64,000 nucleotides of DNA from Cladocopium goreaui (lineage: Eukaryota > Sar > Dinophyceae > Suessiales > Symbiodiniaceae): assembly GCA_947184155.2 (NCBI GenBank), contig CAMXCT020000278.1:1-64000 (forward strand). Reading direction: 5' to 3'. The notes beneath the pieces are model-generated. The model did not search any database. It saw only the letters and a list, made by a program, of their open reading frames with translations, and was not told the origin of the DNA. Positions 1 to 64,000 of the stretch are shown one piece after another (the first letter of the stretch is position 1; every line of letters begins with the position of its first letter). Made by a program: the position numbers and the translations under genes.

Positions 1-2211
1 ATAGTGTCGTTCCATTCATTGGTGAGTGCAAAAGATACTGGGTTCACTGCTTGCTGAGCAATAGCTCGCTGATGTAGCGCTCGAATCGCCCGTTGATGTT
101 CATCCAAATCTTCCGGAGGAACCCTCCTGCGGACTTTCCTGTCTGGGAAGTTTCGTTCCCGCAGGTTGGCTTGCAAGGCATGTCCCGCTACATAAACTGC
201 AGGTTGCTGGAATAAAACACGCTCTGCAAATCTGTTGAGATGCACTGTCCATTCAGCAAACATATGGCTGTGTGACAGTTGATTCCTGAGTCGCGCTACC
301 GTTTGATGCAGGCTCCCATTGGTATGCCACAATCGCAAAAGACTGTAGTTGGAAGGCCAATCAAGTGGGCACAGTGTGGCTGTTTCTTTCCATTTTTCAG
401 GTGTAAGCCCTTCTTGAGAAGGTATGATCACTTCCAGAGTAGTGCGAGTCGGTCCCAGTGGTTGGAGACCTCGCATCATGTATGGTTCAACGAGCCCTGA
501 GGTGTATCCATGGATGAGCTCCTGGAAACATCCAGCCATTTGAAAGTCTTCATCCAATCCAAGACGAAAACCAGGCATGTTTTTGGCAGCAAATTTTACT
601 GCTTGGAGCAGCTGCTTTGCTCCTTCCACTGGAGTCTCGTCACAGGAACGTTTCGGGCACGCGATGTTGATTTCTTAGTGGTTTCTGCGCATTCTCAGGG
701 GCATTCTCGAGAAGTTTGGGAGCAATTTTGCTGGCCCAGCTAGCCGGGAACCATGCCAATAGGGCAGAGGCACCACTCGTAAGGTCCACTAGCCCAGTAG
801 TGCGTCGATGCGGCCGATCTGTGACCAGGACTTTTACTGGGCCACTCGGCGCTCGACTCCGGTTCATCTCAGAGCTCTCTCGGGCCGAGCCGATGAGTTC
901 AGACAGGATGGGCCGAAACCAGTACGTGGCATACAACAGGCATTCAGTTTCTGGAGTCACCATGGACTCAGCTAATCTCATCAACGTGCTCATCGCCTGG
1001 GCAAGTTTTTCTGCCAATCGAATTGTGAGAGCCCTTGCCGTCTGCAGGAGGACATCCTCCACACTGGCACTTTGCCCGCGCAACCACAGTTCACAGGCCA
1101 CACTTAGCAAGATGCGCGCAAACTTTTCTTGGATGGCAGTCAAAGACAACGTCAATCTCGCCTGTAGCCACAGCGGCGGGAGAATCCCAAGGTTTTCGGG
1201 TATGCAAAACGGGTTTCCGTTAGGTTGGACATTAGTAATCAAGATTGCTAGCTGGTCAGCTGCACTCACGATTTCGTCTTCAGAGGGGTCCTCAGCTGCA
1301 TCAGGTATGGGTGGGCACCACGCAACTGTAGGGTCTTCTGGATCACTCTCATCATCGGTAGACCCGGTAGAGGCTGCTTCCTCATCCGAGGAAGGGTCAT
1401 TCACTGTGTCTCCTGCACCCTCGGGGCTTGCAAATTTCATGGACCCTGGATCAAACTGGCGATCCAATGTGTCCAAGAGGTCCGGTTGCAACCGATGGGC
1501 ATCGAAGTAGTGGATACCTGGTATTACGACGAGTTGTCGATCCTGTATACCCACGTGAAAGAAGACCTTGTGGCCTCGATGTCGATGAACAAGCGCTGGG
1601 GACCCATTGTAGGCTGCACACAGCCAGAGAGGAGATCTGTACCCATCAGCAGCATAACCATACAAGTATTCACGATCAATCGAGCAGGGGAAGAAGCCAC
1701 TGGTCGTTAGCACATGGTCACGTGTGCGAGACTCCAGCGCTGCAAGGACATCAGGGGGAAGGCGCAACTTGTCTCTGCATGCCACAACCAACCGATATCG
1801 TCGCCACACTCGCGTGCCATTGATGGTCACTATCATGGCAATAGCAAGAGGGGGTTTATCTTGGGAAATAAACGGTGCCACTAATCCCCATTCCATTATA
1901 GCAATTTTGTCGGTGGGGTAGGCCGTAGGGCCATGGTACTGGATGTCTCGGCCTTTCAGCGTGAAGTAGCCATAATGATAAACTCCTATTGTCTGAGCCA
2001 TGCCAATCATGCCTGCCATATCGAGAGGCGAGACAATATAGGTATGTTCAATGGCTCTTGTGAGCGCTACAGTTGCTCTTCCATAGCAGTCCTCACGCTC
2101 GTCTGCTGATGCATCCCTACGTCCTCCACTTAGAAACCCGACACCTGTTTGAACAATGACCGCAATGCGCGCTGTCGCCCCTGCAGCAGAGGAGGTGGTG
2201 GAAATTCTCCG
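1..2211 (-). pseudogene. Helicase copy A, C-terminal part (motif VI onward), runs off window edge
   Basis: This is the C-terminal part of a superfamily 1 helicase-like protein. It aligns along its length with copy B (9147-12185). The block ARIAVIVQTG and the helicase motif VI-like stretch VALTRA are visible near 2050-2170. An acidic linker and a long C-terminal domain of unknown role follow. One reading frame runs from the insert at 2212 down to a stop near 640. Homology then continues in another frame down to base 1, ending in residues matching the last part of copy B, so there is a frameshift near 660. The true C-terminus lies outside the window. The helicase assignment is firm; the biological role is unknown. 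Confidence 0.75.
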
Positions 2212-3285
2212 CTTGGTACCTTTGGGCTCCCGGTGCAGGGCCACGCCAAAAAGGCGAAAACCACGCAGAAGCATGGCCCCCCGCAAGCACCAGGCGCACC
2301 CTGGGGCGGTACCCTTTCCACACCATGCGCCGATGGCCAACCCAGGACGGATCCACTCACCGGGTGACAAGGAGAGAGATCCACTCACCGAGTGACGTGG
2401 AAACCGTGCGGACACGGAGACCATTCATTTCACCCAAGATGATCACTCCTCAAGGGACGTGGAACACAGAAACCAAATGTCACCACACAAGATGATCACC
2501 ACCATACCCAAGTAAAGCCAACGCATGATGCCCCCATAGGTTCCCGGACTCCAGCAGATACCGGAGAAGACGATCCAAGAAAGGAGTGGAAAGTCTTAGT
2601 CACCTTTTCAGTGACCCCAGTCCCTATGGAGCACAGCTCGGACCTTAGAGCCAAAAACAAGGTCCTTACTGTGGCCAGACTGTACATTGAGCCCACTCTC
2701 CCCGAAGGATGAGAGTGAACCGGTCGGTGACCCAGTCGTTAGCGATCCCATGTATCCCAGGGGGATACACCTGTCTTGCGACAGGACCCTAACACTGTTA
2801 GGGAGGAACCGACGGTCTTGTCCACCGCGAGCTTAGCTACCCAACGATGAATATTGACCGTTAGCCAACGGGTTGCCCCGTTGACCCCTCCTCGAGACAA
2901 GTCCCCAAGTCTCTAAGAGGTTCACCGACCTTGCCTGTTCCCCCGTGTCATCATTGGGTGTTGCTACCCTAGACACAAGGTAAGGTGAGACCCGTCGGTC
3001 CCGTACCACGTGTGTACCGATCGGTCCGGGAGAACCCCGAGATACCGCACGATCACCCAAGGATGTGCGCAAACACAAACGAGGGTGTGACATGAGGAGC
3101 AACCCAACATGTCAACACACGCCGACTAGGGGGTACCAAGGTACCGTGTTAATTCACGGTTCGCTAGGGACGGGGGCCTTCAGCAACTCCCCTGCGCTAT
3201 ATACTAGTTTAACGTCCCCCCCGGACCCTCTCGGGTCCACCTCCCCCTGTTCAGGCCATGGTATTGGGGACCCCATCCCCCTACC
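2212..3285. other. 1.07-kb insert splitting helicase copy A
   Basis: Copy B reads straight from FGGL to RIATTSS. In copy A the same codons are separated by about 1,070 bases. The insert has no convincing reading frame. Read on the gene strand it begins GGTAGGGGG and ends ACCAAG. A GT-AG intron would leave the exons out of frame, so an inserted repeat is more likely, but no clear terminal inverted repeat or target duplication is seen. Confidence 0.6.
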
Positions 3286-4976
3286 CAGCCCGCCATACCA
3301 CACGGACTGGAAGCCATGTTGGAGTAGCAAGTTATGCACCGCCGTACGGTTGCATAAGACAAGCAGCTGCGAGGTTGCCCCTTGTTGCAAATTGCGATAA
3401 TAGGTCTTCAGGTAGGTGCAGAAGGCAACAACATCCTCAACAGCAGCTCTGAGATCTTTAGGTGCATTCCACAGCACTGTCCGGAACCCTCCTTGTGTCA
3501 CAGTGGACTCATGTGGCACGAAGTGTCCAATGTAGATGTGATTGGGCTCATGGAGGACTAACTCAGGATATCGCACTGCAACGATTGCTTGGTAGGTCAG
3601 CATTGAGACCCGTGAGCTGTTAGGGAGGATGATACCCCACCGGTGAGGACCACATAACCCGGCTGCTTCAAGGGTTGTGGTGCACTCAGGTACTCCAAAT
3701 TCCTCTGGTGCTGTGGCAATCAGCAGGACTGCTAGAGCTGCAGCAATTAGGCTGCTGTGTGCGTCCAGCTGGCACGATATTCGGCAGTGAAGCACACGCC
3801 CCAGGGCAGGCAGCTCGTAATCTTGCGGAGTGGATGTCCATGGGCTACTATGCGACTTATTTGCGAGTCTCAGCAAACTGAAGAGATCAGACTCCGGATC
3901 TTGGCTCGCATCAGGCCAAAGCTGAGCTATAAGTGCTGCCATTCGTGCCGGCGGAAGATAGTCTCCTGACTTATCAAGTGCTCGGAGCCCTAACGGCCGT
4001 TGCAACAGTTTGCGACGATTGACAGCCGCTGCTCGGCCTTTTGACAGTCCGCCTGGAGTTTGCCTGTGATCGCCAATGAAAACAGTAAGGGTTGGTTGTT
4101 GAATGGCAGCGAGAGCTGCAATCTCATGGTAGTTGCCATACTGTTGACTTTCGTCCATGAAGGCAAGCCAGGTGCGAGAGATCCAATGGCTAAAACTGGA
4201 ATAGCGCATCGCCATTTCCGCCGTGGCCGAGCCACCTATTGCAATGAGTACATTCTTGTGAGCAAGCTCTTGATTGTGGGGGCGAGATCACTTAATTGAT
4301 CCGCAAGTGCTTTGGCAGCTACATTTTTCTTCCGTATAGATGATGGCAACAAAGTCCTTGAGTTCGCAGCTCAGGGCAATGAGCAAGACCGCAGGGACCG
4401 CGTTTTGCCAGCACCAAAGACCCCTGCAATACATAAGTCAGATCTTCCTGTCAGAATGGCCAGTAACAATGCAATTGAAACTGTCAAGACATGTCCATCA
4501 CCGTGGGCTGCTAGAGGAAGGAGATACTCACGGTAGTAACTGTCATGGGCCCCATCCATCGATATCGTGGCTGGTGTCAAAAACCGTTTCAAAATTCTGA
4601 CTAATGCATCAGTCAGCTGCGTTTTGCGCTCGCTGGCCATGCGGCGAACAGGTATATGCGGCTGCACGATGCCCATTGCCAATGGTAGGCGCGACTGGTT
4701 AGCTTGTGCAAACACTAAGAGTTCATGGCGGCTGCGTGTGTCTCCCAGAAAGGCTAGCTCCTCCCACACTACGGTCATGGACACGTAGTCTTCGATGGGT
4801 TTCGGCCAGTCCTGTGCAGGATCAAAGTAACTCATTGTTTTGAGATACTGGTCCAAAAGCAGCCCACAAAAGGTCCGAGCAATGGGTAGCGAGACGATAA
4901 CGAGCTCCAGCAACTTAGGGGCAATGCGCTTGATCGCTCGCTGAGCAGGGTTCTTACTGGTTCCGCTAGACATCAC
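3286..4976 (-). pseudogene. Helicase copy A, ATPase core (motifs I-III), frameshifted
   Basis: Read on the minus strand, this holds a Walker A motif (GVFGAGKT, near 4400), a DExx box (DESQQ, near 4150) and a motif III (GDHRQTPGG, near 4060). These spacings are typical of the UPF1-like branch of superfamily 1 helicases. The frame breaks just after Walker A; the segment that should carry motif Ia (near 4280-4370) continues in other frames. From 4215 to 3286 the frame is open and matches the upstream half of copy B. It lies in the same frame as the hydrolase-like part (5010-6104), separated by one stop codon. It is a decayed gene; the fold assignment is confident and the substrate unknown. Confidence 0.75.
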
Positions 4977-5009
4977 CTTTTCATGTACAAGTAATATGGC
5001 ACACCGCTG

Positions 5010-6104
5010 CTAAGTGTCTGGCAACTGGAGAACACCCAGTAGTGCTCTGCCCGCCATCACATTGGCTTCCAAGTTGCCTAGATTCCCAGCTTCACAGAGT
5101 TCTCGCGGCGAGGTCGTTGGAACATCCGACGGTGCACTAAAGAGCAGGAGCGGGGCACCATCAGTATGTAGGTGAATGACATGAAACCCAGCATACGCCT
5201 CATATTGGTAGGTGAGCTGCAAACGTGTTCCAGTTTGTCCTCGCTTCTTCTGCTGAGCAAGTTCCACGCTGACCCAGGGCTGGAGATGCTGGAGCTGCCG
5301 TCCCGCATGATAAGCGTCTAGTTGCGGAAGTACCATGTCCAGTAGGAAGATGAGGGTTCGTAATGAAAAACCACGCAGGAATTCCGCCAGTAGGTTGCGA
5401 ACCAGCAACCCACCCTCATCGTGGGATCCTCCCGGTGTGGGAATCATCGCAATCAGAACTGCTTGTAGGTCAGCTTCCGTATCAGGCTGACCATCCCGAA
5501 TGTCCCGTCCGTCAATGGGTATATTCTGTAGCTCCGTGTTCCCTTCTCCAGCTGCTACTAACAAAGCACTTAGAGTCGTCTTGAGGTGCTCAGGAAGGTT
5601 AAAGCTAACCCATGAGAGTACACGCAGCAATCCCTCGCACCGTACCCCATGTGGAATGACTTGTGGGGTGGTGATTTGTAATCTCTGAATTTCGTGGACT
5701 CCTTCATCAAGGTCAATGAAGAGCAAGTGGCCATAGGAGTGTTTGGCACGCCCACTCCATGTGGGGTGCCCTTCTATAAGAACAACCTGATAGTTAAATT
5801 CTGTCAGAGAGGCAGGTCTCCACACACATAGCCGGTCCTCCAGGCAGTGCATCAGTGTGACTCTGCGTTCGCCTGTGGCAAGTCGCAGCATCTCTGGCGG
5901 CGTCGCAATTGCAGCAACTTTAGTGAGGCCAGGGAACGCAGCAAATTCACTCAGGATCTCGTGGACTGCTAAGCCCGTATAGGACCCTGCCGAGAAACCA
6001 TACACGTTAATGTCCCTGCCACCTCTGGTAGTGACCAAGTGTGGAAAACATGACTTCAGAAAAAGCTGTTTACCTTGTGGATGGTAGCAACGGAAGATCT
6101 GCAT
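5010..6104 (-). pseudogene. Alpha/beta-hydrolase-like N-terminal part of helicase copy A
   Basis: A 364-residue open stretch carries GFSAGS (about residue 37-42), a nucleophile-elbow motif G-x-S-x-G as in lipases and esterases, after the strand-like DINVY. It ends at a TAG (5010-5012). Downstream codons continue in the same frame into the helicase part without another stop, so the two probably belonged to one long protein that acquired a nonsense mutation. The start used is the first ATG; repeat D1 begins only about 40 bases upstream. The hydrolase call rests on one motif and its context; a catalytic Asp/His pair cannot be assigned by eye. Confidence 0.5.
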
Positions 6105-6144
6105 AATTGCTGTTGACCAGGTTGGATGTGGTGGCCTGGCATGG

Positions 6145-7250
6145 GCAAGAGCACTAGAGCAGTGGCGCTTACCGCAACCGCAATTTTGACGCTGATGCTA
6201 GGAAAAGGACAACTGAGCGGACTTTTTGCAAGAATAATGGTGCACTGAAACTCACTCCAAACTGCAATGAGTAAGCTATGAGAGATGTCCTTGCCGGTTA
6301 TCTCTCACCGCCCTCTCACTTTGGTCGTTATTTAAGTGAACCAACCCAAGCCTGAGCGCCTTTGTCTCACTGTCATTTCATCTTGGACCGTGTTTCACTC
6401 TCCAGTTTCACTGCGGTAGTTCTTCTCACCACTTTCGTTGCGACCCGGCTTTGTCGGTGTTTGCTTCAAAGTGTCAGGATGAATGTCATGCCGTGAAGGC
6501 TGCTCTTTGTGATCTTGGGGATCCTGGCTGGAGGGATCCCTGGTTTCCGCATTGAGCTTTGTTGCTTCCTACACCCGTTGAAGTGGCCCATTGTGATTTT
6601 GGGGTTGGTTGTTTATTTCTATGGGCCTGCGTCAACATGGCAGACAAGTTGTCATTATGCATGTTTCGAGATGATACTGAGTTATCACCTTCTGCTTTTA
6701 TGGATCTTTTCACCCATAAACTGGTACTTGTCACGTCACCGCTCTTTGGTGTGTGTGGTTTTTGGTTGTTTGTTTCTGGTTTTGTTTGTTTGTTTGTTTC
6801 TTGTTGTTTTGCCGGGTTTTCTTGATGAGCGTGACAGTGCATAGGACTATGTATCGGTCCTCCACCAGTTTACTTTTGCGGCCGCTACAGCAATGGCCTT
6901 TGCGTGAGCTAATTAATCTATTAATCCTAATTGCAACATGCTCTCCAACATGTTGAACGACCTGGCGGAAGCCATGAAGGCGTTGGACGGAAAAAATATT
7001 CTTTGTCCCCCACCATTTTGATCATTTGGGGTCGTCATTTTCACTGGCGTATCTTTCCGTAGACGTGACAGGTGCACTGGTATCCCATCCTCCCAAGTGT
7101 ATGGTGGTTGGGCATGTTCTCTATGCTTGTGTGTCAGTCCGTAGACGTGACAGGTGCACTCGTGCTTCTCCTTTGCATGTTTTAGTTGCTTTCATTCGTG
7201 TTTTGTGCACGCTTCTTTTCCGTGTTTTTCTTTGCTTTGACCAGAATCCT
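6145..7250 (+). repeat. Repeat D, copy 1 (helicase-less form)
   Basis: It matches 8153-9145 (copy 2) over most of its length, from GCAAGAGCACTAG to the segment GACCTGGCGGAAGC followed by a short A run near 7000. Its final 200 bases (7040-7250) instead match the sequence downstream of helicase copy B (12380-12605). They include two copies of TAGACGTGACAGGTGCAC at 7060 and 7142. The unit therefore looks like an internally deleted derivative of the longer D2-helicase B-tail unit. No coding sequence is supported. Confidence 0.65.
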
Positions 7251-8152
7251 GCGCGAAAAACAAAGCCATCCACTAATTGCCCAAATGATGAAACCAGCCG
7301 AAAACATGCAGTAGCTCCGGTAGCCGTGATGAATCCTACACCGGTCAGTCCGTACAGTTTCAGTAAGCTACTAACCTTCTATGACCGTGGTTCTAAAGTC
7401 CTGTCACCATGGGGTACCCATGGTTGACCACTATCCACGTTGCTACTGATGTAGTAAGCATGCTTGGGTCAGTATTGAAAGGGAGGTGGTGGGGGAGTGG
7501 TTTTAATAACCTTTTTACGGGAGTTTGTTTGTTTTGTTTTACCTTACTTGTTGTTTGGTGGTGTAGCGCGATGTCAAAGTACATCTAGCCATGGTGCTCG
7601 TCGCCGTTTGACCTTTGTTCAACCAACACATAAACCGGCCAACTGACTTTCACCACACTTCCCCATGCCTTTCCTCAACAAAGGTTGCAACACTGTGAGT
7701 GATACACTGAACGCCCAGCGGCTCCACGTCCACTGAAGACCCTGAGTACAGCCTCGCCTAGAGGTATGGAACGACCGACTCCTATGAAAGATGCCGCTGT
7801 ACATCGCCTTGCAGTCCATTACTCAACTGACCCTATGCCAGGTCACTACCAGTGAAGTCGATGATGCCACCAAACTTCTGGAGAAGGCATGCCAGAAGCT
7901 TCAAGGCGTACAAAACATCCCATCCCAGAGGGTCACCGACCTTGAAGCGGCCATACGCCAACTTCACTAGATTGGCTGTATATTGGATAGTTGTACAATA
8001 TCTGCTAGTTACGAAGTATCCCAAGCGCAGAAAGCCATACTGCTTCTTGATCATACAGCCAAAGGAGCCAGCACGTCATCGGAAGAACTCAATGCACAGA
8101 TATCACCACGCACTGATGACGAGCACAATCTCCCATACCATGAAGACTACTT
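7251..8152. other. Gene-free spacer between repeat D copies
   Basis: No reading frame here has recognisable motifs. The stretch is mixed unique-looking sequence with T-rich patches near 7500-7560. Nothing more can be supported. Confidence 0.5.
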
Positions 8153-9146
8153 GCAAGAGCACTAGCACAGTGGTGCTTGCCGCAACCGCAATTGTGACTC
8201 TGATGCTTGAAAAAGGACAACTGAGCGGACCATTTGCAAGAGTAATAGTGCACTGAAACTCACTCCAAACTGCAATGAGTAAGCTATGAGAGATGTCCTT
8301 GCAGGTTATCTCTCACCGCCCTCTCACTTTGGTCGTTATTCAAGTGAACCACCCCAGGCACAGTGCCTTTCAGCATTCGTGGCAATGCACATGGATAACC
8401 CTTGCGAGTATGATGATTGGAAAAGCACTACTGAGCGGACTCTGAGTGTGCCCTGAGTGCCGTTGTCTCGCTGTCATTTTCACCTTAGACCATGTTTCAC
8501 TCTCCAGTTTCACTGCGGTAGTTCTTCTCACCACTTTCGTTGCGACCCGGCGTTGTCGGAGTTTGCTTCAAAGTGTCAGGGTGAAAGTCATGCCGTGAAG
8601 GCTGCTCTTTGTGATCTCGGGGATCCTGGGGGGGGGGATCCCTGGTTTCTGCATTGAGCTGTGTTGCTTCCCACACCCTCTGAATTGGCCCCTGTGGTTT
8701 TGTGGCGTTTCTTGTTTTGTTTGTTTCTTGTTGAGGGCCTGCGTCATCATGGCACACAAGATGTCATTATGCATGCATCGAGATGATACTAAGCTATCAC
8801 CTCCTGCTTTTATGGATCTTTTTCACCCATAAACTGGTACTTGTCACGTCACCGCTCATTGGTGTGTGTTGTTTTTGGTTGTTTGTTTCTGGTTTTGTGT
8901 GTTTGTGTTCTTTTTGTGTTTGGTGTTTTTGCTTTGTTTGTTTTTTGGTGTTTTGTTTTGTTTCCTTGATGAGCGTGACAGTGCATAGGACTATGTATCG
9001 GTCCTTCACCAGTTTACTTTTGCGGCCACTACAGCAACGGCCTTTGCGAGACTTAATTAATCAATTAATTCCAACTGCAACATGCTCTTGCACATGTTGA
9101 ACGACCTGGCGGAAGCCACGAAGGCGTCGGACGGAAAAAAAAAATA
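8153..9146 (+). repeat. Repeat D, copy 2, abutting helicase copy B
   Basis: This is a second copy of the repeat at 6145-7010, with an extra segment of about 100 bases near 8360-8450 and small indels in T/G-rich stretches. It ends in a run of A (9135-9144) directly followed by truncated helicase sequence. Long T/G-rich tracts make short spurious reading frames. Confidence 0.65.
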
Positions 9147-12100
9147 TCCAAGGGAAGGGCTGCAGCAGCGAACAGGCAGAAACTTCTCCACCGGCCCCTT
9201 GGACTACGAGCCTTAAATCGCCCTGGAGACTATTTGCCCCCTGCCCGGCTTACCAAGCTAGTTGCCCTCCTCTGGCCAGATGCGAGCCAGGATAACGACT
9301 CTAAAGTGGCTGGGCTACTTAACCTTGGCCAAGCACCACATACAGGAATTTGGACTCCTGAAGCAATTGCCCAACGCCTACCAACCTCACTGTTGCGCCT
9401 TTTCAGTGAGGAAACCCTGAGCCACCTGAATGTTAAGAGTTGCCTGATATCTGCAATATTAGCTGTCCTGCTTATTGCTACTGCACCAGAAGAATTTGGA
9501 ATCCCTGAGTGCACAACTACGGTCGAAGCAGCCGGCTTAAATGGTCCACATAGATGGGGCATCATACTGCCCAACAGTTCCAGGGTGTCCATGTTGACGT
9601 ATAAAGCCATCGTCGCAGTTAGATACCCGGAACTAGTGCTACATGATCAGAATCCCATCCAAATAGGCCATTTTGTCCCTCACGACCATACTGCCGAGCA
9701 CGGAGGTTTCCGCACAGTACTATGGGACGTACCCAGAGCTTCCAGAGACCTCCTGGCCGCCATCGAGGATATTGTAGTGTTTCTCAACTATCTTCAAAAG
9801 TGCTATCGGGACCTCAATCAAGGAGCGACAGCGCAGCTCTTGGTAATGTGTAATCGCACTGCGGTGCACACCCAACTTCTGCAGCATGGCTTTCAGGCAG
9901 CTTGGTTTGGAGGACTGAGAATAGCCACAACCTCGTCGGCAGCAGGGGCCACCGCGCGAATAGCAGTTGTTGTCCAAACAGGATGTGGTTTCTTAAGCGG
10001 GGGCCGCCGAGGGGCATCGCTAGAAGACAAAGAAGACTGTTTTGGGCGAGCCACTGTTGCGCTCACCAGAGCCATCAAACATACGTACATCGTCTCCCCC
10101 ATTGATATGGCGGGGCTGATTGGGATGGCTCAGACGCTTGCGGTTTATCACTATGGGTACTACACCCTCAAAGATAGACTTGTACAGTTTCATGAGCCCA
10201 GGCACGTGCCATCGGATGCAGAAGCGGTGCTTGAGTGGGGACTTAATACACCGTTTAATTCACAAGACAAACCGCCCCTTGCCATTGCTATGGTAGTGAC
10301 CTTGAATGGAGTGCGATCTCTGAGAAGGTATCGGCTGGTCATTGCACAGAAGTCAAAGTTGAGGCTTACGCCAGAAGTCACTGCAGCGTTAGCCTCTCAC
10401 AGTCGCGACCACCGCCTCACGGCGAGCAGTTTCTTTCCGTGTTCCATCGATAGAGAATACCTGTACGGCTATGCCGGCGATGGATATCGCTCTCCACTGT
10501 GGCTGTGTGCTTCCCATAATGGTTTTCCAGTTCTTGTACACAGGCTCAGAGGAAGCAAGATGTACTTTCATCAAGCCATCAAAGACCGGCGAATTTTGCT
10601 CATCCCAGGTATCCACTATTTTGATGCTCACCGACTACAACCACTGCTACTGCAAGCTCCTGCACTGCAAGTGCATATGAGAGAGAGCCCTCTGATAGGC
10701 CCTGAAGGGGCTGGCGAGACAGTGGATGATCCTTCGTCGGAGGAAGAGCGATCCACCACTGAAGGCGAATCTGAGGTCGAGGAAGTAGCCGATGAAGCGG
10801 ATACACCTCCTGAAGAACCATGGTGCCCACCAATCCCACCGGCCTTTGATGATCCTACGGAAATGGAAATCAAAGGTGCTGCGGACAAGCTGGCCACCAT
10901 GATGAACAGTTCGCAGCCTCAAGCCAATGTTTTCTTTCAGCCCGACAACCTAGGTGCTCTTCCACACCTGTGGCTGCAAGCCAAACTTACTATCTCCCTG
11001 ACGACCATGCAGGAAAAGTTTGCCCGCCTTTTCATGTCAATTGCGTCAGAACTGTGGCTTCGGGGGGCGATCGATACTGTTGAGGAGGTATTTGCACATG
11101 CTGCCCGTAGTTTCACGCTCCGGCTGGCTGAAACACTTTCGCAGTACATATGCTCGCTCACTCGAAGAGCAGAGTCTCTGGCTACTCCAGAGACGGAATG
11201 CCTGCTGTATGCCACCTATTGGTTTCGTCCAATTTTGTCTGAGCTAATTGGGGCAGCCAAAGAGAGTGCAGAAGTGAACCGAAAACGTGCCCCCAGTGGC
11301 CCTGTGAAAGTTGTCGTCACGAACCAGCCCCATTGTCACACCGGGGTCGACGTGGTCAGCGGGGCGTCGGCCTTACTGGCGTGGTTTCCGGCTAGTTGGG
11401 CCAGCAAGATTGCACCGTGTTTTTTAGGTGAAGCAGGCGGTGCCATCCAAGCCCCGCTAGAGGTTTCCTTCTCCTGCCCCCATCGAGTTTGTGAGGGGCT
11501 GCAGCGAGAAGCGGTTGATCAAGTACTGCAGGCAGTTAAATTCACTGACAAAAACGCTCCAGGATTGAGCCTTGCCTTGGACGAGGAATTCCAAGCAGCT
11601 GATTGCTTTTCGGAACTCATCCGAGGGTACACAATGGGTGTTGTAGAGCCCTACATCATGATGGGCCTGCACCCCACTGGACCCACGAGAGTCAACCTGG
11701 AAGTGATTGTACCATCCACCAAAGGACTTACTCCTGCAATGTGGAAGCAGACTGCTACCCTGTGCCCACTTGAGTGGCCGTCCAATTACAGCCTCCTGAG
11801 GTTGTGGCACACGCCCAAAAGTTTCCACCAGTACGCTGCCCAACTCAAGCAGCAAGTACAGCATCGCCATATGTTCACGCACTGGGAAGTCAACCGTGAG
11901 AAGTTAGCAAGCAGGGTGCTTTTCCTACGACCAGCCCACTACGTACCAGAAACGGTTCTGCAACAGCACGTGCGAGAGCGGACATTCCCTGATCGGAGAC
12001 TACGCAGAAGAGCACCAGATACTGACGTGGTTACTTTTCAGGCGAAATGCAATGAGTTACGGCTTCTGGCTGCAAGGGCAGAAAGGGCGAACCCTGTCTC

Positions 12101-12185
12101 CTTTGCGATTGGGAACAGCTGGAATGATACCCTCCGAGCAGACAAGCAACACCACCTCGAATACACTACACGAAGTCAGACATAG
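9147..12185 (+). CDS. SF1 helicase-like protein copy B, 5'-truncated but open
   Basis: An uninterrupted frame of about 1,012 codons starts exactly after the A run that ends repeat D2. Its first residues (SKGRAAA) match copy A just after motif III, so the hydrolase-like domain and motifs I-III are missing and it cannot be an active ATPase as it stands. No ATG lies near the break; the frame enters from the repeat. It keeps the motif V-VI region (TARIAVVVQTG, then VALTRA about residue 303), an acidic linker around residues 515-560, and a C-terminal region that is helix-rich by eye and of unknown function. The open frame despite truncation suggests recent origin. Large families of such helicases are common in dinoflagellate genomes; their host or mobile nature is not settled here. 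Confidence 0.7.
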   Translation, partial: SKGRAAAANRQKLLHRPLGLRALNRPGDYLPPARLTKLVALLWPDASQDNDSKVAGLLNLGQAPHTGIWTPEAIAQRLPTSLLRLFSEETLSHLNVKSCLISAILAVLLIATAPEEFGIPECTTTVEAAGLNGPHRWGIILPNSSRVSMLTYKAIVAVRYPELVLHDQNPIQIGHFVPHDHTAEHGGFRTVLWDVPRASRDLLAAIEDIVVFLNYLQKCYRDLNQGATAQLLVMCNRTAVHTQLLQHGFQAAWFGGLRIATTSSAAGATARIAVVVQTGCGFLSGGRRGASLEDKEDCFGRATVALTRAIKHTYIVSPIDMAGLIGMAQTLAVYHYGYYTLKDRLVQFHEPRHVPSDAEAVLEWGLNTPFNSQDKPPLAIAMVVTLNGVRSLRRYRLVIAQKSKLRLTPEVTAALASHSRDHRLTASSFFPCSIDREYLYGYAGDGYRSPLWLCASHNGFPVLVHRLRGSKMYFHQAIKDRRILLIPGIHYFDAHRLQPLLLQAPALQVHMRESPLIGPEGAGETVDDPSSEEERSTTEGESEVEEVADEADTPPEEPWCPPIPPAFDDPTEMEIKGAADKLATMMNSSQPQANVFFQPDNLGALPHLWLQAKLTISLTTMQEKFARLFMSIASELWLRGAIDTVEEVFAHAARSFTLRLAETLSQYICSLTRRAESLATPETECLLYATYWFRPILSELIGAAKESAEVNRKRAPSGPVKVVVTNQPHCHTGVDVVSGASALLAWFPASWASKIAPCFLGEAGGAIQAPLEVSFSCPHRVCEGLQREAVDQVLQAVKFTDKNAPGLSLALDEEFQAADCFSELIRGYTMGVVEPYIMMGLHPTGPTRVNLEVIVPSTKGLTPAMWKQTATLCPLEWPSNYSLLRLWHTPKSFHQYAAQLKQQVQHRHMFTHWEVNREKLASRVLFLRPAHYVPETVLQQHVRERTFPDRRLRRRAPDTDVVTFQAKCNELRLLAARAERANPVSFAIGNSWNDTLRADKQHHLEYTTRSQT

Positions 12186-12379
12186 ATTCTTTGTTTCCTT
12201 CTCCCCCGCTGGTTTTTTGGGTCGCCCTCTTCTTTCTTGCGTTGTGTCCTCTTTGTCTGTTGTAGCTTTCTCTTTTGGCCCCCTTGCGGCAGCTGGTTGG
12301 GGCCCCTTTTGCTCCGGTAGAGACCTATCCTCTGGCTCCTCCATGCCCTGCAAGTCCCTCACTAGTTTTGACCATTAGG

Positions 12380-12605
12380 CTTTCGAATTTCTACTGGTGT
12401 GTCTGTCCATAGACGTGACAGGTGCACTGGTGTCTCATCCCCCCAATTGCATGGTGTTCGGGATTGCTATTCTCTGTACTTGTGTGTCTGTCCATAGACG
12501 TGACAGGTGCACTCGTACCTTTCCATTTCACTTCGTTGGTCCAGCTCTTCTGTTTCGTGTGCACGCCCCTTATCCTTGTACAATGATCCAGAATTGCAAT
12601 ACACC
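12380..12605 (+). repeat. Helicase-unit 3' tail with paired 18-bp motif
   Basis: TAGACGTGACAGGTGCAC occurs at about 12413 and 12496, each in a similar context, and the block matches 7040-7250 behind repeat D1. It follows the stop of helicase B by about 200 bases and probably belongs to that unit's 3' flank. Confidence 0.6.
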
Positions 12606-14339
12606 TTTTACTAAGGTCAAGCGCACTACTCTCTTCGAAATTATGGTTTGTGCCGCCCTCTGCTCCTTTGGTGGTTTTGTGGTCCCCTTGATGCGTTGCC
12701 CTGCTGGGCTCTTGGGAACGTTTTTTGTTTAGTGCTCTTGTCGGTGCGTCTTGTTGTCTTCCTGGTTCTGTTGCGCTCCTCTCTGTGCTTGGGTGGGCCC
12801 TGCTGGTTCTGTTTTGGTGTTTGCTTTTTGGTTGGCTCCTCTCTCTGTCCTTTGTTGGTTTCCCTCCCCCCGCGGTTTGTCCTTTTTGGTGCTCTGGTCC
12901 AGTTTGGTTTGTTTGCTGGTACCTCCCTCTGAGTATCTGGTTGCAGCTGTGACGGCTTAGTTGCCCTGCCTTCGTGCTGGGAGTGTGGTTGTGCTCTGTC
13001 ATCCTTCCGTCAAATGTCTCATGGCAGCAAAGGCTAATAGCCCTGTGTGGGGTTTTCACCCTCTACACCATGTTGCAGATGATGTCTGGGAGCTTAGTTT
13101 GGCCACACTGAGGTATTCATCAGGATGATGATCCAGTTCCCACATTGGACTCCGCTAAGCTGCCCTATTGCTATTCTAATGTGATTGGTGCAGCCTTCTC
13201 CGCCCCTGTCCTCCTCTGCCACCCCGGCACCCCCCTCCTGTTTGTGTGTTGCTTGGTCTTTTTGTCCGGTTCTGCTCTTGCTTGGCCACCCTTTGCCGTT
13301 TGCGTCTCTGTTGGGACTTATGTGCCCTCCCTTGCTTGTCTACCCTCCCCTGCTCTCACTCAGGTACGAACGAATGGAGCTTAGAGTTGAGTGTACGAAC
13401 ATCGTTGACTTGTTTGAGTAAGTTTGTTTACTTTAGGTACTGACTGGAGAGGCACTGACACAGCATCCGTGTGACCCACTAAGGTTACTCAGGACGGCCA
13501 ATTAGTTTGGTGCCCATAGGGCCCGTCTTTTTGCTTTGCCCTTCTGGCTGACTTGACCTTTCTCTCTTTAAGGGGCTTTCTTCTCAATTGGTTTTGCATT
13601 CGTTTGTTTCTTCTGGGTCTCCTTGGTATGTCCTCTGTCTGGGTACTCTACATGGGTAGCTGCATCCATCCGAGAGGGGCGGTAGATAGCCGGCCGATGC
13701 CATGGACCAGACTGTGCTGCAGTGAGCTTCACCGGTGCACTCCGGTGGTGCTCCCTGTAGGACAGTCTGGGGCGCCCGCGAGCAGCACAAGACTGCCAAC
13801 ATGGTTCGTCAATTGGTAGAAGAATTGTGGTGATTCTGTAGCCTGCCTATTCTGTGGGTGAGTGGCATTACGGCCTTGGTCTCGCTACAATCTTCTCCTG
13901 TGCATACTGCAATGCACTGCAGGTCTTTCAGGGACGATGACATCCTGAAATGTCCTGAACAGTTCTGTAGTTTGTATGTTTTGCGAACCTACATCAAAGA
14001 GAGCTACGCTGCCTAAGACAGCACTTGTATGGTGGAACTTGCGAATACAAATTTGCGAATACAATGGTTTTTTGCATGCCTCTCAGGTTTGCGAGTATTG
14101 CCTAGGAGCTTCGCTGGCTGAGACCAATCAATCTGATGGCTGCACCTTCCCCTATGAAACTAGGGGCATGCTGGGTATTGGCGATGGTATTTTGGAAGCT
14201 TTTCCCTGGCCTGCATCGCTTCCCGTATGCCATCACAGTCCACCCCCCCCTCTGGGGGGGGATCTGACTTTTTCAACATCACGGCTTCGTGGTTACGGTT
14301 GACAGATATAGTGACGACTCTGTCCATGGAGGCCCTCTG
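12606..14339. other. T/C-rich gene-free region with C8-TCT-G8 hairpin
   Basis: No coding sequence is supported. Pyrimidine-rich stretches (12640-12960, 13190-13350) create open frames by composition only. A perfect hairpin of eight C, TCT and eight G lies at 14243-14261. Part of the region near 13930 resembles sequence near 52610, suggesting that E-family repeats extend further upstream. Confidence 0.5.
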
Positions 14340-14800
14340 ACGAGCTGATCTGAGAGGACGCTGAGAGATGCTTAATTAGTAGCCCTGCTTTCGTGTACAG
14401 CTTGGCACATGATTGAGCAAACTTACACAAGCTCTAGCCTTCTTGTTTGCCCGAAAGCCGTGATATTAATTCATTTGGCACGTTTTTGCGAGTGATGCAG
14501 TGGACAAGCCACTGCGTCTCACGGCAAATCGATTTTGTGGGTGTTCTGGTTGGGCTCTGGCCCCGTTTGTGTTGTTTTTGTGTTTTTGCTGTTTGCTTTG
14601 TTTTTCCGCTGGCGAAACGCAAGTCTGGCTGGGGGATTTGCGGGTCGTCGTGTTGGTTGGTTTTTGTGGTTGTGTGTGGTTTTATCGATTTGCCTGCCCC
14701 ATTGGACATGATTTGTCCTTTGTACAAATATCTTTTCTGCTTATGCTCATGTAAGGACCGAGCCTTTAGCGCGACATCGGCCACACACGAGGAAAAAAAA
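14340..14800 (+). repeat. Repeat E, copy 1, A-tailed, truncating the copia 5' LTR
   Basis: It shares an ordered set of blocks with 51463-52145 and 53030-53470: AGAGGAC near the start, CTGGCCCCGTTT, CTGGCGAAACGCAA, GGATTTGCGGGTCGTC, and AGGACCGAGCC near the end. It finishes in an A run (14793-14800) immediately followed by LTR sequence. The A tail and variable ends suggest a retroposon-like non-coding repeat. Confidence 0.6.
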
Positions 14801-15436
14801 TACTTTTCGTCTTCTTTGAGTACTTTGATTGCACGGAGAATACAATGAGGATTTGAATTTGATAGTGACATGGAAAATCAAACCATTTTCCATATGTTTT
14901 GTTTGTTTTTGCCGGCAGAAGTGCACGAAGGAATCGTGAGAAGATCGTAGAATTCATTTTGTGACTTCGGAAGAAGGAACTTTGTTTGACATTGATCGGA
15001 GAAGTTTAGTTTGTTTTGTCTCTCAATGATGATAGCGAGAGCAACGTTCTGAAAGGCATTCAGAACCAGAGTTGCCAACAGATCTGAGGGAGACATCATG
15101 AATCATGTTTTGGTGCTTGAAATGTTTCAACAGTTTTCAAACACTCAAACTTATTTACAAACAAACCATGTCTTGATGTAAAGACTTTTTGTGAGGACAT
15201 GTGTTTTTGATCGCTTTTGTGAAGTTGACAGAAAGATGTCAACTGGCGACTTGAACGACCTGGCGGAAGCATGTTTGTGTCAAGGCGTGACACACCAACA
15301 AGAACCATAGCGACATGAGCAAGACACCCTTGTTTTGTGGTTGTGTAAAGTGGCTGAGCTCTGGGAGTGGTTGACTTAAGGACGACGTCCTAGACGCTGA
15401 CCCAAGTAGGTTTCGAAGGTTGCAGTACCTTCTGCA
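14801..15436 (+). repeat. Copia 5' LTR, missing about 171 bases at its outer end
   Basis: It matches 50295-50956 with scattered substitutions and small indels and ends in the same TTCTGCA. The outer 171 bases present in the 3' LTR (50124-50294) are absent; repeat E1 stands in their place. A patch at 15247-15268 differs entirely from the 3' LTR. A 26-base segment of the 3' LTR (near 50870-50895) is missing here. Confidence 0.8.
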
Positions 15437-15452
15437 TGGTAGCGGAGCTGCC
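15437..15452 (+). other. Primer-binding site (initiator tRNA-Met type)
   Basis: TGGTAGCGGAGCTGCC directly follows the LTR end. TGGTA-x-C-x-GAGC resembles the complement of the 3' end of eukaryotic initiator methionine tRNA, the usual primer of copia elements. Its position at the exact end of LTR homology supports both calls. Confidence 0.7.
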
Positions 15453-15481
15453 TGCTTGCAGCTCGTAGAGGCGTAGTAGGA

Positions 15482-16171
15482 ATGGATCCAGGTAATGTGA
15501 GCCAAGGTGTGCAAGGATGTCCTAGTCCTGGTATGGCTGAAAGAGGTGAAGGAAATGGTGGTTGTAACCGTGGAGACGGATTGCCACCTGGCACCGGAAA
15601 TGGTGGTTGTAACCGTAGTGACGGATTGCCGCCAGTGCCTAGAACGCCTAGTCAGCAAGGTAGTGGATCTGGGACGGATGGACAAACACCTGAAACAAGT
15701 AACATGCTCCAGCAGCAGCCACAGCAACAACAAGCAAATGTGTCACAGAACGTACAGGGATTTGCGAGCACGACAAACCTGGATGCAAGTGGTCAAGGGT
15801 ATCCGGTGCAGGGATGTCAACAAGGAAACATGCCCGTAATGCAAGGACAAGGACCAGCATGGTTTGGTGCGCAATGGATACCCCAACAACAAACGTTTAT
15901 GCAACAGAATTCGCAAGCGTGTGTGCCAAGTTTTGGTTGTGCGAGTATGCCTGGTGGACCAAGGTCTGGAAGTTTTCCAAACTTAGGAGTGAACCCAATG
16001 AGTTGCCAAGGAAACATGTCGAGTGGCCCGGTTGGAGCGAGCTTGGGAGGTTTGACGCCTCAGGCGGCGCAGATCCAAGAGGTCATGGCCATGTTAGGTA
16101 GCATGAGTGAGGGACAGCTACAGACAGTGCAGCAGCATATGCAAGATCGTTTTGTAACTATGCAACAGAGA
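15482..16171 (+). CDS. gag: Copia gag, N-terminal part
   Basis: This is 230 codons from the first ATG after the primer site. The sequence is rich in Gln, Gly, Asn and Pro, with a 45-bp tandem duplication (about 15551-15640) that repeats GNGGCNR. The last part (QEVMAMLGSMSEGQLQTVQQ) looks helical, as expected for a Gag N-terminal region. The frame hits a stop only because YR-1 begins at 16172; joining 16171 to 24881 restores an open Gag frame (RGVPEVFVDG). It should bind and package the element RNA in cytoplasmic particles. Confidence 0.7.
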
Positions 16172-16271
16172 GTTTAATGTACTTGTTCATTGTGTTTTGC
16201 AAGGAACTTCTTTGTGTTTCTATTCCATTTTGGCTCAAGGACTTTCATTTGTGCGTATACATTTTTCGTTT
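16172..16271 (+). repeat. YR-1 repeat A1
   Basis: This 100-bp left end of YR-1 is identical by eye to 24301-24400. It carries the spliced-leader relic (16225-16239) and an 18-nt block (16235-16252) whose inverse complement lies near the right end of B (24278-24295 and 24858-24875). Confidence 0.85.
16225..16239 (+). promoter_or_regulatory. Dinoflagellate spliced-leader relic
   Basis: CCATTTTGGCTCAAG equals the last 15 nt of the 22-nt dinoflagellate spliced leader. Known relics in retroposed dinoflagellate genes are often this same truncated form. It lies 54 bases inside the element, so it probably marks an ancestral trans-spliced 5' end. Confidence 0.75.
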
Positions 16272-16415
16272 TTGTCTGCTCAGCCAACAGTTTTCTTTGG
16301 ACATCTGTAGCAGGCATTGACATTGATCAGTTGCGTTTTTCCTGTCGTGCAGATATTTTCAGAGTTTCATGTTTTTTCGTTTTGGATTCACAGACACCGG
16401 GCGGTCCCGGGCGGC

Positions 16416-16697
16416 ATGGACGGAGCGACGGTCTCGGTGTTATCACTAGAACAGTTGATTACTGCACTTCTCCTCATTGTCAACGAGTTGTGCCATCGAT
16501 TTCGTATCCCTTTATCTTCAGCATCATCTGTACCATTACAAACTACACCTGATTTGGAAAATCTTTCAGGGTCACCCATCCCCGAACGTGGATCGTGTGG
16601 TGCAAAGTGTCGCTGGTGTGATTTACCCTGTGGACGTGCAAAGCCTGGTCATACAGGGCATAGTTGCTATACACATCGGCATTGGCGTGATGGATAA
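16416..16697 (+). CDS. Small Cys/His-rich leader ORF of YR-1
   Basis: This is 93 codons from ATG 16416 (MDGATV). A hydrophobic helical N-terminus (LEQLITALLLIVNEL, then RFRIP) is followed by a cluster C-GAK-C-RW-C-DLP-C, then H-TG-H-S-C and a final HRHW. The same two-part layout appears in YR-3 (35761-35985). Its end overlaps the ATG of the YR gene by eight bases, suggesting coupled translation. Alternatively it could be the first exon or frame of the YR protein. The function is unknown; zinc binding is likely. Confidence 0.55.
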   Translation: MDGATVSVLSLEQLITALLLIVNELCHRFRIPLSSASSVPLQTTPDLENLSGSPIPERGSCGAKCRWCDLPCGRAKPGHTGHSCYTHRHWRDG

Positions 16698-18804
16698 TTC
16701 CATGGATGGTTGGTCACTGGTACAGAGTGTTGAGGGTTCATGGGACACGAGTTCAGTGATTTCACCGCCGTTGCATTCCAGGCCGAAGTCTGCTCCATTG
16801 CAGCGTGCACCTCTACATCAAGGTCCTCGCCTGGTGTCTCCCTTCCAAGTGTCTGCATTGCATCCGGTGGTCACGAGCACTATGGGGTGTTCGGGACAGT
16901 CTTCAGCTCAGCGACATCCAGGTATCCTGAGGGTTTCAGATTTAAACCAGGGGGGTAATGTTCCCCCCCCCCATCCATTTCCTGTTGATTCTATTCGCAT
17001 TGTACCTGGGGTTACTCCTTTACAAATTCCCCCAGAAAATTTACCTGTGATTCGGAGCTGGACGACGTTGCAACAGAGAGTTGCGCTACCTCAGCCTCAA
17101 GGATGTTTGGGTTATGCAGAGTCAGTACCAGTTGATTTTGTGCCTAATAGGCCTTCTCCAACGTTACTGCATCCTCCCAGACGTCAATCCGGGGCTATTA
17201 GCAGAGTTCGTTTTTCCAGTGCTTCACCGGTGCTCTGTCAGATGTGGTTTGAATTGTTATCACAGCTGGGCCCACTATCCAGAATTTGGCAAGAGACGAG
17301 TATGTCACAGCATCAACGTATGCATTTGAACCGAATTTTGGACAATGTGGCACCTGGCACGGCTATGAAGTATATTTCCAGTTGCAAGTCCTTTTTCAAG
17401 ACCTGCAAAGCGTTACAGGTGGATTTGATATCCCTTACTGAGGTTCAATTGGCAGACATTTTAATCACAATGTCACTGTCTAGATCTACATCTCATGGCA
17501 GTAGTTCTTGCAGTTCGGTCATCAAAGCGCTTCGATGGCTATTGAAATCAGCAGAGGTGGGTTGTTTACAGGTGGTGCATTCAGTTCTTATTGGAACCTT
17601 TCTGAACCAGAAGGTGCCCAGGGACAGGAAACAAGCACCTCCTCTGCCTCTGTGGGCATTGGTGCAGTGGGAGCGTCGTGTGCTCATGTCCAACTGCACG
17701 GTATTGGAAACTATTTTACTGGGTACATTTTTATTGATGGCCTGGGGATCCCTTCGTTTTTCCGACGCGCAAAGGTTAGACCTCCAAAAGATCATCTATC
17801 ACGATGGTACCATGAGAGGGGTGATATGGCGCTCCAAGACAGCAGTCAGCGGCATGCCCCTAGCAGTGGCGGCGGAGGGTTTCCTCAGCAAAGGCTCCCA
17901 CAACTGGTTGTGGAAGTTCTTGACCGTTTTGGATACGGTATTGGCCAAATCAGGCCTCTCTGATGTTGATTTTCTTCTTCCACTGATGGACGAGGATGGA
18001 CCAACTTATCCATTGCAACCGATGGACTATGCCACAGCGTTATTTTACTTACGGAAATTTTTGGGTTGCCCATGGAGTCAAAGGCCAGATCCCTTGCAGC
18101 ATTTGAAGTTAAACTTCACTTTGCACTCCCTCAAAGCGACGTTATTGTCGTGGGGACCGCAGCTGCATGAAAAGGTTACCCCGGAACAGCGTTTGTCTCA
18201 GGGACACCATTCGGATCCCAATAGCAGTTTGGACACATACTCACGTGACGTGGTGTGGACGTCCTTGACGTATCAGCGCAAGATGATACAAGAGGTTCAG
18301 AGTGGATGGCGTCCAGCCATTGCCCAACATCGGGGTAGTCAGGCTCCTATGGTCGAACCCAAGGTTGTTTTGGAGAAATTTGTCAAATCTCTCCCGCAGT
18401 TTGATTTTCAGTGGTTTCAATTCAATGCGTCCTCTGAGACACCAGCTCCAGATTTTTTGGAGTCATCGACCAGCAGTTCTGAGAGTTCATCGGATTCATC
18501 GTCGGATGACGAGGTTATGGAGCCTCGACCCAAGACTTCCAAGGTGAACGTGGTACCTTTGGATGTCGATGAAGTCCTGGTGGGACGATATCGATCAGTT
18601 GTGCATGCACTAGTGCGCGCCGGCGATGATGAAGATTGGCGTCCTCGGTGGCACGGACAGCCTCTCAAACCTGCCTGTGGTAGGCAAATGCGTGGTGTGG
18701 CAGCCGAGATCTTGGATAGACTCGACTCGACTATGCCGTTCTGCCAGCATGCAGCATGCAGGAAGGTTTGGCACACTTGTCAGCTCCTGCAAGGATCTGG
18801 ATAG
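16690..18804 (+). CDS. YR-1 tyrosine recombinase
   Basis: This is 704 codons from ATG 16690. The frame is open further upstream, but that part overlaps the small Cys/His ORF. Catalytic landmarks are Arg in WGSLRFSD (about 355), HSLK in place of H-x-x-R (about 479), GHH (about 504) and Tyr in DTYSRD (about 517). A Ser-rich acidic linker follows, then a C-terminal block with CGRQM and FCQHAAC that recurs in altered form in YR-2 and YR-3. The protein should join circular element DNA to the target in the nucleus. No frameshift is seen. Confidence 0.85.
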   Translation: MDNSMDGWSLVQSVEGSWDTSSVISPPLHSRPKSAPLQRAPLHQGPRLVSPFQVSALHPVVTSTMGCSGQSSAQRHPGILRVSDLNQGGNVPPPHPFPVDSIRIVPGVTPLQIPPENLPVIRSWTTLQQRVALPQPQGCLGYAESVPVDFVPNRPSPTLLHPPRRQSGAISRVRFSSASPVLCQMWFELLSQLGPLSRIWQETSMSQHQRMHLNRILDNVAPGTAMKYISSCKSFFKTCKALQVDLISLTEVQLADILITMSLSRSTSHGSSSCSSVIKALRWLLKSAEVGCLQVVHSVLIGTFLNQKVPRDRKQAPPLPLWALVQWERRVLMSNCTVLETILLGTFLLMAWGSLRFSDAQRLDLQKIIYHDGTMRGVIWRSKTAVSGMPLAVAAEGFLSKGSHNWLWKFLTVLDTVLAKSGLSDVDFLLPLMDEDGPTYPLQPMDYATALFYLRKFLGCPWSQRPDPLQHLKLNFTLHSLKATLLSWGPQLHEKVTPEQRLSQGHHSDPNSSLDTYSRDVVWTSLTYQRKMIQEVQSGWRPAIAQHRGSQAPMVEPKVVLEKFVKSLPQFDFQWFQFNASSETPAPDFLESSTSSSESSSDSSSDDEVMEPRPKTSKVNVVPLDVDEVLVGRYRSVVHALVRAGDDEDWRPRWHGQPLKPACGRQMRGVAAEILDRLDSTMPFCQHAACRKVWHTCQLLQGSG

Positions 18805-18981
18805 ATCCTATTCCAAGCGGTATGAAAAATTTTGCGCTTGGAGTTTTCGCCCACGGGTCGGTGACCTGTTGGGTGCAGTTGGTCTTTCCCTGGTAGGGTT
18901 AACCGAGTAAGTCCATATTGGGTATTTTTTGCGTTATTTTCCCCTCTTTTTACTTAGGGAGGGATTCAGATTCTTGTACAA

Positions 18982-19260
18982 TAGGGGATGGTATCCCCTA
19001 ACATGTCAACGGTGTTGGCATCACATTTCAACCGGTGGTTGAAGGGTTACTCACGGTGTGAGTTGAAATGACAGGTTGTCATGTTATATTCAACCGGTGG
19101 TTGACTATGGACTCACGGTGTGAGTACCACAATGACCGGTGGTCATTCAGCGTCTCAACCGGTGGTTGAGGTTATTGCTCACGGTGTGAGTCTTACATTG
19201 ACCGGTGGTCAATTCATCATTTTTCAACCGGTGGTTGAAGCAGCACTCACGGTGTGAGTG
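18982..19260 (+). repeat. Array of 13 short dyads, each centred on GGT
   Basis: Thirteen inverted repeats with stems of 5-8 bp and a constant GGT centre lie at 18982, 19003, 19027, 19049, 19068, 19090, 19111, 19131, 19154, 19178, 19197, 19223 and 19244 (starts). Examples are TAGGGGAT-GGT-ATCCCCTA, TTCAACC-GGT-GGTTGAA, ACTCAC-GGT-GTGAGT and AATGACC-GGT-GGTCATT. From 19027 three stem types rotate in order with a period of about 63-69 bases. Stems vary, but both arms change together. The array lies between the YR stop and the Gag start. Confidence 0.9.
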
Positions 19261-19516
19261 ACGTGCTATATCGTCATGGTTGCCGTCGGGGATGGCTCGA
19301 GTGAACCCGGTGGGTCAACAATCAGTTGTGCAACAACATGCACTTATTTTAGGGGTTGCACTATGGAGTATCCACCCCTTTCATGGTTGGTCTAACGTCC
19401 AATGGCGCTGTCAAGATTTTATTTTGCAAGTTTTTACTTTTCCCCTCAACATAAGGGATACTGTTTGTGGTTCGTGGATCATCAGCTATTTTGTCCTTTG
19501 TCTACGTGGTGGTGCC

Positions 19517-20707
19517 ATGGCGTCTGACAATTTGGAAGATGTTTTGATACAGAGTGGGGTGGACTCGGCCCTCACGAGCTCACTTATGATGGAGGGATGG
19601 TCCTGTCAATCGTTTCGCATGGCAGCCGCTGACATTCATGGATTTGAAGATGTTCTCCAGGAATGGTCATCTTCTACTCCTTTGTCGGTATTCCAGAAAG
19701 CATGCCTCCGCACGGCCTTTCAGTCGCTCCAACCTCAACAAGGACCTAGTGCATCGGCTTTGTCCACCCCAACAATGAGCACTACCACTCCAGCCGGGTC
19801 GTGGGCAGAAGCTTTTCCTCCCAAATTGGAGAATGCCGTGTTGCAGGCGATGAAACAAAAATTCATGGCCAACTATCCATCGGAGTTGATCCATGCAGAC
19901 CTTTTTCCATCGACCAGATTAGTGAGCTTGGTTCATGACCAGCTCTCCAAGAAGGTTTGGAAATGGGTGCCATGGAAGTATCGCATCTCGCTCACCAGGT
20001 CAGAGGAGATTTCTAGCAATCGAGCTCAGAAGATGCCAAAAATTGACCACCTGGGGTTACACTCCTTATTATTTGATGATCCTCCCTCCATCGACGTGTC
20101 CAACAACGCCATGGGGGTGAACTCGATTCGCAATATGCTCGAGGTTCATGATCGTGCCATTGCCTTGTGCCAAGGCGCTCACCTCGCCAATCTCAAGGCC
20201 TATACCCACAAATTCATCGGGTTTTTGACCGCCAAGTATGATGGAGACTTACGTAACCCCAGTGTATTGGAGGCTCAACATGCAGACCAAAAAATTTGGA
20301 CGGTCATTGCCGAGCTCATGGAACGAGGATGGAACATGGATGATTGCTTGCATGAAATGACGAATTTACGTCATGACCTACCAAGTCTCCTTCAACCACG
20401 ACCTCGCGTGTTCAAGCCACTCCCATCACCATCTTCTCAGACAGCTTCCCCTCGTGGTGATGGACCGAAAGGCAAAGGCCAAGGGAAGTCAAAGGGCAAG
20501 CAGAATTCCGGGAAGTCCAAGGGCAAGGTCCAATGGCTCACGGAGATTCAACGGGATGGTGGTTTCAAGCAACTCTGCATGCGATATCAGGTGGGCAAGT
20601 GTCAGACTCCCAACTGTGGCTTTCAACATTTGTGTGCGTGCCCAGTTGATGGAAAAGCTTGTGGCAAAAATCATGGGGCGATGTCCCATTTTGCCACCCC
20701 GCACTGA
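19517..20707 (+). CDS. gag: YR-1 Gag-like protein with CCCH finger
   Basis: This is 396 codons from ATG 19517 (MASDNLEDV); the frame is open upstream to 19280, but the start after GGTGCC gives an N-terminus like those of the YR-2 and YR-3 Gags. It has a helical SAM-like N-terminal domain, a middle domain, a basic Gly-Lys-Ser tract (KGKGQGKSKGK), then the finger C-x7-C-x4-C-x3-H (CMRYQVGKC...FQH) and more Cys. It should bind element RNA. It ends at TGA 20705-20707 in the context CAC-TGA-C, and pol continues in the same frame. Confidence 0.75.
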   Translation: MASDNLEDVLIQSGVDSALTSSLMMEGWSCQSFRMAAADIHGFEDVLQEWSSSTPLSVFQKACLRTAFQSLQPQQGPSASALSTPTMSTTTPAGSWAEAFPPKLENAVLQAMKQKFMANYPSELIHADLFPSTRLVSLVHDQLSKKVWKWVPWKYRISLTRSEEISSNRAQKMPKIDHLGLHSLLFDDPPSIDVSNNAMGVNSIRNMLEVHDRAIALCQGAHLANLKAYTHKFIGFLTAKYDGDLRNPSVLEAQHADQKIWTVIAELMERGWNMDDCLHEMTNLRHDLPSLLQPRPRVFKPLPSPSSQTASPRGDGPKGKGQGKSKGKQNSGKSKGKVQWLTEIQRDGGFKQLCMRYQVGKCQTPNCGFQHLCACPVDGKACGKNHGAMSHFATPH

Positions 20708-23700
20708 CTCCCCAAAGGGGATAGTGACCCAGGTTTCACCATGCATGATCCATTCAATGAGATTGACTCCGTGGAGACTCTCCCAGTGCATGAAGTGGAC
20801 CCAGTTCAAGACTTTGCCCCACCTAGTGATAGTTTTACCCGGGGCCGTTTGTCCCAACCCGAGCAGGCGAATGCGGAAACAGATATCACTGCCACCGTCC
20901 CCATCACAGCGGAATCCTTGGTTTCCTCTACGTCAATTCCACCAACCATTTCAACTTCAATTTTAAAAACAGTTCCCTCAGGCAAATTTTTTCTCGATGT
21001 TTGTTCAGGTGTTACACGTCCGTTGTCGACAGCTGTATTGGAGCATGGCCACTCAGTTCTTTCTTTTGATGTTTTATTGGATTCGTCTATGGATATTTTA
21101 TCAGATGCGGCCTATGAGGATTTGTTGCGTGTCGCATCCAGTGGTCAGGTTGGTTATGGAGCGGCCAGCCCTTCCTGCTGTGAATATAGCAGACTCAAAC
21201 TTCGAAATGATGACGGTCCCAAGGCTCTACGATCACCAGAGCACTTGTCCGGTCTGCCCAATCTCACACCCTGGGAACTGCAACGTGTACAAGAGAGCTT
21301 TATGATGCTCTCTCGCTGTGTCGAGGTCCTCATGCTCTCTCGCTGTGTCGAGGTCCTCACCCTGGTTTTTCAAGCAGGCGGGCACGTCCATCTTGAACAA
21401 CCCTTGAACGCCATGTCATGGTTAGAGAAGGTAGTACGCCAATTTCTGCAATTGATTGGGGCTTCCTGTATCAACGTGGCAGCTTGCGCCTATGAGATGG
21501 ATGTTTACAAAGCCTGGATGTTTGCCTCGAGTTTTACAGGTCTTCGACCATTAGGCTGCATTTGTCAACATCCCCCTAATTCTCATGTTCGCCTTCAAGG
21601 TCTCCGAGACGATTCTGGTGCTTTTGCCAGTCGGGCGACGGCACAATACCCACAGAAACTGGCACAATTATTTGCCAACCTCGTGGCCCCATTACTGGAC
21701 ACATCAGCGTTGGACCTACAATGGTCATCTTTGGATGCCCTCATGCCAACCAAGCACCTGCCAGAGTATCCATTTGCGCAAATCGATGGGGGTGGAGCTT
21801 TTTCCCACCCGGACTGGAGTCAGGATAATCGTCAAGAACACGACTGGTTCAAGATGCTCCGCACTTCGTGGATGAACAGGATCATCTCTGAGCGATTGGA
21901 TAAGATCCTACTTGCGCATGTGGCGTCGGGCAACCCTTCACCTCCTTTTTCGATGGAAACTCTGACTCCATTCAAGGATGATCTGGAGAAATTCTTGGAG
22001 GCACATGGACATACACCAGATTGGTCAGTTCGACAACATCAACCAATACATCTTCATATTTTACATTCTTTACAAAAGATTATGCATGACGTCGATTTTA
22101 CATTATTACCCAGTTTATTGGAAGGTGTTCGAACTGGTTTTTCCGAGGCAATTCCTCCGTCGGGTATTTTTCCACCCAAAGAACGTACGGATATAGAACC
22201 CGATCCATTGTCAGCTCACCTCTCCAACTGGCAGAGTGCTGAAGAAGATCTACCATTAACCCGAGAACTGGTTCAGGAAGAAATTGACAAGGGATGGGTT
22301 TTTTCATATCAAGGTTCTTTGGAAGAAGCACAACAAGAATATCCGGCCGGAGTTGCTATTGGAAAATTGGGAGTGGCTCGCTCTGATAGTCGAGCCCCCC
22401 GATTAGTTGTAGACTCCAGCGTATGCGGCCTCAACGGTCGGTGTATCATACCGGAGAGGTCCACCCTCCCGACTGCCAAGGAGGTGTTACGTAGCTACCC
22501 TCTACGTCAGTGTCAGAGGAATCTAATGGGATTTTCTTTAGACGTTAAGGCTGCTCATAAAAGAATAGTTCTACATCCGGACGAATGCGGATTGGTAGGC
22601 TTTTCGTTAGAAGGACAGCTCTTCTTCTATAGAGTTACCCCATTTGGTGCAGTTTTCTCTGCCTTTTGGTGGGCGAGATTGGGTGGACTCCTTCTCCGTA
22701 TATTTCACCATTTGATCTGGTTGAGTCACACGGGATTTCTATATGTGGATGACTTCTTATTCTTTATGGAAGCCAACATGATGCCGCTGTCAGCCACATT
22801 GTTGTGTATTTTTTGCCAGCTTTTGGAAATTCCTATCAGCTGGAAGAAGACGGCCATGCACTCTTCCATTGACTATATTGGCTGGAAATTCAATTTCAAT
22901 GCAGGTATCGTGACAATCCCCATTGAAAAGATCCTCAAACTCCGAGGATACATCGAACATCTTATTTCCCAGCCACGAACTACTCGCAAGTCTTTGGAGA
23001 AACTTATTGGCCTGGCAATGTGGATTACTCAATTATTTCCCCTCATGCGGATCTGGATCCACTATTGGTACCACGACCTCTACACCATCCCGGCGACACA
23101 TTTCAGTATTGATGCTGGTACATGGCCTCGCATTCATCAATATTTAACACCTAATTTGACTTTTCATACAGCACCTTTGGGCTCCGCTATACCTATTTCA
23201 GGCAAGCTTATTGCAGTTCGACATCAAGCGGTATCCTCATTGGCGGATCTGACATTGTTACATATCAAAACGGATAACAGGATTTGGCTCAGGATTATCA
23301 ATCCGAATTCCTCCAAACGCAAGCTTCGTCCTGATTCTCTTCGCATTTTGAAGTTATTTGAACATTGGCTGATGGGTGTTTCTCCATCTCGACCAATGAG
23401 AGCGAAGCCATATTGGAATGGCGTTGCGGCAGCCGATGCATGTGCATCGGGTTCCTATTGCCAAATTGGAGGTTTCATCCGTCATCCTTCAGGAGTTCAA
23501 TTTTGGTTTTCTGAGAAATTTTCCCATGCTGATTTTGACACTTTGTCAATTCATTTAGACCCAAATATGCAACGAAGCATTGCTTCTTTTGAAACTTTAG
23601 CCCAAATTGCTTTAGTTTGGCTGGTGGCCACATCTTGGTTTTCGTATTCCGATTTGTGTGAAATCCCTGAGCGACAATACGGGAGCAGAGAGCGTGAGCA

Positions 23701-23990
23701 ACAAATTATTCACTACGACTCATCCTCTATGTCTCTTTGTCGAAATCCTCACGTGCCTGGCTTCGACAACTGGTATTGAATTGGATGTGAGCCATATTCC
23801 TGGCGCGGACAATGTCATAGCGGATGATCTGAGCAGATGGGATTTTTCCACTCCCATCCCACATGAATTTCAACCAAGTGAAAGGATTCATCTTTCACTC
23901 AATCAACTATTTCGTTGTTTACCTCAACCAACATTGCATCCTCCTGATTCAAAACTTCTTTGGAAACTCCCACATCCTCTTGTGATGTGA
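20708..23990 (+). pseudogene. pol: YR-1 Pol: methyltransferase-like, RT, RNase H (one frameshift)
   Basis: The frame continues from Gag past one UGA; an ATG also exists at 20741. First comes a domain with FLDVCSG (motif I-like), SPSCCEYS (motif IV-like) and LEQP (motif VI-like), resembling cytosine-5 methyltransferases. A 27-bp in-frame duplication (MLSRCVEVL twice) lies within it at 21305-21358. Reverse transcriptase follows with LDVKAAHKR and YVDD (near 22743), then an RNase H-like region (AAADACASG). A frameshift near 23665 moves the tail (SDNTGAES, ADNVIADDLSR) into another frame that stops at 23990. Otherwise intact, so recently active. Confidence 0.8.
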
Positions 23991-24062
23991 TCTGCTGGAA
24001 TGGTTCTCACTTCTGGTTTGGGCGTGTTTGGGCGATAACCATTATACCAGATAGTTGTTGTT

Positions 24063-24300
24063 TGGGTTGTTGATGCCATCTGGTCAAATGGTTTCGATTG
24101 AAGTATGGTCGAATCCAAACTGGATCCAACAGTGGGACAAACCATCCAGCAGATGAAAAGGGAGTGCGTTCTGAGATCGGAAGCGAGACATGGTCAAGCG
24201 GGAGGATTGAAGTTTCAGTTGTTTTTTGTGTTTTGGTTTGTTTGCGTTTTCTTTGCGGTTTCTAGATCTTGTCTCAAACAAATGAAAGTCCTTGAAGAAC
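24063..24300 (+). repeat. YR-1 repeat B1
   Basis: This 238-bp repeat recurs at 24643-24880 with one substitution seen (GAAGTATGG against GAAGTGTGG). It adjoins A2 directly, as the split-direct-repeat plan requires. Its end carries the 18-nt inverse complement of the A repeat. Confidence 0.85.
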
Positions 24301-24400
24301 GTTTAATGTACTTGTTCATTGTGTTTTGCAAGGAACTTCTTTGTGTTTCTATTCCATTTTGGCTCAAGGACTTTCATTTGTGCGTATACATTTTTCGTTT
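24301..24400 (+). repeat. YR-1 repeat A2 with second spliced-leader relic
   Basis: This is a copy of A1 with the relic at 24354-24368. A C-rich linker follows (24401-24642). Together with B1 it reconstitutes the junction expected in a circular intermediate. Confidence 0.85.
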
Positions 24401-24642
24401 CCCTCCCTCCCTCACCTTGTTCTCAATTCTTTACCACTATTGTATCAATAGTTCGATCTAGCTGTTTCACCCCATTTCTCTCATTGCTGTTCCGACTTTT
24501 GTTTCATCTGTGAAGCCTTTGTGCTCCTGGTTCTTTACAGTGCGTTGCACTAACAAACCGAGTGACGTGATGTCACGTTCAGTATTGTGACTGCTTCTAT
24601 GGCAATGCACAATCGTGCATCGGTGATGTCATCTCACCCGAA

Positions 24643-24880
24643 TGGGTTGTTGATGCCATCTGGTCAAATGGTTTCGATTGAAGTGTGGTCGAATCCAAAC
24701 TGGATCCAACAGTGGGACAAACCATCCAGCAGATGAAAAGGGAGTGCGTTCTGAGATCGGAAGCGAGACATGGTCAAGCGGGAGGATTGAAGTTTCAGTT
24801 GTTTTTTGTGTTTTGGTTTGTTTGCGTTTTCTTTGCGGTTTCTAGATCTTGTCTCAAACAAATGAAAGTCCTTGAAGAAC
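24643..24880 (+). repeat. YR-1 repeat B2 (right end)
   Basis: This copy of B1 forms the right end of YR-1. Copia gag resumes at 24881 in the frame left at 16171. Confidence 0.85.
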
Positions 24881-27017
24881 AGAGGGGTTCCAGAAGTGTT
24901 TGTTGATGGTCTTGGTAGGGCAGCTGATTCGTCGTTTGTGACTCCGCAGCCATTTGATGTTTTGCTTGGTTTTGGTGTTCAACAATCAAATCATGGAAAT
25001 TCACAGCAATTGGATGTCTTCGCCAAAAGCGAAAAATGGTTGACACCGGCACCAACACCAGTAGGAACTTGGAAGACAAGAGAAGAAGAGGTGTTAGGTT
25101 GGGCTGGCTATTTGGATGAGTTGTCATCCAGGGCAGCTGGTGGAAGCTTAGAATTTTCTGTCAAAATCCAGCATAGTAGGCGTTGGCCCGGTCCTATCAG
25201 ATGGAGTGCTCTCAGTGGAGCACAACAGGCAAGGTCTCGAAGGCTTATGTCCATCTTAAAAGCTGCGTTTCACGACAACCCCAGGTGTGTGGCGTTGGTG
25301 AACGCCTTCAGTGAGGGTGTGGCATTACATGGAGTAGGATCTAGTGACAGAGTGGCAGTGGCAGTAAACCAACAAGCAAACGGGTTTGAGCTGCTTAGGC
25401 AACTTACTCTTGAATTTTCTCTGAGGTCAAGATCCGAAGCGCTCTCACTAAGGACGCAGATTGCAGGGAGATCCTTTGTCCTGGCGGCGACACAAACATC
25501 GCCGAGTTCCTTGGTTAGTGATACTATCAGAAGAATTGATTATGAAGCCGCAGGGTTTCAAGGTTGCTAGGAACTCTCCCTATGCAGGTGGACACCACAG
25601 GACTGAAGCTGGCAGACTCAGACATGCTAGTTGTTCTGTTGAAAAGCCTGCCTGAAACAGCGAAGAATTATGTCCTCCACCACAGCGGCGCAGACAACTA
25701 TGAGTCTTACCGGAACGCTGCGATGCGGTGGGAAGAGCAACAACGCCTGTTCAGTGATTTCGAGACAACAGGTAACAATAAGAAAGTGAACTCTCTGGAG
25801 GGGAATGCAGAGAACCATTCCTTTGATGAGTTCGGCGTCGACGCGGTAGAAGGCCGATGCGGGAAGTGCGGAAGCAGAAGGCACACGCAGGATCTTGCAC
25901 CGCGGACGTCAGTAAGATCAGATGCTTTCGATGTGGGAAAGCAGGACATGTCAGTTTCAATTGCCCTGAGAATGGAAAAGGTAAGGGAATTGTAAAATCT
26001 GACACGTGGGACAAGAAAGGTTCCAAAGGAAAAGGCTCTAAAGGTAGCAAAGGGAAAGGAAAGAAAGGCAAATTGAATGAAGTTTCAGAGGATTGGACCG
26101 ACTGGACTGCTGAGAGTTGGGACGATGGTGACTATTGGTGGCATGACCAATGGCCGGAGAGCTGTGATGGTCAATGGGGAGTTTCGCAGACATGGTGGGA
26201 CGATGGTTCTGGATGGTATGGCGACGGGTATGGATATACCTGGCAACAGGGACCAGTCCAAAGTGCGGAACCGAGTGCAAGTCACGACAATAGGTCTGAT
26301 GTCCAAAGGACTGGCAGTGTCGGCAGCATGATCATAAATCCTTTGTTGTATGATTTGACATGTGAAACCACTGGAGGTCTTAGGTTTGTGCATGAGCATG
26401 AGTTTGCTGACATGGAAACCGAAAATGGGCTTGTGGTTGATTGCAAAGACTTTGAAAGTGAACTGACTGACATGGGTTGTGTGCTGGCAAGAGGTTGCGA
26501 CAGCTGTACTCATGAGTCAGAGTTTTCAGAAGATGAGCCGACTGACACGGGTTGTGTGCTGGCAAGAGGTTGCGACAGCTGTACTCGTGAGTCGGAAGGA
26601 GTGAGAAGTGAACTGGCTGACATGGGTTGTGTGCTGGCAAGAGGTTGCTGTACTCTTGGGTCAGAGTTTTCAGAAGATGAGCTGACTGACACGGGTTGTG
26701 TGCTGGCAAGAGGTTGCGACAGCTGTACTCGTGAGTCGGAAGGAGTGAGAAGTGAACTGGCTGACATGGGTTGTGTGCTGGCAAAGAGTTGCGACAGCTG
26801 TACTCATGAGCCATGGTTTTGTGGTTTGAAGTTTGGAGATGAAGTTGGACTTGGTGATAGTTCCAACTTAGAAACACGTTTTGTTAATGACCCCAGCCGA
26901 GACTTGTGTGCCACTGTACCGATGAAAGTCGTTTTGGTGCGTGCACATGATTGGTTTGACGAGCACAGAGAAGTTTCGGTTGAACAACAGATTAAACCTT
27001 ATTTCACAGGTCGCTGA
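24881..27017 (+). pseudogene. gag: Copia gag, second part, with two zinc knuckles and 25-residue repeats
   Basis: The central Gag domain (EKWLTPAP, FELLRQLTLEFS) is followed by a frameshift near 25560, a segment with LPMQVDTTGLKLADSD, and another near 25900. Two CCHC knuckles, C-x2-C-x4-H-x4-C, lie close together: CGKCGSRRH and CFRCGKAGH. A Lys-Gly-rich tract, a Trp-rich acidic region and five 25-residue repeats follow. A third frameshift near 27010 separates this part from the protease. All breaks look like single-base changes in an older element. Gag should coat the RNA in virus-like particles. Confidence 0.75.
26469..26815 (+). repeat. Five tandem 75-bp coding repeats in copia
   Basis: Units start at 26469, 26544, 26619, 26688 and 26763. 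Each encodes a cysteine-rich block (GCVLARGCDSCT). The third unit lacks six bases. Two alternating linkers (EFSEDE and EGVRSEL) show that a two-unit block was duplicated. Confidence 0.85.
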
Positions 27018-28397
27018 CAACACTGATGCTTCTTGGTGGCTTCTTGACTCTGGTGCATCTACAAGTGTTTTGGCTGAGTCGAACTTGTCAGCCTTCAGGT
27101 CAGTGCTGCAGGACAGTGAGGGGTTAGGTGGCTACAAAGCTGCCAATGGATCCTCAGTCAACATGTCAGGCACTGCTGAGATTGGAGTACAGATGCACAT
27201 GTCAGGCACATCAGGTGATGATTGGTGTTGGAAAAAGGCACGTTTGAATGTTTTGGTGGGTTCCATCCGGCACAACATTTTGTCAATCACTTCATTGGCA
27301 GATTCGGGATGGAGATTCACACAAGGTCCAAAAGGTTTTGATTTGTTTCATGAGAAGCTTGGAATGCATTGTCTTGATGTTGCATATTTTGCCAATTGTC
27401 CTTGGGTTCGTTTGTGTCCAGATGTTGGTAGTAGTAGTGCATACAGGTCTGACTTGACTGTGAGTAATACTCATGACTTTTCTGTCGCAGCTGTGTCTGG
27501 AGGAGACGACAATGAACTGGCACGTCACCGGAGACAGGGACATATTCCATTCAATCCGAATTGCTTGGAATGTGCCAAAGGTCGTTCCGTTTTTCAGCAC
27601 AGAAGAGACAAAGGTGACAGGAAAGAGGTTTCAATTCAGGCCGATTTTGCATTCCTCAATACAACAGGTGAGATCGTTGCAGACGAACTTCCAGGTTCTG
27701 TGAAGATCCTCGTGTTAACTGAGATGATGTCGAGGTGCATTGGCTATGTGGTGGTTGGAGAAGATGTCGAAGCAGCCAGGAGACAGATTGTTGTATGGCT
27801 TCAACATTTTGGCTTGACTTCGAAGGCAGTCTCCATTGATGTCCACACCGATAGCGAGAGGGCCGTGGGAGAGATCATTGGAAATTCCACTGGTCGATAC
27901 ACGTTCGCTATTCGCAGAGCCGCGCCACAGCAACATCGATCAATTGGGTCGGCTGAGCGAGCAGTTAGGGAATTAAAAGAATCCTTTTCTGTATTAAGAG
28001 CTGATCTGAATGCACAAGGGTTGGATGTCACGTTTTCACATGAGAATTTGGTTGATGTTTTGACGTATTTGGCTTTGTGCAACAACCATTTTTCAACATC
28101 GAGAGGTTCAGACAGAAGTCCATTGGAAATGGTTTCAGGAAGGAAGTTATCCAAACCAGTTTCGACTTTGTTTGGTGCTCAGGTTCTGGCCGAAATTCCT
28201 GATTCAATTCGGCAGCATTCACCACTTTCAACAAGGAATGTTGAGTGTACTTTCATTCACATGGGATTGGAACGAGGTCCAGTTGTGCAGGGTCTCATTC
28301 GTGTGGATGGCAAAGCTGAGTTGATGCGTTTTGTAGCTAGGAACATCAGGGCTATTTCACCTTTGAGATGGGATTTGAATTCGGGACAGGTGTTTTG
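27018..28397 (+). pseudogene. pol: Copia protease and integrase
   Basis: It starts with an aspartic protease (WWLLDSGAS near 27040). A zinc-binding region follows (HRRQGHIPFNPNCLECAKG, an H-x-C-x2-C arrangement) and an integrase core with IQADFAF, HTDSER and a Gly-Ser-Ala-Glu-Arg segment that would supply the third acidic residue. The frame is open from about 26960 to 28397, then breaks. Integrase should insert the double-stranded cDNA into the nuclear genome. Confidence 0.8.
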
Positions 28398-31300
28398 ACG
28401 CAGTTTGACACTGGGACTGTAGGTAGTAGACCCCAAATTGTGAATGACAGTGGAACTGCACCAGCTGATATGAGTCAGCTACCTCCTGAAGAGTTGCGAA
28501 AGTTGAAAGGTCAGAGTTTGCCGGCACCTTCACAGCCCAAACTTGTCTTGCCAGAGTCCAGCAGTGTGAAGAAGAAATCTGGTGAGTTGCGTTTGGCGCC
28601 AGCAGTGCCGTTAGCAAGATCGAATGTTGTCGTGACTCCACAGGAAGTTCCAGCAGAGCCGTCTCGAGTTTCTGTCACTCCATCTCCTACGTCACCAGCA
28701 GATACTGCAGATGTAGCCATTGGTAGTCCTGAGAGTTCTGAAAGAACTTCACCTGACGTATCACGTTTTGAACCGACTCGTCGATGTCCAGCATGTGAGA
28801 GTGGCATGGAAGCACCTGGTATTAGGCACAATAAGGAATGTAGAAGCGTTTTTCTGAGTTTGAGGAACAACGGAGAAAGGAAAGGCGTGTTGAACCTGCA
28901 CTCTCTCCGGAGAGCCCTGTAGTTGTACCCCAGGTTCAGGTACCAGTGCAAGAGGTCGATGATGATGATGTGGTACCAACACCTGAGTCCGCTCGGCGAC
29001 AGCCGGAAACACAGGTTGAGTACACTAGAAGGTTTAAAAGGAAAGCTGAGACCGACCGAGAACAGTTGGAAAGAGAGATCCGTGAAGATTCTGAGGAACT
29101 GCTTCAAACAAACATGGATTTTGATTGGTTTTGGGTTGGTAGTGGTGAACCTGTGTTGGTTGCGAGTTTGGGTACACTTGAAGGTCCAGCGTCTTTTGTT
29201 CCGGCAACATCTCCAGAAATGTTTTCTGGTTCTCTTGATTCTGTTTGTTTCAATCGAGGCAATGAGCATGATTCTGTGAAGATGCGTCTTGGAGGTCAAG
29301 ATGTCTTAGTTTGGAAACCGGACAGTATCATAGATGACCAGAGTTTGCAAGAGCTTGATTTGGAACAAGGTTTCAAAGGTATGCAAGAGGAGGTTAGGAA
29401 CTTGGAACACTGCAAGACTGGCCGCATCATCACCCAGTCAGAACTGGACGATATGAAGAAGGCTGTTCCGAACCTTCGTTTGATCCAGTCGAGGTGGGTT
29501 GCAGCTTACAAAAGCAGTGAGAGGGTTCGAACCAGGATTGTTGCGAAGGACTTCAATCGTGGCTCCTCAGTTAGATCTTTGGGATTTAGTAGTCCGACTC
29601 CTTCGATTGAAAGTGTTCATTTGGTGCTTGCAATGGCAGCGACACGGAAGATGCTTTTGCGTGCATTGGACGTGAGTCATGCCTTCATGCATAGCCCATT
29701 GGGAACTGGTGTACATGTTGTCTTGAAAATGCCGTTGCCGATTAGCTTTCCATCAGGTGAAGCGACCTACTATTTGCTTGAAAAGGCATTGATCGGGTTA
29801 CGTGATGCTTCACTGGCATGGTTGCAGCTTTTGACATTTACGGTTGAACATGTAGGCCTTTGGTCTGATTCGTTGGAACCGTGTGTGTATGGTGGACAGA
29901 TTGTGAAAGATGGTCATGAACTTGGATTTTGCTTGTGTGTAGTGTACGTTGATGACATCTTGTTGTTGTCGACCACTATGGAAGCCGAGGAACATGTGGT
30001 TGCAACTTTGTCGTCTGTAGTGCCTGTGAAGACAACTGGAGAGATCGGAGAAGAGGGAGGATCCCTGACCTTTATCGGTCGTGTCATCAAGAGAGAAAGA
30101 GATTCCTCTGAGATCACTCTGGGTGTTGATGCACATTATCTTGACTCTACGTTTCTGGATTATGGTGTGACCCGTGGGTCTGAGAATGTTCCTGACATTT
30201 CAGGACATCTTGAGAAAACACTCACGGATAGCAACTTTCAGAAACCTTTGTCAGATGAAGCATACTCACGCTTCAGGAAGGCGTTGGGAAAATTGCTTTG
30301 GTTATCACAGGCGCGTCATGACTTGAAAACATGGATGTCTGTTCTTGGAACGCAACAAGCGAAACCTATGCACGGGACTGAGCAAGCATGGAAAGCAGTC
30401 TTGAGATTCTTGTATGTTGACATGCATGCATGCTTGTGTCTACCGAGCAGAGATGAGACCATCATGAGTCAGGTTGACGATGCTCAACTGAGATCAGTCC
30501 ATCTCCACTCTTTCAGCGATGCATCACATGCGCCGTATCGTTTCAACAACCGCAAAGGTGTTAGCGGTGGAGCTGTTTTCTTTGAGAGGTCTTTGGTAAG
30601 GTCTCTGAGCCGACAGCAGCAAGCTTTGAGTCTGAGTTCATGTGAAGCAGAGCTCTATGGTTTGCAATCTGTGTGTCAAGAAAGTGTTGCGTTTGGAAGA
30701 TTGGTTCACCGTCTTCTTTTTGCACTTCATGAGATTGATGAGCCAGAAGAAGTTGTGATTTGGCTGGAGAGCGATTCAAGCTCCGCATTGCAACTTGTGA
30801 GATCCATGGACGTGCCACGACGTTCGCGACATATTGAGATAAGATTGCATTGGTTACGAGAGCAGATGAGAGAGGGTTTGTTGAAATTGAGACACAGAAG
30901 TGGTGTTGAAAATCCAGCAGATCTTTTCACTAAATGCTTGAGTGCTAAAGCTTTCTATAAGCACCGATATGCTCTTGGGATTGTTGTTCCAGATGGTTTG
31001 ACAGCTGAGTTAGCAGAACTTCGTGAGCTGTGTGTGTTGCAGCAGGTGTTGACTCAGGGTTCTTCAATTGCGATTGTAGAACTGTGTTGTTCGGAACATT
31101 CGAACTTGAGAAAGGTTTGTGAAGTTTCAAAGGTCCCATACATTGGTGTAGTTGCTAAGGTGCAGAGTTCTGGAACGTTGAGTCGTGTAGCTGTTTGCAT
31201 TCGACAGTGGAAGAACTCGTCATGTCCACCTTGGGTGCATATTCATGCATCGACTCCTTGTGGAAGTGGAAGTCCGCTTCGCAATTTCAATCCGGACTCA

Positions 31301-31508
31301 GTCACTGAAAAGGATCAGGAATGGGATGAGATCATCAACGCGATTGGTGGTTACTTCAAACATGCAGACTCATGTTCGTTTGAGCTTCCAGAACGAAATA
31401 CCATTTGGTCCCGACCTGAGACAGTGAATCTTTTGGAAAGTTTTGACATGAGGCATGAGGCTTTGGTGAGGTTGTGCAAGACTGGATTTCAGAACAAGGA
31501 TGGTATTC
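28398..31508 (+). pseudogene. pol: Copia RT, RNase H and C-terminal methyltransferase-like domain
   Basis: After frameshifts near 28397 and 28915 the frame is open. The RVT_2-type reverse transcriptase shows RTRIVAKDFNRG, ALDVSHAFMHSPL and YVDDILLL (near 29950). RNase H shows FSDASHA, SSCEAELYGL and NPADLFTKCLS. After it comes an unusual domain with IVELCCSEHSNL (motif I-like), STPCGSGS (motif IV-like) and FELPERNTIW (motif VI-like). YR-2 cuts the frame at 31508; it resumes at 48891 for about 14 codons (IPIGKTLKFVS) and ends near 48932. Confidence 0.8.
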
Positions 31509-31981
31509 GCACTCGCGACTTGTTGCGACTGTGTATTTGTAAGTAAGTAACCTGTTGTATTGGTCCGGTTCCTGACCTTTACGCGGTTACCGGTTCTCCC
31601 CTTGGTGTACTCTCCCTCTACGCGATCCTCCTGGTTTGACGCGTTGCGTTCTCGTGTGCACACCGGTATTGCGGAAGTCTTTGTGTGCACTCGGAAGTTA
31701 TGACCTGGAAACACAACAGTTAGTAAAACCTAACTTGCAACAAAGAAAATCTGAAAGATTCAGTTGCCCTGTTTCCTGGTCCGGTCTTTTTGGTTTTGTT
31801 TTTTATGTTTCTTGATTTCACGGAAGATGAAATCACAGATTGGGAAATTGGAATGCTTAAACGTTTTGACATACACAAGGGTTATGTCAACGGTTTTTTG
31901 TACATGTGAACACTTTGAATTCTTTGAATGTATGTTACATCAGTGGATCAAAGATGAAAGGGTTGGAGCAAATTTTTGTAG
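31509..31981 (+). repeat. YR-2 repeat A1
   Basis: This 473-bp left end matches 48051-48524. Its 3' part overlaps the open frame leading into the YR gene, so A2 carries a duplicate of that region. A block with TAAGTAAG (about 31538-31552) is inversely related to the end of B. Confidence 0.85.
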
Positions 31982-34040
31982 TTCTCGTTCTCGGCGTTGC
32001 CCAGACTTCTAGAAGTCTCATGGCGGAGGACAGAGTTGGAGCCCAGGTGATACAACTGCTTAGTGCCAAGGGTTTGACCGGCAAGAAGCTAGCTGTTTTC
32101 AACTTGGAAGATGCAGATTCCATTGCAACACAGGTATGCAAGGATTTGGGAGTGATTTGTGGGATGCAGCATGTGCATGTTGTGAAACGTTTGATCAGGG
32201 AAGCACACTTGGCCGAGCCCATCGCCAAGCGTCTGCGTGGAGACGATAGCCTGGACCCTTTGCATTTTCAGTTGCTTGTGGATAGGGCTTCAAACTTACA
32301 GACAGGGAACAGAACTACAGTGGTTTCACCAGTTGATGAATTTTTGGAGTCAGATGTTAGGGCTTCTCGTAGGGCAGCACGTCATGCAGAACCATGTGAA
32401 GAAAGGTTCAAAAAGGAAGCAGGTCAGAAAGAATTCTGGTCACGTGAACTCTATAAAGAGTTGAAACGTATGGGAGCGCCGGCCTTGGAACATTTAGAGC
32501 ATTGCGTCAGTGAATCACACATTCATTTGGCATTGGCTGGACGGACACGTTACAGCACTTTGAAGAGATATATTAAATGTTGGAGATCCCTTCAGCAATG
32601 GCAGACTGCAGTCAGGGGCAATGCAGGTTCACCGGAAGTTGGAGACCTAGTTGAATATATCTTTTGCAGATATGATGAACCTTGTGGACCGACTGTGCCA
32701 CCTCTCATTGTGAAGGCTGTAGTTTGGATGGAGAGGACAGCATGCTTGGATGTCCGTGCCCGGATAGGAGATTCACACGTTGTTGGATCTGTTAGGGACT
32801 ATGTGGTCGAGATGCTCTCCAAGGATTCAGCACCCACAAAGCGTGCGCCTCGGTATCCAGTGGTCATGATGGAGTCATTTGAACATGTTGTTGAAGATGA
32901 GAGCCAACTATTGGGCATCAGAGTGATTGCATGGATCAAGTTGGTAAAGCTCTGGGTACATTGAGATGGGATGATGTGCAGAAAATGATCCCAAAGGAGC
33001 TCAAGTATTTTGGAGGCAGAATGACAACGGTTTTGAGGACAACAAAAACCACAGGACCAACAAAACGGGTCCGAGAGCTGCCGGTCTGTATCTCAGAGCA
33101 TGCTTACATTTCAAATCAATTTTGGTTGAAGACGGGATTTGACCTGCTCAAAAATGATGTTGCTTTCGACAGAGACTATTTGCTGCCGAAGTTGAACAGT
33201 AATTGGACAGGTTTTAGAAAGGTCATGGCCACATACAACGACATCAGCTCCTATTCTGCTTATTTGAGAAGAAAGATCAAGAGGCCAGGTCAGGATGAGT
33301 TGATTATCCATCCGACGATGGCTGCGTTTTGGACGGAGCACTCAGAGAGGGCGACGTTGCCGACAGGTTTGGCATTGCTGCGGGCGCCTAAGGAAGAGAG
33401 AGACATGCTGGGACGTTGGAAACCCGATGGTTCAGACACTTATCTGCGTATGTACAATGGAGTGGTCAGCCGACCCCAATTGCAGTTTGCAAAGGCGGCT
33501 AGGACCAATGAGCGTTCCAGCACATTGGACGAGAGGGACATACTTGAGAGTGCGATGTCTTGGATCACTGATAGGTGTGAGCCGTTGTCAGATGAGAGGG
33601 TTCAGATGATACTGAAGCATTTGCAGAAGTCCATGGAGTGCAAAGCAATTCAGGGTTGGCAGACTGTGGAGGAAGATCAGCAGGAAGAAGATACGCTCTT
33701 TGGGCCGCTGACCGAAGAGATAGAAGAGGTAGAGGCAGTGGACACAATCAACGCGGTTGAGCGTAAGGAACCACGACTGCCAATGTTTGTAGTGGTCAAC
33801 AATGGTAGCAAGTGCAGACGTTTACACAAGAGCCGTGGAGGCTGTTGGATGGGTAGAGAGATGAACTTCAAGTCGTCTGTGGAATTCAACACACTGCCAA
33901 ACCCTGAGGAGTATACACATTACTGCAAGGTTTGTTGGCCAAAGACAGGGCCTGATACGAAGTCAGAGGTTTCATCATCATCTTCATCAACTTCCAGTTC
34001 CAGGAGTGCCAGTAGTTCTTCCAGTCGAGAGAGCGAATAG
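31906..34040 (+). pseudogene. YR-2 tyrosine recombinase (one frameshift)
   Basis: The open frame starts at 31906, inside A1; ATG 32020 (MAEDRVG) lies just outside A1 and is a good alternative start. A single-base loss near 32955 (LW to GTLRWDD) shifts the frame; otherwise the protein is whole. Catalytic landmarks are Arg in GTLRWDD, HSER (a full H-x-x-R), GRWKPDGSDT and Tyr in DTYLRMY. The C-terminus has a Cys/His block (CWMGREM, then HYCKVCW) followed by a long Ser-rich tail. Compared with YR-1 and YR-3, this enzyme keeps the second catalytic Arg. Confidence 0.8.
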
Positions 34041-34506
34041 CGCGCTTGAGAAGGGATCAGTCCCAAAGGGGCCGGTGGATCCGAAGCCTGTCAAAGACAG
34101 CAGGAAAATGTTGCAGTGGCTGCAACCGGTGAAGATGTTGGTTTGTGTGTCTGTTTTTGACTGATTTTTTTTGCTTCTGAAGATGTCTTGAATCTTGTTG
34201 TCTTGAATCACATTGTATTTTGGGGAAAAAGCATCGATGAGATGCCGTGAGATGAGTTAGGTTTGAGGAATCCGCAGATTTCTCCGGAGCATCGGTTCAG
34301 CAAAAGCCGAGGGTTAATCATGACATAGTTGGAAGCAGGTTCAATTTACTGGAGTTTTTTCTCACGCGTGAAGCCGTGGTTATTGTTTGATTTTGTGGAA
34401 TACTTTGATTTCCTAAATAGATGAGCGAAATACAATTTTCACTGACTTTCAGATTGCAGTGCATTTCGTTTGACAGAACATTTCTTTAGCTGGTAGCTCG
34501 ACTGCG
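34041..34506 (+). other. YR-2 intergenic spacer
   Basis: No gene is seen between the YR and gag. Several short inverted repeats are present (for example GGGA-TCAG-TCCC near 34057), but nothing like the GGT array of YR-1. Confidence 0.5.
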
Positions 34507-35238
34507 GTGAACATGGCTGCACCAGAGCAACTGGCCTTGGAAGAGGCTCTCAAAAAGGGGAGCTCAGATTTGAAGTTCACGTTGACGAGAAACGAGGTTT
34601 CAGATGAACTGCAAGCAGCTTTTTATAGGAATGGGGTTACAACTATTCCGAAGGTCTCTTCATTCTTTCGTTCAGAGGATGACTTGGTGACTGTCCTGAA
34701 GGAATCCTTCAACACGGATTCAGATCACAGTTTGGCTGATAGGTCTCAGGTTGCGTCAGTGATTTGTGCGTGGCGTGAGACGCAGACTCGACAGAAGAGA
34801 CAGATAGAGGTTGAAGCAGAGATGGATACAAGAGAGTGGACAAAGCCCATTCCTACAGGTGACTATATCAACATGAGAAATGCATACATGAAGGTGCATG
34901 GAAAGATTGAAGATAAGGTTACTCCGTCAAAGGAGTATCTGGAGAAAAAGTTACAGGAACTTGAAAACGGCGAGTTTCGGGCGGAGACCATGGCCGAGGT
35001 GGTGTCGAAGGACGAGGTGGATCCTGATGTGATGATTCCCATTTTTGATTCAAAGGGAAGCCTTTCTGTCAAGCGGGGATCAACAACTATACCACTTCCT
35101 ACAGGGCCTGAACAGTTGAGGCGCAGGTTGACTGTCATGCTGAATGCCATTCTCATGCTTGCTTTGAAACATACGAATCGTGAGGAGATTCAAGATGTGT
35201 CACGTGATTTGTTTGAACGTTACAAGGACTACATCTTG
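34507..35238 (+). CDS. gag: YR-2 Gag-like protein, part 1
   Basis: 244 codons start at ATG 34507 or 34513. The N-terminal helical domain (VSDELQAAFYRNGV) resembles the SAM-like start of the YR-1 and YR-3 Gags. YR-3 is inserted after the codon for Leu in YKDYIL; the frame resumes at 44054 with GDYVWG, with no base lost or gained by this alignment. Confidence 0.75.
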
Positions 35239-35757
35239 TAGAGGCTCAGCGTGCTGATCCTGCTGTTTCTTAATACTCGGCGCAAGGTCTTTGACCTGAA
35301 GCGTACATGTTGGTTAAGGGTGTTGACCGGGGGTTGTGCATTTGGGTTGTGTGGCATTATCTGAGTTATGCGTCGTACCGTCTTGTGCTGTGTAGTACAA
35401 CTGTTTGAATCTAGAGATTCCTCTAGGGATTCAATCTGACTTAACTTTTTGTGTAGTGTTGGGTTCCTTTGTTTGCTAGGGATGTTTGTGAAACAACCTT
35501 CCCCTAGGTGATACGTTGTGCCAACCTTTAAATATTTTCGGTGCTTCTGTGATCAATACTGAAGATCAGAAACGGTGACACAACATGATAGGAACCACGA
35601 AATTTTTAACACCTCATTATTTAAATGATGTCATCTGATTTCATTTCAGAAGTGATTCTGAAGATGTTTTCTTCATCGAAATTTTTCAACCCAAACCAGG
35701 GAAGGGTGGGAGGGTGCTCTTAAAATTTTGAGCACTGACATCAACGATTTTTGCTCT
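35239..35757 (+). repeat. YR-3 repeat A1
   Basis: This 519-bp left end is repeated at 43134-43652. The block GTTTCTTAATACTC (35265-35278) is nearly the inverse complement of the B end GAGTGTTAGAAAC. Confidence 0.9.
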
Positions 35758-35760
35758 TTG

Positions 35761-35985
35761 ATGGATGCTGTCAATGTACAGCGGCTGACTATTACAGAGC
35801 TGATTCGTCTATTGATTTTGATTCTTTTTGAGCTGGCCCAGCGGTTTCGAGTTACTATCCCGGACCCTCCAACTGTTGAGTCGGTGCATCCTCCACATTG
35901 CCACCACAACTGCAATTTTTGCGATCATTTGTGTGCCAGGGCTGATCGTCACAGAACGCACAGGTGTACTTTGCATTGGAGGTGA
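35761..35985 (+). CDS. Small Cys/His-rich leader ORF of YR-3
   Basis: This is 74 codons from ATG 35761 (MDAVNV). A hydrophobic helix (ITELIRLLILILFEL, then RFRV) is followed by C-HHN-C-NF-C-DHL-C, then H-RT-H-R-C and a final LHWR. The pattern repeats that of the YR-1 leader ORF. The stop and the next ATG overlap as TGATG, a typical termination-reinitiation arrangement. Zinc binding is likely; the role is unknown. Confidence 0.6.
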   Translation: MDAVNVQRLTITELIRLLILILFELAQRFRVTIPDPPTVESVHPPHCHHNCNFCDHLCARADRHRTHRCTLHWR

Positions 35986-37994
35986 TGGTCTTGACCGTAG
36001 CTCTGCCATTGGGGGGGGAGAACCAAGAGCTGGGTGAGGATGACTATGGTTTTGAGAAATCTTTGCCAAGCGTGGCATGTAGCATCAGTCCTGTGCCAAG
36101 CATTTTGGATGATCCTGACATTCATGAAGAAGCAGTAGAACCCGATACAGAGCAATTGAAAAGCAAACGCACTTTTCAGGAATCTGGGATTAGTTCTGAA
36201 GTTGAGCGGAAAAAGAAAGACAGGATTGCTCAGCAGGTTTTGGATGCTACCTTGATTTTGAGTCGAAATGAGAAGATGCTGCAGGCCGTGCAGGTTGGTA
36301 TACCCAAAATTGACTTGGTGTCAGATATTTTCAGACTTCCAATGTTGGGAAGGCTTGCGCACATTGAGAACGCTATGCATGATGAGACGTTGAACCGTCA
36401 GGCAACAACTGGCTTGAGTGGTCCGCTTCCTTTTACCAAGAGGCGGTTGTTGACGGCAAAGCTGGCCAAGTCAGATGATGAGCTGCTGACCTCAGCACTA
36501 CGGAAGTTGCGCAACTTGGTACTGTACTGGCCAGAGGACAGCAAACTTGGCAGAGCATTGCTAACCTCGGCAGGTGCAGTAGTGGGAGAGGATGTCCTCC
36601 AACAATCCCTCAAAGACTGTTTTGCTGGTAAAGCGGTTGCAACATTGGTGAAGAGGGCGGCAGATTTTACAAGGTTTGCTGAATGGATGATACAGTCGGG
36701 AAGGGGCAGACCCTTAAAGCCCATGGAAGCCGACTTGTATGGTTACATATCCATGTTGCGTGCCAGTGGAGCAGGTGCCACAGCAGGTGAGTCGTTTTTG
36801 TCTGCCTGGCGGTTCATGGTGCACACTGTTGGAGCAGGACAGGCGGTGAACAATGATTTGATTTCTGGCAGGGTGCTGGGTGCAGCCAAGGATTTGGTTT
36901 CGAAGAAGCGGGCTTTGCATCAAGCGCCACCGCTCACTGCAGACATGGTATGGAAGCTGGAAGGCTTGATGGCTGCACCGATATCCCAGAGGTTCAAAGC
37001 AATCCTAGGGTTTTTGCTGTTTTGCCTTTATTCTTGCTGTCGATTTGGAGATGGCACCAGGGCCCACGAACCTACTCTGTCCCAGTTTCAGCACATCATT
37101 TTGGTTGAGACCGCATGTTCAGAGTACAAAACAGCCACTGGTGAGAGGCGAGCAGTGTTGCTGCCCCTAGTAGCCTTAGGTTCTGGTCTATCTGGCTCAG
37201 GATGGGCACTTTCATGGATGGCTGCGAGAAGGGACAGTGGTTTGAGGGGTAAAACTTTTCTCATGCCGGCTGATGCGGAAAACAGTGACCATTGGCTGGA
37301 TCGAAGGATGACCACAGCAGAGGGGTCATACTGGTTGAAAGACCTATTGGTCTTGTCAGGCTTGAAAGAGCCGGAGGCAGCTGGTTTCTCAACTCACTCA
37401 CTCAAAGCCACACTCCTCAGTTGGGCTGCGAAGTCAGCGACATTTGATTTGCAAGAGCGCCTCATTTTGGGGCACCATTTGGATGAGGAGACAAAGATGG
37501 CCGTGACTTACTCACGTGACGCAATAGCAGCTACTATGGTGAAGGTGTACCGGATGCTTGAAACTGTGAGACAAGGCATCTTTGATCCCGATGCCAGCAG
37601 AGCAGAGAGGATTGCCATGGCGACTGGTTTGAGCCACTTGGCCACGCACCTCCCGGAGAAGAATGAGATGGAGCTGGACCTTGAAGAAAGACTGTGCAAG
37701 GAGATTGAACGCGCTGACCAGTGCGATACAGACGTGGAAGAGGATAGGGCTGAGATTCAGCCGGTGAGGATTCCAGAAGAATCTCAGTCATTTGCAAGAT
37801 CAGATTTCCCGCCTGTGGAAAGCGCACACTGCGTTGTTCATCGGCTTTCAGGCATTGTACATTGCTTGGAGACCTCGGACAGTTTGTTGTGTGGACGCAG
37901 GATGTCGCTGAATATGAAACCCATTGATTTTCCTTGGGAAGACCGTGCAACTCACGAATTCTGTGAGCAATGCAACAGAGCACTTTATCGCTGA
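35985..37994 (+). CDS. YR-3 tyrosine recombinase
   Basis: This is 669 codons from ATG 35985. Landmarks are Arg in CCRFGDGTR (about 352), HSLK (about 471), GHH (about 495) and Tyr in TYSRDA (about 507). As in YR-1, the H-x-x-R motif reads H-x-x-K. The C-terminus carries VVHRLSG, CGRRMS and FCEQC, the equivalent of the C-terminal Cys/His block in YR-1. It is uninterrupted and may be functional. It should integrate the element by recombination. Confidence 0.85.
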   Translation: MVLTVALPLGGENQELGEDDYGFEKSLPSVACSISPVPSILDDPDIHEEAVEPDTEQLKSKRTFQESGISSEVERKKKDRIAQQVLDATLILSRNEKMLQAVQVGIPKIDLVSDIFRLPMLGRLAHIENAMHDETLNRQATTGLSGPLPFTKRRLLTAKLAKSDDELLTSALRKLRNLVLYWPEDSKLGRALLTSAGAVVGEDVLQQSLKDCFAGKAVATLVKRAADFTRFAEWMIQSGRGRPLKPMEADLYGYISMLRASGAGATAGESFLSAWRFMVHTVGAGQAVNNDLISGRVLGAAKDLVSKKRALHQAPPLTADMVWKLEGLMAAPISQRFKAILGFLLFCLYSCCRFGDGTRAHEPTLSQFQHIILVETACSEYKTATGERRAVLLPLVALGSGLSGSGWALSWMAARRDSGLRGKTFLMPADAENSDHWLDRRMTTAEGSYWLKDLLVLSGLKEPEAAGFSTHSLKATLLSWAAKSATFDLQERLILGHHLDEETKMAVTYSRDAIAATMVKVYRMLETVRQGIFDPDASRAERIAMATGLSHLATHLPEKNEMELDLEERLCKEIERADQCDTDVEEDRAEIQPVRIPEESQSFARSDFPPVESAHCVVHRLSGIVHCLETSDSLLCGRRMSLNMKPIDFPWEDRATHEFCEQCNRALYR

Positions 37995-38380
37995 ACTAGC
38001 GAGTCGTGAGCGAGATAAATGGCGCTGGGGATTTACCAGCGGTGAGCATCTCATGAATTTGAATGTTGTCTTTTTGATGTGGTAGGAGTGAATTGCAGGA
38101 ACATGCAACACGCTACGTGATTTGGATTTCTTGTGCATTGGCTCATCAGAAGAACCTTCCTGGCGGAATAGCTGGGAAATTTGATGTAGCGGAAGTACAT
38201 GTGAATCCATGACACGAAGTTGGAACTTGATATTTTAATTCAATTGTTTAAACAGTGAAATCAAGTAGGTGAAACGGAATTTGAAACAACAAACGAAACA
38301 CTCCTTTTCTGCATGTTTGTGTGTGACAGTTGATTTAATTTGATTTCCGGGGCGGGCCCTGCGCCACTTTGGCGATTAGC
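37995..38380 (+). other. YR-3 intergenic spacer
   Basis: No gene is seen. Two simple hairpins lie near the YR stop: TCGCT-GAACT-AGCGA and CGCTGG with CCAGCG around 38025. The remainder is AT-rich up to the Gag start. Confidence 0.5.
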
Positions 38381-39592
38381 ATGGCTTCAATGGAATCAGT
38401 CCCGAGCTTTAGAGCACGAGCAGCAGATATTGGTATGAGTGCTGAGCTGATTGATAGATTGGTGGCGGCAGGTCTTGACACCTTTGGGAAACTGGCTTAT
38501 GTTTGCAGTGTTAGTCCAACAGCAGGTGACGATGGACCACTTAGGGATGCACTGGGCCGCATGCTAGCTGGTGGAGACCCCTTGACGCCGCAGGACATGA
38601 TCTTCGTGAGGCGCTTGTGGTTTGAGTCCTACACTTTGACAGTGACTGAATTGCAAAACAAAATGCAGAAGAGCCCCAGTGATACTCCAAAATCAATACC
38701 ACTGGCAGAACGATTAGTCCGTATTGAGGAACAGCGTGATCGTTTGAAAGGATTAGTTTATGACCAGTTTCTCGAGCCGGCTCACTCCTTGACAGACAAG
38801 GTTCAAGCAATGCTGGAAGATGGTGTTGTGACTTATTTACCACCAGAGAAATGCACTTCACGTCATGATGAAATTCAAAGCAACAAGACGGAACAGCAGT
38901 TGACCTTTGACGCACAAGGAACTGTCAAGGTATCGAAAGCGGAATCACAGCTGAGTTGCGATGCCACAGGAGAGTTGAGATTGCGTCAGTGCCTTACGCG
39001 TAAAGCTTTGGCGTTTGATCAGATCAAACTTTGCTCCTTTGATGTGATGGAGACATGGCACAATGCAATGGTACAGGCAATCATGCGCAAGCCACCTGCA
39101 GGACACAAGTATGTCACAGTTCAGCAAATCATGGCCGCAGACAAGGAGCTCTGGAGCTACATGTCTCAAAATACACGTGGCAAGCTCAAGACAGCAGTGG
39201 GGCAACCTCCAGCCCTGGACTCAGAGTTGCAATCACTCATGAATTCACCGACAGTTTTGTGCTACATGACCCCGTTGCCTGGGCAGTCAACAAAAACTGA
39301 ACCGCCCAAACCGGTGGTGCCGAAACCCAGTTCACCCAAAGGTGAATCCAAAGGTTCGACCAGGCCACAAGGGACAAAAAGGAAGCTCGAAGGTACCACA
39401 ACTGTCAAGGAGCTGTTGCAGAACTTGCCAGCCAACTGCACGTCCAAGACTGAGCAAAACAAGTTTATTTGCTTACACTACAACAATGGGACATGCAAGA
39501 GGCAGAAGGCTTCGTCGTGCAACATGGGCGTGCACATGTGTTACTATAAGGGATGTGGAAAGAAAAGGCCGTACATTGAGTGCGGACACTGA
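38381..39592 (+). CDS. gag: YR-3 Gag-like protein with CCCH finger
   Basis: This is 403 codons from ATG 38381 (MASMES). It has a SAM-like N-terminal domain (IGMSAELIDRLVAAG), a helical middle, a Pro-Lys-Ser linker, and a C-terminal finger with C-x7-C-x7-C-x4-H (CLHYNNGTC...CNMGVH) followed by CYYKGCG. It ends at TGA 39590-39592 in the context CAC-TGA-C; the same frame stays open into pol. Confidence 0.75.
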   Translation: MASMESVPSFRARAADIGMSAELIDRLVAAGLDTFGKLAYVCSVSPTAGDDGPLRDALGRMLAGGDPLTPQDMIFVRRLWFESYTLTVTELQNKMQKSPSDTPKSIPLAERLVRIEEQRDRLKGLVYDQFLEPAHSLTDKVQAMLEDGVVTYLPPEKCTSRHDEIQSNKTEQQLTFDAQGTVKVSKAESQLSCDATGELRLRQCLTRKALAFDQIKLCSFDVMETWHNAMVQAIMRKPPAGHKYVTVQQIMAADKELWSYMSQNTRGKLKTAVGQPPALDSELQSLMNSPTVLCYMTPLPGQSTKTEPPKPVVPKPSSPKGESKGSTRPQGTKRKLEGTTTVKELLQNLPANCTSKTEQNKFICLHYNNGTCKRQKASSCNMGVHMCYYKGCGKKRPYIECGH

Positions 39593-42500
39593 CAAAGCGC
39601 ATGGCAGTCAGCAGCTTCAGAGGCTGGCCCATCAAACGATGTTGCAGTGTTTATGGAGCTTTGTGCAGGTAGTGCAGTGTTATCGTCAGAGGCCGCAAAA
39701 CAAGGTTTCCAGACGTTTGCAGTGGACCATGAATTAAACCGGTTTTCACCCAAGGCGAAAATCTTTCAGTTGGACTTGTCGAAGACAGAGTCCAGTCAGC
39801 TGCTAGCAGACATGTATCACAACATGAAGCCACAATGGACCCACATGGGCTTACCATGTGGAACGGCATCACGTGCGAGGGAGAAGCCGGTCAGCCAGAA
39901 ACTGAGAGATAAAGGAGCCCCGCAGCCGAGGCCACTAAGAGATCAAGACCACTTGATGGGTCTGCACAATTTGTCTCCAGCTGAGCAACGCAGAGTGGAT
40001 GGAGCGAACTTGGTTTACCAGGCTGCTGAAGGAATTCTTTTTATCATTTTCATGCTGGGATTATGGGTGTCCATCGAGAACCCTGAAAGATCATGGTTAT
40101 GGGCTATTTTAGCCCTACTGGTGAAACGCCGTGACAATGCAGAGTATTCACAATGGTATTTCAATTTGGCCGACACCACCTTTGATGCGTGTCAACATGG
40201 TAGTAGTTTTGCGAAAACAACGAGACTCAAGGGGACCCCAGGTATTTTTGAGCACCTGGGTGGTCAATGTGATGGCACGCAGACCCATGCAAACTGGAAG
40301 GTCCAAAGGTTGGGACCACAATGGATCTTTAATACTGCTGCGGAGGCTGAATATCCGCGGGTGCTTGCAGCAAGAATGGTAGCGGCAGTAGTGGCGAAGT
40401 TGCCACAACACCTTTTTCAACAGACTATTCGCCGTTTCCGTTTGGATCTTTTGCAGCAGGCCGATAAACAACACAAGCTGGGTGAGCAGCTCATTCCCGA
40501 GTACAGCCACGTGTTGTTCATGGACGAGTTGCCGCAAACTGGCACCTTCAAAGTTTTAGCACAGCCTTTCAACCACACTGGGGACAACTGCGACAAAGGC
40601 TGTGCTACTGAGAGCGGGAGCAATGAGCATAACAGATATAAGATTGGGTTTTTCTTTTCGCCGGAGGAGCACTTTGACAGAGCATTGCACCTCAGGCACC
40701 CTGCACTGCAGTTCAATGTGGTACCTGATGTTTTGAGAAGGAATTTATTCAGACTGTGCACCTTGGGAATCCATGAGATAGCGCAACAAAGAATTGCGAC
40801 GTTGAAAGAGGTGATGAAGCTCAAATTGGCACTAGCTTCGGAAGAGCGTCAGCTGCGGGATGGCATGGAGACCCATGTTAATACGGTCACTAAAGACAAG
40901 GCCCTGGTTTTGTGGAGGCGGCTTTTGATGGAGACCCGGTTCCCTGACATGAATGTTTGCAGTTTCATGGAACAAGGAGTGCCCTTAACTGGACAGGAGG
41001 CCGAGTCACCCCTATACTTCAAGAAATATGCGCCTGCAGTCATGACGGTAGAACAGTTGGATCACCAGGCAGTTTGGAAGCGCCGAGCCATGATGGGTAA
41101 GACCATTGCAGCAGAGGAATGTGAGCATGAGCATGATTTGGTAAGAGAGAGCCAGGAAGAGGTCGAGGCAGGTTTCTTGGAAGGACCTTTTACAGAAGAA
41201 CAAATTAACACCAAGTTGGGCACTGACAGCTGGAGCTTGACCCGACGATTCTGTCTATACCAAGGTGAAGAGCGGAAAATCCGAGTCATAGACAATTATA
41301 AAGACTCTGGTGTTAATGCAGCTTTCTCCTCCTCCTCTTACTTGGCGCTGCAGGACACTGACTTCATTGTGGGCTTTTTGCGTTTTGTCATGGTGGTGCT
41401 GTCAGGGCGGGACCAAGTGGTAGTCCCACTCAGTGATGGCCAAGTTCTAGTGGGCGCTTGGCACCCAACTATGAGTGCTGGACCGTCCTGGGTTGGGAGG
41501 TGCATCGATCTCAGCAAAGCCTACAAACAGGTGGCGATACATAAGCAATCGCTACGACATGGTGTCCTGGGGTTTAACACCCAAAAGGGTGGCTGGCAAA
41601 TGTACACCACGTGCTCGCTGCCTTTTGGAGCATCAGCCTCGGTCTATTCGTTCAACAAGATCAGCAGGGGCATTTGGCATTTGCTGGTGCACAAATTTGG
41701 ACTACTCACCAGTGTTTTCTACGATGACTATCCGGTTTTTGAAGTTCAACCCCTGGCTGCATTGACGTCGAAGATAGTCGACGCATTTTTGAATGTTTTG
41801 GGCTGGCGACATGCTGTGCAGGGCAAAAAGGCTGTAGATTTTTGCAGCCAACCTGTTGCCTTGTAGGTACAATTCAATTTGGAAAACATCAGAACTGGTG
41901 AGCTGGTGGTGCAGAACAAACCGGGTAGGATTGAGAGGATCGTGGAAATGATAGCCCTGGTGAAGGAAGGCGAGGGGAAATCGAAGTCCCTTATGGCTTC
42001 ACTGGCTGGACTAATGAACTTTGCTGGAGGTTCGTACTAGGCCACCACTTCAAGTTGGGATCTCATGCATTGAACGCCTGGGCGTACAACCATAATGTTG
42101 CCCCTTCTGATGTCCGAACAGTTTGCGATTATTTGCTAACAGTTGCCAAGTCTGTGCAGCCCCGGCGCATACATCTTCACGACTCTGATCTTCCGTGGGT
42201 TATTTATACAGATGGAGCTTATGAAAACGGAAAGGGCACTTGGGGGGCGTTAGTCTATGACCCACTGACTGGTAAGAGGTTGGTCTTTGCAGGAGAAGTT
42301 CCGACCGTGTTGACCTCATACTGGGCAGCTACAGTGGGGGAACAATTGATTTGCGAAATTGAATTGTATGCTTACATATGCGTCAGATGGCAGTTGCGGA
42401 AAGAACTGACCAATCGCTATGGGATTGCTTTCATTGATAATGAGTCCAGCCGGATGACGCTGATCAAGAGGAATTCCCCTTCCCATGCGATGTTCTTAAT

Positions 42501-42738
42501 GGTATCCTTGCTGAGCTTATTGGATGTGGTGTTGCCTTTCAGCGTTTGGTGTGAGCGAGTGCCGAGCGCTTCCAACCCGGCTGACTTACCGTCCCGAGGG
42601 AAGTCAGCAGAGCTTGGCAAATTACTTCATGCCACAGACTGCGGAGACATTCAGTTGCCGGCCTACGTTCTAGACTTTCTCAGAAGGGACCAGTTCGATG
42701 TTGAATTGGCAGAGCTTGTGAAATTTGAAGCTTTGTGA
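39593..42738 (+). pseudogene. pol: YR-3 Pol: methyltransferase-like, RT, RNase H (stop and frameshift)
   Basis: The frame continues from Gag after one UGA. The first ATG lies inside motif I (FMELCAGS), so readthrough is the likely route. The methyltransferase-like domain shows FMELCAGSA, GLPCGTASR and IENPERSWLW. Reverse transcriptase shows RVIDNYKDS and YDDY (near 41727). A TAG at about 41864 interrupts the frame, and a one-base shift near 42035 precedes RNase H (YTDGAYE, IDNESSR, NPADLPSRG), which ends at 42738. Apart from these two lesions the gene is complete. Confidence 0.8.
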
Positions 42739-42763
42739 TGGTTCTGTGACGGCTGAAACGATA

Positions 42764-43133
42764 GGGGGAAGAAACAAGCCTTTAATCCAGTTTGCTGAGT
42801 TGTTGAGTCGACCCACGTGAACACCTATGTGGCATGTCGACGTGAGAAAACCAAATATGATGCAAACTCAGATCGGTATCTCCCCCGACTCGCCGGTGAA
42901 AAAGAAATTGCAAGGCTGCATGTCCGATGTTCTGAGATTGATTTTTCCTGATTTGCAGTGCTGTGATTTTTGAGGATTATTTTGTTTAAGGGTTTGGTTC
43001 AGTTTACGCGTATACCCGAGCGGCACACATGACAGGCGGCGCGTGATATAACTTTATGTTTACACAACCATACTTATGCACTTCCCCTTCCTGGTTATAT
43101 CCCTTTTATACCAACTTGAGAGTGTTAGAAACG
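42764..43133 (+). repeat. YR-3 repeat B1
   Basis: This 370-bp repeat recurs at 43684-44053. It adjoins A2 directly at 43133/43134. Confidence 0.9.
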
Positions 43134-43652
43134 TAGAGGCTCAGCGTGCTGATCCTGCTGTTTCTTAATACTCGGCGCAAGGTCTTTGACCTGAAGCGTA
43201 CATGTTGGTTAAGGGTGTTGACCGGGGGTTGTGCATTTGGGTTGTGTGGCATTATCTGAGTTATGCGTCGTACCGTCTTGTGCTGTGTAGTACAACTGTT
43301 TGAATCTAGAGATTCCTCTAGGGATTCAATCTGACTTAACTTTTTGTGTAGTGTTGGGTTCCTTTGTTTGCTAGGGATGTTTGTGAAACAACCTTCCCCT
43401 AGGTGATACGTTGTGCCAACCTTTAAATATTTTCGGTGCTTCTGTGATCAATACTGAAGATCAGAAACGGTGACACAACATGATAGGAACCACGAAATTT
43501 TTAACACCTCATTATTTAAATGATGTCATCTGATTTCATTTCAGAAGTGATTCTGAAGATGTTTTCTTCATCGAAATTTTTCAACCCAAACCAGGGAAGG
43601 GTGGGAGGGTGCTCTTAAAATTTTGAGCACTGACATCAACGATTTTTGCTCT
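43134..43652 (+). repeat. YR-3 repeat A2 and linker
   Basis: This 519-bp copy of A1 is followed by the 31-base linker 43653-43683. The linker contains GTAGCCCACCCT, a string also found at the A2-linker junction of YR-2 (48521-48532). Confidence 0.9.
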
Positions 43653-43683
43653 CCCGCCCAAATGTCTTGTAGCCCACCCTGAG

Positions 43684-44053
43684 GGGGGAAGAAACAAGCC
43701 TTTAATCCAGTTTGCTGAGTTGTTGAGTCGACCCACGTGAACACCTATGTGGCATGTCGACGTGAGAAAACCAAATATGATGCAAACTCAGATCGGTATC
43801 TCCCCCGACTCGCCGGTGAAAAAGAAATTGCAAGGCTGCATGTCCGATGTTCTGAGATTGATTTTTCCTGATTTGCAGTGCTGTGATTTTTGAGGATTAT
43901 TTTGTTTAAGGGTTTGGTTCAGTTTACGCGTATACCCGAGCGGCACACATGACAGGCGGCGCGTGATATAACTTTATGTTTACACAACCATACTTATGCA
44001 CTTCCCCTTCCTGGTTATATCCCTTTTATACCAACTTGAGAGTGTTAGAAACG
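43684..44053 (+). repeat. YR-3 repeat B2 (right end)
   Basis: This copy of B1 is the right end of YR-3. YR-2 gag resumes at 44054. Confidence 0.9.
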
Positions 44054-44545
44054 GGTGACTATGTTTGGGGACTTTCCTCAACGGATTTGCATGGGAATCA
44101 GATCCAGACGCCTCCTTGGAGCTTGGTCCTCAGTTATGAACAGGCTGTGAGAAAGCGTGCATACTATTTGATGGTTTCAGAGCATTTACAGCTTGGTACA
44201 GCACTTGAACAAGCATGGAAGTGCCCAGTTACAAAGGAGAGGCATTTCATTACGCCTCTTGCGCTTTACAGCAAGCGCTCTTTCCCGAATCAGAATTGGG
44301 GAGAATGGAACCCAAAAGGAAAGGGTAAGGGCGGAAAGAGTTCATCTGGAAAGGGAAAGTCGAAAGGAAAAGGGCCAGGGACCACACCCGAGGGCACCAA
44401 GATCTGTTTCCGTTTCAACCAAGGGAAATGCAATTACCAGAAGTGCAAGTTCAGTCATGTTTGCAATCGGTGCTTCAAGAAGGGCCACAATGGTTTGAAC
44501 TGTAAGGACGAAAAGCCTGCCCCGGACACAACGGGAACACACTGA
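44054..44545 (+). CDS. gag: YR-2 Gag-like protein, part 2, with CCCH and CCHC fingers
   Basis: It continues the frame of 34507-35238 with GDYVWGL. After a globular part comes a Gly-Lys-Ser tract (KGKGKGGKSSSGKGKSKGK). The finger C-x7-C-x4-C-x3-H (CFRFNQGKC...CKFSH) and a zinc knuckle C-x2-C-x4-H-x4-C (CNRCFKKGH) follow. It ends at TGA 44543-44545, again CAC-TGA-C, with pol in the same frame. An ATG-like start inside this piece is not expected to be used. Confidence 0.75.
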   Translation, partial: GDYVWGLSSTDLHGNQIQTPPWSLVLSYEQAVRKRAYYLMVSEHLQLGTALEQAWKCPVTKERHFITPLALYSKRSFPNQNWGEWNPKGKGKGGKSSSGKGKSKGKGPGTTPEGTKICFRFNQGKCNYQKCKFSHVCNRCFKKGHNGLNCKDEKPAPDTTGTH

Positions 44546-47500
44546 CCAGGGCCTTGCAGAGACACAGGTGCAAGGGAACAGCACAAATCTTCAAAGAAGA
44601 TTCTTCGGGTGTTGTATGTTTTCTCAGGGAAACCGAGAAAGAATTCAGTTTCATCATGGCTGCAAAAGTTGTCGAAACGATGCAATGTGGCAATAGAGGT
44701 TGAGATGGTCGACATTCAAGTGCGACCCTTCCTGGACCTCACTCGTGCAGAAACCCAGCAACGTTTGTTAAACAAGATTGCATCGGGTAGATTTTTTGCA
44801 GTTTTATTCAGCCCGCCGTGCAGCACTTTTTCTCGAGTGGTTTGGGCGAACAGAAGAGGACCGAGGCCAGTTAGATCCTTTGTGCAGCCACGTGGATTTA
44901 CAAGACTTACATGGGTAGAGCGTAAACGTGCAATGTGGGGCAATACAATGGCGGATTTTACATTCAAAGCTTTTGAAATGCAGGTGGACCAAGGTGGCAT
45001 GGCTTTGTTTGAAAACCCAGAAGACTTGGGAGCGATCAAGTCGGGGGAGCACAGAGGTAAACGACCAGCAAGCATGTGGCAGTGGAATGAGTTTCAACGT
45101 CTTCTGGAAAGGCAAGATGTTGAAACGGTTGCGCTTTATCAGCAAGACTTTGGGACTGAGTACTTGAAACCAACAAGGTTGATGCTGGCGAATTTCAAGT
45201 ATCATCATGATTCCTTCTGCAAAGGTGGGCCATTTTTTGATGAGCAAGGTTTTTACGCTGGTCCACTGGAGTCCAGGGACGCAACAAGACAGCTTGTGGG
45301 CAATATTGGAAGTTCCTTTGCAACAACAGGTACAGAGCAGTGGCCTTCAGACATGTGCAAATGGATTGCAGATACAATACTTAGACAATTTACAGAGAAG
45401 CAGATCAAGGACAGTGTCATCGCTGACGACGGAGCAGGGGGAACAAACTCTGACACTCTCCCATACCCCATCTTGAAACCAGATGGACATAAACTCTACG
45501 GTGGCACTGGAAGTCCGAGACAATGTCAGCAACCGGGTAAGGAGAGACAGTTTCATGACGGTGCAGGCCTTTCTTCAATGGGTAGATGGGATGCAAACAA
45601 GCGCATTTGGTCGGAGACACCCTTTTGGAAAGAACTGAGAAAGGAGACCTTGGAGATGATCCTCAAACACATTGGGGACGAGAGGACATTGAACAGAGCT
45701 TGTTTTGAGATGGCGGTGCGTGGCGAGGAAGGATGTGCTATTGTTTCGGATGAAGAGCTAAAGGCTAAGATACGCGCACTTTGGATCAGACTCTTGGAAA
45801 AACATGGTAGCAAACAGGAGGGATTGGAGACCCGAGCAGAAGGTCAACCTTTTTACTTGAGGCTCATGAAGGAGTTGCTAGCGTTTGCAGATGATGTTGA
45901 CAGGGAATTCCTTTTGGAAGGCGAAGTGGGTTTTCCTGTAGGTGTCTTGGCACCACTTCCAAGAACGCCTCACGTCTACGAGGAACAAACCAGCTGGCGT
46001 TTGGAGGAAGAGCCTCTCATGAGAGAGGAGGTCTGGCGTTCAAATTACCAGTCAGTGGACCTTCATACTGACTTTGTCTACAGCCATTTTGAGGAGGAAT
46101 GCAAAGAAGGCTTGATGGAGAAACTGACTTTGGAACAAGCAAAAGAGAAGTACGGTGACAAAATAGCTATTTCTTCTCTTGCAGTCTTGGTGGAAGAAAA
46201 CCATCAAGGGAAGCGTCGGATAATACACGATGCAACACATGGCACATTGGTCAACAACAGGATCAGATGTCGGGACAAAGTCAGAAGTCCCAGTGCACGG
46301 GAGAAGCAGTACCTGTTGGCGCTTTTCAAGGGCCAAAACAGTTCAGTTTGTAGTCTCGTAGGAGACATCAGCAAAGCACACCGGAGATTCCTTCATGCGC
46401 CGTGTGAGCGCGGACTGCTTGCGTGCAAAGTGAAGGAGGATGACAACTTTATTTACGTGAATAAGGTTGGCACATTTGGAGTGGCATGTGCATCATACTG
46501 GTGGTCAAGGATTTCTGGAGCCGGTGTGAGGCTGATACATGAGTTGCTGGGCCGTGACATGGCAATTGATATACTTATTTTTGCGGACGATATAGAGGCC
46601 ATCGCGGCCAACGCTGGTGGAAGGAGGGGGATCACTCTTTGTTTCCTTTACATGTCTATTTTGGGATTCCCATTTAAATGGGCTAAACAACGTGGTGGCT
46701 TGCGTGTCGAATGGATCGGACTTTACACTGACTATCCAACATTCCGGATTGGTTTATCGCCCAGCAGGGCAACTTGGATGCGCAACTGGGTTTTGGGAAT
46801 GGCCAATAGCGGAGTTACGACTTCCAAGAACTTTGAGCAAGGATTGGGGAGGCTTGGATTCGCATCTCTGGCTCTCATTTGGGAGCGTCCATTTCTGGGT
46901 CCTTTATACAGTTGGTCTGCAGCCGTCCGCAACAAACCAGGACGCTTGCGGATACCAGCTATGATTAGGGCTATACTACTCTTTTTGGGGTCCAGGTTTG
47001 AAGAAGGTGGTCAGTTGCAGGAGCCACCCCCTTTGGCAGGCAGTTACAATGCTGAGCAAAGCCTCCTTTTTTACACTGATGCCAAGGCCACTGAACATGG
47101 AGCATGGATAGGCGGTTACAAACAAGACGCCGATGGTAACGTGCTGGAGTGGTTTTCAGAAGAGATACCGCATTCTTGTGCGGAATGGATGACGTTGAAG
47201 AAAGACCCAAAAAGGGTTATTGCAACATTAGAGTTGTTGGCGAGCTTAGTTGCTGTGAAGCTTTGGATGCCACAGAGCAAGGAGCATACCAAAGCCACCT
47301 GCTATTTGAAGGGTATGACTGACAATTTAGGCAACACCTTTGCTGTTTCAAAGTGGATGAGTACGAAGTTTCCTTTGACAGTTTTTGTCATGGAGTTATC
47401 AGAAACCTTGAGGCGGGGCAACTGCCTACTTTCACTGGATTGGGTCAGGCGAGACAACAATCAACTCGCTGACGACTTGACGAACCAGGTTTTTGATAAG

Positions 47501-47674
47501 TTTGAAATGAAGTTGAGAGTGAGGTGGAAGCCCGAAACACAGGAGTGGCACATACTGAATCAGTTTCTTGAGCACTCCAAAGGCTTCCACAACGAAATGA
47601 AGAAGAGAAAAGCGGAAGTGCTTCCGCCGGTTGCCCAGGTCAAGAAAACACGGAAAAAGCTGAGCCCATGGTAG
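44546..47674 (+). CDS. pol: YR-2 Pol: methyltransferase-like, RT, RNase H
   Basis: An uninterrupted frame follows Gag after one UGA. No ATG occurs before the motif I-like LYVFSGKPR, so a separate start would lose that motif. The methyltransferase-like domain has FSPPCSTFSR (motif IV) and FENPEDLG (motif VI). Reverse transcriptase has RRIIHDATHG, DISKAHRRF and FADD (near 46585) in place of YxDD. RNase H has FYTDAKATEHGAW and NNQLADDLTN. It should copy the element RNA to DNA; the methyltransferase role is unknown. Confidence 0.85.
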   Translation, partial: PGPCRDTGAREQHKSSKKILRVLYVFSGKPRKNSVSSWLQKLSKRCNVAIEVEMVDIQVRPFLDLTRAETQQRLLNKIASGRFFAVLFSPPCSTFSRVVWANRRGPRPVRSFVQPRGFTRLTWVERKRAMWGNTMADFTFKAFEMQVDQGGMALFENPEDLGAIKSGEHRGKRPASMWQWNEFQRLLERQDVETVALYQQDFGTEYLKPTRLMLANFKYHHDSFCKGGPFFDEQGFYAGPLESRDATRQLVGNIGSSFATTGTEQWPSDMCKWIADTILRQFTEKQIKDSVIADDGAGGTNSDTLPYPILKPDGHKLYGGTGSPRQCQQPGKERQFHDGAGLSSMGRWDANKRIWSETPFWKELRKETLEMILKHIGDERTLNRACFEMAVRGEEGCAIVSDEELKAKIRALWIRLLEKHGSKQEGLETRAEGQPFYLRLMKELLAFADDVDREFLLEGEVGFPVGVLAPLPRTPHVYEEQTSWRLEEEPLMREEVWRSNYQSVDLHTDFVYSHFEEECKEGLMEKLTLEQAKEKYGDKIAISSLAVLVEENHQGKRRIIHDATHGTLVNNRIRCRDKVRSPSAREKQYLLALFKGQNSSVCSLVGDISKAHRRFLHAPCERGLLACKVKEDDNFIYVNKVGTFGVACASYWWSRISGAGVRLIHELLGRDMAIDILIFADDIEAIAANAGGRRGITLCFLYMSILGFPFKWAKQRGGLRVEWIGLYTDYPTFRIGLSPSRATWMRNWVLGMANSGVTTSKNFEQGLGRLGFASLALIWERPFLGPLYSWSAAVRNKPGRLRIPAMIRAILLFLGSRFEEGGQLQEPPPLAGSYNAEQSLLFYTDAKATEHGAWIGGYKQDADGNVLEWFSEEIPHSCAEWMTLKKDPKRVIATLELLASLVAVKLWMPQSKEHTKATCYLKGMTDNLGNTFAVSKWMSTKFPLTVFVMELSETLRRGNCLLSLDWVRRDNNQLADDLTNQVFDKFEMKLRVRWKPETQEWHILNQFLEHSKGFHNEMKKRKAEVLPPVAQVKKTRKKLSPW

Positions 47675-47701
47675 CTCACCGATGGCCGTCCTCGATACTT
47701 A

Positions 47702-48050
47702 GGGGCTGGTTGACTCGGAAGCCATTCGGTTGCAAACGTATACAAATGGCAAGTCACCAGCAAGGAAATGGATGTGGTAGCCAAACCTCGTAAAGAGAAC
47801 AATCGGGCAGAAAAAGAAACAGCCGTTCATCACATTGCACTTTGATCAGTTTCTTGTTGCGGCGATGTCAGTTGTGAAGTTTTATATATACGGCGTTTTT
47901 TGAATATATTATTTATAGTATACCGTGGCGATAGCCTCACGTGATATTTATACTTCGCTTGGAACTTTTTGAATGGTTTGCGACGCGCGTTTACGTGTTT
48001 TTTACATTGGGAGGGTTTTGGGAGGGTACCTGGTCTTACTTAACTAGTAC
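47702..48050 (+). repeat. YR-2 repeat B1
   Basis: This 349-bp repeat recurs at 48542-48890 with one substitution noticed (GCGGCGATG against GCGGTGATG). Its end GGTCTTACTTAACTAGTAC is partly complementary to the start of A. Confidence 0.9.
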
Positions 48051-48524
48051 GCACTCGCGACTTGTTGCGACTGTGTATTTGTAAGTAAGTAACCTGTTGT
48101 ATTGGTCCGGTTCCTGACCTTTACGCGGTTACCGGTTCTCCCCTTGGTGTACTCTCCCTCTACGCGATCCTCCTGGTTTGACGCGTTGCGTTCTCGTGTG
48201 CACACCGGTATTGCGGAAGTCTTTGTGTGCACTCGGAAGTTATGACCTGGAAACACAACAGTTAGTAAAACCTAACTTGCAACAAAGAAAATCTGAAAGA
48301 TTCAGTTGCCCTGTTTCCTGGTCCGGTCTTTTTGGTTTTGTTTTTTTATGTTTCTTGATTTCACGGAAGATGAAATCACAGATTGGGAAATTGGAATGCT
48401 TAAACGTTTTGACATACACAAGGGTTATGTCAACGGTTTTTTGTACATGTGAACACTTTGAATTCTTTGAATGTATGTTACATCAGTGGATCAAAGATGA
48501 AAGGGTTGGAGCAAATTTTTGTAG
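48051..48524 (+). repeat. YR-2 repeat A2 and linker
   Basis: This copy of 31509-31981 has one extra T. The linker 48525-48541 is C-rich. Confidence 0.9.
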
Positions 48525-48541
48525 CCCACCCTCCCACACCG

Positions 48542-48890
48542 GGGGCTGGTTGACTCGGAAGCCATTCGGTTGCAAACGTATACAAATGGCAAGTCACCAG
48601 CAAGGAAATGGATGTGGTAGCCAAACCTCGTAAAGAGAACAATCGGGCAGAAAAAGAAACAGCCGTTCATCACATTGCACTTTGATCAGTTTCTTGTTGC
48701 GGTGATGTCAGTTGTGAAGTTTTATATATACGGCGTTTTTTGAATATATTATTTATAGTATACCGTGGCGATAGCCTCACGTGATATTTATACTTCGCTT
48801 GGAACTTTTTGAATGGTTTGCGACGCGCGTTTACGTGTTTTTTACATTGGGAGGGTTTTGGGAGGGTACCTGGTCTTACTTAACTAGTAC
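48542..48890 (+). repeat. YR-2 repeat B2 (right end)
   Basis: This copy of B1 is the right end of YR-2. Copia pol resumes at 48891. Confidence 0.9.
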
Positions 48891-49407
48891 CGATTGGAAA
48901 GACATTGAAGTTCGTTTCCAATTCAGCTTGATTTGCATTAAATCTCCACTCCAAACTTTCTACATGTACATGTCAGACACACGCAGAACTTTATCAAATC
49001 AACTATGCTGAGACAGCGTTTTACAACCGAAAGTTGGCAAGATACATTTTGATTGCGGTCAAACATGCTTCGAAGAAGAGTTGAATTTGCGTTTGAAAGG
49101 GGGACACTGTGAGAGAAAGACAGAAGTTGACGTCACGTTTCATTTTTTCTGTTTTGCATGTTGTTTCAAATAAACGTTGCCAAAGACAAACAGGAGTTTT
49201 CACTGTGTTGCATTTTGTGCAGAGTTTTGTTGCGCGATGCTGTAAGATGCGGTGTGCGCAGCGCAGAACAATATGAAAGGTCACTGTGCCTATCACGAAA
49301 GTGATGGCGGTTCGACACTTCGTCTCACGTTCTAGGTTGATTGCTCCTAAGAGTTTGGCCACGGTCTAGTGCTTTTTCACTACCGGACGCGGTTTGATTT
49401 TGCAGCC
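48891..49407 (+). other. End of copia pol and spacer
   Basis: The last 14 or so copia Pol codons (48891-48932, ending NSA and stop) rejoin with 31508. The rest is non-coding. It ends in TTTTGCAG directly before CCATGG at 49406, a plausible 3' splice acceptor for the next gene. Confidence 0.6.
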
Positions 49408-49911
49408 ATGGCGTCATCCAATTGGAGCATTGAGGATGAGAAGATGTTTCAACAGTTGGCACAGCGTCGTACTTCTCAGATGCCATTGCCGACAACTGAA
49501 TCTAGTGGCGCAATGACCGATGCTTCAAAGCGCAGATTTGAAGATGCAGAGTTTGAGGTCGACACAGAGCCAGATTGGGTGGTTGGAAGTAGTTTCATGG
49601 AGCCCGTGGGAGGCACCGAAGATTTGGCCACAAAGGCCTTGCTTCCAGCTGGTATTACAAATATGGCTATGTGGGGAAAGACCAAGTTTGCATTTGGAAA
49701 GTATGAAAAAGAAAAGAAGAGTTACAAGACTGTCTTCGAGGAAGACCCCAGCTATGTTTCATGGTGTCGAAAACATTTGACCAAAGACTCAGCGAAGGGT
49801 CCTGCCTGGGATTGGTCCAGGTACATTAAGGCCCGAGATTTGGTGGACTGCAAAGCGGCTAATGTGCCATTCTGTGCAGGAACTACCTTGCGTCGAGAGT
49901 TTTGTGATTGA
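49408..49911 (+). CDS. Extra copia 3' gene
   Basis: This is 167 codons from ATG 49408 (MASSNWS). A hydrophilic N-terminus is followed by FAFGKYEKEKKSYKTVFE and DPSYVSW. This pattern (FGK, then V, then DPxYxxW) resembles the small domain found at the C-terminus of some exonuclease X-like proteins and in DUF3820. It lies between pol and the polypurine tract, so it is an accessory gene of the element, possibly expressed from a spliced RNA. The function is unproven. Confidence 0.55.
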   Translation: MASSNWSIEDEKMFQQLAQRRTSQMPLPTTESSGAMTDASKRRFEDAEFEVDTEPDWVVGSSFMEPVGGTEDLATKALLPAGITNMAMWGKTKFAFGKYEKEKKSYKTVFEEDPSYVSWCRKHLTKDSAKGPAWDWSRYIKARDLVDCKAANVPFCAGTTLRREFCD

Positions 49912-50114
49912 TGACACTGTGATGGTGGTTGGATCTATACAGGATCTCATTCTATGTGGACAACTGTAGTTTGCAGGATTGTCGAACTGGATGAGTGGTC
50001 ACTATGTAGCCCTTCGGCTAAGGGCACCCTTATGTATTGGCCTTTCGAGCTTGGGCGATATGTGCTGAAGTCTGGATGGGTTACACCGTATACCTATGGA
50101 ATGGAGTTCATCTC

Positions 50115-50123
50115 AAAAGGGGG
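50115..50123 (+). other. Copia polypurine tract
   Basis: AAAAGGGGG stands directly before TGTGAAAATTTGAC, where the 3' LTR is inferred to start. Such a tract primes plus-strand DNA synthesis in LTR retrotransposons. Confidence 0.6.
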
Positions 50124-50956
50124 TGTGAAAATTTGACATCTGTGGTGAGATGAATCCATTTGGTATTTTCTGTATTGGAAGAAGTGAATTTGGTTTTCAC
50201 CTTGATGGTGAGCTCAACCGTGATGGTTGACATTGTATTTGCACGTTTCATGTTCTGCACGTTTTATTGGAGATGACGAAACCCAACAACGATATACTTT
50301 TCGTCTTCTTTGAGTACTTTGATTGCACGGAGAACACAGTGAGGATTGGAATTTGGAATTTGTATAGTGTCATGGAAAATCAAACCATTTTCCATATGTT
50401 TTGCTTTAGTTTTTGCCGGCAGAAGTGCACGAAGGAATCGTGAGAAGATCGTAGAATTCATTTTGTGACTTCGGAAGAAGGAACTTTGTTTGACATTGAT
50501 CGGAGAAGTTTAGTTTGTTTTGTCTCTCAATGATGATAGCGAGAGCAACGTTCTGAAAGGCATTCAGAACCAGAGTTGCCAACAGATCTGAGGGAGACAT
50601 CATGAATCATGTTTTGGTGCTTGAAATGTTTCAACAGTTTTCAACCACTCAAACTTATTTAAACAAACAAACCATGTCTTGATGTAAAGACTTTTTGTGA
50701 GGACATGTGTTTTTGATCGCTTTTGTGAAGTTGACAGAAAGATGTCAACTGGCGACTCCGCATCATTTTGTGTCAAGGCGTGACACACCAACAAGAACCA
50801 TAGCGACATGAGCAAGACACCCTTGTTTTGTGGTTGTGTAAAAGTGGCTGAGCTCTGGGAGTGGTTGACTTGGTTGCGTGGACGGTCTTAGTGAGTTAAG
50901 GACGACGTCCTGGACGCTGACCCAAGTAGGTTTCGAAGGTTGCGGTACCTTCTGCA
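50124..50956 (+). repeat. Copia 3' LTR
   Basis: About 833 bp from TG after the polypurine tract to CA at 50956. The part from 50295 matches the 5' LTR; the first 171 bases have no counterpart because the 5' LTR is truncated. Homology ends exactly where the primer site begins in the 5' copy. Confidence 0.75.
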
Positions 50957-51177
50957 AGCCAGCACAAAAGCACCTTTGCAGAAAAAATGTATTTAGAGGC
51001 AGCGGGAAAAAATTGTCCGAGGCGGGAAAAACCCATCTGAGACAAGAAAAACCAGCGTCAGAGAAAGTCCAGCTTTGCAACCCAAAAAGTTGCCGCAACC
51101 GAAAAAATACATTTCCGCAAAAAGCAGCAGCCCTGTCAGTTTGATCGTCTGTGTTTTTTGCTGCTGCGGCCTCTGTT

Positions 51178-51462
51178 TTTCATTTCAGGTATCATATCCT
51201 GAAGCGCAGAGAAGCACAATTTCATGGCACCACGCGTATGCCAATAGATGCTGCAGCAATTCTTGACTGGGAACTTGATACCCCCTTTCACATCGCAAGA
51301 CCGGCCACCATTGGCCATTGCTATGATCGCCACACCTGCTGCGTGAGACGGTACCAACTCATAGTAGCTCAAAAATCTCAGCTACGCCTCAGCCCGGAAG
51401 TTTCCACAGCGTTTGCATCGCGGTCTGCAGATCACCCTCACAGCAAATGGATTCTTCCCGCT
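51178..51462 (+). pseudogene. Helicase copy C fragment, left piece
   Basis: Frames starting near RYHILKRREAQFHG match copy B from about 10145 (YYTLKDRLVQFHE) through the following 90 residues to ANGFFP. There is no start, stop order or ATPase motif. It is a short relic cut by repeat E2. Confidence 0.7.
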
Positions 51463-52145
51463 GAGACGGCTCGTCCATGAGGTCGCTCAGGTTTGTGCCG
51501 GCAGCTTGGCCCTGCCGGAGGATTTGCCTGGGCCCGACGGCACTGCTGCAAGCAACTCACTGAACCACGTGGGTCTGACGACACAGCTAAAACTAGTCCT
51601 TGGATCCCTGTAGCCTTCTGCGGAATGTACGCCCAAGCTCTTTTTGGCAACTGCAAGAACTCCCGAAGTTGATTATACCTTCTGGAAGATAGAAAGAGCA
51701 CGTCTGAGAGGACTCTGAGGTGGCTGCCGTGCTGTACAGCCTAACATAGCACTTCGCAAGTTTGTTGCTGATCTTCACAATTGTATAGCTTCTCACCCCT
51801 TTTTGGGCCATAGACTTACTAATTTGTTTCGTTGTGCACTTTTCGATGACACGTTGGGTTTACCCTCCGTGTCCAAGGCAATCCTGTATTTCTGGTGTGG
51901 GTGTTTTGGTTGCGGCTCCGGCCCCTTTTGTGTTGTTTTGTTGTGTTTCCTGCTGGCGAAACGCAAATCTGGCCGGGAGATTTGCGAGTCGTCGCTGTTT
52001 GGCTTGGTTTTTGTTTGTGTTTTTTTGGTTTTGCCTTGAATTGTGGAACCAAGGTGTTTCACATTGCTAGCCTTTTATTTACCCGCTTCTCTCATTGTTA
52101 GGACCGAGCCTCAGAGCGAAATCGGCCGCAACAGAGGAAAAAAAA
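51463..52145 (+). repeat. Repeat E, copy 2, inside helicase copy C
   Basis: About 680 bases separate two adjacent helicase segments. The second half carries the E-family blocks (CTGGCGAAACGCAAATCTGG, AGGACCGAGCC), ending in a run of nine A at 52137-52145. Roughly 18 helicase codons at the site are missing. Confidence 0.65.
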
Positions 52146-52347
52146 ATTGCAGCGGATGGCCTGTGGATCTGTGCTGCTTACGATGGAGCTCCGGTCCTAG
52201 TGCATAGGCAACGTGGCAACAAGGCTCTATTTTCATGGCTACTCACGAGAAAAAGATCATAGCCATTCCAGGTATCCACTACTTTGATGCACATCGTCTA
52301 GAAGCACTTCTTCTCACTGCCCCTGAGCTTCAGCTTTACCCCCGCGC
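52146..52347 (+). pseudogene. Helicase copy C fragment, right piece
   Basis: It resumes with a segment matching DGYRSPLWLCA-SHNG of copy B (here LWICAAYDGAPVLVHR), through IPGIHYFDAHRL, then decays. It is frameshifted near 52235. Confidence 0.7.
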
Positions 52348-52376
52348 AGGCCCTTTTGGTGTGTGAATTGGAAGTG

Positions 52377-52406
52377 CGGGGTGGGGATTGGGAATGCGGG
52401 GTGGGG
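52377..52406 (+). other. G-rich tandem, possible G-quadruplex
   Basis: Two units of GCGGGGTGGGG are separated by ATTGGGAAT. Five runs of three or four G in 30 bases fit a G-quadruplex-forming pattern. Confidence 0.5.
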
Positions 52407-52589
52407 ACGTGGCCGCCGGGACTGATGCTGTACTTGCAGTCCAGTGCTGCTCTCTACTGGACTGCTCAGTGCGCCTCTGTGCAAAGCCTGCCCCAATGGC
52501 TCGTCTCTGCGGCGAGCAGTGAGCTTGGGTGTGACTCTGAATTGCTGAGAATCTGCTGCAGGATTCAGATGAGCTCCTAATGTGGCATT

Positions 52590-53470
52590 GTTTTTGCATG
52601 CACCTATAAGGGACGATGACACTCTGCAGGTGCCTGAACAATACGCTGCCTTACACCATGCCTTTTTTATGTCCGATATCATCATTACTTCTTCATGACA
52701 CCTTTATCAATTGAGAGCGACTGGTAACCGCTATTGCCTTGTTTCCTCGGAGAGACCTTGTGGGCTGCTGTACTGCTTCGTATTTGGGTTTTTGTGGATC
52801 CACGACAATGGCGACAACACTGATCTCCTCAGCTGTGCATGCTTTTTTTGGTTTATTTGTTGGTGACTGGCAGTCCGGCTCTGCCCAGGTCACCCATTTC
52901 AACAAGGCTACGTTGCTGTTCCTCCTCTTGGGGGGACGGCCAGCAGACATATGAGATACGCAGGTGAGATGGTTGGACCGCATCTCAACTGGAATGATGG
53001 ATGCAAAGCTTCAGAGGTCACACTACAGCGGATGCTAGCAAAAGCACATGGGAGAGGACTCTAAGAGGATGCTTCCGCAGTGTACAGCGTTTCAAATTGC
53101 GTCGCAATTATAACACTTTGTCTGCTTAGCCACTGATGATGTACACAAATAATTTCAGTTCTGCATGTTTTTGTGACACGGTGGGAACCTCCCTCTGTGT
53201 CCTTTGGCAAATCGGCCGTGTTTTTGGTTTTGTGTTGGGCCCTGGCCCCGTTTCTTTTGTTGTTTCGCTTTTGCTTCCTGTGGCGAAACGCAAATCTGGC
53301 TGGGGGATTTGCGGGTCGTCTGTCGTTTTTCGCCGGTTTTTTGTTCTGGTGATGTGTTGATTTGCCAATGTATAGTATCGATGGGACCACTGCGTTTCAT
53401 GCTGAGTTTTTAATTAGTTTGATTTGTTTATACCAATTTCAGGACCGAGCCTCAGAGCGACATTTCCGCT
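52590..53470 (+). repeat. Repeat E, copy 3
   Basis: GGGACGATGACA near 52610 (as near 13930), AGAGGACTCT near 53052, GTGGCGAAACGCAAATCTGG near 53280 and AGGACCGAGCC near 53443 follow the order of the other E copies. No long A tail remains at the end. No coding sequence is supported. Confidence 0.6.
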
Positions 53471-53495
53471 CAGAGTTTTGTTGGTTCCGTCACAT

Positions 53496-54081
53496 GAACA
53501 GCGCAGCTGAAGAAGGTGCTTAGGTAGGCTCAAAACCGGACCTCCAAGAAGGCACTGGATTCAATCTGTTGAGAGTCCAGTTTTGGACCCCCGTGCAAAG
53601 GAAACGTGTTTAAAAAGGGGTCAGAAAGTGGACCCCCCTTGAAATCCAAAAGTGGTGCCCCCCTGGAGGGTCCAGTTTTGGCCCCTTCATTGTGGCAAAT
53701 CTGTTGAAGTGTTTGTTTCAAACTGAAGCTGATTTGAGCAGCAACAGCTGCGAGTGGAAGCTTGAACTGTTCGAGGCCCTTATTGCCAATTCGGTGTTGA
53801 TTTGATGCGTTTATACATTGGAACAGCGCAGCTGAAGAAGGTGCTTAGGTAGGCCCTCCAAGGAGGCACCGGATTCAATCTGTTGAGGGTCCAGTTTTGG
53901 ACCCCCGTGCAAAGGAAACGTGTTTAAAAAGGGGTCAGAAAGTGGACCCTCTTGAAATCAAAAGTGGTGTTCCCTGGAGGGTCCAGTTTTGGCCCCTTCA
54001 TTGTGGCAAATCTGTTGAAGCGTTTATTTCAAACTGAAGCTGATTTGAGCAGCAACAGCTGCGAGTGGAAGCTTGAACTGT
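53496..54081 (+). repeat. Tandem duplication of about 270 bp
   Basis: Units at 53496-53770 and 53821-54081 start GAACAGCGCAGCTG and end AAGCTTGAACTGT, with small indels. Each contains palindromic GGTCCA/TGGACC pairs (GGGTCCA-GTTT-TGGACCC in the second). No gene is seen. Confidence 0.8.
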
Positions 54082-56119
54082 ACGTATAGACAACTTTATC
54101 CACACAACTGTTTTTACTTCTCGAACCTTTTCACCACCTCCTTTGTCTTCCTTCCTTCCCCAGAACAGCTTCTCCATCACCAGGAGCTATCATCGATATC
54201 TGAAGTCTTCCATCTCTAAGTGTTGGGCATGTCGGGCCAAAGTCTGCGATGTAGTTGCCAAATGGCTGGGACGGTGAGCCAAGTCTTCCGCCAAGAACAC
54301 CTGAATTGGACTGGTGTTCAAATCGTCTTGAGGGTTCTCAAGCTTCTCAAGGATCGCTGCATTTGCTTCCCTGTCACTGAGAATGTCAAAGAGGACGGCG
54401 GCCAGTTGGTGGATCTGCAAAGTGCCTATGTTGGCATTGATGGGTGCACTGTCTTCCATATCTGAGTTGTATGGGACTTTATGGGCGTCCGATGTTCGGC
54501 CAGCATTGTCAGACGGTTGTTGGTCTCGATGAGTTCCACGAAGTGTTTTCATGACCTCAGTTAAACTTGACAGGAGCCATTGGATGATCAGGAGTGAAAA
54601 ACTGTGCGAAGGAAATCTTTCTATGTCCTTGCTAGATGAATCAAACCGTTCTGATGCAGCTCGTTCATCCTCTATTGACACTGGAAATTCAGATTGCGAA
54701 AACTTTACAGGCGGTGAACATCAGAAAGAGGTCCTCAAATTGAAGTTTGGTTTGAAAATGTTGGAAACTTCGACATGCCGGTTCTTGGCTTGGCCAGTTG
54801 CCATTGCAGGTACGCAGATTGGCGCCCAATCTGTATTACAGATCGAATGGGTGTCTTTGTTGGTAGCGGTCCCAAATGGACAGCCACACACACAGATAAG
54901 AAACCAACCCAAGACAAAGAGGAAGACCGACAACCAACCCAAGCAACCAAACAAGACCGAGGAGGAAAAAGGGCGGAAGGGGAATTAAGAGCCCTGTCAG
55001 ACGAAGGCATGCTAGAGGCCGCCTGAGTACCAGGTCCTGGGTGACAAATCCTTATTGGACAAGAGGTACCCAATGTAATTGACAGGATATCGAAACGATG
55101 GCGAAGTAAGAAAGCCTTCAATACGTCACCTTGCCACATATTTTCTTAAGCAGATTCCTACTCCATCCCGTTTTAAATTTATACTATTTAATTAATAACG
55201 GGATTGACTGAAAAGATTCATGATTCATGTTCTTTCTGGGCTGAAAACTTTGGTAGGAGTCTAGAGGGGCAAGGAGGGCCAACAAGGAGCAGTAAGTATT
55301 CGATACAATCATTCAAATGGAAGCCTGCGCGAAAACCTGCAAACTCCTCAACAGCAAGAAACACTTCAAGCAATCACCTAAGGGCTGCAAAAGGCTGATA
55401 GGCCTTCTTTTAGCGGCAAAGAATCAAGCCACCAGACGCAACGAAATAATAAGCCAACTTCAAGTGGGTTCAAGCAGCCGATATGCACTCCGCTTGCCCC
55501 AACAAGAAACAAAATCATCTACAAAACTGCTTGCTCTAACGGACCCATTCTGGGTCCGGAAAACCTTCTCAAAACCGGCTTCGCTCAAAAAGGGCCTCCT
55601 TAGTATTTCCCAAGGAATACCTGGTGAGACTGTGAGACTCAACGGAACTAAACACCCCAGTCAACTTAGTTCATCTGCGTGGGGATGGTATCCACAACTA
55701 TTGACGAATTGTCCAAGAAGAAACAAGATGACTACCTGAGGTATCAAGGGAGGATGTTGACATCGATTCGAGAGCCAAAGAACTTTCTACCTCTGAGCAC
55801 AAACGAAATGTCCAGTGACGATGTTGTCTAAACGATCAACGTGAAGAAAAGGCTCTGCCTGCTTGATGAATTGCATCGCGCGGTGAACCTCTGACATGAA
55901 CATTGTAGATGATCTGGACAAAGACTTCAAGATGGTTGGAGCCTCTGGATTGTTTGGCAAACTTGTGTCTCCGCCACAGATTTCGAGGGTGACGTAGGAA
56001 ACGCTTTCACCCTGCTTGAACACAGCAGCTATCAACAGGTGCGAGCGCAACTCCTCAGATGACTTGGCGAAGACCCTTTTAGACATCACTCTCGAGAGAA
56101 GTAGATCTTAGCAATCTGA
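54082..56119. other. Region without recognisable gene
   Basis: Open frames of 130-165 codons exist on both strands (for example 54190-54681 minus, 55317-55739 plus), but none shows a known motif. Some may be decayed upstream parts of YR-4. Pyrimidine-rich 54100-54175 precedes the first. Confidence 0.4.
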
Positions 56120-57328
56120 ACAGCAGTTCTTTCGGCAAGATTCATATTCAGCAAGGTGAGAAATCAAGAGCCATCGATGACTTCACATATTCCAGCAAAA
56201 AATCAACGGTGGGAACCTCTGAGAAGATCGTTCCAAGGAGTCGACGAGATAGTCTCGTTGATCAGGCAAATTTTTGTCACATCGTGGCGAGGACCTACGA
56301 TATGGAAGCGGCACGCAGGCAATTGCCAATAGACCCTGATGACAAGGGTAAAGGCGTAATTTGCATATATGACCCAATTCAAAAGAGGGTCCGAGGTTCG
56401 GAGATGGCCACAATGCTCTTCGGGGCAATAGCATCAGTGCACGCATTCTTGCGAACTGCTGCTGCTGTAAACAATGTTGGATGCAGTCTGTTGGGCATAC
56501 GAATGACATCGTATTTCGATGACTTTACAGTGGTAACCAAGTTAGGGCTTGCAAAAGGCACTGAACTTGCGGTGCGAACGTTGTTTGAGGTGCTTGGATT
56601 GAATCTGAGTGCCTCGGACAAGAAGGAACGTTGACTTCTCCAAGGTTTTCTCTGCACTTGGGGTGGCCTTCGACCTGGACAAGGAAGTTTGGAACTCCTT
56701 CGATCTTGGACAAGGAACTTGTGGAAAGGATCGACGCTGTCATTTGTTTGGGAAGCTTGGGGAAGAGAAGCCAAAGGTTTGAGAAGCCGTTCAAGGTTTT
56801 GTGTGCTCCCGAATTTATGGGCGTACCACTGCATCGGTGATGAAGAACCTGGGAAGGTATGAGTCATCACGGCATCCACTTAGATTGAGTGGTAACACTT
56901 CACAGATGGCTCCTTGGAAGGCGACGATTCAATAGGGATGGTTGCCTGAATAGGGGCGCCACTGGTAGACGAATTAGGCAGATGTGTTAAGGCCTTCTCC
57001 TATGTCCCTCAAGACTAGTGATGTGGAGCTCATAGGTGGTAAGATACACCAGTTGGAGATTTGTCCAGTTGTGATGAGCTGCATCGCTTTTGCTGATGAG
57101 ATCAAATCGAAGTGCATCTTCATCCTTGTTGATAACACAGCTGCTCAATCTTCGCTGATTGATGCTGGATCAACGAACCACACTTCAAGGTCCTTGGTAT
57201 ACCTGTATTTGGATCTTGAACAACGTTTGCAATTTGTTCCGTGGGTCTCCCGGGTGGGCTCTGCGTCAAATATAGCAGATGGGCCTTCAAGGGATTCCTT
57301 TGATGAAGTCGCGGCTCTTGGCGCTTGA
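56120..57328 (+). pseudogene. pol: YR-4 reverse transcriptase and RNase H remnant
   Basis: The frame begins near FGKIHIQQGEKSRAIDDF (finger-palm motif K-x-R-x-I-D-D-F, near 56155), then MTSYFDDFTVV (catalytic FDD, near 56510), then a frameshift near 56632 into DFSKVFSALGVAFDLD. RNase H follows in another frame from 56984: HQLEICPV, VDNTAA and ASNIADGPSR. The layout matches the RT-RNase H of the other YR elements. It is decayed; the 5' half of the element is not recognisable. Confidence 0.7.
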
Positions 57329-57416
57329 GTGTTTTACTTTCCCCGAAGAGGTATTCGGTTTCACAATTGAAGAATTCCAGAAGAAAATGAATTCGTCTTA
57401 GCAGTCAAATATTTGA

Positions 57417-57725
57417 GGATGGGATGAGATCATTTGACTGTCTTTGTATAATTCATTGTCTTGAAACATTTGCTCGAACTTGATTCAATTCCATTCTTGT
57501 AAGTTCTGATTTCTTGAGATCATAAGTTCCACCCACTTCATGGAAGACAGATGACATTGATGATACAATTTCGATTTGTGAAATTTTGAATGCAACTGAT
57601 GTCGAACTTTCCCATCGAGGTTAAAAACAAATTGAGTTGTCGGCGCTATTGATTCACGCGTGTTAATTTGATCAGCAGTCTTGTGTTTGTTTGCTTTGAA
57701 TTTCTTGAGCTTCCCAAATTTAAAA
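57417..57725 (+). repeat. YR-4 repeat B1
   Basis: This 309-bp repeat recurs at 58642-58950 with a handful of substitutions. It lies just after the RNase H remnant, as B1 does in YR-1 to YR-3. Confidence 0.75.
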
Positions 57726-58641
57726 TAAAATCAATTTCTAACATAGTTAGACATCTCTTTATTTTAAATTTGTGAGTTCAGAAATTCTATCTTGATTTCC
57801 GTTGCCATGGCTCAAAAAATTTAAACCAAACGCTCGATTCTTTTTCATTCACAAACGTCAATTTCTTTTTCTTTTCCCTCCACATTCCATTTCAATTCCA
57901 ACTTATCTTGCCAGGTATCATGGACATTCTGTCCATCACCATCCGTGAGTGGCTCTCTATGCACATTGACAATGGAACTCGACTTGTCAGATTTCTCAAC
58001 ATCTTATATTTCATCCTTGAGAATATCCTAGACAGCTTTTCTGGCAGACACTGGACATTCATGTGCTCGACAGTTCACGCTGCCTTCTCAGGCCATTTTG
58101 AGCCTGTCTCAATTTCTTCGTACCTCAGCCTTCCACTTCAATCTATCTTTTCTCTTCTTCTCTCTCGCCCTTTGGTCTTGACCAATTGATTGATGATCTG
58201 TCCTTTGCAAATTGTTTGATTCGTGAGTTGATTTCGTTTCACCAATTCAAGGGACTTCCAACACCAGAACTTTTGAGCTCTGTGCTGTTTTCTGCAGCTT
58301 ATTTTCCTTCCGTTTTACTTCTTGTCAAATTTGTGAGAAACGTCCCACCTTTCTTTGAAATTGTTTCCAATGCAGAGAATCACGAATTCTCACCAGCTCT
58401 TAGCAGCAGCATTATCACACAATTGGATCCATCCGATATTCCATCAGAAGATGTTCAAGACCAAGATGATGTTGAAGCTCATCTTGAACGCCAACATGAA
58501 TTGGACCTTCAAGAGCAAAACGCTCATGATTGTGAAGCGTTCAACGATTTTATTACCGGATCAGGTTACAATGGTATCTGCTGGGATGAACTCGAATCTT
58601 CCCTATGATAGAAAATGACTTCAAATTTGTGAATTTGACGT
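57726..58641 (+). repeat. YR-4 A2 region with overlapping ORFs
   Basis: This sits between two B copies, where A2 and linker lie in the other elements. It contains TCCGTTGCCATGGCTCAA (57798-57815), a possible altered spliced-leader relic. Two overlapping open frames follow, 57908-58189 (MPGIMDIL, hydrophobic) and 58186-58608 (acidic C-terminus, DVQDQDDVEAH). These may be the duplicated start of a lost YR-4 gene. The matching A1 is not in the window. Confidence 0.45.
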
Positions 58642-58950
58642 GGATGGGATGAGATCATTTGACTGTCTTTGTATAATTCATTGTCTTCAAACATTTGCTC
58701 GAACTTGATTCAATTCCATTCTTGTAAGTTCTGATTTCTTGAAATCATAAGTTCCATCCAATTCATGGCAGACAGATGACATTGATGATACAATTTCGAT
58801 TTGTGAAATTTTGAATTCAACTGATGTCGAACTTTCCCATCGAGGTTAAAAACAAATTGAGTTGTCGGCGCTATTGATTCACGCGTGTTAATTTGACCAG
58901 CAGTCTTGTGTTTGTTTGGTTTGAATTTCTTGAGCCTCCCAAATTTAAAA
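58642..58950 (+). repeat. YR-4 repeat B2 (right end)
   Basis: This is the second copy of the 309-bp repeat; similarity stops at AAATTTAAAA (58950), taken as the right end of YR-4. Confidence 0.7.
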
Positions 58951-59063
58951 GAAGTATGGAGGACTACCCGTTCCGGGTCAAAAATCGTGAAGCTTCTGCA
59001 AATTTTTTTGGATCGTTGAACAAAAATTGAAGGAAATAGAATTCAGGTGAGGAAGTTTGGTCA

Positions 59064-59577
59064 GGAGGGTCACCTGACTTCTCCCCACATTTCCAAAAGG
59101 GAATATTAGCAAGCTTGCTGCACCTGCAAAAGACAACACAGTGAAACTTTGCAATGCAAATCCAACAGTGTTGTCCATAGTCAATTCAGTTTTTTGCTCG
59201 TGAGATTTCACTTTCATGGGGGGAGTGGGTGGTTTCAGAATAACAGTTATTTCTGTATGGGTCAGAAAGACGTGCTACCACCCGTTCACCATACAGCAAA
59301 TCTTCAAGAGATTGACCCTAGCCAAACCGTCGGGAGGGTCACCTGATTTCTCCTCACGTTTCCAAAAAAGGCGCAGTAGCGTGCCTGCTGCACCTGCAAA
59401 ATACAACACGGTGAAAGTTTGCAACGCAAATCCAACAGTGAGCAGAACCAAGTCATTGGTTGTGCAGCAATTCAATTTCTTGCTCGTGAGATTTCACTTT
59501 CAAAGGTGGAGCGGGTGATTTCTCCCCACGTTTAAAAAAAAGGCGTGCCTGCTGCACCCGCAAAAGTCAACACGATT
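59064..59577 (+). repeat. Degenerate tandem repeat, two and a half units
   Basis: Units start at about 59064, 59333 and 59510. Shared strings are GAGGGTCACCTGA, CTGCTGCACCTGCAAAA and GCTCGTGAGATTTCACTTTCA. The spacing is about 180-270 bases because of indels. It is non-coding. Confidence 0.75.
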
Positions 59578-62500
59578 GTCTTCAATAATCAGTCCATGCA
59601 TGCGACCCGTTGAACATTTGCCGCTGATGCTTGTTGGCAACCAGATGGTGTTTGATGCCCATGTAGTGGTCACTCGGATGAATGAACATGAACATGAACA
59701 TGTTGTTGGGCCTGGGGCTGAATGAAATGTTTCTTTCCTGAAACGTAACGGAGCACATCAAGGCGAGGTGACGTCCGAGCGACCTACGGAGAGCCATGGG
59801 CAGTATTTTCAAAATGCACCGGATTGGAGGATGAAAATGATAGGTTCCATGAACACAACATAATTCTGAATCGTGATTTGGTTTGTTTTAACTTTACAGA
59901 ATTTACAGACGTTGTAGCAAGTGTTGTCGTATGTTGTTTCGAAACATGATAAGAGACCTTCATTTGAAATTGAATATCAAATTTACCTTGTCTGGATCAT
60001 GTAAGATGTAGTTCCGGGTGTCAACATGTTGCCAACAAATTCTCAAACAAACCAAAAGATAAACAACCTGTAAAACCCCACCAGAAAGACCATGAACTCG
60101 TGATAAACCATTATTCCACCATGGCCCGCCATGAACTTGGGGGAAAAACAAATGAAACCCATCACGTGTTGATCCCAGTTTTCCAAAAGCATTGATGCAT
60201 TTTTTTGCACAATTTGTGTATTTGCAAGACGGCAGCATGGAGCGAAATTCCGGTGTCACACGGTGTTCCTCGCGTTGTGCCAGAACATAGCAATGTAAAC
60301 ATGTTTTGTTTGCGTGCTGAAAACTTTAACGGTTAGGACAATTTTGTCACAGTGTACGATGATGGACTCTTGGACACGCTTTGCGTGAGCCTCGTGAGCG
60401 TTTGTTGCCAACAAATAAAATAAAAATTGACTACGTTCGCGCAAAAATCCTTGTACCCCGGTTTTGATCAAAAAACAATCTCGCAACAATCCGAAGTTTT
60501 TGAGCATCAGCGCGTAAAAAAAAACAATAATGGTTCCATGTGCAATATTCATGTAAAACTCTGTTGAACCAGTTGCCAACAAACACCAGGTCCCAATTGT
60601 TTCAGCAAAAATCTGAAATGGGCCCGGACAAAACGTTCTGGATCAGGGATCAGATTTTTGGGATTATTCAATACTTGGTTGTTGTTACAAGTGTTGCTGA
60701 TCGAACACGATGCTTTGCGAACAAATCGTTTTTCATCAAAAAATGTCCCTTGACGTCCTTTTCTTAAGCAGATCGGTCGGCCCAACAAGGAATGAGGACA
60801 AACAATTGCCATATATATTGTAATACAGTTTTCTCGATTTCTTTCCAAACATGTCGGAGGTGATTCAAAGCAGATACGTGACATAACTTTTATTTGAATG
60901 GCGCCAGGCCCAAAACTGGACTCTGTCGTTTTTTTTTGCACCAATCGAGCGGCACAATGGTGTTTCTAGGGAGGCCGATCCACCATTTGAATAGCGGGGT
61001 GCTTGCTGTTTGGAAGGTTCTCAAACATTTTTTTTTGAATAATTTGGCCCGGTCATTTATTTATGATTGCAAAGTCTTTGATGTGATGCAGCAGGTTGTT
61101 TTCTGGATTGGGAACGCTATTGGGCAAAAAAACATGGTCACAACCAAGAAACGTATGGTAACGTGTCAGTAATTTTTTCATTGTTGCGTGCTCACGATTG
61201 CTGTTGCCAGAAAAATGAAAACAAAATTGACGCGCGGCCACCTTTGATGAAAACAGGTGTTCACAAGAGTGATCGCTTCAACCTTGTGTTCTGTCATATG
61301 TGGGTTTCCACACCAAGTTTTCAATGCGTTGGCGTTGCCCAATCACAGTTTCAAACTGTAATTAGTGATGAACCTACCAGTGGTCACGGTCAAATTTGTT
61401 AGCCATGATGGCAACCCATTTGGGGGACATCAATTGTTTGGGAGACTGTGCATCGTTTGACTCACGTGCGATCTTCGTTGACAGTTAATCATAATTGTTC
61501 CGGATGGGACCAAATGACCTGGATCCAACCCGAATGCACACCACGTAAACCACTTTTACAAGACAACTTGTTCCCATAGTTTTTTTTTTCAGTCGCCAGA
61601 TGAATGTGTTTTGCTTGTGATGGTGCTTGCAATCATATCATATCCAACAGTCTTGTCACCACATGGTTTTGGAGAGCATACAGTATGCGTGCGAAAATAC
61701 AAAAAAACAAAACATACCCATGCCACAATTCAAAGAACTCGACTCATGCGACATATTTTCGCTCACAAACGAACACCAAAATATATAATTACCGACAGCA
61801 GCCGAAAATTTGTTAAGTTGCAAGAGCGGATGTCGAATGTGGAGCGTGGAAAGTCGGCTGCGGAGTGTAAAATGTGGAATGTTGGTCCGGATTGCAAAAT
61901 GAAAAACGTAAACTGTAAACATATCTGTAAAATGTACAATGCAAAGACTCAAACACAACCCAATGTGTTGTTAAACTTTTAAACGTAGAATGAGGATTGT
62001 CGCGCGTGGAGTGTAAAGTGCTGCAGTGTGAGGCCTGGAGTGTGCAGTATGGACTGGGGAGCGTCAACGTACAATGTGTTGACTACCGTGGTGAGGCGAT
62101 TTTATTTGTCGCCTTTGCATATTCAATATTGCGGTTGCCACGCGCCATGGCAGTAAAGACCAACGCAACATCGTACATCGCCCAGCCGTGCCAATTGGGA
62201 GAGCGCAAAGGAACAAAAACAAATACACTAGTGGCCCAAGTGTTGAACACGCATGCCGCTGAACTGGCGCACTTGCCACCAGAAATCGTTACCGTGCACC
62301 ACGCACTGATGCAATTTCTGCGACAAGTTTGGCCCAATTGGAACAACACAAGGGAACTTTTCCAAATATGGCCCATGAATCCACGCGACAGCAATTTCCA
62401 CCAAACACCCAAGGCCTATTGCCACGACGAGTGAAGCAACCTGTCGTACGATAAAAAAAAACCGCAGATTCAAAAAGTGTCTAGAATGGTCAGCCCCGAG

Positions 62501-62639
62501 GGCTGGATGTGAAAAAATTAAAATGGTGTCCCAAGACAATTGTAGATTTTTTCTTGGTTGCGTTTAGCTATCATTTTTGAACCCTGCACTGTTGGAAATG
62601 TAGCTACCCATAAGATCTTTATGTGCTTGATGCCAGCCA
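59578..62639. other. AT-rich region without recognisable gene
   Basis: No motif-bearing frame is found on either strand. GTTGCCAACAAA occurs at 60028, 60404 and 60572. From about 61830 to 62090 there is a degenerate short repeat built on GTGTAAAATGTGGA-like units. Runs of A and T are frequent. Confidence 0.5.
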
Positions 62640-63141
62640 TTTTTTTTTTGTGTGTGCTCGCCGCCAATGGTCTACTACGCGAATCTTGTCGATTCACTCT
62701 TTTGGGCCATCTGCTCAAATTTGTTGTGCGCACCCGCCGCTCCGCAAGCAACCGCAACATTTGATGAAATTTGGTTAGCAGAAACGCTAGCAATGAATCA
62801 TGCCAGCGTCAGGATTGCCACAATTTTTTTTCGTTTTTTTTTTGGGTCAAAAAATCAAGAGGATGCGCATGGTGTTCAAGGTGATACATTTGTAAGTAGA
62901 TGGTATGCAAACACCCCAAAAAAATTTGGTGGCAATCCTGAAGCTGCCATCCAGTATAGTTCATTGCCAGGGGTTCCCCTAGCTGAAATTCATCATTTTT
63001 TCCCGTCAGTTGCTTTTCCCGAAGTGCTCGGCTGCTGGGCTGCGGGTGCGCACAGCAAATTTGAGCAGGTGGCCTAAAAAAGTCATCAACAAGATTCGCG
63101 GAGTAGAGCATTGGCGACGAGCGGGCCAAACAAAAAATAGA
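62640..63141. repeat. Large imperfect foldback (inverted repeat)
   Basis: The left arm 62640-62830 and right arm 62917-63141 are inverse complements over most of their length. Shared pieces include CGCGAATCTTGT, CTGCTCAAATTTG, GTGCGCACCCGC and CAGGATTGCCAC. The central part is about 86 bases. No open frame is supported. It looks like a foldback or MITE-type element. Confidence 0.75.
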
Positions 63142-64000
63142 AAGTGGAATGCGTATTTTCCCGTTTCCATAATTTTGTTTCCGGCTCAAAAACTTAGCGT
63201 GCTCAAGCACATGGGTTTCCTGATAAGACGTCACTGTGGAACCCAGAACGGGGCTTACAATCTTCCCACGAATCTATTCTGCATCCCGAGGGTATATAAT
63301 GAAACGCGTCAAATTTGTTATGCCCAAAGTATACAAAAAGGATCAATGACGTGATCAAAGTTTGTACATATGCTGGATACCCGTGCCGTACCACAACCCG
63401 GGCAAAAAGTCAGATCGAACACATGGCTGACGTTCTAAAAGGTTTTGCCCACAGAAACCGGTTTTGAGATCGTCCAACAGCGCAAAAAAGGGATTGGCGC
63501 AGGCCGCGCCCGGCTAGTAGTGCTCGGGATTGAGATTGGGGACGTTGGAGCGAAGAAACAAAGACCTTCATCCGGCTTCTGGCAAACAAAGCATCATCAA
63601 CCCCACCGTCTCTACGTCGATCCGCTGCTCTGGCTTGGACTTCCCGCTGGACAGCTCTCCTCGCCACCGCTGCCATGCGGTCTTTCGCGTGCAGTCTCCT
63701 CATGCTGCCCGCCTCGGCCTCGACCAACATGGATGGTCCTCCCCCCCTCCTCGGTGATGTTTTGACTTTACACGCTGAGGGTGAGGCCTACCCTTCCAGA
63801 CCGCCCAGCACCCCCCAGTGACCCCCAGCCTTCGCCTCGCTGGAGACTGCCCAGCCCTAAAAACAGTCAGCGCATCTGGAGACTGGCCAGTATATAAATA
63901 GTCCAGCAGCCCAATCGAGACTTCGAGACTTTCTGTGGTCCACAACAAAAAGGATTAGCTACGATCAAATCGTCCGAGGGTGCCATTTGTGGCCAAAAGG
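63142..64000. other. Terminal region, unassigned
   Basis: GC content rises between about 63450 and 63850, and frames of about 105 codons are open on both strands there, but no motif supports either. TATATAAATAG lies at about 63890. Nothing else is recognised. Confidence 0.4.

Follow-up and report, generated by a model that had tools for sequence, protein, structure and literature searches.

What does a mobile element gain from a row of inverted repeats (dyads) that all share one centre, GGT, and differ in their arms, and is such a row read as RNA or as DNA? This is the question raised by a locus in the window analysed here, a stretch of 64,000 nucleotides of the dinoflagellate Cladocopium goreaui (contig CAMXCT020000278.1, positions 1 to 64,000). 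Judging from the sequence, the array is far from a product of chance and is probably a control signal of the mobile element in which it lies.

Identification of the dyad array

The core array (18982..19260, + strand; dyad scan and shuffles) contains 13 GGT-centred dyads, with centres at 18991, 19012, 19035, 19056, 19075, 19097, 19118, 19139, 19162, 19184, 19205, 19231 and 19252, that is, 19–26 bases apart (mean 21.75). Twelve of them are perfect, with stems of 5–8 bp and a spacer of exactly GGT, and the longest is the 8-bp dyad TAGGGGAT-GGT-ATCCCCTA (18982..19000, + strand). The remaining one (19003..19021, + strand, centre 19012) has 4 bp, then T:G, then 3 further bp, which makes 8 pairs in + strand RNA; the number of dyads given in an earlier note on this DNA is thus right, and its description of the stems as 5–8 bp holds for all except this one. 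Weaker 4-bp dyads had been reported by that note at 18856, 18888 and 19305, and we found all three on the + strand, with centres at 18861 (18853..18869; 4 bp, G:T and 2 more bp), 18893 (18888..18898) and 19310 (19305..19315). Outside the array, the window contains 13 GGT- and 6 ACC-centred dyads of at least 4 bp. The 13 include the three flankers, and since the other ten GGT dyads predict only about 0.03 in the ~185 flanking bases (a flank picked after the flankers had been noticed), the flankers are probably part of the array.

In 2000 dinucleotide shuffles of the 279-base array, a count suggested in the earlier note, the mean number of dyads was 0.0135 and the maximum was 1. Because the array site had been picked by eye, we also ran a window-wide test of the largest same-centre cluster per 300 bp, which gave 12 in the observed sequence, whereas none of 100 shuffles of the full 64 kb exceeded 2. 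The note had raised the possibility that such dyads are equally dense in other DNA; they turned out to be scarce in the rest of the window, which has two GGT and two ACC dyads of at least 5 bp and no more. Scans with spacers of 0–20 and centres of 2–8 bases found no comparable cluster elsewhere in the window (additional matches with spacers of 5 and 7 come from this same array, with its innermost one or two pairs counted as spacer). No ORF of at least 100 aa overlaps the array, and there are stops in all three + frames inside it.

The host element YR-1 and its neighbors

The array is found in YR-1 (16172-24880), a YR-type retrotransposon with split repeats and the order YR-array-gag-RT, and it lies, as noted earlier, between the recombinase-like and gag-like genes. 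The split repeats are A1 (16172..16271, 100 bp), B1 (24063..24300), A2 (24301..24400, identical to A1 at 100/100 bp) and B2 (24643..24880, with one difference from B1, 237/238), all on the + strand, giving the A1-ORFs-B1A2B2 layout of the Ngaro/VIPER/SymbioDIRS type. With repeats this similar, the insertion is probably a recent one. YR-1 is apparently inserted in a copia-like element (15482-16177 and 24872-28398), whose ORF stops at the left edge of YR-1. The ORFs to the right include a zinc knuckle (zf-CCHC, E 1.5e-5) and a Pol_BBD match below threshold, and a copia-like ORF contains a tandem repeat of about 72-75 bp (26456-26810; GCVLARGC repeats).

The putative recombinase ORF (16477..18804, + strand) has HSLKATLLSW...GHH...TYSRD in common with a second element in the window; the motif HSLK...GHH...Y in the two elements has K where R is expected (R, HxxR, Y). 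Its assignment rests on these shared motifs and on a weak match to the phrog_1 integrase (E 0.075, in one of the two elements), and there was no Pfam match. The YR alignment, used as a profile against solved structures, had no match at E up to 1, and AlphaFold models from two-sequence alignments were unusable (pLDDT 36 for the YR core and 33 for Gag). A cysteine-rich frame (16317-16697) overlaps the start of the recombinase frame.

The gag-like ORF (19517..20707, + strand) starts with MAS and has a C-terminal CCCH-type cysteine cluster. Its frame is open from 19280 with an earlier in-frame ATG at 19292; the related Gag of the second element (26% identity) also begins with MAS, and 19517 was therefore taken as the start. 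Both Pfam matches of Gag are sub-threshold: zf-CCCH_12 (E 0.16) and MADF, a DNA-binding family (E 0.046; 14.5 bits, cut-off 22). No CCHC knuckle was detected in Gag, just the sub-threshold CCCH cluster. The RT ORF (20741..23779, + strand) matches RVT_1 with E 1.5e-6 (28.5 bits, curated cut-off 29.6). There is a perfect 27-bp tandem duplication in this ORF (21305-21359, MLSRCVEVL twice), likely a recent one, and an RNase H-like end (23658-23990) is in a different frame than the RT ORF; this copy may have frame breaks or use frameshifting. We considered the identity of YR-1 with SymbioDIRS-Dnmt3, which has a DNMT domain in Pol, and rejected it, as the Pol ORF gave no DNA_methylase match at E 0.05 and its first 320 residues gave none at E 10, the latter search being limited by the HMMER filters, which drop most weak matches.

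A 15-nt spliced-leader relict, CCATTTTGGCTCAAG, is found inside A1 (16225-16239, + strand) and at 24354-24368 in A2, i.e. in both terminal A repeats. It corresponds to the 3' portion of the spliced leader of dinoflagellates (PMC6050394), in keeping with a dinoflagellate origin of the DNA; relicts in transcripts are reported to start with CCA (PMC6616646). This suggests that YR-1 RNA was once trans-spliced at the relict in the A repeat and then reverse-transcribed.

The window contains two further split-repeat YR elements, E2 (35238-44053), nested in E3 (31508-48890), with split repeats that are 99.7–100% identical. The dyad scan found no array in E2 or E3, and RNA folding of their YR-gag spacers gave z-scores of -2.25 (E2) and 0.24 (E3). 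No relatives were found by protein, alignment or DNA-pattern scans of viral contigs and prokaryotic genomes, a coverage in which absence says little, and the array is known from one copy. Two viral contigs from the DNA-pattern scan lack the array and were taken as chance matches. An Rfam search of 15900-25000 gave six matches at E up to 5, all under the gathering score; mir-4880 (E 0.2) and mir-1911 (E 3.2), which overlap the array, are also below it and were discarded.

Three dyad types in a tandem unit

From 19027 the dyads follow the order A-B-C-A-B-C-A-B-C-A-B, forming a tandem part (19021..19259, + strand) with a unit of 62-69 bases and three dyads per unit (Tandem Repeats Finder reports a period of 62 and 3.7 copies). 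There are four copies each of type A (TCAACCGGTGGTTGA) and type B (CTCACGGTGTGAG) and three of type C (TGAC(C/A)GGT(G/T)GTCA). The rotation of three stem types described before is borne out by the steps between centres, which are 62, 65 and 69 for A, 62, 66 and 68 for B, and 64 and 66 for C. The 15-base A site and the 13-base B site are each identical in 4/4 copies; the C core is identical in 2/3, with the third copy off by one matched pair. The similarity of the linkers is near chance (0.56, as compared to 0.50 for shuffled linkers; 12 comparisons). With cores near-invariant beside such linkers, the dyads appear to have been kept while the linkers decayed. The earlier note had proposed that the pairing rather than the sequence is kept; pairing is indeed kept, but so are the letters of the A and B cores. 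None of the A, B and C cores occurs elsewhere in the window, so they are absent from the element termini and the repeat junctions. Strict helical phasing of the dyads is unsupported (vector length 0.55 at 10.5 bp vs 0.88 at 21.7).

Pairing of the arms and strand polarity

All inner-stem cells (78/78) are paired, and the arms of different types differ at all six inner positions, in line with the idea that both arms change together. The covariation score is 1.128, as compared to 0.268 for shuffled and at most 0.222 for slid controls. Both-sided changes are seen at 6/6 positions, a count that 55 of 500 shuffles also reach and that is biased because the dyads were picked for pairing. This bias is weaker among homologous copies, where, according to the alignment, three of the six inner pairs vary, each time in a way that preserves pairing (the first pair of C is A-T or C-G, the sixth pair of C is A-T or T-A, and the sixth pair of B is A-T or G:T). 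Where stems are first interrupted, G:T outnumbers A:C by 6 to 1 (P 0.26 given the G+T-rich composition). The stems at 19012 and 18861 continue beyond a G:T interruption, for 3 and 2 pairs, respectively, and the stem at 19097 continues beyond a T-C interruption for 3 pairs. The G:T evidence for sense RNA is weak.

The centre has a fixed strand. In 18840-19330 there are 16 dyads of at least 4 bp with a 3-nt spacer, and the spacer is GGT in 16/16, with no ACC or other centre triplet among them. Thirteen of the 16 close with a C-G pair (C-GGU-G in RNA). An invariant centre with matched varying arms and a fixed strand is the reverse of the usual operator.

Predicted folding as RNA or DNA

We folded the array as RNA and as single-stranded DNA. 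For 18840-19330, the + strand RNA has a z-score of -6.22 and the - strand -5.92. If pairs are limited to short spans, the + RNA is predicted to form the row: the mean probability of the 13 hairpins is 0.97, 0.90 and 0.55 with span limits of 25, 40 and 80 nt. Without a limit the + RNA prefers long-range pairs, and the mean probability drops to 0.31 (491 nt) or 0.37 (279 nt), as compared to 0.77 and 0.68 for the - strand as RNA. Single-stranded DNA has mean probabilities of 0.75 (+) and 0.82 (-), and, under DNA parameters, both strands have the 13-hairpin row as their minimum-energy structure (z-scores of -6.46 and -7.96, respectively).

For the + RNA, 21% of 150 permutations of the dyad order and 67% of 150 linker shuffles formed the hairpins as well as the actual sequence. 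Dyad order as an aid to local folding was therefore dismissed (as-good permutations: 21% for + RNA, 13% per strand for DNA). For the - RNA 2% of the dyad-order permutations were as good, which is one of several tests and is not built on here. Predicted folding leaves the choice between RNA and DNA unsettled. The strongest case for a single-stranded reading is the invariant, polarised centre with arms that vary in concert, and that for a DNA reading is the near-complete sequence conservation within each stem type.

Putative splice acceptors around the array

Judged by sequence, there is an acceptor-like site on either side of the array. The first (18934..18957, + strand) is a pyrimidine tract (18/20 pyrimidines) followed by AG, 25 bases ahead of the first strong dyad; among the 4181 AGs on the + strand of the window, only 0.048%, including this one, are preceded by at least 18 pyrimidines in 20 bases. 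The second (19432..19455, + strand) is not outstanding, being one of nine acceptor-like sites in the element with at least 16 pyrimidines. The first ATG after 19455 is the one at 19517 (in GCCATGG), so spliced-leader addition at 19455 would yield a gag mRNA free of both upstream ATGs and the array. Between 18957 and the ATG at 19517 there are 12 other ATGs.

Possible roles of the array

The likeliest reading, which we hold tentatively, is that the array is a row of hairpins in the sense RNA of YR-1, perhaps recognised by Gag in selecting or dimerising the genome. The hairpins would expose a GGU loop in the sense RNA of a YR (DIRS-order, split-repeat) retrotransposon as a cis-acting signal, and they would fold locally during synthesis in the unspliced element RNA. 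Gag of the element would bind several hairpins at a time, and its binding would select full-length RNA, and perhaps pair RNAs, for packaging. With a leader at 19455 the array would be lost from the gag mRNA and retained only in the unspliced RNA or in the recombinase message, following the same logic as a retroviral packaging signal placed behind a splice donor. That the polarised GGU-loop array is a multi-site genome-selection signal, removed from the gag mRNA by spliced-leader trans-splicing and retained solely on RNA bound for packaging, is a more specific proposal, and we consider it doubtful. The sense-RNA reading is consistent with dyad density and same-centre clustering far above shuffles, with a constant centre between variable arms that all pair, with the three variable inner pairs that stay pairable among copies, with local folding of the + RNA into all 13 hairpins under short span limits, and with the candidate acceptor at 19455 followed by the ATG at 19517. 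The polarity (16 GGT to 0 ACC) points the same way, as a symmetric dimer on double-stranded DNA needs none. The C-GGU-G of 13/16 dyads recalls the G-G-U-G loop of SL2 bound by the HIV-1 nucleocapsid (PMC7599994). Several results argue against it: the + RNA folded whole favours long-range pairs, the - RNA and single-stranded DNA hold the hairpins better, and dyad order and linkers give the + RNA no advantage; the stem sequences are conserved within types, which a reader of loops alone would not need; the two other YR elements of the window do without an array; the G:T excess is weak, the more so as the stem at 19097 resumes after T-C; the covariation count is biased by the choice of dyads; and the better of the two sub-threshold Gag matches is MADF, a DNA-binding family, rather than CCCH. 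Moreover, a swap of the HIV-1 GGAG loop barely affected packaging, and the MoMuLV nucleocapsid does not bind isolated packaging hairpins (PMC7599994).

The main rival is an operator or enhancer array on double-stranded DNA, in which dimeric proteins of the host or the element would sit on palindromes about two turns apart, activating or repressing an internal promoter that transcribes gag-RT. We regard it as rather unlikely, although A and B cores identical in 4/4 copies among decayed linkers are what binding sites would give, the 3-bp spacer is fixed, the centres lie 19–26 bases apart (mean 21.75), the array is upstream of gag, and the MADF match in Gag (E 0.046) would fit. Against it, the spacer GGT is the sole invariant part, the half-sites differ between types (though kept within A, B and C), the polarity is 16 to 0, and the spacing is not strictly helical. 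RNA hairpins might instead control expression between the two genes, by ending or stabilising the recombinase message, by steering leader addition (18957 or 19455), or by acting on ribosomes upstream of gag, which would be slowed or recruited. Acceptor-like sites flank the array, with 18957 among the best-scoring AGs of the window, and 12 ATGs would precede 19517 if the leader were added there; such control is nevertheless unlikely in our estimate, since the nearer site, with no ATG up to 19517, lies 3' of the array, so that the array need not be in the gag mRNA, which weakens translation control, and since the two other YR elements manage without an array. We find it improbable that the dyads are sites on folded single-stranded DNA used in cDNA replication, e.g. 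for recombinase recognition or second-strand priming. Both strands do fold as DNA into the 13-hairpin row, and there is a precedent in other recombinases that act on folded DNA, such as the integron integrase IntI (attC), but the A, B and C cores are absent from the termini and repeat junctions. A neutral product of mutation, i.e. tandem duplication plus template-switch repair that perfects near-palindromes, is very improbable. Template-switch correction makes arms match without selection, and part of the array is plainly tandem-duplicated; it would not account for A and B cores that stay identical among decayed linkers, nor for the invariant GGT and spacer length.

Comparison with known systems

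To our knowledge, no signal for RNA choice by DIRS-order elements has been described. Titles and abstracts among the literature matches listed (a search with thin coverage of subscription journals) contained neither such an array nor a DIRS-order RNA-choice signal. Being compact, clearly under constraint and placed just before gag, the array is a concrete place to look for control of packaging, dimerisation or the promoter in these elements. Flanked by acceptor-like sites, it also offers an opening onto how a retroelement copes with obligatory trans-splicing; if true, the genome-selection reading would make it a DIRS-order packaging signal coupled to trans-splicing. YR-1 shares its A1-coding-B1A2B2 repeats with SymbioDIRS, Ngaro and VIPER elements (PMC5890265, PMC8547959). 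DIRS-like elements of Symbiodinium are described with A-coding-B-A-B repeats, divergent RTs and two integrase/Pol orders (PMC5890265). Ngaros have the order gag, RT and YR (PMC8547959), whereas in YR-1 the YR gene comes first, followed by gag-RT. The excerpts of PMC5890265 and PMC8547959 that describe SymbioDIRS and Ngaro types do not mention a dyad array.

The gammaretroviral packaging region sits near gag. Like the gammaretroviral packaging/dimer-linkage region, in which some stem-loops share one apical loop, the array would form multiple stem-loops with a common loop in the RNA of an element that replicates by reverse transcription. Gammaretroviral leaders have conserved GACG loops on separate stems (SL-C and SL-D in MuLV), and in RD-114 dimers arise through a series of palindromic stem-loops (PMC5874298). 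In contrast to these, the YR-1 array has 13-16 predicted hairpins instead of a few, 3-nt GGU loops, a three-type tandem unit and a recombinase gene upstream. The likeness would be functional, with no kinship claimed. As compared to the G-G-U-G loop of HIV-1 SL2 (the splice-donor hairpin), the C-GGU-G of YR-1 has its last G in the closing pair, and the YR-1 Gag has no detected CCHC knuckle. Loops alone need not be the signal, as HIV-1 packaging was not significantly changed when the GGAG loop was replaced, and the MoMuLV nucleocapsid binds a UCUG linker and not isolated hairpins (PMC7599994).

On the DNA side, the array resembles iteron or operator arrays, which have dyad sites at two-turn spacing. 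Both consist of repeated palindromes at about 21 bp, and the YR-1 array differs in having varying half-sites around a constant spacer.
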